A DNA stretch of 64,000 nt from Parahaliea mediterranea (GTDB lineage: Bacteria > Pseudomonadota > Gammaproteobacteria > Pseudomonadales > Halieaceae): contig NZ_QEWO01000011.1 of the NCBI RefSeq assembly GCF_003402235.1, forward strand, positions 1 to 64,000, in the 5' to 3' direction. Numbering within the stretch: position 1 is the stretch's first letter; each line of letters opens with the position of its first letter. The translations under genes were made by a program, and so were the position numbers. Of this stretch, positions 1 through 64,000 are shown one piece after another. The notes beneath the pieces were generated by a model. It worked only from the letters and a program-made list of their open reading frames with translations, was not told the DNA's origin and ran no database searches.

Positions 1-49
1 AGGGTGGCTGAATGCCAATCCCCAGCAGCAGAATATCGTCGCTGCGCAT
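1..49 (-). CDS. ISL3-family transposase, N-terminal fragment (runs off window)
   Basis: Sixteen codons are visible, reading MRSDDILLLGIGIQPP from an ATG at position 49. An AAGGA-type ribosome binding site lies just upstream. ISL3 transposases typically start with a short leader, a run such as LGLGI.PPW, and then a zinc-finger region, and the visible residues fit that pattern. The gene lies directly behind the sequence that interrupts miaB and points away from it, as expected for a transposase inside its element. The family call rests on a very short segment. Sequence to the left of the window would settle it. Confidence 0.5.
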   Translation of the reverse strand, partial: MRSDDILLLGIGIQPP

Positions 50-128
50 GTTGCCATTCCTTGTCTTTCGGTGCGCGGTAGGATGCCCCAGCATGTGGTC
101 TAATTCCACTCAGAGTGACGAGGAGCCC
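1..128 (-). mobile_element. End of an ISL3-like insertion sequence inside miaB
   Basis: The miaB reading frame matches its family up to about position 128. It then switches abruptly to DNA that, read on the minus strand, begins GGGCTCCTCGTCACTCTGAG. ISL3-family terminal repeats often begin with a similar GGCTCTTC-type sequence (from memory). About 80 bases further in, a new reading frame opens whose first residues look like an ISL3 transposase. Only this end is in the window, so the second inverted repeat and the target duplication (8 bp in the family) cannot be seen. Confidence 0.6.
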
Positions 129-820
129 ACAAAGTGCAGCAGCTCGGCAAAGTCGACCACCTCGCCCAGGTGGTTCTCGCCGCGGTAGGCATTCACGTTC
201 TGCCCCAGCAGGTTGACCTCGCGCACGCCACTGCCGGCCAGGTGGGCAATCTCGGCGATCACATCATCCAGCGGCCGGGACACTTCCTCGCCCCGGGTGT
301 AGGGCACCACGCAGAAGGTGCAGTACTTGCTGCAGCCTTCCATGATGGAGACAAAAGCGGTGGGGCCTTCCACCTTGGGCTCTGGCAGGCGGTCGAACTT
401 CTCGATTTCCGGGAAGCTGACATCCACCACCAGGGTGCCGCCGGGGCCGGTGCCGGCACTGGCGGCGCGCTGGGCCATCATGTCCGGCAGGCGGTGCAGG
501 GTCTGGGGGCCAAACACCAGGTCCACATAGGGGGCGCGCTTGCCGATTTCCTCGCCTTCCTGGCTGGCCACACAGCCGCCCACGCCAATGATGAGGTCCG
601 GGTTCTTCTGCTTCAGGTGCTTCCAGCGGCCCAGCTGGTGGAACACCTTCTCCTGGGCTTTTTCCCTGATGGAACAGGTGTTTAGCAGCAATACATCGGC
701 CTCCTCTGGGTTGTCGGTGGTGGTCAGGCCGTGGCTTGCCTCGAGCAGGTCGCGCATGCGCGCGGAGTCGTACTCGTTCATCTGGCAACCGTGGGTTTTG
801 ATGTAAAGCTTCTTGCTCAC
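110..820 (-). pseudogene. miaB: tRNA-2-methylthio-N6-dimethylallyladenosine synthase MiaB, truncated by an IS
   Basis: The N-terminal half of MiaB, a radical-SAM methylthiotransferase that modifies A37 of tRNAs reading UNN codons. The MTTase domain is intact, with three cluster-binding cysteines in THGCQMN, NTCSIRE and GVGGCVA. It is followed by the radical-SAM motif CSKYCTFC. The frame should run to about 445 residues. Here it ends at 236, after [11 protein letters not shown] and DFAELLHFV, in a few foreign residues and a stop. Most of the radical-SAM barrel and the whole TRAM domain are missing, so the product is very unlikely to work. The upstream neighbour, the DUF1820 gene, is often near miaB in gammaproteobacteria. 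The start ATG at 820 is the canonical [15 protein letters not shown] start. Confidence 0.85.
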
Positions 821-1033
821 GCGACTGGCCGCTCGCGGCGGCGATTCCGGTTTCGAAAAGGCAGCGGATTATACAGAGTCATCCCGGTAAAACCCAGCAT
901 TTGCGCGGCCTGCGGGGTGGAAATTCGCTGCCACGGTGGTACTATTGCGCGCCCTGACGATGCGGGCCCCCGGCCTTTGTCGCCAGGGACAACCACGCGG
1001 CCGCAGCCGAGAGCGGCCCGCCCAGAGGACAGC

Positions 1034-1381
1034 ATGGCAAACCAACCCGTCTACAAGGTGATCTTCCAGAATGGCTCGCAGGTCTTTGAGGTCTTTGCGC
1101 GCCAGATTTACCAGAGCGATATGTGGGGCTTTATCGAGATCGAGGAGTTTATCTTCGGCGAGCGCTCGCAGATTGTGGTGGACCCGAGTGAAGAGAAGCT
1201 GAAAAACGAGTTCAGCGGCGTCAAGCGCAGCTATGTGCCCCTGCAGTCGGTGATCCGTATCGACGAAGTGGAGAAAGAGGGCTCGGTGAAAGTGTCCGAC
1301 AGCCCGGCGCGCGAAGGCAGCAACGTGGCCAGCTTCCCGTTCTCCGGGGCGCATTTGCCGGGGCAGCAGACCGAGGACTGA
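1034..1381 (+). CDS. DUF1820 family protein
   Basis: A small soluble protein of 115 residues with the typical DUF1820 core: an N-terminal segment KVIFQNGSQVFEVFAR, then EIEEFIFGE, DPSEEKLKNEF and SVIRIDEVEKEG. The function of the family is unknown. The ATG at 1034 is chosen because similarity begins at MANQPVYKV. The frame stays open upstream, but those codons read through the divergent promoter region and look unlike the family. It is transcribed away from miaB, so the roughly 210 bases between them should hold two promoters. I see no clear -35/-10 pair there. The tail of about 25 residues is low in complexity, as in relatives. Confidence 0.85.
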   Translation: MANQPVYKVIFQNGSQVFEVFARQIYQSDMWGFIEIEEFIFGERSQIVVDPSEEKLKNEFSGVKRSYVPLQSVIRIDEVEKEGSVKVSDSPAREGSNVASFPFSGAHLPGQQTED

Positions 1382-1436
1382 TCGTCCTTCCCTGCCCCCG
1401 CCAGGCGGCAGGGGCGACTGCGGCAGTTCAGAAGAA

Positions 1437-2723
1437 TCAGCCAGCGATTTCCGTCAGCCGCTGCTTCACACTCGCCAGCTTCACGCACAGCACAAAGGCA
1501 TCCACGCTCGCCTGCACGTCCGCTTCCGAGGGGAAGGTCGGCGCCAGGCGGATGTTGCGGTCGGCCTCGTCCCTGCCATAGGGGAAGGTCGCTCCCGCCG
1601 GGGTGAGTTTGACGCCGATGCTGCCCGCCAGATCCACCACCTCCTGCGCCAGGCCGGGGCGGGTATCAAAGGAGATGAAGTAGCCGCCGGCCGGTGCCGT
1701 CCACTCGCCCATGCCGGTGTCGGCCAGCTCACGTTGCAGGGTCTCCAGCACCGCCTTAAAGCGCGGGCGGATCAGCGCAGCGTGTTTTTCCATGTGCGCG
1801 GCAACGCCCTTGGCATCTTTCAGAAAGCGCACATGGCGCAGCTGGTTGACCTTGTCCGGGCCGATGGTCTGGAAGGCCAGGTGGGCCTTGAGGGTGGACA
1901 GGTTGCGCTCGCTGGAGCCGATGAAGGCCACGCCGGCGCCGGCGAAGGTGATCTTGGAGGTGGAGCCGAACTGGAAGACGCCGTCCATGGTGTCGTGGCG
2001 GCGGCAGTAGTCGCTGATCGGTGCCAGGGCGGGGGCGTCGGCCTGCAGGGTGTGCACGGCGTAGGCGTTGTCCCACATCACAATAAAGTGCTCGCCGGCA
2101 ATCAGCGGCAGCCTGGCGATGCGCTCCACCGTAGCGTCGCTGTACACAGTGCCGGTAGGGTTGCTGAAGCGCGGCACGCACCAGATACCCTTGATGGTGG
2201 GGTCGGCTTTGACCAACTGTTCCACCACGTCCATGTCCGGGCCGCTGTCCAGCATCGGCACCGGGATCATCTCGATGCGCATGTACTCGCAAATGGAAAA
2301 GTGGCGGTCGTAGCCCGGCACCGGGCACAGGAACTTGACCTTGTCGCCCAGGGCCCAGGCGGTGTCTTCGCCGCGCAGGCCTTCGTTCATGGCGAAGTCG
2401 ATCACCTGGTACATCAGGGTCAGGCTGCTGTTGCCGCCCACCAGGGTTTCCTCTTCGGTGGTGCCGAGCAGGGCGCCGAACAGGGCGCGGGCTTCACTCA
2501 GGCCGTCCAGGCCGCCGTAGTTGCGCACGTCGGTGCCATCGGCGGCGCGATAGTCGCCGTTCAGGACGCCATCCAGCGCGTTCGACAGGGCAACCTGCTC
2601 ACTGCCTGGCTTGCCGCGGGTGAGGTCCAGGGCCAGCTTGCGTTCGGCCAACTGGTCGTATTTCGCGTAGAGTTCCTCAAGCTGGGTTTTCAATTCGCTT
2701 GCGGATGCCTGTTCAATGTGCAC
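1437..2723 (-). CDS. PLP-dependent aminotransferase, class I/II (aspartate aminotransferase-like, PF12897 type)
   Basis: A fold-type I pyridoxal-phosphate aminotransferase of 428 residues. The PLP-binding lysine lies in GSTSKITFAGAG, and the cofactor-contacting WDNAYAVH and RFSNPTGTVY segments are present. The N-terminal substrate region contains the family string LDLTRGKPG. These features match the group often annotated as aspartate aminotransferase-like rather than AspC/TyrB, and the real amino donor is uncertain. The start is taken as GTG at 2723, because AGGAG lies 6 bases upstream (2730-2734) and the protein then begins VHIEQASASELKTQLEELY, like its relatives. It diverges from lon. A TATACT hexamer at 2780-2785 on the minus strand could be its -10 box. 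Confidence 0.8.
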   Translation of the reverse strand: MHIEQASASELKTQLEELYAKYDQLAERKLALDLTRGKPGSEQVALSNALDGVLNGDYRAADGTDVRNYGGLDGLSEARALFGALLGTTEEETLVGGNSSLTLMYQVIDFAMNEGLRGEDTAWALGDKVKFLCPVPGYDRHFSICEYMRIEMIPVPMLDSGPDMDVVEQLVKADPTIKGIWCVPRFSNPTGTVYSDATVERIARLPLIAGEHFIVMWDNAYAVHTLQADAPALAPISDYCRRHDTMDGVFQFGSTSKITFAGAGVAFIGSSERNLSTLKAHLAFQTIGPDKVNQLRHVRFLKDAKGVAAHMEKHAALIRPRFKAVLETLQRELADTGMGEWTAPAGGYFISFDTRPGLAQEVVDLAGSIGVKLTPAGATFPYGRDEADRNIRLAPTFPSEADVQASVDAFVLCVKLASVKQRLTEIAG

Positions 2724-2818
2724 GCTGTGCTCCTGTGCTGTACGGCGGCCCCCGGGGGCCTTAAAAACAAAAGGCCGCAAGTATAGCGCCTGTGCATCCG
2801 GTATAGAATGCGCTGCGG

Positions 2819-2846
2819 CTTGAAATCCCGCGTGGCGCTCCCATAT
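2819..2846 (+). promoter_or_regulatory. Sigma-32 (heat-shock) promoter of lon
   Basis: CTTGAAA at 2819-2825 is followed after 13 bases by TCCCATAT at 2839-2846. The RpoH consensus is CTTGAAA, a spacer of about 13-15, then CCCCATNT, so the match is 7/7 and 7/8. It lies 42 bases upstream of the chosen lon ATG, which would put the transcript start near 2853. It also rules out the more upstream in-frame start codon at 2808. Confidence 0.8.
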
Positions 2847-2888
2847 CCAGCCAACGTATTTCTCACAGACAGCAAGGCGGCCAAGTGC

Positions 2889-5324
2889 ATGGATGAATCC
2901 GGAAACGGCGGTACCGAACAGCTTTCAGTGTCTTACGAAGAGCCCCAGGGCCGGCAGGCGCCGGCGGTGGCAGAGGATATGCTGCCGGACACGCTCTACC
3001 TCATCCCTAACCCGGTGCGCCCGTTCTTTCCCGGCCAGGTGCAGCCGGTGGCGATCAACCCCCGTGACTGGGGTGACACCCTCAAGGCGGTGGCCAAGGC
3101 CAAGGTCAATGTGATTGGCCTCAGCTATGTGGACCAGGGCGAGGGCGAGCGCCCCGGCCCGCGCCAGTTTCCCGATATCGGCTGCGTGGTGCGCCTGCAC
3201 CAGCCGCCGGATGGCAGTGGCGCCGGCCCCGGCCAGTTCCTGGCCCAGGGGCTCAAGCGCTTTCGCATTGTGCGCTGGCTCAACGACAAGCCGCCCTACC
3301 TGGTGCAGGTGGAGTACCCCAAAAGCCAGGGCGACCGCGACTCCGACGAGGTCAAGGCCTATGCCATGGCCCTGCTGCAACAGATCAAGGAACTGCTGCC
3401 GCTGAACCCGCTGTACAGCGAAGAGCTCAAGCAGTACATGTCCAGCTTCAACCCCAACCAGCCGAGCCTGCTGGCGGACTTCTCCGCCGCGCTGACCTCG
3501 GCGGCCGGGGACGACCTGCAGGAAATTCTCGATACCCTGCCACTGCTGTCGCGGATGGACAAATCCCTCACCCTGCTGCGCAAAGAGCGGGAAGTGGCCG
3601 AGTTGCAGGGCAAAATCACCAGCCAGGTGAATGAGAAGGTCTCCGAGCAGCAGCGCGAATTCTTCCTGCGCGAGCAGCTGAAGGTGATCCAGAAAGAGCT
3701 GGGCATCTCCAAGGACGACCGCACCTCCGACGTGGAGCTGTTTCGCGAGCGCATTGCCGACAAGACCCTGCCGGAAGCCGCCGCCCAGCGCATTGAAGAC
3801 GAGCTGGACAAGCTTGCCGTGCTGGAGACCGGGTCGCCGGAATACGGCGTTACCCGCAATTACCTGGACTGGGCCACCCAGGTGCCCTGGGGCGTTACCT
3901 CCGAAGACAAACTGGATCTGGCCCACGGCCGCGCAGTGCTGGACGAACAGCACGCGGGCCTTGAAGACGTGAAAGACCGCATTCTCGAATTTCTGGCGGT
4001 GGGTGCCCACAAGGGCGAAATCGCCGGTTCCATTCTGTTGCTGGTGGGCCCGCCCGGGGTGGGTAAAACCAGCATTGGCCGCTCAGTGGCCGACGCCCTG
4101 GGCCGCCAATTCTACCGCTTCAGCCTGGGCGGCATGCGCGACGAGGCGGAAATCAAGGGCCACCGGCGCACCTATATCGGCGCCATGCCCGGCAAGCTGG
4201 TGCAGGCGCTGAAGGATGTTGAAGTATCCAACCCGGTGATCATGCTGGATGAAATCGACAAGATTGGCGCCTCCTACCAGGGCGACCCGGCGTCGGCCCT
4301 GCTGGAGGTGCTGGACCCGGAACAGAACAGCGAATTTCTCGACCACTACCTCGACCTGCGGCTGGATCTGTCCAAGGTGCTGTTTGTCTGCACCGCCAAC
4401 CAGCTGGACACCATCCCCGGCCCGCTGCTGGACCGCATGGAGGTGATACGCCTGGCCGGCTACGTGGCGGAGGAAAAACTCGCTATTGCCAAAGGACACC
4501 TGTGGCCCAAGCAGCTCGAGCGCCACGGCCTCAGCGACGACCAGCTGAAAATCAACGACGCGGCGATGAAGTACGTGATCGAGTCCTATTGCCGCGAGGC
4601 GGGTGTGCGCAACCTGGAAAAGCAGCTGTCGCGCATCATGCGCAAGAGCATTGTGAAAATGCTCGATACCGGCGAGGACAAACTGCGAGTCGGCAAGAAG
4701 GACATCGAGGAACTGCTCGGCAAACCGCCGTTCTCGCCGGAGAAAACCCTGCGCGGCGTGGGGGTGGCCACCGGGCTTGCCTGGACCGCCATGGGCGGCG
4801 CCACCCTGGCGATTGAATCCTCCCAGATCCACACCCTCAACCGGGGCTTTAAAACCACCGGCAAGCTGGGTGAGGTGATGAAGGAATCCGCCGAGATCGC
4901 CTACAGCTACGTGATTGCCCACTTGAAGGACTACGGTTGCGATCCGGATTTCTTCGACATGAGCATGGTGCATTTGCACGTGCCCGAGGGCGCCACGCCC
5001 AAGGACGGCCCGAGCGCCGGCATCACCATGGCCACCGCGCTGGTGTCACTGGCGCGCAAGGAGCGCATCAAGCGCCCCCTGGCCATGACCGGTGAGCTGA
5101 CCCTCACCGGCCAGGTGCTCGCCGTGGGCGGCATTCGTGAAAAAGTGATTGCCGCCCGGCGCAGCAGGATCATGGAGTTGATTCTGCCCCACCCCAACAA
5201 GCGCGATTTTGAAGAGCTGCCGGACTATCTGCGCGAGGGCATCACGGTGCACTTCGCCCGCACCTACCGCGAGGTGTTTGAGTACGTGTTCCACGAGCAC
5301 CGGCGCGAAAAGGCCCTGCACTAG
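2889..5324 (+). CDS. lon: ATP-dependent protease Lon-type (S16 family)
   Basis: A cytoplasmic AAA+ serine protease of 811 residues. The N-terminal substrate-binding LON domain begins at LYLIPNPVRPFFPGQ. A helical coiled region follows, then the ATPase with Walker A GPPGVGKTS (Lys393) and Walker B VIMLDEIDK, and a C-terminal protease domain. The catalytic Ser709 is in PKDGPSAG and Lys752 in IREKVIAA. The N-terminal domain reads PVRPFFPGQVQPVAI rather than the PLRDVVVYP of classical Lon. This is therefore probably one of the Lon-like paralogues that marine gammaproteobacteria carry as well as the clpX-linked lon. The start at 2889 follows the heat-shock promoter. No terminator is evident before the convergent gene at 5341. 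Confidence 0.9.
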   Translation: MDESGNGGTEQLSVSYEEPQGRQAPAVAEDMLPDTLYLIPNPVRPFFPGQVQPVAINPRDWGDTLKAVAKAKVNVIGLSYVDQGEGERPGPRQFPDIGCVVRLHQPPDGSGAGPGQFLAQGLKRFRIVRWLNDKPPYLVQVEYPKSQGDRDSDEVKAYAMALLQQIKELLPLNPLYSEELKQYMSSFNPNQPSLLADFSAALTSAAGDDLQEILDTLPLLSRMDKSLTLLRKEREVAELQGKITSQVNEKVSEQQREFFLREQLKVIQKELGISKDDRTSDVELFRERIADKTLPEAAAQRIEDELDKLAVLETGSPEYGVTRNYLDWATQVPWGVTSEDKLDLAHGRAVLDEQHAGLEDVKDRILEFLAVGAHKGEIAGSILLLVGPPGVGKTSIGRSVADALGRQFYRFSLGGMRDEAEIKGHRRTYIGAMPGKLVQALKDVEVSNPVIMLDEIDKIGASYQGDPASALLEVLDPEQNSEFLDHYLDLRLDLSKVLFVCTANQLDTIPGPLLDRMEVIRLAGYVAEEKLAIAKGHLWPKQLERHGLSDDQLKINDAAMKYVIESYCREAGVRNLEKQLSRIMRKSIVKMLDTGEDKLRVGKKDIEELLGKPPFSPEKTLRGVGVATGLAWTAMGGATLAIESSQIHTLNRGFKTTGKLGEVMKESAEIAYSYVIAHLKDYGCDPDFFDMSMVHLHVPEGATPKDGPSAGITMATALVSLARKERIKRPLAMTGELTLTGQVLAVGGIREKVIAARRSRIMELILPHPNKRDFEELPDYLREGITVHFARTYREVFEYVFHEHRREKALH

Positions 5325-5340
5325 GCTGCGCCAGGCTGCT

Positions 5341-5559
5341 CTATGCGACGTCATAGGTCGTGATTTCGTGCTCGTTGCCCTCGGCGTTGTTGATCACCAG
5401 CGGCCCGGTGTCGGTGTTCCAAAGCGCAAAGCGCGGGTCGGCGCTGAGCCCCAGAATGTTCTCGTACCACCGGGCGGCGGCGTGTTTGTCTGGCACCTGC
5501 AGGTGAATGTGATCGATGGCCTCAAGTGTGGGGCGGCTCTCGGCTTGCGCTGAAATCAT
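5341..5559 (-). CDS. Glyoxalase/VOC-fold protein, half-length, SoxR-controlled
   Basis: Seventy-two residues forming one babbb half of a vicinal-oxygen-chelate protein: IDHIHLQVPDKHAAARWYENILG, then LWNTDTGPLVINNAEGNEHE. Single-domain VOC enzymes are usually 120-150 residues. This one stops with ITTYDVA just where the second half should begin, and a stop codon follows immediately. It is either a decayed gene or a short form that pairs with itself. Expression signals look intact: ATG at 5559, GGAG 7 bases upstream (5567-5570), and a promoter with a SoxR box. Intact signals argue against simple decay. The substrate is unknown. Confidence 0.6.
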   Translation of the reverse strand: MISAQAESRPTLEAIDHIHLQVPDKHAAARWYENILGLSADPRFALWNTDTGPLVINNAEGNEHEITTYDVA

Positions 5560-5608
5560 GATGTATCTCCGTTTGCCCCAATGGCTGGCTTGATTGGATG
5601 GTGCGCGC

Positions 5609-5639
5609 AGTGTAGAACCTCAGCTTAACTTGAGGTCAA
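5609..5639 (-). promoter_or_regulatory. SoxR-type promoter with 19-bp spacer and SoxR box
   Basis: On the minus strand TTGACC (5634-5639) and TACACT (5609-5614) are separated by 19 bases, the overlong spacer that marks MerR/SoxR-activated promoters. Most of the spacer lies inside the near-palindrome CCTCAGCTTAACTTGAGG at 5618-5635. This differs at two adjacent positions from the soxS operator core CCTCAAGTTAACTTGAGG (from memory). The promoter points into the VOC-fold gene, and soxR starts 15 bases beyond the box on the other side, so SoxR probably controls both. Confidence 0.85.
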
Positions 5640-5650
5640 GGGAGTTCTGC

Positions 5651-6097
5651 ATGGCAATTTCAGAGGCGAGTTTCAGCGTTGGGCAAATTGCCGAGCGCGC
5701 CGGCGTTTCGGTGGCAACCCTGCATTTTTACGAGAGCCGCGGCCTGATCGGCAGCGAGCGCAATGCGGGCAACCAGCGCCGCTACCGGCGGGGCGTGCTG
5801 CGGCGCATCGCGGTAATCAAGACCGCACAGCGGCTGGGGCTGTCGCTGGCGGACATCGCCGATGCCATGGCGACCCTGCCGGTGGATCGCACCCCCACCA
5901 AGGCAGACTGGAAGCGCCTGTCGACCCGCTGGCGTTCGCAACTGCAGGCACGTATCGAGCAGCTGCAGCGGCTGCGGGATGAGCTGGATGGCTGTATCGG
6001 TTGCGGTTGCCTGTCACTGCGCCAGTGCCGTTTGCGCAACCCGGATGACTGTGCCGGCGACGAGGGGGAGGGCGCCATCTACCTAGAGCGCGCCTGA
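5651..6097 (+). CDS. soxR: Redox-sensing transcriptional activator SoxR
   Basis: A MerR-family regulator of 148 residues. The N-terminal winged helix-turn-helix (FSVGQIAERAGVSVATLHFYESRGLI) binds DNA, a dimerisation helix spans about 80-112, and a [2Fe-2S] site is formed by Cys115, Cys118, Cys120 and Cys126 in CIGCGCLSLRQC. This is the SoxR pattern CxxCxC-x5-C, which separates it from metal-sensing MerR proteins. In known systems, oxidation of the cluster by redox-cycling compounds turns on the target promoter. The ATG at 5651 is used because the family match begins there. The only obvious local target is the divergent VOC gene. There is no soxS nearby, as is usual outside enterics. Confidence 0.93.
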   Translation: MAISEASFSVGQIAERAGVSVATLHFYESRGLIGSERNAGNQRRYRRGVLRRIAVIKTAQRLGLSLADIADAMATLPVDRTPTKADWKRLSTRWRSQLQARIEQLQRLRDELDGCIGCGCLSLRQCRLRNPDDCAGDEGEGAIYLERA

Positions 6098-6131
6098 TAC
6101 GCGCCGTCGCCGGCAGTTGATGGCTGCGAAA

Positions 6132-6446
6132 CTAGCGGCCTGCGCGCCGGTCCGCGCCGCAGCGCCAGCAATAATCGAAGCTGGCGGGTGAGTCGCTGTT
6201 GCAGCTAGCGCATTGCCAGTCGGGCTCGTCGCTCTGCTGCTGTACCGAGGCGATAAGCGCCAGCGCACGCTCGGTGTCGCGGGGCCTGGCCAGCCAGAGT
6301 TCCGGCCAGGTGTCGATGGGCGCCAGCTCCCCGGCGGCCCCGGCGGCGTATTCATTGCGCAGGTGGGCGTCGATGCCTGCCTGGGCCAGCACGTCACGCA
6401 TTTGCACCACGATGGCCAGCTGGGGGTGTGAAAAAACGCGGTTCAC
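6132..6446 (-). CDS. DUF2007 protein with C-terminal zinc ribbon
   Basis: A 104-residue protein. The N-terminal 70 residues match the DUF2007 (putative signal-transducing) fold: a ferredoxin-like segment with VFSHPQLAIVVQMRDVLAQAGI and the domain string ELWLARPRDTERAL. The C-terminus carries two CxxC pairs, CASC and CWRC, spaced as in a zinc ribbon (WQCASCN...FDYCWRCGAD). It starts 11 bases after cmoB stops and is probably the last gene of the cmoA-cmoB operon. DUF2007 genes are widespread in proteobacteria with no assigned function, so a role in tRNA modification would be a guess from position only. Confidence 0.75.
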   Translation of the reverse strand: MNRVFSHPQLAIVVQMRDVLAQAGIDAHLRNEYAAGAAGELAPIDTWPELWLARPRDTERALALIASVQQQSDEPDWQCASCNSDSPASFDYCWRCGADRRAGR

Positions 6447-6456
6447 GCCTGCCGCC

Positions 6457-7434
6457 TCAGCCGGGCGCCCGGGCGGTGATCACGGCGCGCCGCGGTGCCG
6501 GGTAGCCCTCGATGGTTTTGCCGCTGTCTGCAGGGTCCAGAAAATTCGCCAGCGAATGAAAGCGCATCCAGTCGGTGGCGCGCTGCTCCTCGACGCTGGT
6601 GGTGGATACATCCACCAGCGCGGCCTCAACAAAGCCCAGCTTGTGGGCCCAGCTCAGCAGAGTGTCGGTGCTGGGTAAAAACCACACGTTGCCCATGCGG
6701 GCGTAGCGGCCCTCGGGCACCAGGGTGTCACCCAGTTTGCCCTCAATCACCAGGGTTTCCAGCACCAGCTGCCCGCCCGGCCGCAGGCAGTCGCGCAATT
6801 CCTGCAGGTGGTCCATGGGCGAGCGCCGGTGATACAGCACGCCCATCGAGAACACCGTATCAAAGGCCCGCAGCTGTGCCGGCACATCCTGTATACCCAT
6901 TGGCAGCAGCCACACATGGTCCTGCTGCAGGTATTTCTGCAGGGCCCAGAACTGCACCACAAACAAGGGCGTCGGGTCGATGCCGATCACCTCCGCCGCG
7001 CCGGCACCGGCCATGCGCCAGCAGTGGTAGCCGCTGCCGCAGCCCACATCCAGCACGCGGCGGCCGCTGAGGTCATCCAGGTGGGGGGCGATGCGATCCC
7101 ACTTCCAGTCCGAGCGCCATTCGGTGTCGATATGCACGCCGAACAGCTCGAAGGGCCCTTTGCGCCAGGGGTGCAGCTGCTGGAGGGTGTCGGCCAGCTG
7201 GGCTGTTGTGGCCGCATCCAGCGCGGCGGCACTGCTGGCGCCGACACGGCTGGCATCCAGGTGGCGGGTGCTCACGTTCAGGTCGGGGAGGGCGGCCAGG
7301 GCATCCAGCCAGCGCTGCAGATCGCCATAGCGCTGGTGTGACAGGCCGCTTGAAATCTGCTGTGGCAGTGCATCGGCCCAGGCGGCGAGTTCACCGTCGC
7401 GCCAGCGCTCAATCAGGGGCTGGTAGTCGATCAT
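6457..7434 (-). CDS. cmoB: tRNA U34 carboxymethyltransferase CmoB
   Basis: Transfers the carboxymethyl group of carboxy-SAM to 5-hydroxyuridine at position 34 of tRNA, giving cmo5U, which widens decoding at family codon boxes. The 325 residues match the family length. An N-terminal region ([23 protein letters not shown]) precedes a Rossmann methyltransferase domain with the SAM motif [32 protein letters not shown] is a family hallmark. The start [11 protein letters not shown] at 7434 overlaps the cmoA stop by 4 bases (ATGA), so the two are translationally coupled. Confidence 0.95.
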
Positions 7435-8165
7435 TGCCGCTTCAGGGCCACCAGTGAAGCGAAGTTGAAACACTGGAACCACACATCACAGCTGTCAAAA
7501 CCGGCGTCGGCAATGCGCTGTTTGTGTTCGGCCAGGGTCTCCGGGCGCAGGTAGTTTTCCAGTGCCTGGCGCTTCTGGGCAATTTCCAGGTCGCTGTAGC
7601 CGTTGGCGCGCTTGAAGTTGTGATGCAGGTCGATGTTGAGCTCATCGAGGTGGGGATCCTCGAAGGTGACCTTCTCTGACAACACCATGATGCCGCTGGG
7701 GCGCAGCCCCTGATGAATGCGGCCAATCACCGCGTCGCGCTCTTCCCGGGGAATAAACTGCAGGGTGAAGTTGAGCACCACCACCGACGCATCCGCAATG
7801 GCAACGTCCTGCAGGTTGGCGCACTGCAGGGTCACGGGCACCTCGTGGCTGTCGGTGTCGATCACGCTGCGGCAGCGCTCCAGCATGGCCTGGGAGTTAT
7901 CCACGCCGATGATTTCGCAGTCGCTGTGGTGCACGTTCTGGCGCATGGCCAGGGTGGACGCGCCCAGCGAACAGCCAAGGTCAAACAGCTTGCTGCCGGG
8001 GGTGGCGTAGCGCCCGGCCAGCAGGCCGGTCATCGCCACAATGGTGCTGTAGCCCGGCACCGAGCGCTTGATCATGTCCGGGAAAACCCGGGCCACTTTG
8101 TCGTCGAAGCGAAACAGGCCCGGGTCGACCGGTTCGGCGTAGATGTTGTCGCGGGAGTTGCTCAC
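7431..8165 (-). CDS. cmoA: Carboxy-S-adenosyl-L-methionine synthase CmoA
   Basis: Makes carboxy-SAM from SAM and prephenate, the donor used by CmoB in the next gene. The 244 residues equal the usual family length. It begins [28 protein letters not shown], with the SAM-binding motif [15 protein letters not shown] and the segment [19 protein letters not shown], all typical of CmoA. It leads a three-gene operon with cmoB and the DUF2007 gene. With miaB broken nearby, tRNA modification at positions 34 and 37 may differ from relatives, but these cmo genes look intact. Confidence 0.95.
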
Positions 8166-8281
8166 GGGCAGTCCTTGGGAATGGGCGCAAGGAAATTGCC
8201 GCGAAGTCTAGCATGGAACGGCGCTGCGCTCCGGTGTTGCGGCGTCACCGTGGTGGGCCGCAGGACTGCCTCAGGTGCGCA

Positions 8282-8473
8282 TCAGTTCGCGCTGCGAATC
8301 AGCTGCGCATCTTCGCTGCTGTACTGGCGGCGTGTGCGGGCGCGTTGCTCGAAGTCGGCAAAGTGGGTGCTGCAGGCGCTGGCATCGCGGTGGCCACCCT
8401 CGTGGCTGAACTTGATGCTGCGCATGAACTCTACCAGGCTCGTTTTGCCTTGATCACGACGTTTCATTTTCAC
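8282..8473 (-). CDS. Small basic hypothetical protein
   Basis: Sixty-three residues starting MKMKRRDQGKTSLVEFMRS, rich in Arg, Ser and His, with no signal peptide, membrane segment or motif I recognise. Support comes from an AAGGTG ribosome binding site 4 bases before the ATG at 8473 and from the absence of any competing gene. TTGACA at 8525-8530 on the same strand could be a -35 box, but there is no well-placed -10. It points toward cmoA, about 115 bases downstream. It could be a spurious frame in GC-rich DNA, so I hold it lightly. Confidence 0.4.
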   Translation of the reverse strand: MKMKRRDQGKTSLVEFMRSIKFSHEGGHRDASACSTHFADFEQRARTRRQYSSEDAQLIRSAN

Positions 8474-10846
<2,373 letters not shown>

Positions 10847-10851
10847 CGTGG

Positions 10852-11979
10852 GTGAATATCGGCATCGCCGGCGCCGGCCTGTGCGGGCGCCTGCTGGCCT
10901 GGCAATTGCTGCGCGCCGGCCACAGGGTGACCCTGTTTGAGCGCGATGGCAGCGGCGCGCAATCCGCTGGTTTCATTGCCGCCGCCATGCTGGCGCCCTT
11001 CAGCGAGGCGGTGGCCGGCAGCGCGGACATCCTGACACCGGGCTTACAGGCGCTGCAGGACTGGCCCGCTTGGCTGGCGCAACTGGCGCGCGACAGCGGT
11101 TGCGCTGTGCCCTTTGGCTGCGAGGGCAGTGTGGTGGTGGCTCACGGCAGCGACCGGGCCGAATTGCACTGGTTTTATCGCCGCCTGCAGGGCATGGCGG
11201 CGCCGGCGGCGGGCGACTGTCGCTTGTTGGACGGGCCAGCGCTGCGGCAACTGGAGCCGGGCCTTGGCGCCTTCACCCAGGGCCTGTGGCTGCCGGGTGA
11301 GGGCTGGTTGGATAACCGCGCCCTGTACCAGGCCCTGGATGGCGCCATCGTCGCCCTCGGCGGGCAGTGGCGCCAGGGGCATACAGTCAGCGCCGTGACG
11401 CCGGCGGGCCTGGTGACAGACGGCGCCACCCTGCCGTTTGAGCGGGTGCTGGACTGCCGGGGCTTTGGCGCCCGTGACCAGTTGGCGAATTTTCGCGGCG
11501 TGCGCGGCGAGGTGCTGCGGGTGTACACGCCGGAGGTCCAACTGCGCCGGCCGGTGCGCCTGATGCACCCGCGCTACCAGCTTTACGTGGTGCCACGCCC
11601 GGCCGGCATTTACGTGATCGGCGCCACCGAAATTGAAAGCGAATCGCTGGCGCCGGTCACTGTGCGCTCCTGTCTGGAGTTGCTGTCTGCCCTGTACACC
11701 GTGCATCCCGGCTTTGCCGAGGCCCAGGTGCTGGAAGCGCGCGCCCATTGCCGGCCGGCCTTCGCCGACCATCTGCCGCACATTATCCAGCGCGGTGCCC
11801 TGCTGCAGGTGAATGGCCTGTATCGCCACGGCTACCTGCTGGCACCGGCGGTGGTGAACAGCGTGCTGTCGCTGCTGGCCGGCGGCGAGGTGCTGGCGCC
11901 GGTGCAGCACGAGGTGGCCGATGGCCCGAACCTTACCTGTCAAAGGCCGCCGGCGCGGCCCAGAGGAATCAAGCCATGA
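10852..11979 (+). CDS. thiO: Glycine oxidase ThiO (FAD-dependent)
   Basis: An FAD amine oxidase that makes dehydroglycine for thiazole synthesis, the oxygen-dependent alternative to ThiH. It is 375 residues from a GTG at 10852. The N-terminal dinucleotide motif is [17 protein letters not shown], and the ThiO-like segments [15 protein letters not shown] and [10 protein letters not shown] follow. The C-terminal [16 protein letters not shown] is typical of the family. Using ThiO rather than ThiH indicates aerobic thiamine synthesis. It overlaps thiG by 4 bases (ATGA). Confidence 0.9.
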
Positions 11980-12776
11980 GTGATACCTGGCACGCCTACG
12001 GCGTGGAACTGCACAGCCGCTTTCTGCTTGGCACCGCGCTGTACCCCTCGCCCCACATCATGCAGCAGGCGGTGCAGGCCAGCGGGGCCGAAGTTGTCAC
12101 CGTGAGCTTGCGCCGCCAGTCGCCGGCCAGTGGCGGCGGCAATCGCATCTGGGAGTGCATACGCGAACTGAACCTGCGCTTGCTGCCCAACACCGCGGGC
12201 TGCCACAGCGCCGCCGAGGCGATCACGCTGGCGAAAATGTCGCGGGAGATTTTTGACACTCACTGGATCAAGCTGGAGGTCATCGGTGATGACTACAACC
12301 TGCAGCCGGATGCCTTTGAATTGGTGGCAGCGGCGCGGGATCTGGTGGCAGACGGTTTTGCCGTGTTCCCCTACTGCACCGACGATCTGGTGCTCTGCCA
12401 GCGCCTGCTGGATGTGGGCTGCGAAGTGCTGATGCCCTGGGGCGCGCCCATCGGCACCGGCCAGGGGCTGATTAACCCCTACGCGCTGGAAACACTGCGG
12501 GCCCGCCTGCCCGATGTGCCGCTGATTGTGGATGCCGGCCTGGGGGTGCCCTCTCATGCGGCGGCGGCCATGGAGCTCGGTTGCAGCGCGGTGCTGTTGA
12601 ACACCGCGGTGGCCAGGGCGGCAGACCCGGTGGCCATGGCCCGAGGCTTTCGCGCCGGCGTGGAGGCGGGCCGGCACGCCTGGCTGGCCGGCGCAATGCC
12701 CAGGCGCCAGACCGCGGCGCCCAGCACGCCGGTGCTCGGCACCCCCTTCTGGCAGCAGGGGCAGGCCCATGACTGA
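11976..12776 (+). CDS. thiG: Thiazole synthase ThiG
   Basis: Builds the thiazole phosphate ring from deoxyxylulose phosphate, dehydroglycine and the thiocarboxylate on ThiS. The protein is a TIM barrel of 266 residues. The Schiff-base lysine is in [10 protein letters not shown], and the phosphate-binding loops [11 protein letters not shown] and [11 protein letters not shown] are present. [14 protein letters not shown] is a family signature. The ATG at 11976 follows an AGAGGA site and overlaps the thiO stop. Its own end overlaps the start of thiDE by 8 bases, so translation is probably coupled along the operon. Confidence 0.95.
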
Positions 12777-14361
12777 GCGCACCGGCGTGCCCCACGCCTA
12801 CGTGATTGCCGGCTCCGACTGCAGCGGCGGCGCCGGGGTGGAGGCGGACCTCGCCACCCTGCGCGACCTGGGCGTACACGGCTGCAGCGTAATTACCGCC
12901 ATCACCGCGCAGAACCGCAGCGGCGTGCAGCGGGTCACCGCAACGCCGTTGCACCAGCTGCGGGCCTGCCTGGCAGCGCTGGAGCAGGGCTTTCCCGCCA
13001 GCGCGGTAAAGCTCGGCATGCTGTGCAACGCCGGCATTGTGGCGGCGGTGGGGGAGTTTCTGGGGCGTTTTAACGGCCCGGTGGTCTGCGACCCGGTGCT
13101 GGGTGCCAGCGCCGGCGGCGCCTTGCTGGATGACGCGGGCATGGAGGAACTGCGGCGGTTGCTGCCGCGCATCACTCTGTTGACGCCCAACCGCCAGGAG
13201 GCGCAAGCGCTGAGCGGGCAGGCCATTGCCAGCGCCGCCGATGTGGAGCGCGCGGCCCATGCCCTGCGGGCGCTGGGCGCGGGGGCGGTGCTGGTGACCG
13301 GCGGCCACCTTGAGCTGGGCGGTGCCGATTGCTACGACTATTTTTGCAGCGCCACGCAGGCCTTCTGGCTGCGCGGTGAGCGCATCGACACGCCCCACAA
13401 TCACGGCACTGGCTGCACCCTGTCCTCGGCCATTGCCGGCGCGCTGGGCCAGGGGCTGGCGCTTGCGGATGCGGTGGTGCTGGGCAGGATGGTGGTGAGC
13501 CACGGCCTGCGCCGGGCGACGCCACTGGCCGGCGGCAGTGGCGCTGTGGCACACGGCAACTGGCGCCCCCGGCTGGAGGATTTACCGCGCCTGTCGCCGG
13601 CCTTTCCCACCCCGAACAACCCCCCCGGGCCGGGCTTTCCCGCCTTGTCCCCACCCGTCCTCGGGCTGTACCCGGTGGTGGATTGTGCCACCTGGGTCGA
13701 GCGCTTGTTTGCCGAGGGCGTGGGGGTGGTGCAACTGCGCATCAAGGCGGGCGATGAACCGGCCCTGCGCGCCAGCATCCAGCGCGCGGTGGCAGCCCAG
13801 CGCCGCTATGGCGGCCGGCTGTTCGTCAATGATCACTGGCGCCTGGCCATTGCGTGCGGGGCCTACGGTGTACACCTGGGCCAGGAAGACCTGGCCACGG
13901 CGGACCTGGCGGCCATCGCCCGCGCCGGCCTGCGCCTTGGCACCAGCAACCACGCCTGGCACGAGCTGGCCCGCAGCCACGCACTTGGCCCGTCCTATAT
14001 CGCCTTGGGGCCCATTTATGCCACCACCACCAAGGCCATGCGCTTTGCGCCCCAGGGGCTGGAACAGTTGCAGGCATGGGTGAACCTGCTCGGCGGACAC
14101 TACCCGCTCACCGCCATCGGCGGCATTGATGTGCAGCGCGCGCCGGCCGTGGCGGCCACCGGGGTGGGCAGCATTGCCGTGGTACGCGCCATCACCGAGG
14201 CGCCGGATTACCGCCAGGCTGTGCGTGCGTTGTCCCGCTGCCTGGAGGGTGGCCGGGGCGGGCTGGCGCCGGGCGGCATTGACTCATCACAGGATACTTA
14301 TTCAGTGCAGGACACTTATTCAGTACAGGGCACTTATTCATCACAGGGCATTGGGACATGA
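12769..14361 (+). CDS. thiDE: ThiD-ThiE fusion: HMP(-P) kinase / thiamine-phosphate synthase
   Basis: A bifunctional protein of 530 residues. Residues 1-270 are ThiD, with [27 protein letters not shown] and the kinase motif [14 protein letters not shown]. After a proline-rich linker, residues about 295-490 are ThiE, with [37 protein letters not shown] and [17 protein letters not shown]. It makes HMP-PP and couples it to thiazole phosphate. The last 25 residues ([15 protein letters not shown] and on) come from a tandem DNA repeat and lie outside any domain. The fusion sits between thiG and thiS, which are more often adjacent. It overlaps thiS by 4 bases. Confidence 0.93.
14283..14354 (+). repeat. 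Four 18-bp tandem repeats at the 3' end of thiDE
   Basis: Units of 18 bases run at 14283, 14301, 14319 and 14337, with consensus TTCAGTACAGGGCACTTA. The two inner units differ at only two positions and the outer ones are more diverged. In frame they encode the hexapeptide SVQDTY. The block is AT-richer than its surroundings and ends 3 bases before the thiS start codon. It contains the ThiDE tail but no part of either enzyme domain. Confidence 0.85.
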
Positions 14362-14555
14362 AATTACAGATTAACGGTGAAGCGCTGCAGGTGGCATCGG
14401 CCACCCTGGCGGCGCTGATCGACGAACTCGGCTTTGAGGCCGGCGCGGTGGCAACGGCGGTGGATGGCCACTTTGTGCCGCAAACCGGGCGCGGGGCCTA
14501 TGCACTGCGCGAGGACATGGTGGTGGATATCGTTGCGCCGGTACAGGGCGGTTAG
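14358..14555 (+). CDS. thiS: Sulfur carrier protein ThiS
   Basis: A 65-residue ubiquitin-fold carrier that is adenylated by ThiF and carries sulfur as a C-terminal thiocarboxylate to ThiG. It begins [10 protein letters not shown], contains the AVDGHFVPQTGRGAYALREDMVVDIV core, and ends in the required Gly-Gly (VQGG). The start ATG overlaps the thiDE stop (ATGA). The ribosome binding site must lie in the last repeat unit (CAGGGCATTGGG), so repeat copy number could influence its expression. thiF follows 5 bases later. Confidence 0.93.
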   Translation: MKLQINGEALQVASATLAALIDELGFEAGAVATAVDGHFVPQTGRGAYALREDMVVDIVAPVQGG

Positions 14556-14560
14556 GGCCG

Positions 14561-15547
14561 GTGTCTGGCGAATCGCGCTACAGCCGTCAGCTGCGCCTTG
14601 AGGAAGTAGGGGAGCAGGGCCAGCGGCGCCTGGGGCAGGCGCGGGTGCTGGTGGTGGGGCTGGGTGGCCTTGGGCTGCCGGCGGCGGCCTACCTGGCCGG
14701 TGCCGGCATTGGCCACATCACCCTGCTGGATGCCGATGTGGTGGCGCTGCACAACCTGCACCGGCAGGTGTTTTACCGCGAGTCGGATGTGGGCACGCCC
14801 AAGGTGGTGGCGGCGGCCCGCCACCTGCGCGCACTCAATACCGACATAACAGTGACAGCGCAGCAGGAGCCCCTGCGCGATGCCAACGCCGCCGCGCTGG
14901 TTGCCGCACACGATGTGGTTGTGGATGCAGCGGACAGCTTTGCCGTGACCTACCTGGCGAGCGACGCCTGCCTGGCGGGACATACCTACCTTGTCTCGGC
15001 GGCCATTGTCGGCAACCGGGGGCACCTGGGTGTGTTCTGCCGGGATGCGCCGAGCTACCGCGCCCTGTTTCCGGCAGTGCCGGCGGCGGCGCCCGACTGC
15101 AGTAGCCACGGCGTGCTGGGCACCGCCGTGGGGGCGCTGGGGCTCATGCAGGCCCAGGAAGTCATCAAGCTGTTGCTGGCACCGGAGAGCGCGCTGGTGG
15201 GCAGGCTGTTGACCGTGGACTTCTGGCACCAGCGCTATGCCACCTTGGATTTTGGCCAGGCCGAGGAGCCGGCGGCGCCGCTGCGTATTGCTACCCTGTT
15301 GCCGGCGGAGCTGCGCCCGGGGGATCAGTTGGTGGATGTGCGCAGCGCGGACGAGATGACTGCTGCGCCCATAGCCGGCGCCCTGCACCTGCCGGACTGG
15401 GAGAACGCGAATGCACTGCAGGCGTTGCCGACGGCGCCCGGGCGGCTGGTGTTTGTGTGCGCCTCCGGCCGGCGTGCCAGGGCGGCGGCGCAGCGCCTGG
15501 CGGCGGTGCGCGGTGGCGCAGCGGTGGCGGTGCTGCTGCGCGCCTAG
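14561..15547 (+). CDS. thiF: ThiF/MoeB-family adenylyltransferase with C-terminal rhodanese domain
   Basis: Activates the C-terminus of ThiS by adenylation. The N-terminal 230 residues are the E1-like fold, with YSRQLRLEEVGEQGQ, the nucleotide motif VVGLGGLGLPAAAYLAGAGIG, and DADVVALHNLHRQVFY. The C-terminal region from about 245 (LRPGDQLVDVRSADEM to LVFVCASGRRARAAA) is rhodanese-like, with Cys in the active-site loop CASGRR. This layout resembles MoeZ/MoeBR proteins that both activate and sulfurate carriers. MoaD could be a second client. It starts at GTG 14561. Its stop shares the palindrome CTAG with the stop of the convergent gene. Confidence 0.88.
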   Translation: MSGESRYSRQLRLEEVGEQGQRRLGQARVLVVGLGGLGLPAAAYLAGAGIGHITLLDADVVALHNLHRQVFYRESDVGTPKVVAAARHLRALNTDITVTAQQEPLRDANAAALVAAHDVVVDAADSFAVTYLASDACLAGHTYLVSAAIVGNRGHLGVFCRDAPSYRALFPAVPAAAPDCSSHGVLGTAVGALGLMQAQEVIKLLLAPESALVGRLLTVDFWHQRYATLDFGQAEEPAAPLRIATLLPAELRPGDQLVDVRSADEMTAAPIAGALHLPDWENANALQALPTAPGRLVFVCASGRRARAAAQRLAAVRGGAAVAVLLRA

Positions 15548-16647
15548 TTTGTCGGGGCTGGGGCTGGGGCTGAATCAGAAGCCGGTGCCGGAGAAGGCGT
15601 CGTGGTGGCGTACTTCTGCCAGTTTTCACTCAGCTCTTTTACTACCTTGCTGCCCACCAGCCAGGCGTTTTCCAGCGCTGCATCCAGGCCGGCATAGCTG
15701 TCGTGCTGCTCTTCGCGCAGGTACTGCGCCGCGCTCTTGCCGGTGGGTGGCATGGTGAAGTTGGAAGCGGTGCGCAGCACCAGCACGCGGTTTTTATCCA
15801 CCTTGCCGGCCTGGTGCAGGTAAGTCAGCGACTGGAAGGTGCCGGTGTCCTCCATGGCGGAGCTGACGAATTCGCCCTTGCCGTCGGTCCAGTAGTCGGT
15901 CCACGCGTTGGCCCAGTCGTTCAGCAGTTTGCCGTGCCAGAAGGTCATGGCCGCCAGCTGGTCGCCCTTGAGCACAAAGGGGGTGCGCTGGGCCACCGGG
16001 TAGTCCGGGTAGAGCTTACGGGTGGCGGCCAGGGCCGGGTCGTCGGGCAGTGCCATGTCGCGGGTCAGCTGGAAGGCCCACTCCACCAGGCTGCTGTTGA
16101 GCTGGAACACTTCGCCCAGGCTGTAGCTTTTGCGCTTGGGGTCATTCGGGCCCTGGCTGAACAGGGGGAAGTAGCCGGTGTCCCAGTCGTCGGGTATTTC
16201 CCGGGCGTCAATTTCGTGGGCGAGGTCGCCGTCCACCAGGTACTCGGCCCAGGCCACCGAGCCCAGCGAGGCGTCTGCCGGGTCAAAGCCGGAAATACCG
16301 GCCACCAGCCAGTAGGCCTGGCTGAGGTCGAAGCGCGGGTCCAGGCCCAGGGCCATCACACTGGCGGCGGCGTTGGCCGTGCCCATGCCGGTGACAATGC
16401 CCAGCACGCCGAGCCTGGCGTTGTAGTGAATGTCGTGGTGCATGTGCGGCGCGGGGAATACGGTGTCCAGGGGCAGGCGTTCGTTCCAGCGCTGGAATTC
16501 GCCGGCGTCGTCGCCGCTGTCTTCGCCGGTTTCGAACATGGTCACCACCACCACCTTGATGGGGATGGGCTTTTCCGCCGCGCACAGCGGCAGGCTGGCC
16601 GCTAACAGGGGCAGCACAAGGGCGAGGGCACTGAGGACTCTGAACAT
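15544..16647 (-). CDS. NUP-family purine nucleoside protein, exported
   Basis: A 367-residue protein of the purine nucleoside permease (NUP, PF06516) family, with a Sec signal peptide at about 1-24 (MFRVLSALALVLPLLAASLPLCAA). The mature part has no further membrane span. It contains VVVVTMFETGEDSGDDAGEFQRW, GIVTGMGTANAAASVMALGLD, and WLVAGISGFDPADASLG, which recall the nucleoside phosphorylase fold. I therefore infer a periplasmic nucleoside-binding or nucleoside-cleaving protein rather than a true permease. It ends in an Ala/Pro/Ser tail. The start is the ATG before the signal peptide. It follows rbsK by 19 bases in the same operon. Confidence 0.8.
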   Translation of the reverse strand: MFRVLSALALVLPLLAASLPLCAAEKPIPIKVVVVTMFETGEDSGDDAGEFQRWNERLPLDTVFPAPHMHHDIHYNARLGVLGIVTGMGTANAAASVMALGLDPRFDLSQAYWLVAGISGFDPADASLGSVAWAEYLVDGDLAHEIDAREIPDDWDTGYFPLFSQGPNDPKRKSYSLGEVFQLNSSLVEWAFQLTRDMALPDDPALAATRKLYPDYPVAQRTPFVLKGDQLAAMTFWHGKLLNDWANAWTDYWTDGKGEFVSSAMEDTGTFQSLTYLHQAGKVDKNRVLVLRTASNFTMPPTGKSAAQYLREEQHDSYAGLDAALENAWLVGSKVVKELSENWQKYATTTPSPAPASDSAPAPAPTN

Positions 16648-16666
16648 CGGGCGATTCCTTGCAGGA

Positions 16667-17599
16667 TTAACGGGATTGCAGAAAGTGGTCGATGGCATCG
16701 CGGGTGGGGGCGCTGGCCTGCGCCCCCAGGGTCTGCACCGACAGGGCCGCGGCGGCCTGGGCAAAGGCGATGGCGTCGACCAGCGCCTGGCCCCGGGTCA
16801 GGGCGGCCGCCAGGCAGCCGTTGAACACATCGCCGGCGGCGGTGCTGTCCACTGCCTGCACCGGGTAGGCGCCTAGCAGCTGGCCGGGCGCGCTATTTTG
16901 CCCGTCGTCGCGCGACATGTACACGCCGCGCTCGCCGAGGGTTAGCAGCACCGTGGCCACGCCGCGCTGGTGCAGCACAGCGGCGGCGGCCGCGGCACTG
17001 CTGGCGTCGCTGACGGCGATGCCGGTGAGTAATTCCGCCTCGGTCTCATTGGGCGTGATCATGTCCAGCAGCGGGTAGAGCTCGGCCGGCAGGTCCTGCG
17101 CCGGGGCCGGGTTCAGGATCACCACCGCGTCGGCCTCTCTGCCGAGGGCCGCCGCGCGCAGCACGGTTGGCAGCGGGGTTTCCAGTTGCAGCAACACCAC
17201 CGCGGCCTTGCGAAAGGCGCTGGCGGCCGCTTCCAGGTGGCGCACCGCCAGGGCGTCGTTGGCGCCGGCGGCGACGGCTATGCAGTTCTGGCCGTCGGCC
17301 CCCACCAGAATCTGGGCGATGCCAGAGGGCAGTTTTGGGTCCACGCTGCAAAAGCGGGTATCCACGCCGTCGGCGGCAAAGCCGGCCAGGGCGGCCTCGC
17401 CGAAACTGTCATCCCCCACCCGGGCAATCAGGCTCACCTCGCCGCCCGCGCGGGCGGCGGCCACCGCCTGGTTGGCGCCCTTGCCGCCGGCGGCGGTGCT
17501 GAAGGTGCCGCCGAGCACAGTTTCACCGGGGCGGGGCAGGTGCGGCACCTGCAGGATCATGTCGGTATTGCTGGAGCCGACCACAAGCAACTGTGCCAT
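16667..17599 (-). CDS. rbsK: Ribokinase (PfkB family)
   Basis: Phosphorylates ribose to ribose 5-phosphate. It is a 310-residue PfkB protein. The N-terminal substrate region GSSNTDMILQVPHLPRPGETVLGG and GGKGANQAVAAARAGG are standard ribokinase motifs. ITPNETEAELLTG and the catalytic loop DSTAAGDVFNGCLA follow, the latter with Ala where most have Gly (DTTGAGD). The catalytic Asp is retained. The ATG at 17599 overlaps the stop of the transporter gene (ATGA), so sugar import and phosphorylation are coupled. The neighbours suggest that its ribose comes from nucleosides. Confidence 0.88.
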   Translation of the reverse strand: MAQLLVVGSSNTDMILQVPHLPRPGETVLGGTFSTAAGGKGANQAVAAARAGGEVSLIARVGDDSFGEAALAGFAADGVDTRFCSVDPKLPSGIAQILVGADGQNCIAVAAGANDALAVRHLEAAASAFRKAAVVLLQLETPLPTVLRAAALGREADAVVILNPAPAQDLPAELYPLLDMITPNETEAELLTGIAVSDASSAAAAAAVLHQRGVATVLLTLGERGVYMSRDDGQNSAPGQLLGAYPVQAVDSTAAGDVFNGCLAAALTRGQALVDAIAFAQAAAALSVQTLGAQASAPTRDAIDHFLQSR

Positions 17600-18609
17600 C
17601 ACGCCCCCTGCAGGTTGGAGTAGATAATCAGGGCCAGGCCCAGCAGAAAGCACGCGAACATGGCGCCAATCAGCTTGCCGGTGCCGGCGGGGGTATCGCG
17701 AAACTCCTTCCAGATAAACACGCCCCAGAAGGCCGCCACCATGGTGGCGCCCTGGCCGAGTCCGTAGGACACGGCGTACCCCGCCTTGCCGGCGGCAATG
17801 ATGTTGAAGCAGAAGCCGGTGGCCCAGATGGCGCCGCCAAGCATGCCCACCATGTGCAGGCGCGGCGTGCCGCGGCTGAAGTATTCACCGGGCGGCGCCG
17901 CTTCGCCGGTTACCGGCCTGTACATCAGCGGCAGCAAGAACAGCAGGTTGGAGGCGAGCAGGCCGATGGCGAACACCACGGCCGCGGAATAGGGCGTCAT
18001 CAGCCCGGCCTCTGGCGCGGCAAAGTCAAACGACATGGACTGGGCCACAAAGCGGTAGAAGAACCCCATGGCGATGCCGGCCACAATGGAAATGGCCAGG
18101 CCCTTGCCAGTGTTGGCAGAGCGTTCGGTGGGAATGCGGCGGTAGATCAGGGCGTCGACCACAATGGCCACTACCACCAGGGCCACGCCCACAAACAGCA
18201 GTGTGGGGTGGTGTACCTGGGCCGGGTCGTAGTTGGCGAGCACGCCGATCACCAGCGCCAGCCCGATGCCCACCGGGAAGGCCACGGCCATGCCGGCGAT
18301 ATCGATGGCGATCACCAGCAGGATGTTGGCAAAGTTGAATACCGCGCCGCCCAGCAGGGCCATGACAATGGCATGCCTACTGGCCTGGGAAATATCCGGC
18401 ACAAAGCCGCGCCCTTCGCTGCCGTTGCTGCCGAGGGTAAAGGCCATCAGCAGGGCCAGCAGCACCACGCCGATGGAATAGTCCCAGTAAAAATGCTGGA
18501 AGCGCCATTGTTGGGTGGCCATTTTCTGGGTGTTGGCCCAGGAACCCCAGCACAGCATGGTGACAAAGCACAGCGCCACGGCCACGGCATAACTTTGGAC
18601 AATAAACAT
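17599..18609 (-). CDS. GRP-type (glucose/ribose) sugar transporter
   Basis: An inner-membrane protein of 336 residues with about ten predicted helices, starting SYAVAVALCFVTMLCWGSWAN. The motif CWGSWANTQK and the later GYAVSYGLGQGATMVAAFWGVFIWKEF match the GRP/RhaT-like branch of the drug/metabolite superfamily, which imports sugars by ion symport. Coupling to rbsK by a 4-base overlap makes ribose the best-supported substrate, although an intact nucleoside is possible. The ribosome binding site AGAGGG lies 8 bases before the ATG. It is separated from the upstream TonB receptor gene by a terminator hairpin. Confidence 0.8.
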   Translation of the reverse strand: MFIVQSYAVAVALCFVTMLCWGSWANTQKMATQQWRFQHFYWDYSIGVVLLALLMAFTLGSNGSEGRGFVPDISQASRHAIVMALLGGAVFNFANILLVIAIDIAGMAVAFPVGIGLALVIGVLANYDPAQVHHPTLLFVGVALVVVAIVVDALIYRRIPTERSANTGKGLAISIVAGIAMGFFYRFVAQSMSFDFAAPEAGLMTPYSAAVVFAIGLLASNLLFLLPLMYRPVTGEAAPPGEYFSRGTPRLHMVGMLGGAIWATGFCFNIIAAGKAGYAVSYGLGQGATMVAAFWGVFIWKEFRDTPAGTGKLIGAMFACFLLGLALIIYSNLQGA

Positions 18610-18665
18610 GATTCAGCCCTCTGTTTTCGTATTGTCAGGCACCACAATCATTCTGCCCACACAGT

Positions 18666-18691
18666 AAAAACCCCGGCGAGCCGGGGTTTTT
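18666..18691 (-). terminator. Rho-independent terminator after the TonB receptor gene
   Basis: AAAAACCCCGGC-GAG-CCGGGGTTTTT is a 7-bp GC stem flanked by A and T tracts, so it can act on both strands. It lies 53 bases past the stop of the receptor gene and 57 bases before the transporter start. It probably separates the receptor transcript from the transporter-rbsK-NUP operon. Confidence 0.85.
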
Positions 18692-18743
18692 ACGCGGGCT
18701 ATCTTCCAGTGTAGAAGATGGCTTTCACTCCGGCTACGCCCTG

Positions 18744-20885
18744 TCAGAACCGGGTGGCCAGAGACAGGCCCCACACCCGGGGCTCGTTGGTAAAGCCGGT
18801 CAGGTTGTTGAAGTCGATGGCGCCCTGCACGTTTTCCTCGTCGGTGATGTTGCGGCCGAACAGGGCGATTTCGTAGCCGCCGTCGCGCAGGCGCCAGCCC
18901 AGGCGTACGCCGCCTTCAAACTGATCTTCGGTGCGAAATTCCACTGCATCGTAAAGGAAGATCTGGGTATCGCCCTGGTAGGACCAGTCGGTAAACGCAA
19001 ACAGCTCGGACTCCCGGCCCACCGGCACGCTGTAGGACAGGGTGAAGTTGTAAGTGGTTTCCGGCGCGTTGGGGAAGGGGTTGCCATCCACAAACACCAG
19101 GCCGTTCTCGTCCACCGGGTTGGTGATGGTGCACATGCCGGAGCCGCAGCCACCCACGCGCAGGTCGCCGTCTTCAATCTCGGTGTCGGCATAGGCGGCG
19201 CCGAAGGTCATCTGCAGGTTGTCGGTAACGGCCCATTCCACATCCAGTTCAATGCCCTGGCCTGTGCCCTGCTCGGCGTTCACCAGCTGGATCAGGTTGT
19301 TGGTGCCGCCAACGGCGGTGAACTGCATATCGCTGACTTCGTAATAGAACACCGCCGTGTTCAGGCGCAGGCGATTGTTCATCAGCTCGGCCTTGTAGCC
19401 GAACTCGATGGAGTCGATGGTTTCGGAATCCGCCACCGAGGGCGCGGCGCCAAAGGCCACGTCGCGGCCCTGGATGGTGGGGGCGCGAAAGCCGGTGCCC
19501 ACCTTGGCCCACAGGGTGCTGTTGTCGCTGACGGCGAAGGACAGGGCGACATCACCGCTGACCTGGTCGTCGGACACGCTCACATCGTAGCCGGGGGCGG
19601 TAAAGTCCTTGTCATCGTCGGTGTAGCGGATGCCGGCGGTCAGGGTCCACAGCTCGCCCAGGGCCAGGTCACCCTGGCCGAACACGGCCCAGGTGGTGTT
19701 GTCGTGGTTGACGGTGGTGGGGGGGACAAAGCCCGGGTCGGTCTCTACATCCAGGGTGCCGTCAAAATAGAAGGCGCCGGCCTGCCAGTTAAAGGCGCCA
19801 TCGCTGTTGCTGGACACGCGCAATTCCTGGGTGAACTGCTCCACATCCGCCGAGTCCTGGGTTTCGGAGGGGAAGGGAATAAAGCCCGGGCCGGTGACCA
19901 GGTTGCCGCCGTCGATGTCACCCAGGCTGCGCCCGTCGGCCTCGTCCCAGGAGGTGATGGAGGTCAGTGTCACGGCGCCGATGTCGTAGTCCAGCTTCAG
20001 GTTGGCGCCGCCGTTCTGGTATTGCTGTGGGTTGTTGTCGCCGCCGTCAAAGAACACGGTGTCGCGGTCGTAGTTGTCGTTCAGGTCGTTACTGCCCGGG
20101 TCGAAGATATTGGCGCGGAACACGGCGGCGGTGCCGTCCAGATCGCGGTAGTGGGCGCCAAGCAGGGCAGAGAACTGATCGTTCGGCTCCCACAGCAGGA
20201 AGCCCTTGGCGGCCTTCTCGACAAAACCACCGAGGGCGTCGTCTTCGCCGGTGAAGTCGTTGTCGATGTAGTCCTCGCGGCTCTGGTAGAGCACGGCGAT
20301 GCGCCCGGCCAGGGTGTCGGTCAGGCCGCCGCTCATGGCGCCTTCAAAATTGGTGGTGCCAAGGGTGCCTACATCGACTTTGGCGTGGCCCTCGGGCTCG
20401 TAGGTGGGTTTGTTGGAATCGAACTTGACGATGCCGGCGGTGGTGTTGCGCCCGAACAGTGAGCCCTGGGGCCCGCGCAGCACTTCCACCCGGTCGATGT
20501 CGAACAGGGGGAAGCTCTTGAGCACCACGTTTTCCTTGACCACCTCGTCCATGATCACCGACACCGGCTGGGAGGCGGCGAGGTCGAAATCGATATTGCC
20601 GAGGCCGCGAATATAAAAGCGCGGGGCCACGCGACCGTTGGAGGATTCCACATACAGGCCGGGCACCCGGGCCGACAGGCCGCGGATATCGGCACCGCCT
20701 TCAAACAGCGAGGTAAAGCGCTCGCCGGACAGGGTGGCCACCGACAGGGGCACATCAATCAGGCTCTGTTCCCGCTTCTGGGCGGTTACAATCACTTCTT
20801 CCAGTTGGGCCAGCGCAGGGTTTGCGCTGACGGCAGAGGCCGTGGCGGCAGCAAGGGCCAGATGCACAGGGCTAAAACGTTTCAT
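18744..20885 (-). CDS. TonB-dependent receptor (probable nucleoside uptake)
   Basis: An outer-membrane receptor of 713 residues. A signal peptide covers about 1-26 (MKRFSPVHLALAAATASAVS...ALA), then comes the TonB-box region LEEVIVTAQKREQSLIDVP. The plug domain carries VEVLRGPQGSLFGRNTTAGIV, and the 22-strand barrel ends in LATRF with a terminal Phe. The ATG at 20885 is chosen for its signal peptide and an AGGAG site 8 bases upstream. It is divergent from an exported deaminase and upstream of sugar and nucleoside genes, so a nucleoside or related purine compound is the likely ligand. Sequence alone cannot show the ligand. Confidence 0.88.
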   Translation of the reverse strand: MKRFSPVHLALAAATASAVSANPALAQLEEVIVTAQKREQSLIDVPLSVATLSGERFTSLFEGGADIRGLSARVPGLYVESSNGRVAPRFYIRGLGNIDFDLAASQPVSVIMDEVVKENVVLKSFPLFDIDRVEVLRGPQGSLFGRNTTAGIVKFDSNKPTYEPEGHAKVDVGTLGTTNFEGAMSGGLTDTLAGRIAVLYQSREDYIDNDFTGEDDALGGFVEKAAKGFLLWEPNDQFSALLGAHYRDLDGTAAVFRANIFDPGSNDLNDNYDRDTVFFDGGDNNPQQYQNGGANLKLDYDIGAVTLTSITSWDEADGRSLGDIDGGNLVTGPGFIPFPSETQDSADVEQFTQELRVSSNSDGAFNWQAGAFYFDGTLDVETDPGFVPPTTVNHDNTTWAVFGQGDLALGELWTLTAGIRYTDDDKDFTAPGYDVSVSDDQVSGDVALSFAVSDNSTLWAKVGTGFRAPTIQGRDVAFGAAPSVADSETIDSIEFGYKAELMNNRLRLNTAVFYYEVSDMQFTAVGGTNNLIQLVNAEQGTGQGIELDVEWAVTDNLQMTFGAAYADTEIEDGDLRVGGCGSGMCTITNPVDENGLVFVDGNPFPNAPETTYNFTLSYSVPVGRESELFAFTDWSYQGDTQIFLYDAVEFRTEDQFEGGVRLGWRLRDGGYEIALFGRNITDEENVQGAIDFNNLTGFTNEPRVWGLSLATRF

Positions 20886-21112
20886 GTGGAGTCTCCTACC
20901 AAAGATCACTTGAGTTTGTTCTATGCGGGGCTGTGCAGGGCTCTGGCGACCCCAACTGGTGTTATTGGCACAAGTGTGCAAAATTTACTCTTATCGAAGG
21001 GAACTCGCAGCCCGATTCAGCAAAAGTACCAGAATTGTCGCCCGCTACCGCCGCCAGGCGCTGCCGCGGGCCGCTTGCCGTTTGGCCAATGCATGACAGG
21101 GGGAATGAAAAC

Positions 21113-22555
21113 GTGACACGACTTCACTCGGCGGCTCGCTTTGCGGGCCTGCTGGCCTGTATCGCGCTGCTGCAGGGCGCGGCTGCTGCGCCGGCCCTGG
21201 CCGCGCCGGATCTCATCATCTACGGCGACTACGTCCTCACCATGGACCCGCAGCAGCCCGAGATTCGCGACGGCGCCGTGGTGATTGAGGACGATCGCAT
21301 TGTGGCGCTGGGGCCGCGCAAGGACATCGACGCCCGCTATGTTGCCCCGCGCAGCCTGGGCGGCGCCGGGCGCATTGTCATGCCCGGGCTGATCAACGGC
21401 CACACCCACACCGCCATGACCTTGTTCCGCGGCATGGTAGACGACCTCGATCTGATGACCTGGCTCAACCAGTACGTGTTCCCCATGGAGGGGCGCTTTG
21501 TAACACCGGCATTCATCCGCGCCGGCACCGGCCTTGCCTGCTGGGAGATGATCCAGGGCGGCACCACCACTTTCGTGGATATGTACTTTTACCCCGACGA
21601 CATTGCCGCCGTGGTGCAGGACTGTGGCCTGCGGGCGGTGATCGGTGCGCCGCATATCGACTACCCCAGCCCGGGCTTTAAAGGCTGGGAGGATTCCTTC
21701 GCCGCCGCGGAAGACTTTGTGCGCCGCTGGCAGGGTCGCCACCCGCGCATCACCCCGGCCTTTGCGCCCCACGCGCCCTACACCGTGGTGCCACAGCATC
21801 TGCGCGCCACGGTGGAAAAAGCCGCCGAGCTGCAAGCGCCCATTACCATGCACCTGGCGGAAGCGCCGGCGGAGAGCGCCTTCATTGCCGAGCACTACCA
21901 GAGCACGCCGGTGCAGCATGCCGCCCGGCTCGGCCTGTACGGCCAGCCGCTGATTGCCGCCCACATGGTGCAACTCAACGACGAGGACATTGCCCTGACC
22001 GCCCGGGCCGGCGTTGGCGCCATTCACAACCCCACCTCCAACATGAAGCTGGGGGCGGGCATATCGCCGGTGCCGGCAATGCTGGCGGCGGGGGTGTCGG
22101 TGGGCCTTGGCACCGACGGCGCCGCCAGCAACAACGACCTGGATATGTGGGAGGAAATTCGCATGGCAGCCCTGTTGCACAAGGTGGACAGTGGCGACCC
22201 CACCGCCTTGCCGGCGGCGCAGGCCCTGGCCATGGCCACCCGCCTGGGGGCCGCCGCCATTCACCAGGCCGGTGAGATTGGCCAGCTCAAGGTCGGCATG
22301 CAGGCGGATGTAATTCAGGTGGCAGTGGACAAAACCCGCCACCAGCCCCTGTACGACATCAGCTCCCACCTGGTGTACGTGCTCGATAGCACCGATGTGG
22401 TGTCCACCGTGGTGGCGGGCAGGGTGCTGATGGAAGAGCGGCGGGTGCTGAGCATGGACGAGGCCGTCCTGCGCAAGCAGGTGGCCGAGCGCAGCGTGGA
22501 GATTCGCGCGGCGCTGCTGGAACAGACCGAAAAGACTGAACAGGGGGATAACTGA
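21113..22555 (+). CDS. Exported amidohydrolase, adenosine/guanine/MTA deaminase-like
   Basis: A 480-residue metal-dependent amidohydrolase of the TrzN/SsnA/MtaD branch. Metal ligands are seen in GLINGHTHTAMTLFRG, ITMHLAEAPAESAF, LIAAHMVQLNDEDI and GLGTDGAASNNDLDMW. Family members deaminate purines or nucleosides such as MTA, SAH, adenosine and guanine. A hydrophobic signal peptide (LLACIALLQGAAAAPALA) precedes the catalytic domain, which is unusual because characterised members are cytoplasmic. I start it at GTG 21113, after AGGGGGAA and directly before the signal peptide. The gene is translationally linked (TGATG) to the following DUF985 cupin, also exported. Confidence 0.85.
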   Translation: MTRLHSAARFAGLLACIALLQGAAAAPALAAPDLIIYGDYVLTMDPQQPEIRDGAVVIEDDRIVALGPRKDIDARYVAPRSLGGAGRIVMPGLINGHTHTAMTLFRGMVDDLDLMTWLNQYVFPMEGRFVTPAFIRAGTGLACWEMIQGGTTTFVDMYFYPDDIAAVVQDCGLRAVIGAPHIDYPSPGFKGWEDSFAAAEDFVRRWQGRHPRITPAFAPHAPYTVVPQHLRATVEKAAELQAPITMHLAEAPAESAFIAEHYQSTPVQHAARLGLYGQPLIAAHMVQLNDEDIALTARAGVGAIHNPTSNMKLGAGISPVPAMLAAGVSVGLGTDGAASNNDLDMWEEIRMAALLHKVDSGDPTALPAAQALAMATRLGAAAIHQAGEIGQLKVGMQADVIQVAVDKTRHQPLYDISSHLVYVLDSTDVVSTVVAGRVLMEERRVLSMDEAVLRKQVAERSVEIRAALLEQTEKTEQGDN

Positions 22556-23199
22556 TGGCGCAGGTAGCGAGCGGGGCGCCCGCTGGGCGCGGCGTAAAGT
22601 GCATCGCCGGCTTGCTGATGCTGACGGGCACGCTGCTTGGCGGCAATGCAGCGCTGGCCGGGGCATCTACCGGGGCAGCCACCGAAACAACCACGTCGGG
22701 TTTCACCCTCCCGGATCGGGACACGGTAATCCGCGAGCTGCAACTGGAGAGCCACGTGGAAGGCGGTTATTTTCGCCGCACCTACCAGGCAGATGACCAG
22801 CCGCGCGTGGCAACGCCTGCCGGTGAGCGCTACAGCCTGACCTCCATCCACTACCTGCTGACGGCGGATTCACCCACCGGGCATTGGCACCTGAACCGCT
22901 CGGACATTGTGCACTACTGGCACCTGGGCGCGCCGGTCGAGTATTTCATGATCCACCCGGATGGGCGCCTGGAAACCGCCGTGCTGGGGCCGGATCTGGC
23001 GGCGGGCCAGCGCCTGCAGCTGACCGTCAAGGGCGGGGTGTGGAAGGCGTCGCACCTGAGCGCGGGGGATTACGGCCTGATCTCCGAAGCGGTGTCGCCG
23101 GGCTTTGAGTATGCGGACATGACGCTCGGCGAGCGCGACGTCCTGCTGGCGCGCTTTCCCCAGCACCGGGCATTGATACAGGCCTATACCCGCAAGTGA
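22555..23199 (+). CDS. Exported DUF985 cupin
   Basis: A 214-residue protein with a signal peptide of about 35 residues (IAGLLMLTGTLLGGNAALA), then a single DUF985 cupin domain. The domain has ELQLESHVEGGYFRRTY, SLTSIHYLLTADSPTGHWHLNRSDIVHYWHLG, and GVWKASHLSAGDYGLISEAVSPGFEYAD. The His and Glu pattern of the barrel could bind metal. DUF985 proteins are usually cytoplasmic and their reaction is not settled. This start overlaps the stop of the deaminase (TGATG), so both are made together. I infer a role in processing the deaminase product or substrate in the periplasm. Confidence 0.78.
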   Translation: MAQVASGAPAGRGVKCIAGLLMLTGTLLGGNAALAGASTGAATETTTSGFTLPDRDTVIRELQLESHVEGGYFRRTYQADDQPRVATPAGERYSLTSIHYLLTADSPTGHWHLNRSDIVHYWHLGAPVEYFMIHPDGRLETAVLGPDLAAGQRLQLTVKGGVWKASHLSAGDYGLISEAVSPGFEYADMTLGERDVLLARFPQHRALIQAYTRK

Positions 23200-23248
23200 T
23201 GTCGCCGGCCGGGTTGCGGCTTGGGCGCGGTGATCGAACCCGCGAGCC

Positions 23249-23830
23249 CTAGCGCTTCTGCAATTCGGCCATTTTGTCGATCATCTGCTCGGACATAAAA
23301 CCCAGCTCGGGCTTGTGCGCGCGCAGCTCGTCAATGCTCAAACCGTCCAGTTCGTGGGGGAAGACCAGCCACTCGTCGGTCTGGTGCACAAAGTAGTCGG
23401 GAATGCGCCCGGTCTTGTTGCGCCCGGGCTTGAAGTAGGGGGTGGCAATGCGGATTTCCGGCGTGTTCTTCTTGCAGGCCGCTTCCAGGTCCTTGATGGT
23501 CTGGTCGATGGACAGGCCGGAGTCGTGCACGTCATCCACAATCAGCAGGGAATCCTCCGACTCCAGGCGCTTGATCAGGTAGTTGAGCCCGTGCACCTGT
23601 ACGTGCCGGCTGCGCTGGTCGATGCCGGTGTAGGACGAGGTGCGGATGGCGATATGGTCCGAATCCACCTTCAGCACATGCAGCAGCTCCTGCACGGCAA
23701 TGCCCACCGGCGCGCCGCCGCGCCACACCCCGACAATGTAATTGGGCCGGTAGCCGCTTTCGTAAACCTGCCAGGCCAGGCGGAAGGAGTCTTCCAGCAA
23801 CTGCTGGGCGCTGATGTAATGCTTGTCCAT
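23249..23830 (-). CDS. Purine-type phosphoribosyltransferase (hypoxanthine/xanthine-like)
   Basis: A type I phosphoribosyltransferase of 193 residues. The PRPP-binding loop is LLIVDDVHDSGLSID (normally VDDxxxTG, here with Ser at the Thr position). The N-terminal YIVGVWRGGAPVGIAV holds the PPi loop. The C-terminal WLVFPHELDG resembles the hood of hypoxanthine/xanthine PRTases. It would convert a free purine base plus PRPP to the nucleotide in the cytoplasm. The ATG at 23830 has GGAG 7 bases upstream. It is divergent from the purine permease, so uptake and salvage of bases sit side by side. Confidence 0.82.
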   Translation of the reverse strand: MDKHYISAQQLLEDSFRLAWQVYESGYRPNYIVGVWRGGAPVGIAVQELLHVLKVDSDHIAIRTSSYTGIDQRSRHVQVHGLNYLIKRLESEDSLLIVDDVHDSGLSIDQTIKDLEAACKKNTPEIRIATPYFKPGRNKTGRIPDYFVHQTDEWLVFPHELDGLSIDELRAHKPELGFMSEQMIDKMAELQKR

Positions 23831-24075
23831 GGCGGGCTCCGGGAGTGACTTGTTGCGAAAATCCGGGCGCTGATAATGGCCCTGGATTCAGGGCGAGAGG
23901 TTAGCACAGGCCCGCCGGCTATGGTGCCCCGGGGGCTGATTCCGTACACTCGCCGGACGCGGCCCTGTGCCGCGGCGCAATAGCAAGAAGGCAGCAAGAA
24001 GGCACTAAAACAGCAGCGACCGCGCCACCACAGGCCGGCAACCGTTCAGCCAATAAACAGGGGAACACACAGCGC

Positions 24076-25386
24076 ATGGAGAACTCTGACCAGAGCCTGC
24101 TCGGCCGTTATTTCAGGCTGTCGGAGCACAACACCAGCGTGCGCAGCGAGCTGATTGCCGGCGCCACCACCTTTGTCACCATGGCCTACATCATCTTCGT
24201 CAATCCGCAGATGATGGCCTCTGCCGGCATGGACCCCAGCGCCAGCTTTGTTGCCACCTGCCTAGCCTCTGCCCTGGCCTGCTACATCATGGGGTTTTAT
24301 GCCAACTGGCCGGTGGGGCTGGCGCCGGGCATGGGCTTGAACGCCTTCTTCACCTACACCGTGGTGGCCGACATGGGCTACAGCTGGCAGGTGGCGCTGG
24401 GGGCGGTGTTCCTGGCCGGCATTCTGTTTGTGATCATGAGCGTGACCCGCATCCGGCGCTGGATGCTGGACAGCATCCCGCTGGATTTGCGGGTGGCGAT
24501 GGGGGCCGGTGTGGGCCTGTTCGTTGGCTTCATCGGCCTCAAGAGCGGCGGTATTATCGTCGCTTCCGAGGCCACCTTCCTGACCCTGGGTGACCTGACC
24601 CAGCCCGGCCCGGCCCTGGCCTGCCTGGGCTTTCTGCTGATTGCCATCCTCTCCATTCGCCAGGTGCACGGGGCCATCATCCTCGGCATTCTGGCCATTA
24701 CCCTGATTGGCCTGCTGACCGGGCAGGTACAGTACACCGGCCTGGTGGCTGCGCCGCCAAGCATCGCCCCCACCTTTATGCAACTGGACGTGGTGGGTGC
24801 CCTGGACGTGGCCATGACCAGCGTGATCATCGCCTTTCTGTTTGTGAACCTGTTCGATACCGCCGGCACCCTGCTGGGGGTGGCCAGTCGCGCCAACCTG
24901 GTGGACGCACAGGGCAACATCGAGAACATGGACCGGGCCCTGAAGGCCGACAGCACCTCCAGCGTGCTGGGCGCCTTCCTCGGCTGCGCGCCGGTCACCA
25001 GCTACGTGGAGAGCGCCGCCGGGGTGGCCGCCGGTGGCCGCACCGGCCTGACCGCGGTGACCGTGGGCACCCTGTTTCTGGCGGCGATCTTCTTCGCACC
25101 GCTGGCGGGCATGGTGCCGGCCTTTGCCACCGCTGGCGCTCTGATCTACGTTGCCATGCTCATGCTCACCGGCATGCAAGGCCTGGAGTGGCAGGACAGC
25201 ACCGAGGTGGTGCCGGCGCTGATCACCATTGTCATGATCCCCCTGTCGTTCTCCATCGCCAACGGCATTGCCGTGGGCTTCATCAGCTACTTGGCGATCA
25301 AGCTGTGCGCCGGCCGGCGCCAGGACATTTCCCCCGGGGCCTGGTTTCTGGCGGCCATCTTCCTCGCCAAATTCGCCTTCATGTAG
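24076..25386 (+). CDS. NCS2/AzgA-type purine base permease
   Basis: An inner-membrane proton symporter of 436 residues with 12-14 helices. The start region RYFRLSEHNTSVRSELIAGATTFVTMAYIIFVNPQ is the AzgA (hypoxanthine/guanine/adenine) signature. FDTAGTLLGVASRANLVD and SSVLGAFLGCAPVTSYVESAAGVAAGGRTGLTAV contain the substrate-site residues of the family. It follows a roughly 245-base spacer shared with the divergent PRTase gene. A GGGGAA sequence precedes the ATG. No terminator with a T run follows. A GC hairpin at 25400-25419 could serve. Confidence 0.9.
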   Translation: MENSDQSLLGRYFRLSEHNTSVRSELIAGATTFVTMAYIIFVNPQMMASAGMDPSASFVATCLASALACYIMGFYANWPVGLAPGMGLNAFFTYTVVADMGYSWQVALGAVFLAGILFVIMSVTRIRRWMLDSIPLDLRVAMGAGVGLFVGFIGLKSGGIIVASEATFLTLGDLTQPGPALACLGFLLIAILSIRQVHGAIILGILAITLIGLLTGQVQYTGLVAAPPSIAPTFMQLDVVGALDVAMTSVIIAFLFVNLFDTAGTLLGVASRANLVDAQGNIENMDRALKADSTSSVLGAFLGCAPVTSYVESAAGVAAGGRTGLTAVTVGTLFLAAIFFAPLAGMVPAFATAGALIYVAMLMLTGMQGLEWQDSTEVVPALITIVMIPLSFSIANGIAVGFISYLAIKLCAGRRQDISPGAWFLAAIFLAKFAFM

Positions 25387-25443
25387 GCACCGCTTGCCGG
25401 CGCCCGCCTTGCCGGGCGCGTGCCATGGCGGGCTGGCCTCGGG

Positions 25444-25449
25444 TATAAT
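25444..25449 (+). promoter_or_regulatory. -10 box TATAAT of pepD
   Basis: A perfect TATAAT lies only 22 bases before the pepD ATG, so the leader would be about 16 bases. The GGAGG site falls inside it (25463-25467). No good -35 is visible at the right distance (TGCCAT at 25421-25426). The contrast with the GC-rich flanks supports it. Confidence 0.55.
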
Positions 25450-25471
25450 CCCGCCCCCTTTTGGAGGCCCC

Positions 25472-26917
25472 ATGAAACCCGCGCACTATCCAACCGCTCC
25501 CGCCCACATCTGGGCGCATTTTTACCAGTTCACGCAAATTCCCCGCCCGTCCAAGGCGGAGGCCGCCGTGCGCCAGTACGTGATTGACCAGGCCGAGGCG
25601 GCCGGCTGCTCGTGGAAGACAGACACTGTGGGCAACCTGGTGGTGTACGTGCCGGGCAGCGCCGGCCGCGAGGGTGAAGAGGCGGTGATCATCCAGAACC
25701 ACCTGGACATGGTGACGGTAAAAACCGAGGACAAGGCGCACGACTTCCACCGCGACCCGCTGGATTTGCAGGTGGTGGACGGCTGGCTCAGGGCCGACCG
25801 CACCACACTGGGGGCAGACAACGGCATCGGCTGTGCCGCGGCCCTGGCGGTGCTCACCGACGACAGCGTGTCGCACCCGCCCCTGGAACTGCTGTTCACC
25901 GTGGACGAGGAAACCGGCCTTGGTGGCGCCCTGGAACTGGACGCCAGCCTGCTGTCGGGCAAGCGCATGCTGAACCTGGACACCGAGGACTGGAACGAAC
26001 TCTATATCGGCTGCGCCGGTGGCCACAGCCACACCTTCCGCCGCCAGTACCGCGCCGTCGAGGCCGGCGATCAGGGGCGGGTGCATTTTCACCTCAACCT
26101 GAAGGGGCTGTCCGGCGGCCACTCCGGCATCCAGATTCACGAGCAGCTGGGCAACGCCATCAAACTGCTGGTGGACTTCCTGCAGGGCGTGGACGGCGTG
26201 CAACTGGCGCGCCTCAAGGCCGGTGTGGCCCACAACGTGATTCCCCGGGAAGGGGACGCCTGGTTTGCCTGTGATGCGGCGGCCGTGGAGACCGTCAAGG
26301 CGCGCCTGGCGACCCTGCTTGGCCACTGGCGCGGCTACCTGCCGCCGGCGGACGAGGGCCTGGTGGCCACGTTGGCTGAGTGTGCCCCCGAGGCCCTGCT
26401 GAGCCGCGAAGACAGCACGGCCCTGCTGGATGTGCTGGCGGCCTTTCCCCACGGTGCCCAGTCCTACAACCTCGCCCAGCCGGCGGATCTGGTGGATCTC
26501 AGCATCAACCTGGCGCGCTGTGAATTGCAGGGCGGCGCACTGTTCATTGAATCCAGCCTGCGTTTTTTCAATGCCGAACAGAGCCTGCCCCTGCGGCGGC
26601 AGATGGCTTCGCTGGCGCGCCTGGCCGGCCTGACGCTGACCGACGAGGGCGGCTACCCCGGTTGGCAGCCGGATTTTGACAGCCCCCTGCTGGCCAGGGG
26701 CAAAGCCCTGCACGAACGGCTGTTTGGCGTGGTGCCCGCCGTCAAGGCCATTCACGCCGGCCTGGAATGCGGCATTCTCAAGAGCAAAAAGGCCGATGTG
26801 GACATCCTGTCCTTTGGCCCCACCATTCGCGGTGCCCACTCGCCCACCGAGCGGCTGCAGATCGACACCGTGCCCCCCTTCTGGCAACTGCTGACCACCC
26901 TGCTGGCAGAGATGTAA
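25472..26917 (+). CDS. pepD: Aminoacyl-histidine dipeptidase PepD (M20C)
   Basis: A cytosolic zinc dipeptidase of 481 residues (E. coli PepD has 485) that cleaves Xaa-His dipeptides. Metal-site segments are IIQNHLDMV, TLGADNGIG, VDEETGLGG, NLDTEDW and IHAGLECGIL, which together supply the His, Asp and Glu ligands. The lid/dimerisation domain lies between LKGLSGGHSGIQIHEQLGNA and the second catalytic part. The ATG at 25472 follows GGAGG by 4 bases and begins the family match. An aminotransferase gene follows after 21 bases, suggesting joint use of peptide-derived amino acids. Confidence 0.93.
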   Translation: MKPAHYPTAPAHIWAHFYQFTQIPRPSKAEAAVRQYVIDQAEAAGCSWKTDTVGNLVVYVPGSAGREGEEAVIIQNHLDMVTVKTEDKAHDFHRDPLDLQVVDGWLRADRTTLGADNGIGCAAALAVLTDDSVSHPPLELLFTVDEETGLGGALELDASLLSGKRMLNLDTEDWNELYIGCAGGHSHTFRRQYRAVEAGDQGRVHFHLNLKGLSGGHSGIQIHEQLGNAIKLLVDFLQGVDGVQLARLKAGVAHNVIPREGDAWFACDAAAVETVKARLATLLGHWRGYLPPADEGLVATLAECAPEALLSREDSTALLDVLAAFPHGAQSYNLAQPADLVDLSINLARCELQGGALFIESSLRFFNAEQSLPLRRQMASLARLAGLTLTDEGGYPGWQPDFDSPLLARGKALHERLFGVVPAVKAIHAGLECGILKSKKADVDILSFGPTIRGAHSPTERLQIDTVPPFWQLLTTLLAEM

Positions 26918-26938
26918 GCCCCTAACCGGAGACCGACC

Positions 26939-28132
26939 ATGCTGGACCAACTGCCCCTGCTGCCCGCCGACCCCATTCTGGGGCTGGCCGCTGCCGCCCG
27001 CGCCGACGACAACCCGAACAAAGTGGACCTCACTGTTGGCATTTACATGGATGAACAGGGCCTGTGCCCGGTTTTTGATGCGGTGCAGCAGGCCCAGCGC
27101 GCCCTGGTGGAGGCCGAGACAACCAAGGCCTATATGCCGGCGGCCGGCGATGGCGCCTTTAACACCGGCATCCAGAAGCTGGTGTTTGGCGACGACAGCG
27201 CGCCCCTGCTGGCCGGACGTATCAGCAGCATCCAGACCCCGGGGGGCTGCGGCGCCCTGCGCATTGGCGCCGAAGTGATTGCCGCCGCCGCGCCGGGGGC
27301 CAAGGTGTGGGTATCCGACCCCACCTGGCCGGTGCACATTCCCCTGCTGGGCAGCGTGGGCCTTAAATTCGAGAACTACCGCTACTACGAGCCCGACAGC
27401 CACGGGGTGAACTTCGACGGCATGGTTGAAGACCTGAAACAGGCCGGGGCCGGCGACGTGGTGCTGCTGCACGGCTGCTGCCACAACCCCTGCGGCGCCG
27501 ACCTGACGCTGGAACAGTGGGGCGTGGTTGCCGACATGGCCGAGCAGCAGGGCTTTTTGCCCTTTATTGACATTGCCTACCAGGGCCTGGGTGACGGCCT
27601 TGACGCGGATGCCGCCGGCCTGCGCCTGCTGGCATCGCGCCTGCCGGAGCTGATCGTGGCCGCCTCCTGCTCCAAAAACCTGGGCCTGTACCGGGAGCGC
27701 ACCGGGGCCACCCTGTTTTTGTGCCGCAACGCCGATTCCGCCGCCGCCCTGCAGAGCCAGGCCCAGGTGGCGGCCCGGCGCGTGTATTCCATGCCGCCGG
27801 CCCACGGCGCCATTATCGCCGGGCGGGTATTGTCAGACGCCGCCCTGCGCGCCAACTGGGAGGCGGAGCTGCGCGGCATGTGTGAGCGCATCAACGGCCT
27901 GCGCAGCCAGATTCGCAGCAAGCTCGAGGCCGCCGCGGATCGCGACTTCAGCTTTATCGAGCGCGAAAAGGGCATGTTCTCCTTCCTCGGCCTCAGCAAG
28001 GAACAGGCCCACAAGCTGCGCAACGAGCACAGTGTGTATATGCTGGACTCTTCACGCATCAACGTGGCGGGAGTCAATGCGCGCAATATCGATGCCCTGG
28101 CGGCGGCCGTGGGGCAGGTGGTCAAAGGCTAG
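26939..28132 (+). CDS. Aromatic/aspartate aminotransferase (class I)
   Basis: A 397-residue AspC/TyrB-type aminotransferase that exchanges amino groups between aspartate or aromatic amino acids and 2-oxoglutarate. Motifs include KVDLTVGIYMDEQG, the cofactor regions VWVSDPTWPVH and HGCCHNPCGADLT, IDIAYQGLGDGL, and the PLP lysine in ASCSKNLGLYRERTGA. SRINVAGVN holds the substrate-carboxylate arginine. The Gly/Ile pattern does not distinguish TyrB from AspC, so I leave the symbol empty. It follows pepD closely and is followed 18 bases later by a membrane protein gene. Confidence 0.9.
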   Translation: MLDQLPLLPADPILGLAAAARADDNPNKVDLTVGIYMDEQGLCPVFDAVQQAQRALVEAETTKAYMPAAGDGAFNTGIQKLVFGDDSAPLLAGRISSIQTPGGCGALRIGAEVIAAAAPGAKVWVSDPTWPVHIPLLGSVGLKFENYRYYEPDSHGVNFDGMVEDLKQAGAGDVVLLHGCCHNPCGADLTLEQWGVVADMAEQQGFLPFIDIAYQGLGDGLDADAAGLRLLASRLPELIVAASCSKNLGLYRERTGATLFLCRNADSAAALQSQAQVAARRVYSMPPAHGAIIAGRVLSDAALRANWEAELRGMCERINGLRSQIRSKLEAAADRDFSFIEREKGMFSFLGLSKEQAHKLRNEHSVYMLDSSRINVAGVNARNIDALAAAVGQVVKG

Positions 28133-28150
28133 GCAGCGGCGGGCCCTGGC

Positions 28151-29443
28151 ATGAGCCTGTCCACCCACTGGCACTGGGCCCTGCGACAACTGGCGCGGCA
28201 GCTGTGGCTGACCGCGCTGCTGTACGCCCTGGCGGCGGTTGGCTCGGTGTTTCTGGCGATGCTGCTGACGCCGCTTATCCCCCCGGGGGCGGCGGACTAC
28301 GTCACCCCTGAGGCGGCCGACCGGGTGCTGGGCATTCTCGCCTCCAGCATGCTGGCAGTAACCACCTTCTCCCTGGCTACCATGGTCACCGCCCACGGCG
28401 CGGTCACTGGCAATACCTCGCCCCGCGCCACCACCCTGGTGCTGGATAACGAAATTACCCGCCACGCCCTCGGCGTGTTCATCGGCTCCTTCCTGTTCAG
28501 CCTGGTGGGCCTGGTGGCGCTCAATGCCGGCGTGTACGGCGACCAGGGGCATGTGGTGCTGTTTGCCCTCACCGCCCTGGTGATTGTGCTGATTGTGGTG
28601 GCCCTGCTGCGCTGGATTGACCACCTCTCGCACCTGGTGCGGGTGAGCGAAACTACCGAGCGGGTGGAAAACGCCACGCTGTCCGCCCTGCTGGAACGGG
28701 CCCGCCGCCCCGGCCTTGGCGCGCGGCCCTGCCGGCAGATGGCAGATCAACTGCCGGCGCATGCCCGGGCGGTGCGCGGTGGCGAGGTGGGCTATGTCCG
28801 CCACATTGATATGCCGGCCCTGATTAACGCGGCCGAGACCGCCGGCGTGGAGCTGTTTGTGTGCGCCGTGCCCGGGGCCTTTGTGGATATCACATCGCCG
28901 CTGGTGGCGGTGGCCGGCAATGGCGATGTGGATGACGACGCCCTGCGCGAGGCCTTTGCCATCGGCCCCACCCGCACCTTCGATTATGACCCCCGCTTTG
29001 GCCTGATCGTGCTGGCGGAAATCGGCTCCCGGGCGCTGTCCCCCGGCATCAACGACCCCGGCACCGCCATCGACATCATCGGCCGCGCCACCCGCCTGCT
29101 GACCCGCTGGGTCGAAGCGAAGAGGGAAGCGGAGAGGGAAGCAAAGAGCGAGGCAGCGGCCGAAAAGGCCGGGAGCAAGGCCCGCGTGTGGCTGCCGGCG
29201 CTGGACCCCTTCGACCTGCTGGATGACATTGTGACGCCCCTGTCCCGCGATGGTGCCGCCATGCTGTCGGTGCAGCAGCGCCTGCAAAAAGCCCTGGCAT
29301 CGCTGGCGGCACTGCCGGATGCGGACCTGCAGCGCGCGGCCCACCTGCATTCCCGGCGCGCCTGGGAGCGGGCGCAGCAGGCCCTCAGCATGGACTTTGA
29401 ACGCGAGGCCCTGGCGACGCTGGTGCTGCCCAGTCAGGACTAG
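28151..29443 (+). CDS. DUF2254 membrane protein
   Basis: A 430-residue inner-membrane protein of the DUF2254 family. About four helices lie in the first 160 residues, for example LWLTALLYALAAVGSVFLAMLL and VVLFALTALVIVLIVVALL. A soluble region of about 270 residues follows. The conserved motifs SMLAVTTFSLATMV and ALSPGINDPGTAIDII are family hallmarks. An Ala/Glu/Lys-rich stretch (VEAKREAEREAKSEAAAEKAG) is probably a short charged helix. The function is unknown. It is probably the last gene of the pepD transcript and converges with uup, with only about 40 bases between their ends. Confidence 0.85.
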   Translation: MSLSTHWHWALRQLARQLWLTALLYALAAVGSVFLAMLLTPLIPPGAADYVTPEAADRVLGILASSMLAVTTFSLATMVTAHGAVTGNTSPRATTLVLDNEITRHALGVFIGSFLFSLVGLVALNAGVYGDQGHVVLFALTALVIVLIVVALLRWIDHLSHLVRVSETTERVENATLSALLERARRPGLGARPCRQMADQLPAHARAVRGGEVGYVRHIDMPALINAAETAGVELFVCAVPGAFVDITSPLVAVAGNGDVDDDALREAFAIGPTRTFDYDPRFGLIVLAEIGSRALSPGINDPGTAIDIIGRATRLLTRWVEAKREAEREAKSEAAAEKAGSKARVWLPALDPFDLLDDIVTPLSRDGAAMLSVQQRLQKALASLAALPDADLQRAAHLHSRRAWERAQQALSMDFEREALATLVLPSQD

Positions 29444-29484
29444 GCGAGCGACCTTGGCGCGGGTGGATTTCCCGCCGCTGCTGG

Positions 29485-31419
29485 CTAGCCTTCTTCCAGC
29501 TCCATCCAGCGCTCCATGGCCGCTTCCAGGGCGGCCTGCACGCTGCCCAGCTCTTCCAGCACCGGCTCGGTGGCCTCCCGCTCCTGCTGGTAAAAGCCCG
29601 GGTCGGCGATGGCCGCCTCCAGTTCCCCCTGGCGCTGTTCCAGTGCTTCTATCTTGCCCGGCAGGCTGTCCAGCTCGCGCTGGTCCTTGTAGGACAGCTT
29701 GCGGCGCGCCGGCGCGGCTTTGGTGCCGGGCGCTGCCGCGGGGGTGGCGCTGGCGTTTGGCTGGCCGTCCGCTGTGGCATTGCCAAAGTCAGTGCCAGGA
29801 GCGTCGCCCTGGCCGTCCTGACGGGCTTCGCTCAGCTTGCCGCCCCTGGCCTCCCAGTCGCTGTAGCCGCCGGCCTGCTCGCCCACCACGCCGTTGCCTT
29901 CGACCACCAGCAGGCTGGTGACCACCCGGTCCATGAAATCCCGGTCGTGGCTGACCAGAATCACCGTGCCGTCAAAGTCCAGCAGGATTTCTTCCAGCAG
30001 TTCCAGGGTTTCGATGTCCAGGTCGTTGGTGGGTTCGTCCAGCACCAACAGGTTGGCGGGCTTGCTGAACAGCTGGGCCAGCACCGCCCGGTTCTGCTCG
30101 CCGCCGGACAGCGCCTTGACCGGCGTGCGCACCCGCTCGGGGCTGAACAGGAAGTCTCCCAGATAGGAGATGGCGTGCTTGCGCTTGCCCTTGATGTCGA
30201 TGAATTCCTGGCCGCCGCACACGTTGTCGATCAGGTTCTTCTCCGGGTCCAGGGCGCCGCGCAGCTGGTCGGAGTAGGCAATTTCCAGCTTGCTGCCGAG
30301 CTTGACGCTGCCGCTGTCGGGGGCCAGTTGCCCCAGCAGGATTTTCACCAACGTGGATTTGCCGGCACCGTTGGCGCCGACAATACCGATGCGGTCGCCG
30401 CGCTGCACAATGGTGGAAAAGTCCTTGAGCAGGGTCTTGTCGCCGTAGGCTTTGCTGACCCGCTGCAGCTCCGCCACGATTTTGCCGGAGCTGCTGGCGT
30501 CCTCCAGGGCAAAGGTGGCCTTGCCCACCCGCTCGCGGCGCGCACTGCGCTCTTCGCGCAGGGCCTTCAGGGCCCGCACACGGCCTTCGTTGCGGGTGCG
30601 GCGGGCCTTGATGCCCTGGCGAATCCAGGCTTCTTCCTGGGCCAGCTTTTTGTCGAACAGGGCGTTGGCGCGCTCTTCGGCGGCCAGTTCCTGCTCCCGG
30701 TGTTCCAGAAAGCCGCGGTAGTCGCCGCGCCAGACCGACAGGTGGCCGCGATCCAGCTCGGCAATGCTGTTCACCACGTTCTGCAGGAAGCGGCGGTCGT
30801 GGGTGATCAGGATCAGGGCGCCGCGGAACTGCTGCAGCTGCTCTTCCAGCCACTCAATGGCGGGAATGTCCAGGTGGTTGGTGGGCTCATCCAGCAGCAG
30901 GATGTCCGGCTCGCACACCAGGGCGCGGGCCAGCGCCACCCGCCGCCGCCAGCCCCCGGAGAGCTCGCGCATCAGGGCATCGGCGGGCAGTTGCAGGTGG
31001 CTGAGGGTGGTCTCCACCCGCAGCTGCAGGTTCCAGCCGTCCACTGCTTCCAGCTGTTGCTGCACCCGGGCAAGGGCGTTCATATCCACCTCGGCGCCCT
31101 GCTGCAGCAGGTGGTGGTAGGCCTTGAGGTGTTCGCCGGCCTCCGGCAGGCCGCCGGCCACCACGTCGTACACCGTGGCCTCGTCGGCCTCCGGCAGGGT
31201 CTGCTCCAGCCGCGCCAGCTTCACGCCCGGGCGCAGCCAGCGCTCGCCGCCGTCCGGGCTGATCTCCCCGGCCAGCACTTTGAGCAGGGTGGTTTTGCCC
31301 ATGCCATTGCGGCCCAGCAGGCCGAGTTTCTCGCCCTTGGTAATGGTGAGGTCTACGTGATCGAGCAGGGTGTGGGTGCCGAACTGGAGTTGGACTTGGT
31401 CGAGCTTGAGCAGGGGCAT
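29485..31419 (-). CDS. uup: ABC-F ATPase Uup
   Basis: A cytoplasmic, ribosome-associated ATPase of 644 residues with two ABC domains and no membrane span. Walker A motifs are GRNGMGKTT and GANGAGKST, and signatures are LSGGWRRRVALARAL and LSGGEQNRAVLAQLF, each followed by LLLDEPTNHLD or LVLDEPTNDLD. The interdomain linker is Arg-rich. After an Ala/Pro/Thr-rich stretch, a C-terminal coiled coil (LSYKDQRELDSLPGKIEALEQRQGEL) marks the Uup subgroup. The start is the ATG at 31419 (MPLLKLDQVQLQFG). The frame extends further upstream, but without family similarity. Confidence 0.93.
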   Translation of the reverse strand: MPLLKLDQVQLQFGTHTLLDHVDLTITKGEKLGLLGRNGMGKTTLLKVLAGEISPDGGERWLRPGVKLARLEQTLPEADEATVYDVVAGGLPEAGEHLKAYHHLLQQGAEVDMNALARVQQQLEAVDGWNLQLRVETTLSHLQLPADALMRELSGGWRRRVALARALVCEPDILLLDEPTNHLDIPAIEWLEEQLQQFRGALILITHDRRFLQNVVNSIAELDRGHLSVWRGDYRGFLEHREQELAAEERANALFDKKLAQEEAWIRQGIKARRTRNEGRVRALKALREERSARRERVGKATFALEDASSSGKIVAELQRVSKAYGDKTLLKDFSTIVQRGDRIGIVGANGAGKSTLVKILLGQLAPDSGSVKLGSKLEIAYSDQLRGALDPEKNLIDNVCGGQEFIDIKGKRKHAISYLGDFLFSPERVRTPVKALSGGEQNRAVLAQLFSKPANLLVLDEPTNDLDIETLELLEEILLDFDGTVILVSHDRDFMDRVVTSLLVVEGNGVVGEQAGGYSDWEARGGKLSEARQDGQGDAPGTDFGNATADGQPNASATPAAAPGTKAAPARRKLSYKDQRELDSLPGKIEALEQRQGELEAAIADPGFYQQEREATEPVLEELGSVQAALEAAMERWMELEEG

Positions 31420-31547
31420 GCAGCGTGGCCTGTGATTGAGTGCGCGCCGTGGCGCCAGCAAAGGCGCGCATTTTACTGATGCCGGCCCCCGGCGGCTAGC
31501 GGGGCCTGATGCGGGGCTGATGCAACGGAGCTTGGCGCGACGCGAAC

Positions 31548-32435
31548 CTATCCGTAGTGCCTGCACAGCAGCTGGTGCAGGGCTTCGGCCGGCCCCGACA
31601 GGGGGTGGCGCTTGCGGGTGAACACCCCCACCTGGCGCTGGATAACCGGGCCCTCCAGCGGGCGGCACTGTACCCCCTGCAGCTGCATGGAGGTCTGGCA
31701 CAGGGCGGGGGCAATGCTGACGCCCAGGCCACTGGCCACCATGCGCCCGATGGTGGCCAGCTGCGAGGCCTCCGCCAGCGACGCCGGGTGCAGCGCCAGA
31801 GCGGCCATCACCCGGTCGGTGGTGGCGCGCATCCAGGAGCCGCGGTTCATGGTGATAAAGGGCTGCTCGGCCAGCTGTTGCCAGTGGATGCGCTGGCAGC
31901 TGGCCAGGGGTGAGCCGGCGGGGACAATGGCAATGAAACGGTCTTCAAACAGGGGGGTGAAGTGAAGGCCGTCGTACTGCTCCGGCTCGAAGGTAACGCC
32001 CAGCTCGGCCCGCCCGTCGCGCACCGCGTCCAGCACCAGCTCCATCACAATGTCGTCGATTACCAGGTTGATGCCCGGGTATTGCTGGCGAAAGCGCTGC
32101 AGCAGGGGCGGCAGGCAGTTGATGGCAAAAGAGGGCATGGCGGCCAGTCGCAGGTGCCCCTGCAGCAGGGCGAAGCGGCGCGACAGGTCGTCGAAGGCAC
32201 GGTCCCACTCCGCCTGCAGCTGCCGCGCCACCGGCAAAAATTGCCGCCCCTCGGGGGTGAGTGCCAGGTGGCGGGTGGTGCGGTTGAAGAGCTTGCCGCC
32301 CACCGCCTGCTCCATGTTGCGGATGGCGGCGCTCAGGGCCGGCTGTGACAGGTGCAGGGATTCGCTGGCCTCGGCGAAACTGCCGTACTCCGCCAGCGCC
32401 AGAAAGGCGCGCAATTGCTTGATGGAAACATTCAT
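31548..32435 (-). CDS. LysR-family transcriptional regulator
   Basis: A 295-residue LysR protein. The N-terminal winged helix (IKQLRAFLALAEYGSFAEASESLHLSQPALSAAI) is standard, followed by a periplasmic-binding-like effector domain (LRLAAMPSFAINCLPPLLQRF). The start is MNVSIKQL at 32435. Upstream codons would run through an AT-rich promoter patch. It diverges from the acetoacetyl-CoA synthetase gene, the usual layout for a LysR regulator and its target, so control of ketone-body or leucine-derived acetoacetate use is the best guess. The effector is unknown. Confidence 0.88.
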   Translation of the reverse strand: MNVSIKQLRAFLALAEYGSFAEASESLHLSQPALSAAIRNMEQAVGGKLFNRTTRHLALTPEGRQFLPVARQLQAEWDRAFDDLSRRFALLQGHLRLAAMPSFAINCLPPLLQRFRQQYPGINLVIDDIVMELVLDAVRDGRAELGVTFEPEQYDGLHFTPLFEDRFIAIVPAGSPLASCQRIHWQQLAEQPFITMNRGSWMRATTDRVMAALALHPASLAEASQLATIGRMVASGLGVSIAPALCQTSMQLQGVQCRPLEGPVIQRQVGVFTRKRHPLSGPAEALHQLLCRHYG

Positions 32436-32461
32436 AAATTTAAGCAATGAATAAACAAAAT

Positions 32462-32471
32462 AAATCGATTT
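32462..32471. promoter_or_regulatory. Candidate LysR operator, AAATCGATTT
   Basis: A perfect 10-base palindrome inside an unusually AT-rich patch (about 32436-32482) between the LysR gene and the acetoacetyl-CoA synthetase gene. The surrounding GC is far lower than elsewhere. LysR sites usually have a T-N11-A core, which this patch can accommodate. No confident -35/-10 pair was set. Confidence 0.35.
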
Positions 32472-32579
32472 GATAAATATATGACCCGCAGGCAGGCTGG
32501 GCAACTTGCATAGTGGCGGGCCGCAAGGGCCAGTCATCCGCTACCCTGACGATAAACCCGCAGAAGATGGAAGAGACCG

Positions 32580-34535
<1,956 letters not shown>

Positions 34536-34656
34536 GGCGGTAGCGGCGCGCAGCGGGGCCGACTTCGGGTATCATGGCGCCGCTTTGGCCGCCGGCGCGC
34601 GACGCGGGTGCCGGCCGCCCCCGTCCTATTTGCGTTACAAGGTATCCGGATTCGCC

Positions 34657-35709
34657 ATGCTACTGTCCCAGCAACAACGCCAGTACGACCGCCAGATAGC
34701 CGCCTGGCTGATGCTCTGCGCCGCCGTGGTGTTCGGCATGATCATTCTCGGTGGTGTGACCCGCCTGACCAACTCCGGCCTGTCCATGGTGGAGTGGAAG
34801 CCGCTGATGGGGGTGATTCCGCCGCTTAGCGACGAGGCCTGGCAGGCCACCTTCGACAAGTACAAGGCCTTCCCCGAATACCAGAAGATCAACCGCGGCA
34901 TGGATGTCGAGGGCTTCAAGTCCATCTTCATGTACGAGTACCTGCACCGCCTGCTGGGGCGCTTGATCGGGGTGCTGTTTTTCTTCCCTATGCTGTTTTT
35001 CATGCTGCGCCAGCGCGTGCCGGCCGGCATGCAACCCAAGCTGTGGCTGCTGTTTGTGCTGGGTGGCTGCCAGGGGCTGCTGGGCTGGTTCATGGTCAAG
35101 AGCGGGCTGGTGGACAACCCCCACGTCAGCCAGTACCGCCTTACCGCCCACATGGGGCTGGCGGTGCTCATCTATGCCTACATGCTGTGGCTGATTTTTG
35201 ACCTGCGCTTTGCGGGCCCGCCCAAGCGCGGTGTGCAGGGGCCGCTGGCGGGCTGGTCGCTGGGGCTGGTGGTGCTGGTGTACCTGATGATTCTGTCTGG
35301 CGCGCTGGTGGCTGGCACCAAGGCCGGTTTTGCCTACAACACCTGGCCGATGATGGGCACCGGGTTTTTCCCGCCGGGGCTCTACAGCGGCGCGCCAGCC
35401 TGGCTGGACGCCTTCGAAGACATTACCACCATCCAGTTCAACCACCGGGTATTTGCCTACCTGCTGGCCCTGCTGATACCCGCCTTTTGCGTGCTGGCCT
35501 GGCGCCGGGCGGGGCAACCGCGGGTGCGCCTGGCGGTAGTGCTGCTGGTGCTGGCCCTGCTGCTGCAGTTGGGCCTTGGCATCAGCACCCTGCTATTGCA
35601 TGTGCCGGTGCCGCTGGCGGCGGCCCACCAGGGCGGCGCGGTCATTCTGCTGTCGGCGGCCCTGTTCCTCGCCCACGCCCTGCGCCGGCCCGCGCGCAAT
35701 CAGCGGTAG
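34657..35709 (+). CDS. ctaA: Heme A synthase (COX15/CtaA)
   Basis: An inner-membrane monooxygenase of 350 residues that oxidises the C8 methyl of heme O to make heme A for cytochrome oxidase. Eight helices are visible. The four heme-ligating histidines lie in YEYLHRLLGRLIG, RLTAHMGLAV, IQFNHRVFAYLLA and LAAAHQGGAVIL. The early motif IILGGVTRLTNSGLSMVEWKP is diagnostic. The ATG at 34657 begins the family match. No cytochrome oxidase or ctaB gene is nearby, so it stands apart from its usual operon. Its end overlaps the convergent regulator gene by 10 bases. Confidence 0.93.
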   Translation: MLLSQQQRQYDRQIAAWLMLCAAVVFGMIILGGVTRLTNSGLSMVEWKPLMGVIPPLSDEAWQATFDKYKAFPEYQKINRGMDVEGFKSIFMYEYLHRLLGRLIGVLFFFPMLFFMLRQRVPAGMQPKLWLLFVLGGCQGLLGWFMVKSGLVDNPHVSQYRLTAHMGLAVLIYAYMLWLIFDLRFAGPPKRGVQGPLAGWSLGLVVLVYLMILSGALVAGTKAGFAYNTWPMMGTGFFPPGLYSGAPAWLDAFEDITTIQFNHRVFAYLLALLIPAFCVLAWRRAGQPRVRLAVVLLVLALLLQLGLGISTLLLHVPVPLAAAHQGGAVILLSAALFLAHALRRPARNQR

Positions 35710-36272
35710 GTCACCACTAGGTAGCCGCGCAGGGTGGCCGCGCCGCTGTTGGCAATGCAGTGGGGGGTATCCGCCCGGTAGTGGGCGGAATCCCCCGCGT
35801 TCAGTTTGCAGTGGGTGCTGCCGGCGGTAATGGCGGCGCTGCCGCTGGCCACGGTGAACAGCTCCCGGGTGCCGTCGAAATGGGCGGAGCTTTCCAGGCT
35901 GGCGCCGGGCTCAATCACCACTTCGTAGAACTCCACGTCTTTTTCCATGTGCAGGGGCGACAGGGTGCGTATCTGGCACTCGCTGTCGGCCCGAAACAGG
36001 TGGGCGGGGTCGTCCCCGTGCACCAGCTCGATATGGCCCCCGGCGCCGGGGGCGTCCACCAGTTCACCTATACTCAGGCCAAAGGCCTGGGCGATGCGGA
36101 AGGTGACTGCCAGGGTGGGGTTGGCCTGGCCGCGTTCAATCTGGCTGAGCATGGAGCGGCTGACGCCCGAGGCGGCGGCCAACTGCTCCAACGTGAAGTT
36201 GTTGCGCTGGCGCAGTTCGGTCACCCGTTCGCAGAGCACTTTGCTGGCGGGGTCGGTGGCGGGCTTGGTCAT
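35700..36272 (-). CDS. XRE-cupin transcriptional regulator, probable regulator of tdh-kbl
   Basis: A 190-residue regulator with an N-terminal XRE helix-turn-helix (LRQRNNFTLEQLAAASGVSRSMLSQIERGQANPTL) and a C-terminal cupin sensor domain (FYEVVIEPGASLESSAHFDGTRELFTVASGSAAI). Such XRE-cupin proteins often sense a small amino-acid-related ligand. The start MTKPATD at 36272 is chosen because the family match begins soon after. It diverges from tdh. The 27-bp palindrome in the shared spacer sits over the tdh promoter, so repression of threonine degradation is a reasonable inference. Confidence 0.85.
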   Translation of the reverse strand: MTKPATDPASKVLCERVTELRQRNNFTLEQLAAASGVSRSMLSQIERGQANPTLAVTFRIAQAFGLSIGELVDAPGAGGHIELVHGDDPAHLFRADSECQIRTLSPLHMEKDVEFYEVVIEPGASLESSAHFDGTRELFTVASGSAAITAGSTHCKLNAGDSAHYRADTPHCIANSGAATLRGYLVVTYR

Positions 36273-36301
36273 GGCGAAATCCGGTATCCGGGAAATTTGT
36301 C

Positions 36302-36352
36302 TTGTATGTGGGAAACGCACTGTCTACTATAGCGGAAATTTTCCACCATAGT
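36302..36352 (+). promoter_or_regulatory. tdh-kbl promoter with overlapping operator palindrome
   Basis: TTGTAT (36302-36307) and TACTAT (36325-36330) are 17 bases apart and point at tdh, 52 bases before its ATG. From 36326 to 36352 runs ACTAT-AGC-GGAAA-T-TTTCC-ACC-ATAGT. The outer 5-bp arms and inner 5-bp arms are perfectly symmetric around 36339, with only the 3-base joints unmatched. A dimer bound here would cover the -10 box and start site, as a repressor would. Confidence 0.7.
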
Positions 36353-36381
36353 GAATGCCTGTGGCAGGCAGGGGACAATAC

Positions 36382-37407
36382 ATGAAAGCACTGGTCAAGA
36401 AGGAAGCGGGCACCGGGCTCTGGCTGGAGGATGTGCCAGAACCCCAGGTGGGCATCAACGATGTGCTGATCAAGGTCAAGCGCACCGCCATCTGCGGCAC
36501 CGACATGCACATCTACAACTGGGATGCCTGGGCGCAGAAAACCATCCCGGTCCCCATGGTGGTGGGCCATGAATTTGTCGGTGAAATTGTCGAGGTGGGT
36601 TCCAACGTGATCGATTTCCACCCGGGGCAGATCGTCTCCGGCGAGGGGCACGTGGTCTGCGGGCGCTGCCGCAACTGCATGGCCGGGCGGCGCCACCTGT
36701 GCGCCCACACCTCCGGTATCGGGGTTAACCGCCCCGGCGCCTTCGCCGAGTACCTGGCCCTGCCCATGTCCAACGTCTGGGAGCACAGCCCCGGCATCGA
36801 CCTGGACGTGGCGGCCCTGTTCGACCCCTTCGGCAACGCCGTGCACACCGCCCTGCAGTACGACCTGCTGGGGGAGGATGTGCTGATCACCGGCGCCGGC
36901 CCCATTGGTGCCATGGCGGCAGCGGTGTGCAAGCACGCCGGCGCCCGCCACATTGTCATTACCGACCTGATCGACGCCCGCCTGGAGCGCGCGGCCATGC
37001 TCGGGGCCACCCGCACCGTCAACGTGGGGCGCGAATCCCTGGCTGAAGTGCAGAAGTCCCTCGGCATGGAAGAGGGCTTTGATGTCGGCCTGGAAATGTC
37101 CGGCAACCCCAAGGCCTTTAACGACATGCTGGCCAACATGTGTCACGGCGGCAAAGTCGCCATCCTCGGTATTCCCGGTGAGGAAATGGCCATCGACTGG
37201 AACACGGTGATCTTCAATATGCTGACGCTGAAGGGCATTTACGGGCGCGAGATGTACGAAACCTGGTACAAAATGTCGGTGATGATCGACTCGGGCCTGG
37301 ATATCTCCCCGGTGATTACCCACCGCATGGGCTTTACCGATTTTGAACAGGGCTTTGAGGTGATGAACGCCGGCGAAGCCAGCAAAGTGATTCTGAACTG
37401 GGATTAA
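36382..37407 (+). CDS. tdh: L-threonine 3-dehydrogenase
   Basis: A zinc, NAD-dependent dehydrogenase of 341 residues, the same length as E. coli Tdh. It oxidises threonine to 2-amino-3-ketobutyrate. The catalytic zinc region is [15 protein letters not shown]. The structural zinc cysteines are in [15 protein letters not shown]. The NAD fold has [20 protein letters not shown], and [11 protein letters not shown] and [15 protein letters not shown] are typical of Tdh. The ATG at 36382 follows AGGGGA by 9 bases. An earlier in-frame ATG lies at the edge of the operator and is less likely. It is followed by kbl after 5 bases. Confidence 0.95.
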
Positions 37408-37412
37408 CCACT

Positions 37413-38603
37413 ATGTACGGCGATTTTCAGCAACACCTGGCCCGCGAACTGGACGACATCCGTGCCTCGGGCCTGTACAAATCCGAGCGCGCCATCACCA
37501 CGGCCCAGGGGGCCCGGGTTGGCGTGAAGGGCGGGGCGCAGGTGCTCAACCTCTGCGCCAACAACTACCTCGGCCTGGCCCAGCACCCCTCGGTGAACGC
37601 AGCTGCGGCACAGGGCCTCAAGGACTGGGGCTACGGCATGGCATCGGTGCGCTTTATCTGCGGCACCCAAACCCTGCACAAGCAGCTGGAAGATACGATC
37701 AGCGCCTTTCTCGGCACCGAGGACACCATCCTCTATCCCTCCTGTTTCGATGCCAATGGGGGCTTGTTCGAGACACTGCTTGGCCCTGAAGACGCGGTGA
37801 TTTCCGATGAACTCAACCACGCCAGCATCATCGACGGGGTGCGCCTCAGCAAGGCCCAGCGCTACCGCTACAAAAACAACGACATGGCGGACCTGGAAGA
37901 ACAGCTCAAGGCCGCCGAAAAAGCCGGCGCCCGCTACAAGCTGATCACCACCGACGGGGTGTTCTCCATGGACGGCTATATCGCCCGCCTGGATGAAATC
38001 TGTGATCTGGCGGAACGCTATCAGGCGCTGGTGCATTTTGATGACTGCCACGCCACCGGCTTTGTCGGCGCCAGCGGGCGCGGTACCCATGAGCTGCGCG
38101 GCTGCATGGACCGGGTAGACATTATCACCGGCACCCTGGGCAAGGCCCTGGGCGGTGCCAGCGGTGGCTACACGGCCGCCCGCGCGGAAATTGTCGACCT
38201 GCTGCGCCAGCGCTCGCGGCCCTATCTGTTTTCCAACACTGTTGCGCCGCCGGTGGTGGCTGGCGCCATTCGTGCCATCGAACTGGTGTCCGAGGAGCCG
38301 GATTTGCGCGACAAACTGGCCCGCAATACCGCGCAGTTTCGCGAGGGCCTGGAACGCCAGGGTTTCGAACTGCTGCCCGGCGAGCACCCGATTGTACCCG
38401 TGATGCTGCACGATGCCGCCCTGGCGGCCAGGTTCGCCGAGGCGGTGCTGGCCCACGGTGTGTATGTGATTGCCTTTTCCTACCCGGTGGTGCCCAGGGG
38501 CAGGGCGCGCATCCGCACCCAGATGTCGGCCGCCCTCGGCAGCGACGACGTTGAGTTTGCCCTTGAAGCTTTCGCCCGCGCGCGCAAGGAACTTGCACTG
38601 TAG
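37413..38603 (+). CDS. kbl: 2-amino-3-ketobutyrate coenzyme A ligase
   Basis: A PLP enzyme of the alpha-oxoamine synthase family, 396 residues, that splits 2-amino-3-ketobutyrate with CoA into glycine and acetyl-CoA. It completes the Tdh pathway. Motifs are [39 protein letters not shown] and the PLP lysine in [33 protein letters not shown] is near the C-terminus. It is co-transcribed with tdh. No terminator with a T run follows. Two GC hairpins in the next 110 bases might serve. Confidence 0.95.
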
Positions 38604-38611
38604 AGCGTGCG

Positions 38612-38706
38612 GCCGGTCACAGTTGCTGGCTCCGTTTATAGCTTGCTGCGGCTATCGCCGTGGGAACTGTGACTGGCGGCGCATTCCCCCAATGGCAATT
38701 GTGGGG
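38612..38706 (+). other. Two inverted repeats between kbl and lapB
   Basis: GTCACAGTT at 38616-38624 pairs with AACTGTGAC at 38665-38673. The stem continues as GCC/GGC past one mismatch, and the 40-base loop contains a smaller ATAGC/GCTAT pair. A second element, CCCCCAATGGCAATTGTGGGG, follows at 38686-38706. Neither has a T run. They could fold in the leader of the lapB transcript or act as protein sites. A possible -10 CATAAT is at 38732-38737. Confidence 0.4.
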
Positions 38707-38799
38707 CAAGTCGCCTATGCTGCCCGGCTAGCATAATTCTTTCCCCACAGATGCTTGGCAAAGCACGCAGACGCGGGACTGATTGCAGGGGCAGATGCA

Positions 38800-40929
38800 T
38801 TGAATTCAGCCGTGAAAGACAACAGCCTGTTGCAGTGCCTGCTGGCACTGTGCCGCTACCACGGTAGCGCCTCCACGCCCGAGGCCCTCACCGGTGGCCT
38901 GCCGCTGGCCAACGGCCGTCTGACACCGGCACTGTTTGAGCGCGCCGCCAGTCGCGTGGGGCTGGTAAGCCGTATTGTCGAGCGCCGGGCGGATGGCATC
39001 GAGGCCGAGCTGCTGCCGGCTGTGCTGCTGCTGGAGCAGGATCGCGCCTGCCTGCTGCTGGGCTGGGATCGCGACAGCGATACCGCGTCGGTCATCTACC
39101 CCGAACTCAACGAAGCCGCAGTCCAGGTGGCCGGTGAAAAACTGCGGGCCCAGGACAGCGGCCGCGCCATTGTCTGCCGGCCGCGCTTTCGCTTTGACCA
39201 GCGCACGCCGCGCAACAGCGCATCCAGTCGCGGCCACTGGTTCTGGGACGCCATTCGCGCCAACACGCCCATCTATCGCGATGTGCTGCTGGCGGCTTTG
39301 TTTATCAACGTGTTCGCCCTGGCCCTGCCCCTGTTCACCATGAACGTCTACGACCGGGTGGTGCCCAACTACGCGGTGGAGACTCTGTGGATGCTGGCGG
39401 CGGGGGTGGGCATCATCATGGTCGCCGATATCACCCTGCGCACCATGCGCGGGTACTTTCTGGACCTTGCCAGCCGGCGGGTGGACATGCGTCTGTCGGC
39501 CCAGATCATGGAGCGGGTGCTGGGCTCGCGGCTGGAAAGCAAGCCGGTGTCGGTGGGTTCCTACGCCGTCAACCTGCGCTCCTTTGAAACCGTGCGTGAC
39601 TTTATTACCTCGGCCTCCATCACCACCCTGATCGACGTGCCCTTCGCCCTGATCTTTATCGGGGTGATTGCCTGGATCGCGCCGCTTGTTCTCATTCCCA
39701 TCGGCATCGGCCTGCTGATTGTGCTGGGATATGCCCTGGCCACCCAGGGCAAGCTGAGAGAACTGACGGAGACCACCTACCGCGCCGGCGCCCTGCGCAA
39801 TTCCACCCTGATCGAAAGCCTGGTGGGGCTGGATACCATCAAGGCCATGGGCGCCGAATCGCGCATGCAGCGCAAGTGGGAAGAGACCACCTCTTTCCTG
39901 GCTCATGTGGGCGTGCAGCTGCGGCTGGTGTCCAATTCCACGGTGAACCTGACCCTGTGGAGCCAGCAGATGGTCACCCTGTTTGTGATTGTCACCGGGG
40001 TTTACCTGATCTCCGCCGGCGAGCTGAGTATGGGCGGCCTGATTGCCTGCACCATGCTCGGCGGGCGGGTGATGGCGCCCTTTGGCCAGGTGGCGGGCCT
40101 GATTGCCTCCTACCACAATGCCCAGGTGGCGCTGCAATCCCTGGACGAGGTGATGGCCCAGCCCATGGAGCGCAGTGAGGGCGCCCAGTTCCTGTCGCGG
40201 GAGATGTTCCAGGGCGACATTGAGTTTCGCAACGTGTCCTTCGCCTATCCCGGCAGCGAGATGAGTTCGCTGAACAACGTGTCCTTCCGCATTCGCCCCG
40301 GCGAGCATGTGGCCATTCTCGGCCGGGTGGGCTCTGGCAAATCCACCCTGCAGAAACTGGCCATGGGGCTGTACCAGCCCACCGACGGGGCCATCATGGT
40401 GGATGGCATCGACCTGCGCCAGCTGGACCCGTCCGAGCTGCGCTCGCGGGTGGGCTATGTGCCCCAGGACGTCACCCTGTTCTACGGCAGCCTGCGCGAC
40501 AACCTCACCCTGTCCCACGCCAACGTGAGCGATGCCGCCCTGGTGCGAGCGGCGGAAATCGCCAACCTCGGGGAGTACATCAACCGCCATCCCCAGGGCT
40601 TTGACATGCTGGTCGGGGAGCGGGGCGAGTCGCTGTCTGGTGGCCAGCGCAAGTGCGTGGCGCTGGCGCGGGCGGTCATCCACGACCCGCCCATCCTGTT
40701 GATGGACGAGCCCACCGGCTCCATGGACCACTCCACCGAAGTGGCGGTTAAGCAGCAGCTGCAACATTACGTGAAGGGGCGCACCTGGGTGGTGGTGACC
40801 CACCGCAACTCCCTGTTGGAGATGGTGGATCGCATCATAGTGATCGACAACGGCAAGCTGGTGGCCGACGGCCCCCGCGACAGTGTTATCCAGGCTCTGC
40901 AGCAGGGCAAAATCGGGGCGGCCAAATGA
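38800..40929 (+). CDS. lapB: Type I secretion ABC transporter, LapB-like
   Basis: The inner-membrane ATPase of an adhesin type I secretion system, about 709 residues. The first 130 residues are a degenerate C39-like domain (LLQCLLALCRYHGSASTPEALTGGLP) without a working protease triad, as in LapB. A six-helix ABC membrane domain follows, for example VLLAALFINVFALALPLFTMNVYDRVVPN. The ATPase has Walker A LGRVGSGKST (Lys514), signature LSGGQRKCVALARA and Walker B ILLMDEPT. The start is uncertain. TTG at 38800 has AGGGG 8 bases upstream, while TTG 38755 and GTG 38812 are alternatives. It overlaps lapC by 4 bases. Confidence 0.9.
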   Translation: MNSAVKDNSLLQCLLALCRYHGSASTPEALTGGLPLANGRLTPALFERAASRVGLVSRIVERRADGIEAELLPAVLLLEQDRACLLLGWDRDSDTASVIYPELNEAAVQVAGEKLRAQDSGRAIVCRPRFRFDQRTPRNSASSRGHWFWDAIRANTPIYRDVLLAALFINVFALALPLFTMNVYDRVVPNYAVETLWMLAAGVGIIMVADITLRTMRGYFLDLASRRVDMRLSAQIMERVLGSRLESKPVSVGSYAVNLRSFETVRDFITSASITTLIDVPFALIFIGVIAWIAPLVLIPIGIGLLIVLGYALATQGKLRELTETTYRAGALRNSTLIESLVGLDTIKAMGAESRMQRKWEETTSFLAHVGVQLRLVSNSTVNLTLWSQQMVTLFVIVTGVYLISAGELSMGGLIACTMLGGRVMAPFGQVAGLIASYHNAQVALQSLDEVMAQPMERSEGAQFLSREMFQGDIEFRNVSFAYPGSEMSSLNNVSFRIRPGEHVAILGRVGSGKSTLQKLAMGLYQPTDGAIMVDGIDLRQLDPSELRSRVGYVPQDVTLFYGSLRDNLTLSHANVSDAALVRAAEIANLGEYINRHPQGFDMLVGERGESLSGGQRKCVALARAVIHDPPILLMDEPTGSMDHSTEVAVKQQLQHYVKGRTWVVVTHRNSLLEMVDRIIVIDNGKLVADGPRDSVIQALQQGKIGAAK

Positions 40930-42365
40930 ATGACCTTGACAAGCTGCCGCCGGGCCAGCAGGCACCGCAACAGCCGGAGCAGAAAGCACTGGAACAGAAA
41001 GACCCGGAGCAGAAAAAACGCTACCTGGCCGACCTGCTGTTTGGCCCCTGGCTGAAAGACCCCGACGACGTGCCCCGCAACTGGCAGCAGGACGCCCACA
41101 GTGCCTACATTGCCCAGCAGCCGCTGCGCGCCAGGGCGCTGCTGTATTTTCTGGCGCTGACGGTGGTGGCCCTGGTGGCCTGGTCGGCGCTGGCGGAAAT
41201 CGACGAAGTGACCCGCGGCCAGGGCAAGGTCATTCCCTCGCGCAAGGTGCAGGTAATCCAGTCCCAGGACGGCGGGGTGGTGACTGAAATCCGGGTGAAG
41301 GAGGGCGACATCGTCGAGCAGGGCCAGCTGCTGGTGCGGCTGGACCAGACCCGCTCCGAATCCAGCCTGCGGGAGAGCATGGCGGAACTGCAGGCCCTGC
41401 GGGTGCGGGCCGCCCGCCTGCGCGCCGCGGTGCGCGGCGAAGACTTCAGCCCCGATGCGCAGTGGCAAACCCTGGTGCCGGAAATCGTGTTGGAAGAGCT
41501 GGCGCTGTTTGAGTCCGGCAAAGCCAAGCTGGCGGTCGACAAGGAAATTGCCGGCGAGCAGTTGTTGCAGCGCCAGGAAGAGCTGGCCGAGGTGACCGCC
41601 CGCTCGCGCCAACTGGGCCGCTCGCTGGAGCTGGCGCGGCAGGAACTGGGGGTTACCCGGCCCATGGTGCAGTCCGGGGCTGTGTCCCAGGTGGAGATAT
41701 TACGGCTGGAACGGGAAGTGAATCGCCTGGGGGGTGAGTTCGAGCAGGCCAAGGCCCAGGTGAACCGTATTCGCTCGGCCATTACCGAAGCCGAGCGCAA
41801 GCTGGCGGAAGTGGATATCGAGTTCGCCAACGAGTCGCGCACCGAACTGACCGAAACCCTGGCCCGCATCAACGGCCTGGAGGCGGCCAGTACGGGCCTT
41901 TCCGACCGGGTACAGCAGACCGAGGTGCGCTCGCCGGTCAAGGGCACCGTGAAGCAGCTCTACTTCAACACCATTGGCGGCGTGGTGCTGCCGGGCAAGG
42001 AGATTGTCGAAGTAGTGCCGCTGGATGACACCCTGCTGCTGGAGGTGCGCATCCGGCCCAAGGACATCGCCTTCCTGGTGCCGGGACAGAAGGCGCTGGT
42101 GAAATTCACCGCCTACGATTTTGTGGTCTATGGCGGCCTGGAGGGGGTGGTGGAGCACATCGGCGCCGATACCATCATGGACGAGGAGGGCAATCCCTTC
42201 TACGACATTACCGTGCGCACCGAGGACACCTCCCTCGGCGAAGACCTGCCCATCATCCCCGGCATGACGGTGGAGACGGACATTCTTACCGGCAAAAAAA
42301 CCATCCTGGCCTACCTGATGAAGCCGGTGCTCAGGGCCAAGCAGTATGCGTTGACGGAGCGTTGA
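40926..42365 (+). CDS. lapC: Type I secretion membrane-fusion protein, LapC-like (HlyD family)
   Basis: A 479-residue periplasmic adaptor that connects LapB to the outer-membrane pore. A charged cytoplasmic segment of about 60 residues (Gln/Lys/Glu-rich) precedes one helix, LLYFLALTVVALVAWSALAEI. The lipoyl halves are split around a long alpha-hairpin: VQVIQSQDGGVVTEIRVKEGDIVEQGQLLVRLDQ before it and VRSPVKGTVKQLYFNTIGGVVLPGKEIVEVVP after it. The start overlaps the lapB stop (ATGA) and its stop overlaps the next gene (TGATG), so all three are translationally linked. Confidence 0.92.
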   Translation: MNDLDKLPPGQQAPQQPEQKALEQKDPEQKKRYLADLLFGPWLKDPDDVPRNWQQDAHSAYIAQQPLRARALLYFLALTVVALVAWSALAEIDEVTRGQGKVIPSRKVQVIQSQDGGVVTEIRVKEGDIVEQGQLLVRLDQTRSESSLRESMAELQALRVRAARLRAAVRGEDFSPDAQWQTLVPEIVLEELALFESGKAKLAVDKEIAGEQLLQRQEELAEVTARSRQLGRSLELARQELGVTRPMVQSGAVSQVEILRLEREVNRLGGEFEQAKAQVNRIRSAITEAERKLAEVDIEFANESRTELTETLARINGLEAASTGLSDRVQQTEVRSPVKGTVKQLYFNTIGGVVLPGKEIVEVVPLDDTLLLEVRIRPKDIAFLVPGQKALVKFTAYDFVVYGGLEGVVEHIGADTIMDEEGNPFYDITVRTEDTSLGEDLPIIPGMTVETDILTGKKTILAYLMKPVLRAKQYALTER

Positions 42366-42994
42366 TGGAACAACTCTTTGTAAGCCCACACGGCCGCTTG
42401 CGGCAGCGCTGGGGCGAAGCCTTCGCCAAGGCCCGGGCCGCCGCCCGGGTGAGCGATGCCGTGGCCCTGGCGCCTGACGAGCCGCGCACCCTGTGGCTGG
42501 ATGGCAGCGGCCTGGGGCGGGCCGAATGCCTGGCCTGGGTGCGCGAGGCGGTCGCCACCGGCAGTCGGGTGGTGCTGATGTCGGCCGTGCCCGGCGAAGA
42601 AGAGGCCTTCGACGCCCTGAACCAGGGCGCGGTGGGTTACTGCCACGTAGAGGCGGCGCCCCGCCAGCTGCGCGAAATCGCCCTGGTGGTGGAGCACGGC
42701 GGCCTGTGGATGCCTCCCGAACTGGTGCAACGCCTGATGGGGCTGTCGCTGCGGGTGGTGCCCACGCCGGCGCCGGCCCATCCCCAACTGGATGCACTCA
42801 CCGCCCGCGAGCTGATGGTGGCAGGCCAGGTGGCACGCGGTGCCAGCAACCAGGAAATAGCCGCTAGCCTGGATATCAGCGAGCGCACGGTGAAAGCCCA
42901 CCTGTCCTCCATCTTCGAAAAACTGGCGGTGCGGGACAGGGTGCAGCTCGCCCTGGCTATGAATAACATCCCGACTTACACATCTGTGAACTGA
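42365..42994 (+). CDS. LuxR/NarL-type regulator with degenerate receiver
   Basis: A 209-residue protein with a C-terminal LuxR helix-turn-helix (LTARELMVAGQVARGASNQEIAASLDISERTVKAHLSSIFEKL). The N-terminal 130 residues resemble a response-regulator receiver. An Asp sits at the usual position in TLWLDGSGLG, but the acidic pair expected after strand 1 is absent and the conserved Lys is replaced in the GAVGYCHVEAAP loop. Phosphorylation is therefore doubtful. It is translationally linked to lapC and lies 132 bases before the adhesin gene, so adhesin control is the obvious hypothesis. No sensor kinase is nearby. Confidence 0.85.
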   Translation: MEQLFVSPHGRLRQRWGEAFAKARAAARVSDAVALAPDEPRTLWLDGSGLGRAECLAWVREAVATGSRVVLMSAVPGEEEAFDALNQGAVGYCHVEAAPRQLREIALVVEHGGLWMPPELVQRLMGLSLRVVPTPAPAHPQLDALTARELMVAGQVARGASNQEIAASLDISERTVKAHLSSIFEKLAVRDRVQLALAMNNIPTYTSVN

Positions 42995-43076
42995 TTCACA
43001 GCAAATCCGGCCACCCCTGCCCTTTCGTCCAATGCCCCTTCCGGCGGGCTGCCCTAGTATTCACAGTCCCAATACT
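42984..43076 (+). promoter_or_regulatory. Inverted and direct repeats upstream of the adhesin gene
   Basis: CTGTGAA-CTGA-TTCACAG (42984-43001) is a perfect 7-bp inverted repeat spanning the stop of the LuxR gene. AGTATT-N9-AATACT (43056-43076) is a second. The octamer ATTCACAG occurs in both, at 42994 and 43059. These are candidate sites for the LuxR-type regulator. A clear -35/-10 pair was not found. AAAGGAAC before the ATG at 43127 is the adhesin ribosome binding site. Confidence 0.4.
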
Positions 43077-43126
43077 GGATGTGGCCCGCAATGCTTGCCG
43101 GGTCGGCACATAAAAGGAACTGAGTC

Positions 43127-46100
43127 ATGGCCAACGAAGCAATCGCAACCGTGGTGGCAGTCGTAGGGAAGGCCTTCGCCCGCAACGAAGACGGTGAAAT
43201 GCGCGAAATCCGCCCGGGTGACGTCATCATGGAGGGCGAGACCGTGGTGACCCCGGACGGTGCCCATGTGGAGCTGGCCCTGTCTGACGGCAACCCCTTT
43301 GTCATCTCCGACGTGGAGGAAATGGCGCTGACCCGCGACCTGGTGGCCGAGCGCGCCGCCGGCCCTGACGAGAGCGCCGTGGAAGATGCCTCCATCGACG
43401 CCGTGCTGGCCGCCCTGGAAGAGGGTGAAGACATCGGCGATGTGCTCGAAGCGACCGCGGCTGGTGCCAGCGGCAGTGGCGCCGAAGGCGGCGGCCACAG
43501 CTGGGTGCGCCTGGGCAGGATTGTCGAGCTGACCGATGAATTCGGTGGCCTGCGGGCGCCCGCATTCACTGCCGAACAGGACATCGCCGACCAGGACCCG
43601 AGCCTGTTGCCGGTGGACGCCATCGACGATGCCGAAACCACAGACCCCGGCGAGCCGGTGGTCATTGAAGTGCTGGACAACGATATTTTTGTCGAAGGCG
43701 CCATTGTCACCAGCGTGACCCAGGCCGCCAACGGCACCGTGGTCATCAACCCCGACAGCACCGTCACCTACACCCCCAACCCGGGGTTTTTCGGTGAAGA
43801 TACCTTTACCTATACCGCCATCAGCCCCAACGGCGACGCCTCCGATACCGCCACCGTCACGGTGACCGTGCCCGAGCCTCCGCCGCCCCCTCCGCCCCCG
43901 CCGCCGCCCCCCCCGCCGCCGGAGCCCGAGCCGCCGGTCATTACCATTGCGGATGTCACCGTGGTGGAAGGGCAGAGCGCCAGCGTGGTGCTGAGCCTGT
44001 CGGCGCCAAGCGATGTGCCGGTGACCGTTCAGTTTGCCTCGGCTGACGATACCGCCACCGTTGTGGGTGGCGACTACGACCCGCGCAGCGGCACCATTAC
44101 CTTTGCCCCCGGCAGCACGGCAGTCACCGTGGTGTATGCCACCAATGCCGATGACATCGAGGAGGCCACCGAGCAGTTCTTCGTCAACCTCAGCAATGCC
44201 ACCAACGCCACCATTGCCGACCCACAGGGCATTGTGCGCATTATCGACAACACCGAGCCGCCGCCTCCGCCGCCCCCACCTCCGCCTCCGCCGCCTCCGC
44301 CTCCGCCTCCGCCACCCCCGCCGGAGAACAATCCCCCGGACGCGGTGGACGATGCCTTTACCACGGAGGTGAACACCCCGGTGTCCGGCAATGTGCTGCC
44401 CAACGACAGCGACCCGGACAGCGACCCCCTCACGGTCATCGGCAACACCGATCCCCAGAATGGCACGGTGGTGGTCAACCCGGACGGGAGTTTTGAATAC
44501 ACCCCGAACGACGGTTTTGACGGCACCGACACCTTCACCTACACCATCACCGATGGCGACGGGGGCACCGATACCGCCACCGTTACCATCACCATCGATG
44601 ACAACCCGGTGGACCTTGACCTGCCCGCCGCTGGCGAGGCCGGCACCCTGGTCAGCGAGGCGGGGCTTCCCGTGCGCGGCTCAGAACCGGCCGGTTCTGC
44701 CGGTGACAACAGCGAAACCACCGCCGGCACCATTGCCTTCAGCGGCGAAGACGGCCCGCTGAGCGTGACCATCAACGGCCAGGCAGTAACCGCCGTGGGC
44801 CAGAGCTTTAGCGGCCAGAACGGCTACGGCACCCTGACCGTAACCAGCATTGCCGCTGGCAGCATTGGCTATACCTATACCCTGGCAGACAACACCAGTG
44901 GCGATGCCACCCAGGATACCTTTGCGGTGGCCGTCTCCGATGCCGATGGCGATACCCAGGTTGGCACGCTGACCGTTGCAATCGTGGACGATGTGCCAAG
45001 CGCCGAGGATGACTTTGGCGTAGTGCTCTCCGGCGGCACCCTGGATGTGGCGGCCGATAGTGGCCTGCTGGCCAACGACACACTGGGCGCCGACGATGCC
45101 ACGGTGACCGCACTGGTGCCGACAACCGGCAACCAGGGCACCCTCACCTGGAACGCCGATGGCAGCTATGTGTATGTGGCCGCGGCCAACGCCACCTACA
45201 CCGACACCTTTACCTACACCCTCACCGATGGCGACGGCGACACAGCCACCGCCGTGCTGACCATTGATGTGACCGACGGCTCGCCCAACGCCCCGGCGGA
45301 AAACATCACCGTGTACGAGCGGGCCCTGGACACCACGCAGGACGCGGGTGACCTGGCCGCGGCCTCAGTGACCGGCAGCGACCCGGGCAGCACCCAGGAG
45401 TCGGTGGCCGGCCAGCTGGATGCCGCCGACCCGAATGGCGACACCCTGACCTACACCGCCCAAACCGTTACCGGCAACTACGGTACCCTGGAGTTGCTGG
45501 CCGATGGCAGCTACATCTACACCCTGACCGCCCCGGTGGGCCCCACCGCCAACAGCGTTGACGGCCCCCACACCGAACTGGCGGCGGACACCTTCAGCTA
45601 CCAGGTGCAGGATGGCACCGGCAACACCGCCACCGGCACCATCACCATCGACATTGTTGATGATGTGCCGGTTGCCACTGCCGACACCGCCAGCGTGGTG
45701 GAAGGCGCATCGGTATCCGGCAACGTGACCGACAACGACATTGCCGGCGCCGATGGCTTTGCCACCGGCGCAGTGGTGGGCGTTGCCCAGGGCAGCAACA
45801 CCGCCAGCCCGGTGGCTGGCGGTGTGGGCGCCGCCATCACCGGCACCTACGGCAGCCTGGTGCTGGCCAGCGACGGCAGCTACACCTACCAGGCCAACCC
45901 CAACTCCGCCACGCCCGGCGCCGTGGACACCTTCGTGTACACCGTGCTCGATGGTGACGGCGATACCGCAACCACCACGCTCACCATTACCCTCACCCCG
46001 TCTGGCCTGGCCGCGACCGGTGCCGACCGGGTAGTGAACGAGGCAGCCCTGGACAGTATTGGCTCCCAGCCCGCCCTGGCCACCGAGAGCGTTTCCGGCA

Positions 46101-48814
46101 GTGTTGCCGCAACCGGCGGCAGTGGCGGTTATAGCTTTGCCCTGGTAGGCAGCGACGGTACCGGCAACAACGGCACCCTGGTGCTGAATGGCAACGGCAC
46201 CTACACCTACACCCTGACCACGCCCCTCGCCCACACCCCGGGTGCGGACAACGGCGCCAACCTGGCGGACAACGTGGAAACCTTCGCCGTGCTGGTTACC
46301 GACAGCAATGGCAACACCGCCCAGACCACCATCACCATCGACATTACCGACGATGTGCCCATCGCTAATGCCGATACCGCCACGGTGGTAGAAGGCACGA
46401 CCGTATCCGGCAACGTCACCGATAACGACATTGCCGGCGCCGATGGCTTTGTGTCTGGCGCCGTTGTGGGCGTGGCGGCCGGCAGCAACACCGCCAGCCC
46501 GGTGAGCGGCGGCGTGGGCTTTACCATTGCCGGCGCCCACGGCAGCCTGGTGCTGGCCAGCGATGGCAGCTATACCTACCAGGCCAACCCGAACACCGTG
46601 CCGCCCGGCGCCGTGGACACCTTCGTGTACACCGTGCTGGACAGTGACGGCGATACCGCAACCACCACCCTCACCATTACCCACACCGCGTCCAGCCTCA
46701 GTGTCACCGGTGCCGACGTGCTGGTGGACGAGGCGGCCATTGACGGTATTGGCTCCAATCCCATCCTGAACACCGAAGTGGCCGCGGGCACGATTGCCGC
46801 CAGTGGTGGCGATGGCAACTACACCTTCAGCTTTGCCAACGGCGGCAGCGGTGCCGGCACCTACGGCAATCTGGTGCTCAACAGCGCCACCGGGGCCTTT
46901 ACCTACACGCTCACCGATAAATTCGAGCACACCCCTGGCGTGAACGACGGCATTACTGTCGAGGACAATGTCGAGTCTTTCGATATTCTGGTGACCGATG
47001 GCGCAGGCAACAGCACCACCACCACTGTCACCGTGGATATTCGCGATGACATTCCCGTTGGCGTTGACGCCGACAGCCAGACTCTGCTGATTCCGGTGAG
47101 CGAGCAGCGTATCTCGGGTATGAGCGCCGACTGGCAGAACGTGGTGAATGCAAGCAGTGGCGGCACCGTGTCCGAAACCTCCGACGGCAATGGTGTCTAC
47201 CTGAATTGGGGCACGCCCTCCGGCAACACCGACCAATCCGGTTATGACTTCGGCTTCCAGCCTGGCACCACCACCGGTGTGGGTATCGAGACGGATTCAC
47301 TGTTTGTGCTGGGCACCCTGGCGCACAACAACTTCTCAATACTAACGAACAGCGGTTCCCTGGGTTCCGCCGATCTGGTGGTTTCCTTCAATCTGGTAAT
47401 CGACGGCGTATCGGTACCGGTTTCCACCACCATCCAGGTGAAGCACACCGAGACGCCCAACAACGGCGCCGACCCGCGCGACATCATGCAGATTCTCAAC
47501 ACCGGTGTGTCGTCGCAGCAAATCTCCGTGAACGGGCGTACCTTCACCCTGTCCATCGAGGGCTTCCAGGATGGTAGCGGCAACCTGGTGGATACCGTGT
47601 ACACCAATGAGGGCCAGGTAAACACCTTCAACCTGTATGCCCGTCTGGAGTCCACCGACGACCTGCCCACCATTACCGGCAGTCTCGGTACGGACAACTT
47701 TGGCGCCGATGGCCCCGACGGGCTGGGTGAGCGCATCTGGGACGGCATCAACGGCTCCGGTGAAATTGTGGGCGCCTACGGCACCATCCGCATCAATGGC
47801 GATGGTACCTACACCTACACCCTCAGCCGCGAAGCACGCGACGCCTTTGATGTGGGCGAACAACTCAGCGACGTGTTCACCTACACCCTGCGCGACAGCG
47901 ACGGCGACGAAGTGCAGTCGTCCTTCACTGTGAACCTGGCCGGGGTGGACAACGCCACCTTCCAGGACAGCGCGGTGGCCGGCATCTACTACGAAACCTC
48001 CTCCGGCCTGGTGGGCGAAACCGAGGCGGACGGCAGCTTCTACTACCGCGCTGGCGATCAGGTAACCCTGAGCGTCGGCAGCATCGTGCTGGGCACCATG
48101 CTGGTGGATGATGTTGTCGCCGATGGGCAGGTCTTCCTGCAGGAAATCGCCGGTACCGAACTGGGTGATCTCAACGACGAATACGTCGAGAACATGGCCG
48201 TATTCCTGCAGACCCTGGACGTGGACGGCAACCCCGACAACGGTATTGAAATCGCCGACAAAGCCCATCAGGACTTTGCCAATGCCAATTTCGACCTGGC
48301 CACCATGACCGGCGAAGAACTCGCCGCCGCGCTGACCGACGCTGGCTACACGCCCGTGTCCGAAGCCGATGCCATGGCCCACGTGCGCGACGTGCTGCAA
48401 GAGAAGGGCGGTGTCACCGAGTTCGAAGAGCACGTCAGCGACACGCCTGCCCTGCTGGCATCCGCCGGGGATGACGTCTTTGCCTTCACCCTGGACGAAT
48501 CCGGCGAAGCCGAGCCCGATGTCGCCATTGTCGGCTTTGGCGATGAAGGCCAGGACGTGCTCGACCTGCGCGACCTGCTGGTGGGCGAAGAGGCCCAGGG
48601 AGCCGACCTGACCAGCTACCTGGACATCACCTCCGACGGCACCGACACGGTCATCCGCGTCAGCAGCGCCGGTGAATTCGGCGGCGCCGCAGAGCCGGCC
48701 CATGTCGACCAGACCATCACCCTGGTGGGTGTCGACCTGGTGAGCGGCCACGACAGCCTGCAGTCGGTGATTCAGGGAATGCTGGATAGCGGGAAGCTCA
48801 ATATCGACCAGTAA
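43127..48814 (+). CDS. Giant LapA-like adhesin with retention module
   Basis: A 1895-residue acidic surface protein with no Sec signal, secreted by the LapBCE exporter. Residues 1-113 form a retention module (AIATVVAVVGKAFARNEDGE, IRPGDVIMEGETVVT) ending in TAAG at 110-113, the LapG cleavage motif, followed by HSWVRLGRIVELTDEF. Next come an Ig-like/VCBS domain, a 15-Pro linker (251-265), a Calx-beta domain (about 270-375), a 22-Pro linker (378-399), and VCBS/cadherin-like repeats to about 1310. A unique region and a VCA0849-type type I secretion C-terminus (DVFAFTLDESGEAEPDVAIVGF to the end) follow. Classical RTX nonapeptides are absent. It is short for LapA, which can exceed 5000 residues. 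Confidence 0.9.
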   Translation: MANEAIATVVAVVGKAFARNEDGEMREIRPGDVIMEGETVVTPDGAHVELALSDGNPFVISDVEEMALTRDLVAERAAGPDESAVEDASIDAVLAALEEGEDIGDVLEATAAGASGSGAEGGGHSWVRLGRIVELTDEFGGLRAPAFTAEQDIADQDPSLLPVDAIDDAETTDPGEPVVIEVLDNDIFVEGAIVTSVTQAANGTVVINPDSTVTYTPNPGFFGEDTFTYTAISPNGDASDTATVTVTVPEPPPPPPPPPPPPPPPEPEPPVITIADVTVVEGQSASVVLSLSAPSDVPVTVQFASADDTATVVGGDYDPRSGTITFAPGSTAVTVVYATNADDIEEATEQFFVNLSNATNATIADPQGIVRIIDNTEPPPPPPPPPPPPPPPPPPPPPPENNPPDAVDDAFTTEVNTPVSGNVLPNDSDPDSDPLTVIGNTDPQNGTVVVNPDGSFEYTPNDGFDGTDTFTYTITDGDGGTDTATVTITIDDNPVDLDLPAAGEAGTLVSEAGLPVRGSEPAGSAGDNSETTAGTIAFSGEDGPLSVTINGQAVTAVGQSFSGQNGYGTLTVTSIAAGSIGYTYTLADNTSGDATQDTFAVAVSDADGDTQVGTLTVAIVDDVPSAEDDFGVVLSGGTLDVAADSGLLANDTLGADDATVTALVPTTGNQGTLTWNADGSYVYVAAANATYTDTFTYTLTDGDGDTATAVLTIDVTDGSPNAPAENITVYERALDTTQDAGDLAAASVTGSDPGSTQESVAGQLDAADPNGDTLTYTAQTVTGNYGTLELLADGSYIYTLTAPVGPTANSVDGPHTELAADTFSYQVQDGTGNTATGTITIDIVDDVPVATADTASVVEGASVSGNVTDNDIAGADGFATGAVVGVAQGSNTASPVAGGVGAAITGTYGSLVLASDGSYTYQANPNSATPGAVDTFVYTVLDGDGDTATTTLTITLTPSGLAATGADRVVNEAALDSIGSQPALATESVSGSVAATGGSGGYSFALVGSDGTGNNGTLVLNGNGTYTYTLTTPLAHTPGADNGANLADNVETFAVLVTDSNGNTAQTTITIDITDDVPIANADTATVVEGTTVSGNVTDNDIAGADGFVSGAVVGVAAGSNTASPVSGGVGFTIAGAHGSLVLASDGSYTYQANPNTVPPGAVDTFVYTVLDSDGDTATTTLTITHTASSLSVTGADVLVDEAAIDGIGSNPILNTEVAAGTIAASGGDGNYTFSFANGGSGAGTYGNLVLNSATGAFTYTLTDKFEHTPGVNDGITVEDNVESFDILVTDGAGNSTTTTVTVDIRDDIPVGVDADSQTLLIPVSEQRISGMSADWQNVVNASSGGTVSETSDGNGVYLNWGTPSGNTDQSGYDFGFQPGTTTGVGIETDSLFVLGTLAHNNFSILTNSGSLGSADLVVSFNLVIDGVSVPVSTTIQVKHTETPNNGADPRDIMQILNTGVSSQQISVNGRTFTLSIEGFQDGSGNLVDTVYTNEGQVNTFNLYARLESTDDLPTITGSLGTDNFGADGPDGLGERIWDGINGSGEIVGAYGTIRINGDGTYTYTLSREARDAFDVGEQLSDVFTYTLRDSDGDEVQSSFTVNLAGVDNATFQDSAVAGIYYETSSGLVGETEADGSFYYRAGDQVTLSVGSIVLGTMLVDDVVADGQVFLQEIAGTELGDLNDEYVENMAVFLQTLDVDGNPDNGIEIADKAHQDFANANFDLATMTGEELAAALTDAGYTPVSEADAMAHVRDVLQEKGGVTEFEEHVSDTPALLASAGDDVFAFTLDESGEAEPDVAIVGFGDEGQDVLDLRDLLVGEEAQGADLTSYLDITSDGTDTVIRVSSAGEFGGAAEPAHVDQTITLVGVDLVSGHDSLQSVIQGMLDSGKLNIDQ
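43877..43921 (+). repeat. Polyproline-coding tract 1 (15 Pro)
   Basis: Fifteen successive proline codons, mixed CCG, CCC and CCT, between the first Ig-like domain and the Calx-beta domain of the adhesin, flanked by PE and EPEP. Mixed codons suggest the length is maintained by selection as a rigid spacer and not only by slippage. Confidence 0.95.
44258..44323 (+). repeat. Polyproline-coding tract 2 (22 Pro)
   Basis: Twenty-two successive proline codons, mostly alternating CCT and CCG, so the DNA is a CCGCCT microsatellite. It separates the Calx-beta domain from the cadherin-like repeats. Hexamer slippage could change linker length in frame. Confidence 0.95.
45662..47047 (+). repeat. Two tandem ~690-bp repeats in the adhesin
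   Basis: Copies at 45662-46351 and 46352-47047, of 230 and 232 codons, are similar along their full length. Each begins DDVP and contains VSGNVTDNDIAGADGF, GSLVLASDGSYTYQANPN and DTFVYTVLD, and each ends before the next DD(V/I)P. They are clearly diverged rather than identical, so the duplication is not recent. Confidence 0.85.
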
Positions 48815-48838
48815 CCACCGTCGGTAACTGCCATCGCC

Positions 48839-48874
48839 AGCCCCGGTCTGTCGCAACACGCCGGGGCTTTTTTT
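48839..48874 (+). terminator. Rho-independent terminator of the adhesin gene
   Basis: AGCCCCGG (48839-48846) pairs with CCGGGGCT (48861-48868) around a 14-base loop, followed by a run of T. It lies 25 bases past the adhesin stop and separates it from the pilin operon. Confidence 0.9.
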
Positions 48875-48927
48875 GTGACGCATGTCACGTTTGCGCGCCG
48901 GGGAGTACCGGTTATCTGGCTTTTCGG

Positions 48928-48936
48928 CCGTTCATC
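48928..48936 (+). promoter_or_regulatory. Possible AlgR-like box before the pilin operon
   Basis: CCGTTCATC differs by one base from the Pseudomonas AlgR core CCGTTCGTC (from memory). It lies about 80 bases before the fimU start. In P. aeruginosa AlgR activates the equivalent fimU-pilE operon. A nine-base, one-mismatch hit can occur by chance. Confidence 0.3.
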
Positions 48937-49017
48937 CAGCGCCGCCTTGCTTGCCGGATGCAGTCGATTAGGCTGTGCTTAGGGATTTTTCTTGGCGCTG
49001 AAGATAACGGCGGGGTA

Positions 49018-49617
49018 ATGGCAGAACAACACACAGCATTTGATGATCGTCTGTTCGAGCGGGGTTTTACCCTGATCGAACTGATGGTGGTGCTGGTGAT
49101 TCTGGCGATTTTACTGCTTGTGGCAGCGCCGGGCTTTCAGGAACTGATACGTAACAACCGCATGGTTTCAGAGGTGTATACCCTGAGGGCGACCCTGAAT
49201 AATGCCCGCTCCGAAGCCCTGGCGAGAAGGGCGCCTGTTGTCGTTTGCCCCACCGTCAACGGAACCGCCTGCAATAATACGGCTGCCTGGGATCAAGGTT
49301 ACATGAGCTTTGTTGACACTGACGGCAACAATGCGCCCAGCGCAGGCAACCCCAATGAAGAGCGTATCCAGTGGGAGTCTCGCGAGAACGAGAACGTAGA
49401 CGTTGATTTTGACAACGGCAATCGGCGGGTGAGGTTCGATTCCAGAGGCAATGCCCTGGGCTTTGAAGGCACATTTACCTTTTGCGACGAGCGTGGTGCC
49501 ACTGAGGCGAGGGCGCTGATTGTCAATCCGGTAGGCTCGGTCCGGGCGGCAATAGATGCCAGTGCTCCTCTGGATGACATTGTTGATGATGCAGGGGGAA
49601 CCAATGTCAGCTGCTAA
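49018..49617 (+). CDS. fimU: Minor type IV pilin FimT/FimU (GspH-like)
   Basis: A 199-residue prepilin. The leader ends DRLFERG and is cut before FTLIELMVVLVILAILLLVAAPGF, with Glu at +5. A GspH-type globular domain contains a CPTVNG...C pair and the family-like RVRFDSRGNALGFEGTFTFCD. It is the first gene of the minor-pilin operon, which builds the pilus tip and primes assembly at the inner membrane. I use the ATG at 49018, which gives a normal leader of about 18 residues. The frame is open from 48958. It overlaps pilV by 14 bases. Confidence 0.88.
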   Translation: MAEQHTAFDDRLFERGFTLIELMVVLVILAILLLVAAPGFQELIRNNRMVSEVYTLRATLNNARSEALARRAPVVVCPTVNGTACNNTAAWDQGYMSFVDTDGNNAPSAGNPNEERIQWESRENENVDVDFDNGNRRVRFDSRGNALGFEGTFTFCDERGATEARALIVNPVGSVRAAIDASAPLDDIVDDAGGTNVSC

Positions 49618-50233
49618 CATCTTCCCCGGCAAGTCGTGCGTCAAGCAGCACGGCCTGACGTTGATAGAGGTACTGGCGGCCTTCGTCATTCTGTCGATTG
49701 GCCTGCTCGGTATTGTCAGCCTGCAGGCGCTGTCAAAGGCGTCCCAGCACCAGGCCATGCAGCGAACCCGGGCAGTTGCCCTGGCCGACGACATGCTGGA
49801 GCGCATACGCATTAACCCGGAAGGCGTTGTCACCTATTTTGCCAACGGTAACGCGCTGGGAGGCGGTTCGATCACAACAATACCAAGCCCCGATTGTAAT
49901 ACTGCGGCCTGCACGCCGGCCGAGATGGCGCGCTACGACCGCTGGTTGTGGGAGCAAATGCTTGACGGTGCCGCCGTGACTTATATCGAAGACAGCAATT
50001 CGGTCAATGCCGGGGGGCTGATAAACCCGCAGGGTTGCGTGGATTTTGATGCCGTGGCCGGTTCAACCCGCTCGGGCATGGTGCGCGTCATTGTCCAGTG
50101 GCGCGGTCTTGAAGAGACGTCTGATGCTACCCAGGCAGGCGATACCGTGTGTGGCGGCGCCGCTGCCGGCGCAGATGCCTGGCGGCGTCAAGTGATCGTC
50201 AGCAGCTACGTTGTGGATGAGATGGAACCATGA
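49604..50233 (+). CDS. pilV: Minor type IV pilin PilV
   Basis: A 209-residue prepilin. The leader ends KQHG and is cut before LTLIEVLAAFVILSIGLLGIVSLQ, the PilV pattern, with Glu at +5. HQAMQRTRAVALADDMLERIRIN follows, as in PilV/GspI proteins. Cysteines in the C-terminal half suggest disulfides. The ATG at 49604 follows AGGGGGAA and sits inside the end of fimU. The stop overlaps pilW by 4 bases. Confidence 0.88.
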   Translation: MSAANIFPGKSCVKQHGLTLIEVLAAFVILSIGLLGIVSLQALSKASQHQAMQRTRAVALADDMLERIRINPEGVVTYFANGNALGGGSITTIPSPDCNTAACTPAEMARYDRWLWEQMLDGAAVTYIEDSNSVNAGGLINPQGCVDFDAVAGSTRSGMVRVIVQWRGLEETSDATQAGDTVCGGAAAGADAWRRQVIVSSYVVDEMEP

Positions 50234-51279
50234 TGGCTGGATTGAATCATCAAGCGGGCAGATTAAGCCGCAACGGTCGGGGGTTCTCCCTGATCGAGTT
50301 TATGGTGGCGATGGTTCTCGGCCTGATTATCATCGGCGGGGCAATTTCAGTCTATCTGGCTTCCAAGCGCTCGTTCACCGAAGTGGAACGGGTTGCCGAA
50401 CTCTCTGAGAACGCGCGTTTCGCCGTGCAGGTTATGGGGGATTCGTTGCGTCATGTCCGCTTTTTTGGGGGGGCAGCCCCGGGTGATATTAACGGGTCTC
50501 TTGGCACCATTAGCGGCGATTGTACGGGCAACGCCCGGGGCAGCCAGGTGCAGGGTACCGAGACCCTGCTGGCCACTACAGCCGATGGAAGCGGCGCAGC
50601 ATTCGGTTGCGTGACAGATGCCTTGCCGGGCACCGACGTGCTGGTCATTAAAAGCGTGCTTCCAAGGCCTGCCTACGATGCCAACCCGGAAGACCCCAAT
50701 GCCCCCACGGACGGGACAATATCGTTCCCTCAGCCTTTGAGTAACCAGGAGGTTTATGTCATAGCCAGCCCGCTGACGGCGCGCGGCGAGCTTTTTGTTG
50801 GCGCCAGCGCGGCGCCGTCGGTAGAAGAAACCCACCCCAATGTGCCAAAGGGTGTCGCCTGGCCCTACCGCATGCAGGTGTACTACATCCGGTCAGCCAA
50901 TGCCGGCACAGGCAACGTTCCGACCCTTAGCCGCAAGGTGCTGGGTTGGGATGCAACGGCAAGTGCGGTGGCCGTCCAGACAGAGGACCTTGTGCCAGGT
51001 GTAGAGCGCATGCGTCTGCGCTTCGGGATAGACAGCGACGGCGATGGCGCGGCTGACAGCTATGACTATGCGGCAACGGTACCCGACTGGGACGAGGTGG
51101 TGGCAGTAGAGCTTTTTCTGCTGGTGCGCAGCGCCGTCGCGGATGTTGGCTATGTCGATGACAAAACCTATCAACTCGGCGATGTCTCGGTAACGCCGAG
51201 TGATGGTTTCCACCGATTCCTGGTGCGCAACAGCATTTCATTGCGCAATCCAAAGCTGGAAATCAGGGGGGGAGGATGA
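50230..51279 (+). CDS. pilW: Minor type IV pilin PilW
   Basis: A 349-residue prepilin of the PilW/GspJ type. Cleavage is after NGRG, before FSLIEFMVAMVLGLIIIGGAISVYLAS, with Glu at +5. The VAELSENARFAVQVMGDSLRHVRFFG segment is a PilW hallmark. A large beta-rich C-terminal domain follows with VPGVERMRLRFGIDSDGDG, in which the Asp-rich DSDGDGAAD could bind calcium. The start overlaps the pilV stop and the stop overlaps the pilX start (ATGA). Confidence 0.9.
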   Translation: MMAGLNHQAGRLSRNGRGFSLIEFMVAMVLGLIIIGGAISVYLASKRSFTEVERVAELSENARFAVQVMGDSLRHVRFFGGAAPGDINGSLGTISGDCTGNARGSQVQGTETLLATTADGSGAAFGCVTDALPGTDVLVIKSVLPRPAYDANPEDPNAPTDGTISFPQPLSNQEVYVIASPLTARGELFVGASAAPSVEETHPNVPKGVAWPYRMQVYYIRSANAGTGNVPTLSRKVLGWDATASAVAVQTEDLVPGVERMRLRFGIDSDGDGAADSYDYAATVPDWDEVVAVELFLLVRSAVADVGYVDDKTYQLGDVSVTPSDGFHRFLVRNSISLRNPKLEIRGGG

Positions 51280-51806
51280 AGAGGTCAAGCCGTGCCCCGG
51301 TGAAGGGCTCCCAGGCAGGCATCGCGCTTGTGGTGTCACTGTTGTTCCTCTTGGTGGTGACCGTTATCAGCATCACCGCGGCCAGCAACAGCGCATTCAA
51401 CCTGAAAATGTCCTCAAACATGCAGGACAGCTACCAGTCTTTCCAGGCCGCTGAGGCCGGGGTTTACGCAACCGTGGCGCTGGGTCGGGACAGAGGGGGA
51501 GCGAACGACCCCTTCTTTTCCAGTGTGCCGGAGGTTGACCCTTTTGATGGCATGACAACCCATCCCCTGCTCGGCCTGGCGACCAGTGCCGGTGACCCGA
51601 ATTCGATTCCAGTCGATGTCAGAGTCATCTTTGTGACGGAGGCCGATTGCCCCCGACCTCCTGAAGGCCGCGGGGGGAGCAGTGGTGGCATTAACCCCCT
51701 GCTGCCCTGCAACTACTATCGAGTTGTTTCGGGGCACGATATTCCAGGGCGAGCGAGATCACGTGTTGAACTGGGTGTCGCCGCGGAACTTTTGAATTTG
51801 AATTAG
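51276..51806 (+). CDS. pilX: Minor type IV pilin PilX (GspK-like tip pilin)
   Basis: A 176-residue PilX. Cleavage is after SQAG, before IALVVSLLFLLVVTVISITAASNS. Position +5 is Val rather than Glu, as in GspK-like pilins that sit at the very tip. The following NMQDSYQSFQAAEAGVYATV matches PilX N-terminal helices. The C-terminal domain is short. It overlaps pilW by 4 bases and precedes pilY1. PilX and PilY1 interact in known systems, and the gene order agrees. Confidence 0.85.
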   Translation: MKRSSRAPVKGSQAGIALVVSLLFLLVVTVISITAASNSAFNLKMSSNMQDSYQSFQAAEAGVYATVALGRDRGGANDPFFSSVPEVDPFDGMTTHPLLGLATSAGDPNSIPVDVRVIFVTEADCPRPPEGRGGSSGGINPLLPCNYYRVVSGHDIPGRARSRVELGVAAELLNLN

Positions 51807-51906
51807 TGGATAGTTGCTGGCCAGGGTGCTAGCGCCAATTGGCGCCGCCATGGCAAGCAAGCGAATGATCAAACCCGAAGGTCGAGTCCTCGGGAAGGAA
51901 AGGTGG

Positions 51907-54900
51907 ATGATGTTCAGACAGTCTATTCGTTACGGTGCGATGTGCTGTGCATTGATACTGGGGGGCTTCTTCTCGGTGAATGCTCTCTACGCCGATGATA
52001 CTGAAATCTACAGATCGACCTATGACGGGACAAGCACCGGCGGCCGACCCAAGGTACTGATTGTCTTCGATGACTCGGGCAGTATGAGCACCATGGTCGA
52101 CCAGCAGCGCCCTCCCTACGATCCGGACGAGGACTACGAGGTCAGCTTCCCAGCCGGGCGTATCTACTGGACAACCGGTAACACAGTACCTGGCCCTGGC
52201 AGCGACAATTGGTTTGCCGCTTCGCAGAATCGCTGCGCCTCTTCCTATGAAAACCTGGAGATCAATGGTCAGTCGACGGTGGCGCGCGCAAGGCGCTGGG
52301 TGGACTCTACCGTTCAGCAGGGCCAGTGCTCCTGGCAGTGTCCTGATGGCTCAGTCTATCGTAGCCAGGCCAATCCCAGGGGCTGTTATACACAGGCAAC
52401 AACGCTGGAACCGACCCCCAAGCTGGTAAGGCGCCAGGGCTATAGCTACTTCTTTATTTTTCCGTATTGTCCCAACAGTTTGCTGTTTGTGGATGCAGCG
52501 TCATCTTCACTGGACGGGTGCTACGAGAGCGTTACCACCACTGAACCCTTGGCAGGTTGGGTATTTCGAAGAAACCCGCCAGGCAACAGCAACAACTGCC
52601 CTAATGGTACAACCCGGCTGACGGTGGAAGGCAGCAATGGCTGTTACGAGCAAAAAACCGCGCCGGAGAACGTTGAGGTAACGGATTGGCAATACTACAG
52701 CGACCGAGTCCGGGTGTGTGAGGACGAGACGGTGCTGCCGGGCAGCTGGGCTGCGCTCAGTGCCCAGGACCAGACCCCCACCCATGCGGAATGCCGTGAT
52801 GACGTGGACTCCGATAATACCGACAACGGCCCTGGGCAGACTGCCGGTTATCCCCAGGACAATGTGGCCAATGGACAGGAGTACGGGCCTGATCCGGACC
52901 CTTCTGTAAACTGGGGAAACCAGGCCTATACCTTCTATACCTCTCACTACCTTAACTGGTACCACGATGACTCACTGGTGGAGCCTCGAAGCCGGCTGGA
53001 CATCGCCCAGGAGGTGGTGAGTACCCTCATCAGTACCAATAAAGGCGTTGATTTTGGCCTGATGGAGTTCAACTACGACCAGGGTGGGCGAATCGTAAGG
53101 CGCATCATTGAGAATATGAGCGAAGCAGAACGGAGCAATCTGGTCGATATGGTGAATCTGATTGACCATGCGGGCAGTACACCGTTATGCGAATCGTTCT
53201 ATGAAAGCTATCGCTATCTGTCGGGTAACTCGGTGGTCTATGGCAGCCAGTCCCGGACGGGCAGCGACAGTCGTGGGGTTTACGATGTGTTGCCGCGCGA
53301 TCTGCTGGCACAGAGTGGCAACAACTACAATTCACCAGTATCGGATTGCGCCAATTCTTACGTCATTGTGATGACAGACGGCGAACCGCAGAACGACGAA
53401 GACGCGAATTCAGCCATCAAGACGCTAACCGGCGCGACCAGTTGCAACGAGTACCAGTATTCCGGCCAGGGCATGCGGGAGAGCTGTATGCCGGAACTTG
53501 CACAATACATGGCAACCACTGACCTGGACGGCGATGCCAGTAACGGCAACCAGTATGGCATTACCTATACCATTGGCTTCGCCACCGATCAGGATCTGCT
53601 ACGGGATACCGCTGAAAAGGGCAAAGGCGAGTACTACACCGCCAGCAACGCCCAGGAGCTGGCCAGCGCCTTCCAGGGGGCAATTACCAGCATCCTGTCC
53701 AAGGCGACCACCTTCACCTCGCCGGCGGTGGCCGTCAATACCTTCAACCGCACGCAGAGCCGGGAGGAGGTGTTCTATGCCATGTTCAAGCCCGGTGAGA
53801 GCGTGGACTGGATCGGCAATATCAAAAAGCTCAAGGTGACGCTGGATGCCGACGGCACCGCCGTGCTGCTGGATGCCAATGGCGATGAGGCCATCGATCC
53901 GCAGACCGGCTATATCAAGGACAGTGCAGTCACCTTCTGGGGGAGTTCTGCCGCCGATGGTGGGCTGGTGGACAAGGGGGGGGTTGGCGCGTTGCTGGCT
54001 GTCCGCGACCCTGCAACACGCACGCTGTATACCAACACCGGCAATGGCGGTGCGCTCCAGGCTTTCAATACGGATAACATCACAGCAGCCTCGATGGGTG
54101 TGGCAGATGATCAGGCGCTTTATCAACTGTTTGGTGCTTCTACGTTCGCGGCCTTCTCACGCCAGGTTGCCTGGGCGCGCGGCTTTGACGCCTTCAATGC
54201 CGATGCCAACCAGAGAGACCAGCCTAGATCCTGGGTGCTGGGCGATATTCTGCACAGCCAGCCTCTGGTAATTAACTACGGAGCCAGGAGCGGTTATACC
54301 GAGGCCAACCCCGACTTGCGCCTGCTGGTGGGTACCAATCACGGCTTTGTACACCTTTTCGGAGCAGCTGACGGCGTTGAAGACTGGGCTTTTTTCCCCA
54401 AGGAATTGGCACCTATCCTGGCCGAGCGCCGCCGTGATGCCATATCCAGTGCCAACATTTACGGTATGGACCTGACAGCCGTATTGCACACTGTGGATGT
54501 CAATCGTGATGGCACCATTGATGCAAGTGACGGAGACAAGGCCTGGGCTTATCTGGGTATGCGCCGGGGTGGCAAAGCCTATTACGCGCTCGATGTGTCG
54601 AACCCTGACAGCCCCACTTTCATGTGGCGCATTGGCCCCGATGTAGCCGGCTTTGAATTGCTGGGACAAAGCTGGTCTGAACCCGTGGTTACCCAAATTC
54701 CGGGCTACCGCGATGCCGAGGGGATACCCAAACCTGTGCTGGTCTTTGGGGGTGGTTACGATACCAACAAAGACGGCTATGGCCTTGCTACCCAGGACAG
54801 CCTCGGGCGGGGTATCTACATCGTTGACGCTCAAACCGGCGCACTGGTGTGGAGTGTCACTCCGGCTGCCAATAGCGCAACCAACCTGTCCGCACCCAAC

Positions 54901-55809
54901 CTGAACCATTCGGTGGCGGCCGATGTGACGTTGGTGGACAGCAATGCCGACGGGCTCGCAGACCGCATTTACTTCGGGGATACCGGAGGTAACCTCTGGC
55001 GTGTTGATTTACCTGGGAATGCCTTGCCCGATGCCAGCCAGGACACCTGGCAGATAAACCGGCTGGCGAGCTTTAACCGGGGGACAACAGCGACTGACAG
55101 GCGTTTCTTCAACGCGCCGGATTTTGTGCCGATACGCTTTAACGGCAAGGCAACCGACGCGTTGATCATTGGGTCTGGCGACCGCACCAACCCCAAGGGC
55201 AGCGACGTTGTAAACCGCGTCTATATGATCCGTGATCCGGCGGTTACTCCGTACAGCACGCCGAGGCCGACAGCCGCCGAATGTGCCGACCCCACTGTTA
55301 CGGACTTCCGCTGCTCAATGCCCCTGGTTGACAATGACCTGCTGGATGTGACCAATAACCTGATTACTAACGGTACGGAAGAGGAGCAGGCTACGGCCCT
55401 GGAGGCTTTGCAAAGTGCCAATGGCTGGCGATTCGATTTGCAGCGTCTGGGTGAGAAGGTATTGTCTAAGTCATTGACTCTTGATGGCACTGTCTACATC
55501 CCGACCTATGTGCCCCCCAGCATCTCGGATGCGATAAACGTCTGTGAGCCCCAGTCTGGTTTGAGCTACATACACAAGGTGGATTTGTACAATGGCACCG
55601 GCGATCGAAATCCCACTTCGGATGGTGAGACAATTATTGACGGTTTGAATATCGTTGTTCCAAGTTGCGAAGGTGATGATTGTACCTGCGAAGGCCCCCA
55701 GTGTGAGGACAAGGAGATATTCATTCCGCTTCCCCAAGGTAACCCCCTTGGCACGGGTAACAGCATGGATGACCCCTACGGCACTCACTGGTTCCAGGAG
55801 CAATTCTAA
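51907..55809 (+). CDS. pilY1: Type IV pilus tip adhesin/assembly protein PilY1
   Basis: A 1300-residue exported protein with a signal peptide at about 1-29 (ALILGGFFSVNALYA). It has a von Willebrand A-like N-terminal domain with MIDAS motif VFDDSGSMS (Asp55, Ser57, Ser59). The C-terminal beta-propeller (PF05567) contains LLVGTNHGFVHLFGA, a calcium-type loop DVNRDGTIDASDGDK, and VDSNADGLADRIYFGDTGGNLWRVDL. A Cys-rich stretch (about residues 100-290) interrupts the N-terminal domain. PilY1 promotes pilus extension, surface sensing and adhesion. I start at ATG 51907 because the signal peptide follows and AAGGAAAGG precedes it. Confidence 0.93.
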   Translation: MMFRQSIRYGAMCCALILGGFFSVNALYADDTEIYRSTYDGTSTGGRPKVLIVFDDSGSMSTMVDQQRPPYDPDEDYEVSFPAGRIYWTTGNTVPGPGSDNWFAASQNRCASSYENLEINGQSTVARARRWVDSTVQQGQCSWQCPDGSVYRSQANPRGCYTQATTLEPTPKLVRRQGYSYFFIFPYCPNSLLFVDAASSSLDGCYESVTTTEPLAGWVFRRNPPGNSNNCPNGTTRLTVEGSNGCYEQKTAPENVEVTDWQYYSDRVRVCEDETVLPGSWAALSAQDQTPTHAECRDDVDSDNTDNGPGQTAGYPQDNVANGQEYGPDPDPSVNWGNQAYTFYTSHYLNWYHDDSLVEPRSRLDIAQEVVSTLISTNKGVDFGLMEFNYDQGGRIVRRIIENMSEAERSNLVDMVNLIDHAGSTPLCESFYESYRYLSGNSVVYGSQSRTGSDSRGVYDVLPRDLLAQSGNNYNSPVSDCANSYVIVMTDGEPQNDEDANSAIKTLTGATSCNEYQYSGQGMRESCMPELAQYMATTDLDGDASNGNQYGITYTIGFATDQDLLRDTAEKGKGEYYTASNAQELASAFQGAITSILSKATTFTSPAVAVNTFNRTQSREEVFYAMFKPGESVDWIGNIKKLKVTLDADGTAVLLDANGDEAIDPQTGYIKDSAVTFWGSSAADGGLVDKGGVGALLAVRDPATRTLYTNTGNGGALQAFNTDNITAASMGVADDQALYQLFGASTFAAFSRQVAWARGFDAFNADANQRDQPRSWVLGDILHSQPLVINYGARSGYTEANPDLRLLVGTNHGFVHLFGAADGVEDWAFFPKELAPILAERRRDAISSANIYGMDLTAVLHTVDVNRDGTIDASDGDKAWAYLGMRRGGKAYYALDVSNPDSPTFMWRIGPDVAGFELLGQSWSEPVVTQIPGYRDAEGIPKPVLVFGGGYDTNKDGYGLATQDSLGRGIYIVDAQTGALVWSVTPAANSATNLSAPNLNHSVAADVTLVDSNADGLADRIYFGDTGGNLWRVDLPGNALPDASQDTWQINRLASFNRGTTATDRRFFNAPDFVPIRFNGKATDALIIGSGDRTNPKGSDVVNRVYMIRDPAVTPYSTPRPTAAECADPTVTDFRCSMPLVDNDLLDVTNNLITNGTEEEQATALEALQSANGWRFDLQRLGEKVLSKSLTLDGTVYIPTYVPPSISDAINVCEPQSGLSYIHKVDLYNGTGDRNPTSDGETIIDGLNIVVPSCEGDDCTCEGPQCEDKEIFIPLPQGNPLGTGNSMDDPYGTHWFQEQF

Positions 55810-56267
55810 TGTGTATTCAACCGGCTGCATTTTGCCGCCGTCCAGCGTGGGGTGCCGAGGGCGGCTTTACGCTGATTGAAGTGCTGATTGTGGTGGTTAT
55901 CGTGGGTCTGCTGTTGACGGTGGCGCTGCCTTCCTACCAGGGCAGTCTGCAGAAGGGGCGGCGTAGCGAGGCCAAGGCGGCCCTGCTGGAAGTGGCCAAT
56001 CGGCAAGAGCAGTACATGCTGGACCGCAATACCTACACCACTGACCTGACCGCGCTGGGGCTGGCAAACCCCTATATCACCGAGGAGCAGCATTACTCGG
56101 TAACCGCGGCTGGCTGCGGGGCAGGCGGCATTGCAACCTGCTACCTTTTGACGGCTACGCCGCGCGCGGGGTCACCCCAGATCAACGATAGCCGCTGTAC
56201 AGCTTTCACCCTTGATTCCTCGGGAACCAAGGGCGCTAGCGGAACGGCCCAGAATGAATGCTGGTAA
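55809..56267 (+). CDS. pilE: Type IV pilin PilE-like
   Basis: A 152-residue prepilin. Cleavage is after GAEGG, before FTLIEVLIVVVIVGLLLTVALPSYQ, with Glu at +5. The typical RRSEAKAALLEVANRQEQYMLDRNTYTTDLTALG segment follows, then a C-terminal domain with Cys pairs ending NECW. It is PilE-like, as in the last gene of the fimU-pilVWXY1Y2E operon. The start overlaps the pilY1 stop (TAATG). There is no separate pilY2. Confidence 0.88.
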   Translation: MCIQPAAFCRRPAWGAEGGFTLIEVLIVVVIVGLLLTVALPSYQGSLQKGRRSEAKAALLEVANRQEQYMLDRNTYTTDLTALGLANPYITEEQHYSVTAAGCGAGGIATCYLLTATPRAGSPQINDSRCTAFTLDSSGTKGASGTAQNECW

Positions 56268-56290
56268 CTGAAGACAGGAAGGTGAATGCT

Positions 56291-56599
56291 ATGAAACACT
56301 GGGCAGGGGCAATGGCCGTTGCAATGCTATTGGCAGGCATCTCGCCCGCCTATGGGATACCACGCGCACCGGGTAAAAATTTTGATTGCCAGGTATTGGC
56401 CAAATCCGGTATCCATGCACTGGTGATGGTGCAGGCGGATTCCGCCGAGGATGCCGAAACGGTGGCAAAAGGGGCGATGTCGGTTGATATGGGTGGACAG
56501 CGCTCACCTACGCTTTCGGTGATCGAGTGTTTGGAAACAGCCAAAGAAACATTCAAAGATTCCACCTTTCAAAAATTTGTCGAGAAGATGGTGCGCTAG
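56291..56599 (+). CDS. Small exported hypothetical protein
   Basis: A 102-residue protein with a signal peptide of about 22 residues (MKHWAGAMAVAMLLAGISPAYG). The mature part of about 80 residues has two cysteines (FDCQVLAKSG and SVIECLETAKETF) that could form one disulfide. I do not recognise a family. The ATG at 56291 has a GGAAGGTG site upstream. It lies 23 bases after pilE and is probably in the same transcript, so a role at the pilus or cell surface is possible but unproven. Confidence 0.6.
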   Translation: MKHWAGAMAVAMLLAGISPAYGIPRAPGKNFDCQVLAKSGIHALVMVQADSAEDAETVAKGAMSVDMGGQRSPTLSVIECLETAKETFKDSTFQKFVEKMVR

Positions 56600-56645
56600 G
56601 TGATAGGTAATACGATGAGGGTGCAATGATTCAGGTACTTTTGCC

Positions 56646-56963
56646 ATGCCCTATGTAACGCGGGATGCAGGCGGCCACATTTCCGCGGTCAGCCACATGG
56701 CACATGAAGGGTACCAGCCCATCGCTGGGGATGACCCGGAATTGCAGGATTTTATTGCCCAGTTCGACGGACTGGCCGGGCAGCACATCAGCAACACCGA
56801 TCTTGATTTTGTGCGTGTTATTGAGGATTTGGTAGAACTCCTCGTCGAAAAAGGCATCATCCTCTTCACCGAACTCCCCGAATCCGCCCAAGAGAAAGTG
56901 CTACGCCGGCAGAACCTGCGCAGCGACCTGCGCAACAAGCTGGATTTGCTGGGCGACGATTAG
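56646..56963 (+). CDS. Conserved small protein ('tryptophan synthase beta-like')
   Basis: A 105-residue soluble protein. The pattern MPYVTRDAGGHISAVS, then DLDFVRVIEDLVELLVEKGIILFTELPESAQEKVLRRQNLR and LLGDD at the end, matches a small family that databases often label tryptophan synthase beta-like. It has no resemblance to the TrpB catalytic domain, and that label should not be taken as a function. No strong ribosome binding site precedes the ATG. It converges with lapD, whose stop lies 50 bases downstream. Confidence 0.75.
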   Translation: MPYVTRDAGGHISAVSHMAHEGYQPIAGDDPELQDFIAQFDGLAGQHISNTDLDFVRVIEDLVELLVEKGIILFTELPESAQEKVLRRQNLRSDLRNKLDLLGDD

Positions 56964-57012
56964 CCCGTTGTCAGGCCGGGTAGCGGCGGTGGTGGCAGTA
57001 AGAGCTGCGGCG

Positions 57013-58935
57013 TCAACCCTCATCCATCGTCACGCCCGGCCCGGTAATGCCGTCGATGCCCAGTTCCTGCAACATTTCTATTTCTTCCGGGGTGCGCACG
57101 CCTTCGGCTATCACTTTTACACCCACGGAGTGGCCCACGGTGCACAGGGTGCGCAGCAGGGTCTGGTTGGCGACGTTGTTGTTCACGTCGCGCACGAAGG
57201 ACGCATCCACTTTCAGGTAGTCCAGCCCCACGTCGTGCAGTTGCCCGATGTCGGATAGCTGGTGGCCCACGTGTTCGATGCCGATTTTGCTGCCGTAGAC
57301 CTTGGCGCGCTGGCAGAGCCGTTTGAAGTTGTCCAGGTGGCGGAAGGCCATGGCTTCGGGCACTTCCATCCACAGCAGCTTGGCGGCCTCAGGGTGGGGC
57401 GACAGGCGCTCACTCATCCACATGGGAAAGCCGGGTTCCACCACGGCTGCCACTGACAGGTTGATGCAGATGGGCTTGTTGCGTACCGATATCAGGCGCA
57501 GGGCCAGATCGATGACGTGCTGGTCCAGCACGCTGGACATTTCCAGCCGGTTTATCCAGGGCAGGAAGGTGCCGGCGGCCAGCTTTTCGCCTTCCCATTC
57601 CAACCGTACCGGGCATTCGAGATGGATCAGGTTCTTACGTAAATCCTGCACGGGGAAGGCCGCCAGGGAGAATTTGTCGTTTTGCAGCGCGCGCTCGAAG
57701 ATGCCGCGCCAGTGGGCCAGCTGCTCGCGCATGGGCAGCATCTGCATGTCGCCCTTGTAGGCCACGCTCACACCGGGTTCGCGTTGCTTCTCGGTAGCCA
57801 GCAGGCAGCCATCCAGCCGGGTCATCAGTTCGCCGATGGTCTCGCCATGCACGTAGACGGTGGTGGCCACGGGCAATTTTACGTCGTTGTCCATGCTGCG
57901 GTGGCGGAACACCTCGCGGATAACCTGCTGGACGTTGCTGGCCACTTTCTCGGGCTCGGTGGAGCGGGGCGCCAGCAGGGCGAAGTCGGAGCCGTTCAGT
58001 CGTGACGCGGCCCAGCGGCTGTGGGTGGCGACAATGCCGTTCAGGGCCTTGCCAATATCGCCCAGCAGGCCGTCGATGGTGCGCCGTCCGTAAATCTGGT
58101 TGAGCTGGGCGAGGCCGCTGATACGCAGCAGCGACAGGGTGCCGGTGGCGTTGACGTCATCGCTCTCCAGTGCGGCTTCCAGGGTCTGCATGAAGGGCTC
58201 GCGGTTGGTGAGGCCGGTGATTTTGTCCACGTGGGCCTGGCGCTGCCATTTTTCCAGCCGGCGTGCCTCTTCGGTCAGGGCGCGCTGGATGCGCGCAGAC
58301 AGGTTGTTCATTGCCACCACCAGCCGGCGGAATTCCAGGGTGTAGGGCTCATCGGTGGTGACAAAACGGCGCTCGCCAATGGCTTCGGCCTGGTCAACCA
58401 CGGCATTCAGCGGGCGCAGGATGATGCGCAGCAGGTAGTTGCCCAGCAGGCCCGCCACCACCATGGCAACCAGAAAGACCAGCGCCAGCTTCTCGGTGCT
58501 CTGCCACAGTTCCCGGTAGGCAAACCGGGAGTGGCTGCGTAGGGTCAGCGTGCCTACCTGCTGCCAGCCCTTCTGTACATTGGCACGGCCGGCCTCCACC
58601 TCAATGGGCAGCAACTTCACAAACCAGGCAGGGGCATCGGTAATGGTCTGCTGGTCTTCGCGGCGGATGATAACCTCGCCCTCTGGCCCGATCAGCTCAA
58701 TCATCTCGTAGTGGCCGGTGTCGAACTGGGCCGACAGGGTCAGCTCCAGCAGCACCGGGTCGGCGTCCTGCTGGGTGAGCGAGAGTGCAAGGGCGGTCGC
58801 GTTGTCCGCATTCTTCATGTACAGCTGCTGTTCCAGGTAACGCTTGGCCGACAGGCTGTTCACCACAAAGCTGCCGCCAAATACCAGAATCAGCAGGAAG
58901 ATAATCGCCAGCCAGAGTTGTTTGAAGAGTGACAT
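57013..58935 (-). CDS. lapD: c-di-GMP effector LapD (degenerate GGDEF-EAL)
   Basis: An inner-membrane receptor of 640 residues (LapD of Pseudomonas is about 650). It has a first helix LWLAIIFLLILVFGGSFVV, a periplasmic LapD/MoxY domain, a second helix LALVFLVAMVVAGLLGNYLL, and HAMP (RPLNAVVDQAEAIGERRF). A GGDEF domain follows with its motif lost (RLNGSDFAL), then an EAL domain with its motif lost (FPVQDL). Both enzymes are therefore probably dead, leaving c-di-GMP binding. In known systems, bound LapD sequesters LapG and keeps the adhesin on the cell. It starts 24 bases after lapG stops, in one operon. Confidence 0.93.
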   Translation of the reverse strand: MSLFKQLWLAIIFLLILVFGGSFVVNSLSAKRYLEQQLYMKNADNATALALSLTQQDADPVLLELTLSAQFDTGHYEMIELIGPEGEVIIRREDQQTITDAPAWFVKLLPIEVEAGRANVQKGWQQVGTLTLRSHSRFAYRELWQSTEKLALVFLVAMVVAGLLGNYLLRIILRPLNAVVDQAEAIGERRFVTTDEPYTLEFRRLVVAMNNLSARIQRALTEEARRLEKWQRQAHVDKITGLTNREPFMQTLEAALESDDVNATGTLSLLRISGLAQLNQIYGRRTIDGLLGDIGKALNGIVATHSRWAASRLNGSDFALLAPRSTEPEKVASNVQQVIREVFRHRSMDNDVKLPVATTVYVHGETIGELMTRLDGCLLATEKQREPGVSVAYKGDMQMLPMREQLAHWRGIFERALQNDKFSLAAFPVQDLRKNLIHLECPVRLEWEGEKLAAGTFLPWINRLEMSSVLDQHVIDLALRLISVRNKPICINLSVAAVVEPGFPMWMSERLSPHPEAAKLLWMEVPEAMAFRHLDNFKRLCQRAKVYGSKIGIEHVGHQLSDIGQLHDVGLDYLKVDASFVRDVNNNVANQTLLRTLCTVGHSVGVKVIAEGVRTPEEIEMLQELGIDGITGPGVTMDEG

Positions 58936-58959
58936 AGTTGCTCCGTTTGCTGACTGGGC

Positions 58960-59622
58960 CTAGCCCAGGCCATCGGCGCTCATCCGCTGTAGCAGATCGC
59001 GCCATCTTGAAAGTTTGGCACCCGGGTCCCTGGAGGCGGGAGCGGCGGCGCCGCCCACCCACAGGCCCTTGCTGTTAAAACCAAATACTGGCTTCAGGTC
59101 TGGGCGTTTGGAGGCTGGTCGCACTATGTCCACCATATTGTCCAGAATCAGCGGGTCCGCGGCCGGTGTGGGGTAGTAGGCCAGCACCATGTGTGCCTCG
59201 TAATGTTTGCCAAGGCTGCCGCCCATCTGGGCCTTGACGTAGGTGATACGCAGCTTGTCGATGGCCGTGCCGGCCAGTAGCAGGGTCATGTACTTGGCGA
59301 TGCTGAAGTCTTCACAGTCGCCGGTGCGCCGGGCCATGGTTTCCAGTGGTGTGGCCCAGTAGTCATTCTGCCCCCAGATGTCGATGTCCTGCTGCCAGCG
59401 GATACGCTTGTTGAAGAAGGCATTAACGCGCTCGACCCGTTGCTCATCCGGCAGTGTGGAAATGGCTGCAATAAGGTCCCGCCACTGCGCCACCGTGTTG
59501 GCGGTGTGGTTGCCGTAGCGGCTCTGGGCCAGTTGCTGCATGCGGTCCAGGTTGACCTGGGCAAGCACCGACAGTGCTGTACAGGCCATGGCCAGCACGC
59601 TTGCACAGAGCCAGCGCAGCAA
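58960..59622 (-). CDS. lapG: Periplasmic cysteine protease LapG
   Basis: A transglutaminase-like cysteine protease (BTLCP family) of about 220 residues that cuts the adhesin at its TAAG site and releases it. The catalytic residues are Cys103 (RRTGDCEDFSIAKYM), His144 (GKHYEAHMVLAYY) and Asp161 (PLILDNMV). A signal peptide (LLRWLCASVLAMACTALSVLAQ) targets it to the periplasm. The start is uncertain. TTG at 59622 gives a compact signal peptide, while the frame is open to TTG 59763. It precedes lapD and is divergent from lapE. Confidence 0.9.
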   Translation of the reverse strand: MLRWLCASVLAMACTALSVLAQVNLDRMQQLAQSRYGNHTANTVAQWRDLIAAISTLPDEQRVERVNAFFNKRIRWQQDIDIWGQNDYWATPLETMARRTGDCEDFSIAKYMTLLLAGTAIDKLRITYVKAQMGGSLGKHYEAHMVLAYYPTPAADPLILDNMVDIVRPASKRPDLKPVFGFNSKGLWVGGAAAPASRDPGAKLSRWRDLLQRMSADGLG

Positions 59623-59778
59623 CGGTCGTTTGCAAACCTGGAGCCTGATGTCCTTCGCCTCGCAATGTAAAAAACGATGATCTTCCCGCCGCCCTCGGCC
59701 GGGGAGGCGCCAGTGTAGTGTAGTGAAGAATTCAAGTTTGGGTATTTGGCCCGCCCGGGTCAAAAAGACGTGAATATT

Positions 59779-59794
59779 TGTGATCTACATCATA
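59779..59794. promoter_or_regulatory. CRP/Vfr-like site between lapG and lapE
   Basis: TGTGATCTACATCATA matches the CRP consensus TGTGATCTAGATCACA at 14 of 16 positions. It lies 137 bases before lapE and about 155 before the lapG TTG, so it could serve either divergent transcript. A TATATAA run near 59893 might be part of the lapE promoter. Confidence 0.55.
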
Positions 59795-59915
59795 ACTCTC
59801 CGGGATTTGATAGCGATTTGCAGGGAATGGCTTATCCTCTGCCGAGGGATATTCTTTGCGGCGGGATGCCGTGAACCAAAAAAGCGCGTCTATATAAAGG
59901 CACAAGGAAGACAAC

Positions 59916-61736
59916 ATGAAAGGTCATCGAAGGTTGGCGGGGGCGGTCGCCATGGTACTGGGAACAGCAGGTATCACAGTACAGGCGGAACCTATTTCCA
60001 GTTTTGAGGCAGCGGTCAAGCAGGCGGTTACCACCAACCCGCGCGTGGTTGCCAACTGGTACGACTTCGAGGCCAGCCGCGAGGCCCAGCGTGTGGCACA
60101 AGGTGGCTACTACCCCAGTGTCGATATCAACGCCGATATAGGCCGTGAAGATCGCGAAACCCCGCTGATCGACTTCGACGACTACTCCCGCGACGCCACC
60201 CGCTTCAGCATTACCCAGATGCTGTTCGACGGCTTCGCCACCCGCGAAGCCGTGCGCCGCCTGGGTTACGAGAAGCTGTCTCAGTACTACACCCTGCAGC
60301 GCACCTCTCAGGAAATTGCGCTGGAGGCCACCCAGGCCTACCTGGATACCGCGCGCTTCCAGAACCTGGTGAAATTCGCCGAAGACAACTACATCGTCCA
60401 CCGCGAGGTGTACGACAAGATCGCCGAGCGCACCGGCGGTGGTGTCAGCCAGGGGGTGGACCTGGAGCAAGCCGCGGCCCGTGTTGCGCTGGCCGAGTCC
60501 AACCTGCTCACCGAAATGACCAACCTGCACGATGTGCAGGCGCGCTTCCAGCGGGTGATTGGCGACCTGCCCGCCGACGATCTGGACATTCCCACTGTGC
60601 CGGCCGGGCAAATCCCTGAACTGCGTTCTTCCGCCCTGGAGCTGGCCTACGAGCAAAGCCCGGAGATTGACGCCGCCATCGAAAACCTGCGCGCGGCCCA
60701 GGCCGCGATGAACGCCACCAACGCGCCCTTCATGCCGCGGGTGGACCTGCGCTACCGCAACGAGGTGGAACACGATACCGATGGGCTGGAAGGCCGCTAC
60801 GACCTGGAGGCCATCGAGCTGGTCGCCAGCTACAACCTGTTCCGCGGCGGCTCGGACAGCGCCCGCAAGCGCGAGTTTTACAACCGCTACAACTCCGCGA
60901 TTGAACAGCGCAAGCAGGCCTGCCTGAATGTGCGCCAGAACACCATGATCGCCTTCAACGACATTCAGGCGTTGGAGCAGCAGGTGATCTACCTGGAGCG
61001 CAACCAGTTGGCACAGGACAAAACCCGCCGCGCCTACCAGGACCAGTTCGACCTTGGCCAGCGCACCCTGCTGGACCTGCTGGACTCCCAGAACGAATAC
61101 TTTGATACCCAGCGCGCCTATGTCAGCGCCCGCACCGACCTCGCCGCCGCCCAGGCCCGCACCCTGGCCAACATGGGGCTGCTGCTGGCCGCCCTGGACA
61201 TGCAGGGCATCAACGCCGAGGAGATCGCCAAGCTGAACCTGAACCTGTCGCGCGACGCCGATGACGAAAATGGCCAGGCCCTGTGTCCGCCGGAGCCGCC
61301 GCCGCCGGTGGAAATCGACAAGGAAGCCCTGTTTGCCAGCCTCACCGCTGGCAACGCCCGCTACCGCGATGTGGGGGGTGGCAAGGTGGCGGTGGAACTG
61401 GCAGTCCAGTTTGGCCACAACTCATCCGTTATCACCCACGACTTTGATACTGAAATCTCCCGGGCCGCCGCCTTCCTGGCGCAGAACCCGGGCGTGACCG
61501 CCAGCGTGGAAGGCCATGCCGATAGCAGCGGTGATGATGCCTACAACCAGTGGCTGTCAGACCGCCGGGCCAATGCCGTGCGGCAGATGATGATCGACAA
61601 GCACGGTGTAAACCCCCAGCAGATCAGCGCCATCGGCTACGGCGAAGCGCGCCCGGTTGCAGACAACAACACCGCCGAAGGCCGTGCCAGCAACCGCCGT
61701 GTGGAACTGGTACTGGACGGCGGCGCCCCGCAGTAA
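59916..61736 (+). CDS. lapE: TolC-family outer-membrane pore LapE fused to an OmpA domain
   Basis: A 606-residue protein. A signal peptide ends near residue 24 (GTAGITVQA). Residues about 30-440 form a TolC-type barrel and alpha-tunnel, with SSFEAAVKQAVTTNPRV, SQGVDLEQAAARVALAESNL and DQFDLGQRTLLDLLDSQNEYF. After a Pro-rich linker (CPPEPPPPVEI), residues about 490-600 are an OmpA-like peptidoglycan-binding domain with VEGHADSSGDDAYNQWLSDRRANAV and GYGEARPVADN. It would complete the LapB-LapC exporter and tie the pore to the cell wall. The ATG at 59916 follows AAGGAAGA. Confidence 0.92.
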   Translation: MKGHRRLAGAVAMVLGTAGITVQAEPISSFEAAVKQAVTTNPRVVANWYDFEASREAQRVAQGGYYPSVDINADIGREDRETPLIDFDDYSRDATRFSITQMLFDGFATREAVRRLGYEKLSQYYTLQRTSQEIALEATQAYLDTARFQNLVKFAEDNYIVHREVYDKIAERTGGGVSQGVDLEQAAARVALAESNLLTEMTNLHDVQARFQRVIGDLPADDLDIPTVPAGQIPELRSSALELAYEQSPEIDAAIENLRAAQAAMNATNAPFMPRVDLRYRNEVEHDTDGLEGRYDLEAIELVASYNLFRGGSDSARKREFYNRYNSAIEQRKQACLNVRQNTMIAFNDIQALEQQVIYLERNQLAQDKTRRAYQDQFDLGQRTLLDLLDSQNEYFDTQRAYVSARTDLAAAQARTLANMGLLLAALDMQGINAEEIAKLNLNLSRDADDENGQALCPPEPPPPVEIDKEALFASLTAGNARYRDVGGGKVAVELAVQFGHNSSVITHDFDTEISRAAAFLAQNPGVTASVEGHADSSGDDAYNQWLSDRRANAVRQMMIDKHGVNPQQISAIGYGEARPVADNNTAEGRASNRRVELVLDGGAPQ

Positions 61737-61754
61737 GCTGTAACCGCCGCTCAT

Positions 61755-61789
61755 AAAAAACCGCGCCCTTGAAGGAGCGCGGTTTTTTT
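61755..61789 (+). terminator. Rho-independent terminator after lapE
   Basis: CCGCGC (61761-61766) pairs with GCGCGG (61777-61782), with inner CTT/AAG pairing, flanked by six A and seven T. It works on both strands and lies 18 bases past the lapE stop. Confidence 0.9.
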
Positions 61790-61886
61790 ATGCCGGTTGA
61801 AAGCCTGCCGCTGATGGCCGCCGGTTCATAGACCCCCGGCAGTGGGCTGCGCGCCCGGAGCCTTGCAGCGCCGGGCGCCGCTCGCC

Positions 61887-64000
61887 TTAGAACATGAACT
61901 TCAAGCGCACGCCGTACACGCGGCCTTCCTCCATGAACTGGGTGTGGGTGCCCGCCAGTACCGGTGTATCGAAGCTCTGGGCAAAGGCTTCTTCGTCGAA
62001 AATGTTGCGCCCGTAGGCCATCATCTCCCAGTGCTCGCTACGTAGCCCGGCGCGCAGGTTCACCTTGGTGTAGGCGTCGATGTAGTCGAGGGGGTCGTTG
62101 TCGCCAGAGGAACTGAACTCATCCCGGTAATTGGCCTCGCCACCCAGGAAGAATTCCAGCCCGCTTTCGAAGGTGGAGATATAGTCGAAGAAGGCAGTAG
62201 CGCTCCAGTCGGAGGCGTAGAGGGTTTCCTCGCCGCTCAAATCGTTGCTGGTAAAGCCCTGGGGTGTGCCGCAGAAGGGGTCCACATCCAGCTGGATAGC
62301 GGTACAGGGGCCGTTCTCGAACTCATCGTAGGTGGCATCCAGCCAGGCGCCGTTCAGGCCGATGCGTAGGTTGTTGGTGGCCTGCCACAGCATGTCCACT
62401 TCAATCCCCTGCACTTCGGATTTACCGGCGTTGGTCACACCAAAGCCAACCCCCTTGAAGATGGAGGTTTGCAGGTTGTCATAGAGCGTGTAGAAGGCCG
62501 CCCAGTTGACGTTCATGCTGCCATCGAACAGGGAGTGTTTGCCGCCGATTTCAAAGGCGTCCACTTCCTCGTCTTCAAACTCAAAGTCGTCGTTGGGCAC
62601 GGTGGGGTCGTAGCAGGCTTCAATGGGCTGGCCGGGTACGCAGGGGTAGGTGGCAATGTCCAGCTGGCCGGGCTCTTGGTCGTCCGCCGCGGTAAAGCCG
62701 CCGCTCTTGAAGCCCTGGGAGGCGCTGAAATACAGCATGCTGTCTTCGCCGACGTCCCACTGGATGTTGAGCGAGGGAATCCACTTGTCGGTGGTGCGGT
62801 CCTCGTTGAAGTTGTAGCGATAGGTGTTGAAGCTGGTGGCTTCAATAAAGCCAAGGAAGAAATTGTCAGAAGGATTATCGATACCTGTCAGGTCATCCGA
62901 GAGGAACTGGCTGCTGACGACGTCCTTGTTTTCCTCGGTATAGCGTACCCCCAACGTCACCCTGAAGGTGTCCGTCAGGTTGAAGGTGCCCTGGCCAAAG
63001 ATCGCGTAGGAGTCTGAATCCAGCTTGTAGTAGTGGTTGCGGGCGATCTGGTTGGCGGTGTAGGCGCCACTGGTGAGCAGGGTGAACAGGCTGTTGACGC
63101 TAAGCAACTGCGGTACCAGGCCGTCCATGTTGGTATCGATGGTCACGCGGCGGTCAAATTCCAGCTCGCTTTTTTCGTAGTACACACCGGCCACGTAGTC
63201 GAAGAATTCACCGCCCGGAGAGGCAAAGCGGAATTCCTGGCTGATCTGCTCAAAGCGCTGGTCATCGTCGCGGTGAATGAACTGCAGGGGCAGCCAGTCC
63301 ACATCCACGCCATCGATGTACTGGTATTCCGAGTAGCCGGTGATGGAGGTCAGGGTGCCGCCACCCACATCCCAGTTCAGGTCCAGCACGTAGTTGTCGT
63401 AGTCCTCGTCGTTGGAGTCGGGGTTGATGCCGATGCCAATACCGTCTGCCCGGTTGGTGCCGTAGCCGTTGTCCTTGAAGGTAACGAACTCCTTTTCCCC
63501 CTCGGCCACCAGTTCAGGGTAGAAGAAGTCAGTGAGTGTGTAGCCAATGCTGGCGAAGGGCGAACGGTTGGGGAACAGGGCGTCGCGTTGCTCGGGGGGC
63601 AGGTAGTACTTGGTGGCCGACGGTGCGCCAATCCGCTCAAACTCGGTATTGCTGTACTTGAAGTTGATGTCCAGGTTGTCGGTTGGCTGCCACACCAGGG
63701 TAAAACGGTAGGAGGTCTCGTCAATCTGGCCTTCCGGCTCATCCAGCAGGGTGTTGTCCACGTAGCCGTCGGTTTCGCGCTTTTTGAAGGCAAAGCGGGC
63801 CGCCAGGGTGTCGCTGATGGGGGTTTCTATGCCGCCTTCAAACTGCTTGCCGTTGAAGGACTCCAGCGACACCGCCACATCGCCAGACAGTTCATCGCTC
63901 GGGTCTGGGGAGCGGGAGATGATATTCACTGCGCCGGCCACCGTATTTTTGCCAAACAGGGTGCCTTGGGGGCCGCGCAACACCTCTACCCGTTCAATGT
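61887..64000 (-). CDS. TonB-dependent receptor, 5' end outside window
   Basis: At least 704 codons of an outer-membrane receptor, with N-terminal residues beyond the right edge. The visible part opens inside the plug at IERVEVLRGPQGTLFGKNTVAGAVNIISR, the usual TonB-receptor motif. The barrel has many aromatic beta strands and closes with RVYGVRLKFMF, ending in Phe. Several extended loops contain Cys (IATYPCVPGQPIEACYD). The ligand is unknown. This type is common among marine gammaproteobacteria and need not be for iron. It converges on lapE across the bidirectional terminator. Confidence 0.88.
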   Translation of the reverse strand, partial: IERVEVLRGPQGTLFGKNTVAGAVNIISRSPDPSDELSGDVAVSLESFNGKQFEGGIETPISDTLAARFAFKKRETDGYVDNTLLDEPEGQIDETSYRFTLVWQPTDNLDINFKYSNTEFERIGAPSATKYYLPPEQRDALFPNRSPFASIGYTLTDFFYPELVAEGEKEFVTFKDNGYGTNRADGIGIGINPDSNDEDYDNYVLDLNWDVGGGTLTSITGYSEYQYIDGVDVDWLPLQFIHRDDDQRFEQISQEFRFASPGGEFFDYVAGVYYEKSELEFDRRVTIDTNMDGLVPQLLSVNSLFTLLTSGAYTANQIARNHYYKLDSDSYAIFGQGTFNLTDTFRVTLGVRYTEENKDVVSSQFLSDDLTGIDNPSDNFFLGFIEATSFNTYRYNFNEDRTTDKWIPSLNIQWDVGEDSMLYFSASQGFKSGGFTAADDQEPGQLDIATYPCVPGQPIEACYDPTVPNDDFEFEDEEVDAFEIGGKHSLFDGSMNVNWAAFYTLYDNLQTSIFKGVGFGVTNAGKSEVQGIEVDMLWQATNNLRIGLNGAWLDATYDEFENGPCTAIQLDVDPFCGTPQGFTSNDLSGEETLYASDWSATAFFDYISTFESGLEFFLGGEANYRDEFSSSGDNDPLDYIDAYTKVNLRAGLRSEHWEMMAYGRNIFDEEAFAQSFDTPVLAGTHTQFMEEGRVYGVRLKFMF

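Follow-up and report, generated by a model that had tools for sequence, protein, structure and literature searches.

In Escherichia coli, nucleosides are imported intact and then split by phosphorolysis in the cytoplasm. Arabidopsis possesses an extracellular nucleoside hydrolase, which belongs to the IU_nuc_hydro family and not to the NUP family (PF06516/COG5042). Members of the latter are termed "purine nucleoside permease" in passages of several papers (PMC9431476, PMC9815663, PMC7880944, PMC2847192, PMC10657120, PMC7389560, PMC3712917). The member from Candida albicans, CaNUP, shares this family name and is described in part of one of these (PMC9431476) as enabling the use of external purine nucleosides. 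The same passages report that Candida NUP in yeast adenine auxotrophs allows growth on adenosine, yet does not sensitise the cells to toyocamycin. In the excerpted portion of PMC7880944, a cyanobacterial NUP is enriched by lumen-targeted APEX2 and is absent from the cytoplasmic APEX2 identifications given there. As far as these partial accounts go, both data sets (PMC9431476; PMC7880944) fit an exported nucleosidase. Among the MTA/SAH nucleosidases (MTAN, MtnN), the Aeromonas hydrophila enzyme (5b7q) is periplasmic by its PDB title. No paper on a TonB/NUP pathway that splits nucleosides in the periplasm was found in the open-licence literature, judged by title, and one may be in print elsewhere; a lead on the Xanthomonas periplasm (PMC7748154) was, in the portion available, irrelevant.

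The window considered here is a stretch of 64,000 nucleotides from Parahaliea mediterranea (contig NZ_QEWO01000011.1, positions 1 to 64,000). A sequence-only reading had placed a purine-nucleoside gene cluster at 15544-25386, and profile searches with a review of start sites recover all eight of its genes:

15544-16647, minus strand: NUP (PF06516) with a Sec-type signal peptide, the proposed exported purine nucleoside N-ribohydrolase (profile, model, motifs, N-terminus)
16667-17599, minus strand: ribokinase (NF008353, 357.6 bits, cut-off 341)
17599-18609, minus strand: GRP/ureide-permease-like transporter, between the ureide-permease and sugar-transport families, the proposed ribose importer (profiles, pairing with ribokinase)
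18744-20885, minus strand: TonB-dependent outer-membrane receptor, the proposed nucleoside receptor (profiles)
21022-21035, plus strand: AAAAGTACCAGAAT, a conserved element of the divergent promoter region between TonB receptor and deaminase, a candidate operator or promoter (conservation)
21113-22555, plus strand: exported TrzA/MTA-SAH-deaminase-family amidohydrolase, the proposed periplasmic adenosine deaminase (profiles, N-terminus)
22555-23199, plus strand: exported DUF985 cupin (Cupin_5/DUF985 profile, N-terminus)
23249-23830, minus strand: purine phosphoribosyltransferase (PRTase) lacking an export signal (Pribosyltran profile)
24076-25386, plus strand: AzgA-type purine-base permease (Xan_ur_permease profile), whose nearest solved relatives are AZG1/AZG2

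The reviewed starts lie at 16647 for NUP, at 17599 (ATG) for the ribokinase and at 21113 (GTG) for the deaminase, and the ribokinase ATG overlaps the transporter stop codon by one base. By hydropathy, NUP, the deaminase and the cupin of the window carry hydrophobic N-termini and the ribokinase and PRTase have none, a distribution of export signals that our own hydropathy rule reproduces family-wide. These predicted signals agree with the earlier claim that the enzymes are periplasmic.

The locus is likely to serve the scavenging of purine nucleosides by way of periplasmic cleavage, as judged from sequence comparison and structural modelling, and the pathway first proposed for it is probably right on this comparative and structural support. 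The TonB receptor would carry nucleosides across the outer membrane, and the exported deaminase, a TrzA-type enzyme by family, would convert adenosine to inosine as its presumed substrate. Exported NUP, with the fold and motifs described below, would then hydrolyse the N-glycosidic bond to release ribose and hypoxanthine. The small transporter is the putative importer of the ribose, which the ribokinase, clearly assigned to its family, would phosphorylate to ribose-5-phosphate, while AzgA would import the base and the PRTase, both likewise assigned by family, would convert it to the nucleotide.

NUP matches PF06516 over residues 30-350 with 398.1 bits, above the Pfam gathering score of 27. Its structure model (pLDDT 86.8) adopts the alpha/beta fold of the nucleoside phosphorylase/nucleosidase superfamily, with a soluble enzyme fold spanning residues 28-345. 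The best 50 of 593 Foldseek matches (E <= 0.001) comprise 49 MTA/SAH nucleosidases or futalosine hydrolases and a single Plasmodium PNP. The model compares closely with the MTAN of V. cholerae (VIA; Z 23.4, rmsd 2.5, 231 residues) and with the periplasmic Aeromonas MTAN (VIA; Z 23.2, rmsd 3.0, 234 residues). At the level of sequence the relationship is faint: PDB searches with NUP, as a single sequence or as a profile, gave no match, and TIGR03664 futalosine hydrolase is matched weakly (E 0.00069), far under its cut-off. Neither E. coli MTAN nor an alignment of MTAN, DeoD, Udp and methylthioinosine phosphorylase matched the NUP alignment significantly (hhalign probability <1%), the latter being narrow (Neff 2.1) and yielding different aligned segments in two runs. 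Because these profile comparisons were not significant and the segments disagreed, residue equivalence is drawn here from the order of the motifs, the secondary structure of the model and the fold.

On that basis, the Met-Glu ribose-binding motif, which precedes a helix close to the C-terminus, would correspond to M265 (126/138 NUP domains) and E266 (138/138), and an Arg..Ser-Asn motif follows with R292 in all 138 and S295 in 136; these counts enter Halieaceae twice, through two overlapping fetches. The position that is Arg in E. coli DeoD and Udp and Asn in MTAN, and which in DeoD we take to be the phosphate-binding R87, appears equivalent to NUP position 115, where Arg occurs in none of the 137 readable domains. 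Since this phosphorylase Arg is missing and a ribokinase is attached to the locus, hydrolysis is expected over phosphorolysis. That NUP might instead be a phosphorylase, setting ribose-1-phosphate free in the periplasm, would accord with its place in the purine/uridine phosphorylase superfamily (PMC9815663, in part). We consider this highly improbable, given the presumed phosphate site, the hydrolases that make up its nearest folds, and the fact that free ribose is what ribokinase uses.

Most NUP domains lack the catalytic Asp of the MtnN Ser-Asp motif; N296 occupies the place of the MTAN Asp in 130 of 138 domains, with Asp in seven distant members and Ser in one. By its PDB title, one crystal structure has Asp197Asn MTAN together with its substrate, and NUP could thus be slow or inactive. 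With Ser-Asn in place of Ser-Asp, NUP would prefer 6-oxopurines, and this would account for its deaminase partner; 28 of the 130 Asn-type domains have no recognised deaminase-family gene within the fetched stretch. The Asn also lends some substance to a reading of NUP as a true permease for nucleosides, or as a nucleoside-binding protein without catalytic activity, with cleavage occurring elsewhere, as do the family name and the transport reports for Candida in passages of PMC9431476. Such a reading is nevertheless decidedly unlikely. A 19-residue hydropathy of 1.6 is reached solely at the N-terminal signal, the maximum over the rest of the protein being 1.41, so that by hydropathy there is no other membrane-spanning helix, and residues 28-345 form a soluble enzyme fold in which E266 and R292 are invariant. 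Moreover, the searched nucleosidase and nucleoside-importer families are otherwise unmatched in the genome. We conclude from model and sequence that NUP is a predicted exported purine nucleosidase, and the name "purine nucleoside permease" is probably wrong.

The genome is 99.8% complete, and family searches for CNT, NupG, IU nucleoside hydrolase and A_deaminase matched nothing in it. PF01048 has a single member there, a methylthioinosine phosphorylase; the searches turned up no enzyme of the DeoD type, and NUP is the sole candidate nucleosidase among the families searched. This, the nucleosidase fold, the retained ribose motif and the IU hydrolase fusions of NUP described below favour the predicted cleavage of nucleosides by NUP. 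The proposal that ribose and base enter separately is likewise strengthened by the missing CNT and NupG matches and by a transporter that, in 32 fetched Halieaceae loci, always accompanies ribokinase (both in 12, kinase alone in three, neither in 17, transporter alone in none).

The ribokinase exceeds two NCBIfam equivalog cut-offs (357.6 against 341 bits for NF008353, and 339.4 against 299.65 bits). Of the label "sugar transporter" given earlier, the transporter stands and the sugar is conjectural: its top profile is Ureide_permease (PF07168, 67.8 bits), with Sugar_transport (PF06800, 32.6) and TMEM144 (29.6) lower, and at 35.7 bits it falls far short of the RhaT/GlcU sugar symporter cut-off of 319.6 (TIGR00776). 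The 17 loci without both genes comprise eight of Type B and nine of Type A, the latter being NUP loci that share the layout of this cluster. In three loci (L007, L009, L012) the opposite side of NUP is occupied by a ribokinase from a different clade, with about 40% identity (TIGR02152, 350-368 bits, cut-off 299.65).

The deaminase is an Amidohydro_1 protein whose top NCBIfam match, NF006549 "TRZ/ATZ family hydrolase", reaches 462 bits, below the equivalog cut-off of 540. It can be aligned to 4dzh over 32-458, and the metal-site motifs HxH, H, H and D, located by motif, are present as H97/H99, H247, H284 and D335. A second TrzA deaminase, 39% identical, is encoded in the genome unlinked to the cluster. 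In some Halieaceae loci an A_deaminase takes the place of TrzA, and among the seven Type B A_deaminases a signal-like segment lies directly ahead of the domain in all six readable N-termini. Methylthioribose requires a kinase other than ribokinase. This bears on whether the locus mainly salvages another adenosine compound (5'-methylthioadenosine, S-adenosylhomocysteine or 5'-deoxyadenosine), as might be suspected from the MTA/SAH-deaminase family of its deaminase, from MTA/SAH nucleosidase as the closest fold to NUP, and from a TonB receptor, which suggests a scarce or bulky substrate. Two ribokinase clades are, however, linked to NUP in Halieaceae, the deaminase elsewhere is of the adenosine-deaminase family, and the separate TrzA deaminase and methylthioinosine phosphorylase could handle MTA in this genome; such a substrate is thus unlikely, and ordinary purine nucleosides remain the preferred one.

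The eight-gene arrangement is not due to chance, as it recurs in related loci. The 32 loci fetched comprise 24 further Type A and eight Type B. All eight genes occur together in eight of the 24, and singly the TonB receptor is present in 23, the deaminase in 22, the cupin in 20, the PRTase and AzgA in 17 each, the ribokinase in 15 and the transporter in 12, some shortfalls (L083, L091, L098) reflecting loci cut by contig ends. DUF985 is found in 30 of 33 NUP genomes of Halieaceae versus 4 of 107 lacking NUP. CNT occurs in one of 24 Type A genomes, seven of eight Type B and 69 of 107 that lack NUP, two of these 69 scoring under the cut-off. This anti-correlation of NUP and CNT is uncorrected for kinship. 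Counted by genus, CNT occurs in 1/10 for Type A against 12/18 for the others; NUP of either type (5/14) and no NUP (8/14) show no clear difference. All 22 related regions contain the element AAAAGTACCAGAAT with at most three mismatches, against 13 of 22 for the next non-overlapping 14-mer, and its pattern occurs at two places in the genome (control pattern, none). A general TonB-receptor promoter was dropped as its explanation, since the pattern is at just two places, as was a sigma-54 promoter, for which the spacing is wrong.

Beyond Halieaceae the surroundings of NUP change. Among 54 such NUP loci, the cupin is found in two and the ribokinase and transporter in none. A phylum sample yielded 26 genomes with a match, from which 18 loci were drawn after leaving out the own genome, six further members of genera that the sample already covers and one match below cut-off (G230). 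These contain a deaminase in four, AzgA/NCS2 in four, the TonB receptor in three, Tsx in two and the cupin in one, and the distant Burkholderia/Pseudomonas-type loci mostly lack the cluster. Exported A_deaminases adjoin NUP in other loci (TIGR01431, 32.0 and 92.9 bits, cut-off 315). In six genomes NUP is fused to an IU_nuc_hydro domain, and there the IU hydrolase rather than NUP could do the cutting. The exchanges of deaminase and ribokinase, the Tsx neighbours, the fusions and the scarcity of CNT in Type A genomes speak for the proposed pathway; the lack of ribokinase and transporter beyond Halieaceae, and of both in 17 of the 32 loci within it, speaks against.

A broader reading, which we favour by a narrow measure, is that the whole of PF06516/COG5042, from fungi to bacteria, comprises exported N-ribohydrolases rather than permeases, which let their carriers feed on nucleosides cleaved outside the cytoplasm, that NUP forms the core of a modular periplasmic pathway in Gram-negative bacteria, and that a Ser-Asn/Ser-Asp switch sets the need for a deaminase. 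Its modules would be entry by a TonB receptor or Tsx, an exported deaminase from either of two families, NUP with or without an IU-type hydrolase fusion, the DUF985 cupin as a new component, and split import of the base and, in some, of ribose. If so, the function of COG5042, which part of PMC2847192 shows counted among transporter genes in metatranscriptomics, would be corrected, marine bacteria would gain a nucleoside route independent of any nucleoside importer, and the Candida "permease" would receive a simpler reading. An uncharacterised exported cupin family would also become linked to purine metabolism, and a periplasmic splitter would presumably leave free base and ribose for neighbours to share.

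Compared with described systems, NUP has in common with MtnN, including the periplasmic Aeromonas hydrophila MTAN (5b7q), the fold, Met-Glu, Arg..Ser-[Asp/Asn] and the missing phosphorylase Arg. It differs in having Asn for the catalytic Asp, about 90 further residues, 12-18% identity (rows shown) and, unlike MtnN, a link to nucleoside uptake and ribose salvage. CaNUP, likened here by family name, is described as a permease, whereas the window NUP is proposed to be a soluble exported nucleosidase. The exported A_deaminases near NUP give scores with the model for adenosine deaminase-related growth factors (TIGR01431), but are bacterial, coupled to NUP and far under its cut-off of 315. The Arabidopsis extracellular nucleoside hydrolase (PMC4688390, in part) also cleaves outside the cytoplasm, but has no bacterial cluster of the present type. 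E. coli salvage (Tsx, NupC/NupG, DeoD) serves the same purpose, and Tsx adjoins NUP in two related loci, whereas in the present genome the searches gave no CNT or NupG match and no DeoD-type enzyme.

The eight-gene cluster that the sequence-only reading had proposed for periplasmic cleavage of purine nucleosides is present at 15544-25386 of the window, as a pair of divergent gene groups plus two additional genes:

20885-18744, minus strand: TonB receptor, first in the minus-strand transcription order
18609-17599, minus strand: small transporter, second in the minus group
17599-16667, minus strand: ribokinase, third in the minus group
16647-15544, minus strand: NUP (PF06516, "purine nucleoside permease"), last in the minus group
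21113-22555, plus strand: amidohydrolase deaminase, with a GTG start
22555-23199, plus strand: DUF985 cupin, its start overlapping the stop of the deaminase gene
23830-23249, minus strand: PRTase, beyond the cupin
24076-25386, plus strand: AzgA permease, beyond the PRTase

The genome is 5.09 Mb in size (completeness 99.77%). Adjoining NUP on the opposite strand is the end (15547) of a thiamine gene set, which is preceded by a TPP riboswitch (8727-8821 of the window) and looks unrelated to the NUP locus. By eye alone, the product of 51276-56267 resembles PilY1, is unusually long and has pilin-like neighbours, which suggests type IV pilus genes there.

A scan for NUP relatives returned 66 loci, in which the closest named relatives were those of three Parahaliea species (86-90% identity) and the named Halieaceae keep most of the gene set together. 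By this NUP affinity the window probably comes from a member of Halieaceae. NUP was found in 33 of 140 Halieaceae genomes by a family-wide search, and its surroundings, fetched from the 32 genomes other than that of the window and annotated by similarity, follow two layouts. Type A (24 fetched loci and the window) combines a TrzA-type deaminase, TonB receptor and NUP, mostly with the cupin, PRTase and AzgA, and the full set of eight genes recurs in 8 of the 24; this type includes two contig-cut loci with no visible deaminase (L083 and L098), whose assignment used the score of NUP and the presence of the transporter. Type B (eight genomes) comprises an exported A_deaminase-family deaminase, cupin, TonB-type receptor and NUP, with a second NUP domain in 6/8 stretches and, in 5/8 loci, an additional short, cytoplasmic-type A_deaminase. 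Within the divergent promoter region between the TonB receptor and deaminase genes, AAAAGTACCAGAAT is retained with at most three mismatches in 22/22 related regions, as opposed to 13/22 for the next non-overlapping 14-mer, while the sequence around it drifts. The cupin, whose solved relatives bear no functional name, occurs in 30 of the 33 NUP genomes versus 4 of 107 NUP-less Halieaceae genomes. One genome (G025, locus L109) carries its NUP gene in pieces, and two others of the same genus (G028 and G030) have the cupin and lack NUP; the NUP gene may be decaying in this genus.

Export was assessed by our own hydropathy rule rather than SignalP. A single hydrophobic segment, at the N-terminus, was seen in NUP, in the deaminase and in the cupin of the window, and none in its ribokinase or PRTase. 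Across the Halieaceae loci, export-like segments precede the conserved domain in 36/39 NUP frames, 12 of them with a lipobox flag; two of the remaining three have a lipobox further upstream, and the last represents the second fragment of a disrupted gene. Such segments are likewise found in 22/23 deaminase frames (the exception, L108, being a weak match) and 26/28 cupin frames, as against 0/9 ribokinase and 1/16 PRTase frames. Inspection by eye identified signal-like segments in 6/7 Type B A_deaminases, the seventh N-terminus being incomplete, and in 23 A_deaminase N-termini from other loci (37 loci have one), with those of L047 and L050 starting with a twin-arginine-like stretch. As judged from these N-termini, the periplasmic location proposed for NUP, deaminase and cupin is probable.

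Outside Halieaceae, 54 loci from the NUP scan were considered (L001-L012 and L065 left out), with matches of at least 80 bits to window or representative proteins. A TonB receptor lies near NUP in 39/54, which alone is weakly informative because such genomes often carry these receptors. Other neighbours are a long A_deaminase (37/54), NCS2/AzgA permease (32/54), LysR regulator (25/54), TrzA-type amidohydrolase (19/54), IU nucleoside hydrolase (11/54), PRTase of the window kind (7/54) and DUF985 cupin (2/54). The expected co-occurrence of these families is borne out for the Halieaceae sets, which recur, but not beyond them for the ribokinase and transporter, matched in 0/54 loci, of which 17 are shorter than full length. 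In a phylum-wide sample, NUP was detected in 26/398 genomes (25 above the cut-off), and most of the 18 fetched loci lacked cluster-type neighbours, so the cluster appears confined to part of the NUP family. Four loci (L011, L012, L016, L019) have ExbB/ExbD/TolR-like genes close to NUP, perhaps a dedicated energizer for the TonB receptor. A subclass B1 metallo-beta-lactamase-like gene adjoins NUP in L056 (11008-11763) and in four other Spirosoma loci, L053, L055, L057 and L059, the family call coming from L056 and extended to the other four by cluster membership. In sphingomonad loci, e.g., L015 and L035, a LOG-family (Lysine_decarbox) gene, PRTase and LysR regulator are encoded on the other strand from the NUP operon.

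Independent associations link NUP to nucleosides. In six Halieaceae genomes (L065:11153-13282, L101, L102, L103, L105, L107), NUP and an IU nucleoside hydrolase form a single exported chain, identified by Pfam in three and by similarity in the remainder; in L141 the two are separate neighbours, and L047 and L050 have tandem NUP domains. Five of the seven Spirosoma loci have an IU hydrolase no more than ~1 kb downstream of NUP, and a sixth has a shorter frame ~3 kb away. In two Pseudomonas-like genomes, a Tsx nucleoside channel gene is directly upstream of NUPs of the Asp type discussed below (L138:6961-9059, L150:6429-8489). The ribokinase directly precedes NUP in the window operon, and L007, L009 and L012 instead have a ribokinase of another clade (~40% identical, well above the TIGR02152 cut-off) on the opposite flank of NUP; such an exchange of one kinase for a more distant one that does the same job speaks for free ribose as the NUP product. 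Of the 32 fetched Halieaceae loci, 12 have the transporter, each together with a ribokinase from one or other of the two clades, whereas 3 have the kinase without it and 17 neither (Fisher p 2e-6, kinship ignored). Searches of the window genome returned no match to CNT, NupG, IU nucleoside hydrolase or A_deaminase, and its sole PF01048 protein is methylthioinosine phosphorylase. CNT occurs in 1/24 fetched Type A, 7/8 Type B and 69/107 genomes that lack NUP (the 69 include two with scores under the cut-off). Counted per genus, Type A still differs (1/10 versus 12/18 others), but NUP of either type shows no clear difference (5/14 versus 8/14 without NUP). Separate import of base and ribose, as earlier suggested, would agree with both the unmatched importers CNT and NupG and the constant transporter-ribokinase pairing (12/12).

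Yeast takes up adenine through its base permease. An adenine-auxotrophic yeast with the Candida protein CaNUP forms colonies on adenosine and is not sensitized to toyocamycin or its analogues (PMC9431476). Such a combination would be expected of a secreted nucleosidase, which would free adenine for uptake while leaving intact the 7-deaza analogues, which resist cleavage. Judging from PDB titles, MTAN (MTA/SAH nucleosidase) structures with methylthiotubercidin fit uncleaved 7-deaza analogues. In a cyanobacterium, lumen-targeted APEX2 enriched a "purine nucleoside permease" that was not among the proteins identified with the cytoplasmic control (PMC7880944), and one predicted secretome includes a NUP from yeast (PMC10657120). 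The superfamily to which NUP belongs has already been published (PMC9815663); the portions of these four reports consulted claim no enzyme role for it.

A NUP model built from an alignment of 54 NUPs (pLDDT 86.8, pTM 0.86) has as its closest structures, among the best 50 of 593 matches, MTA/SAH nucleosidases, including the Aeromonas periplasmic MTAN, and futalosine hydrolase. Its strand order presumably follows that of MTAN, and the sequence-profile comparison of the two was not significant. M265-E266 precedes a helix, as in MTAN VEMEA, and R292-x-x-S295-N296 lies in the next strand, as in MTAN RAISD. Over 138 NUP domains (Halieaceae entered twice), E266 and R292 are invariant, and residue 296 varies (130 Asn, 7 Asp, 1 Ser), a natural alternation of Asn and Asp that supports the site assignment. 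The Arg that the phosphorylases DeoD and Udp carry at position 115 (RVGSCGA/RIGTTGA) occurs in 0/137 readable NUP domains. A deaminase-family gene (whether exported or not, scoring at least 150 bits with any of three deaminase queries) lies within the stretch for 102/130 Asn-type domains versus 0/8 others, the Asp-type NUPs being apparently one clade with shorter flanks fetched. Asn serves for 6-oxopurines in human PNP and in methylthioinosine phosphorylase, a usage that an Asn-type NUP with a deaminase partner fits.
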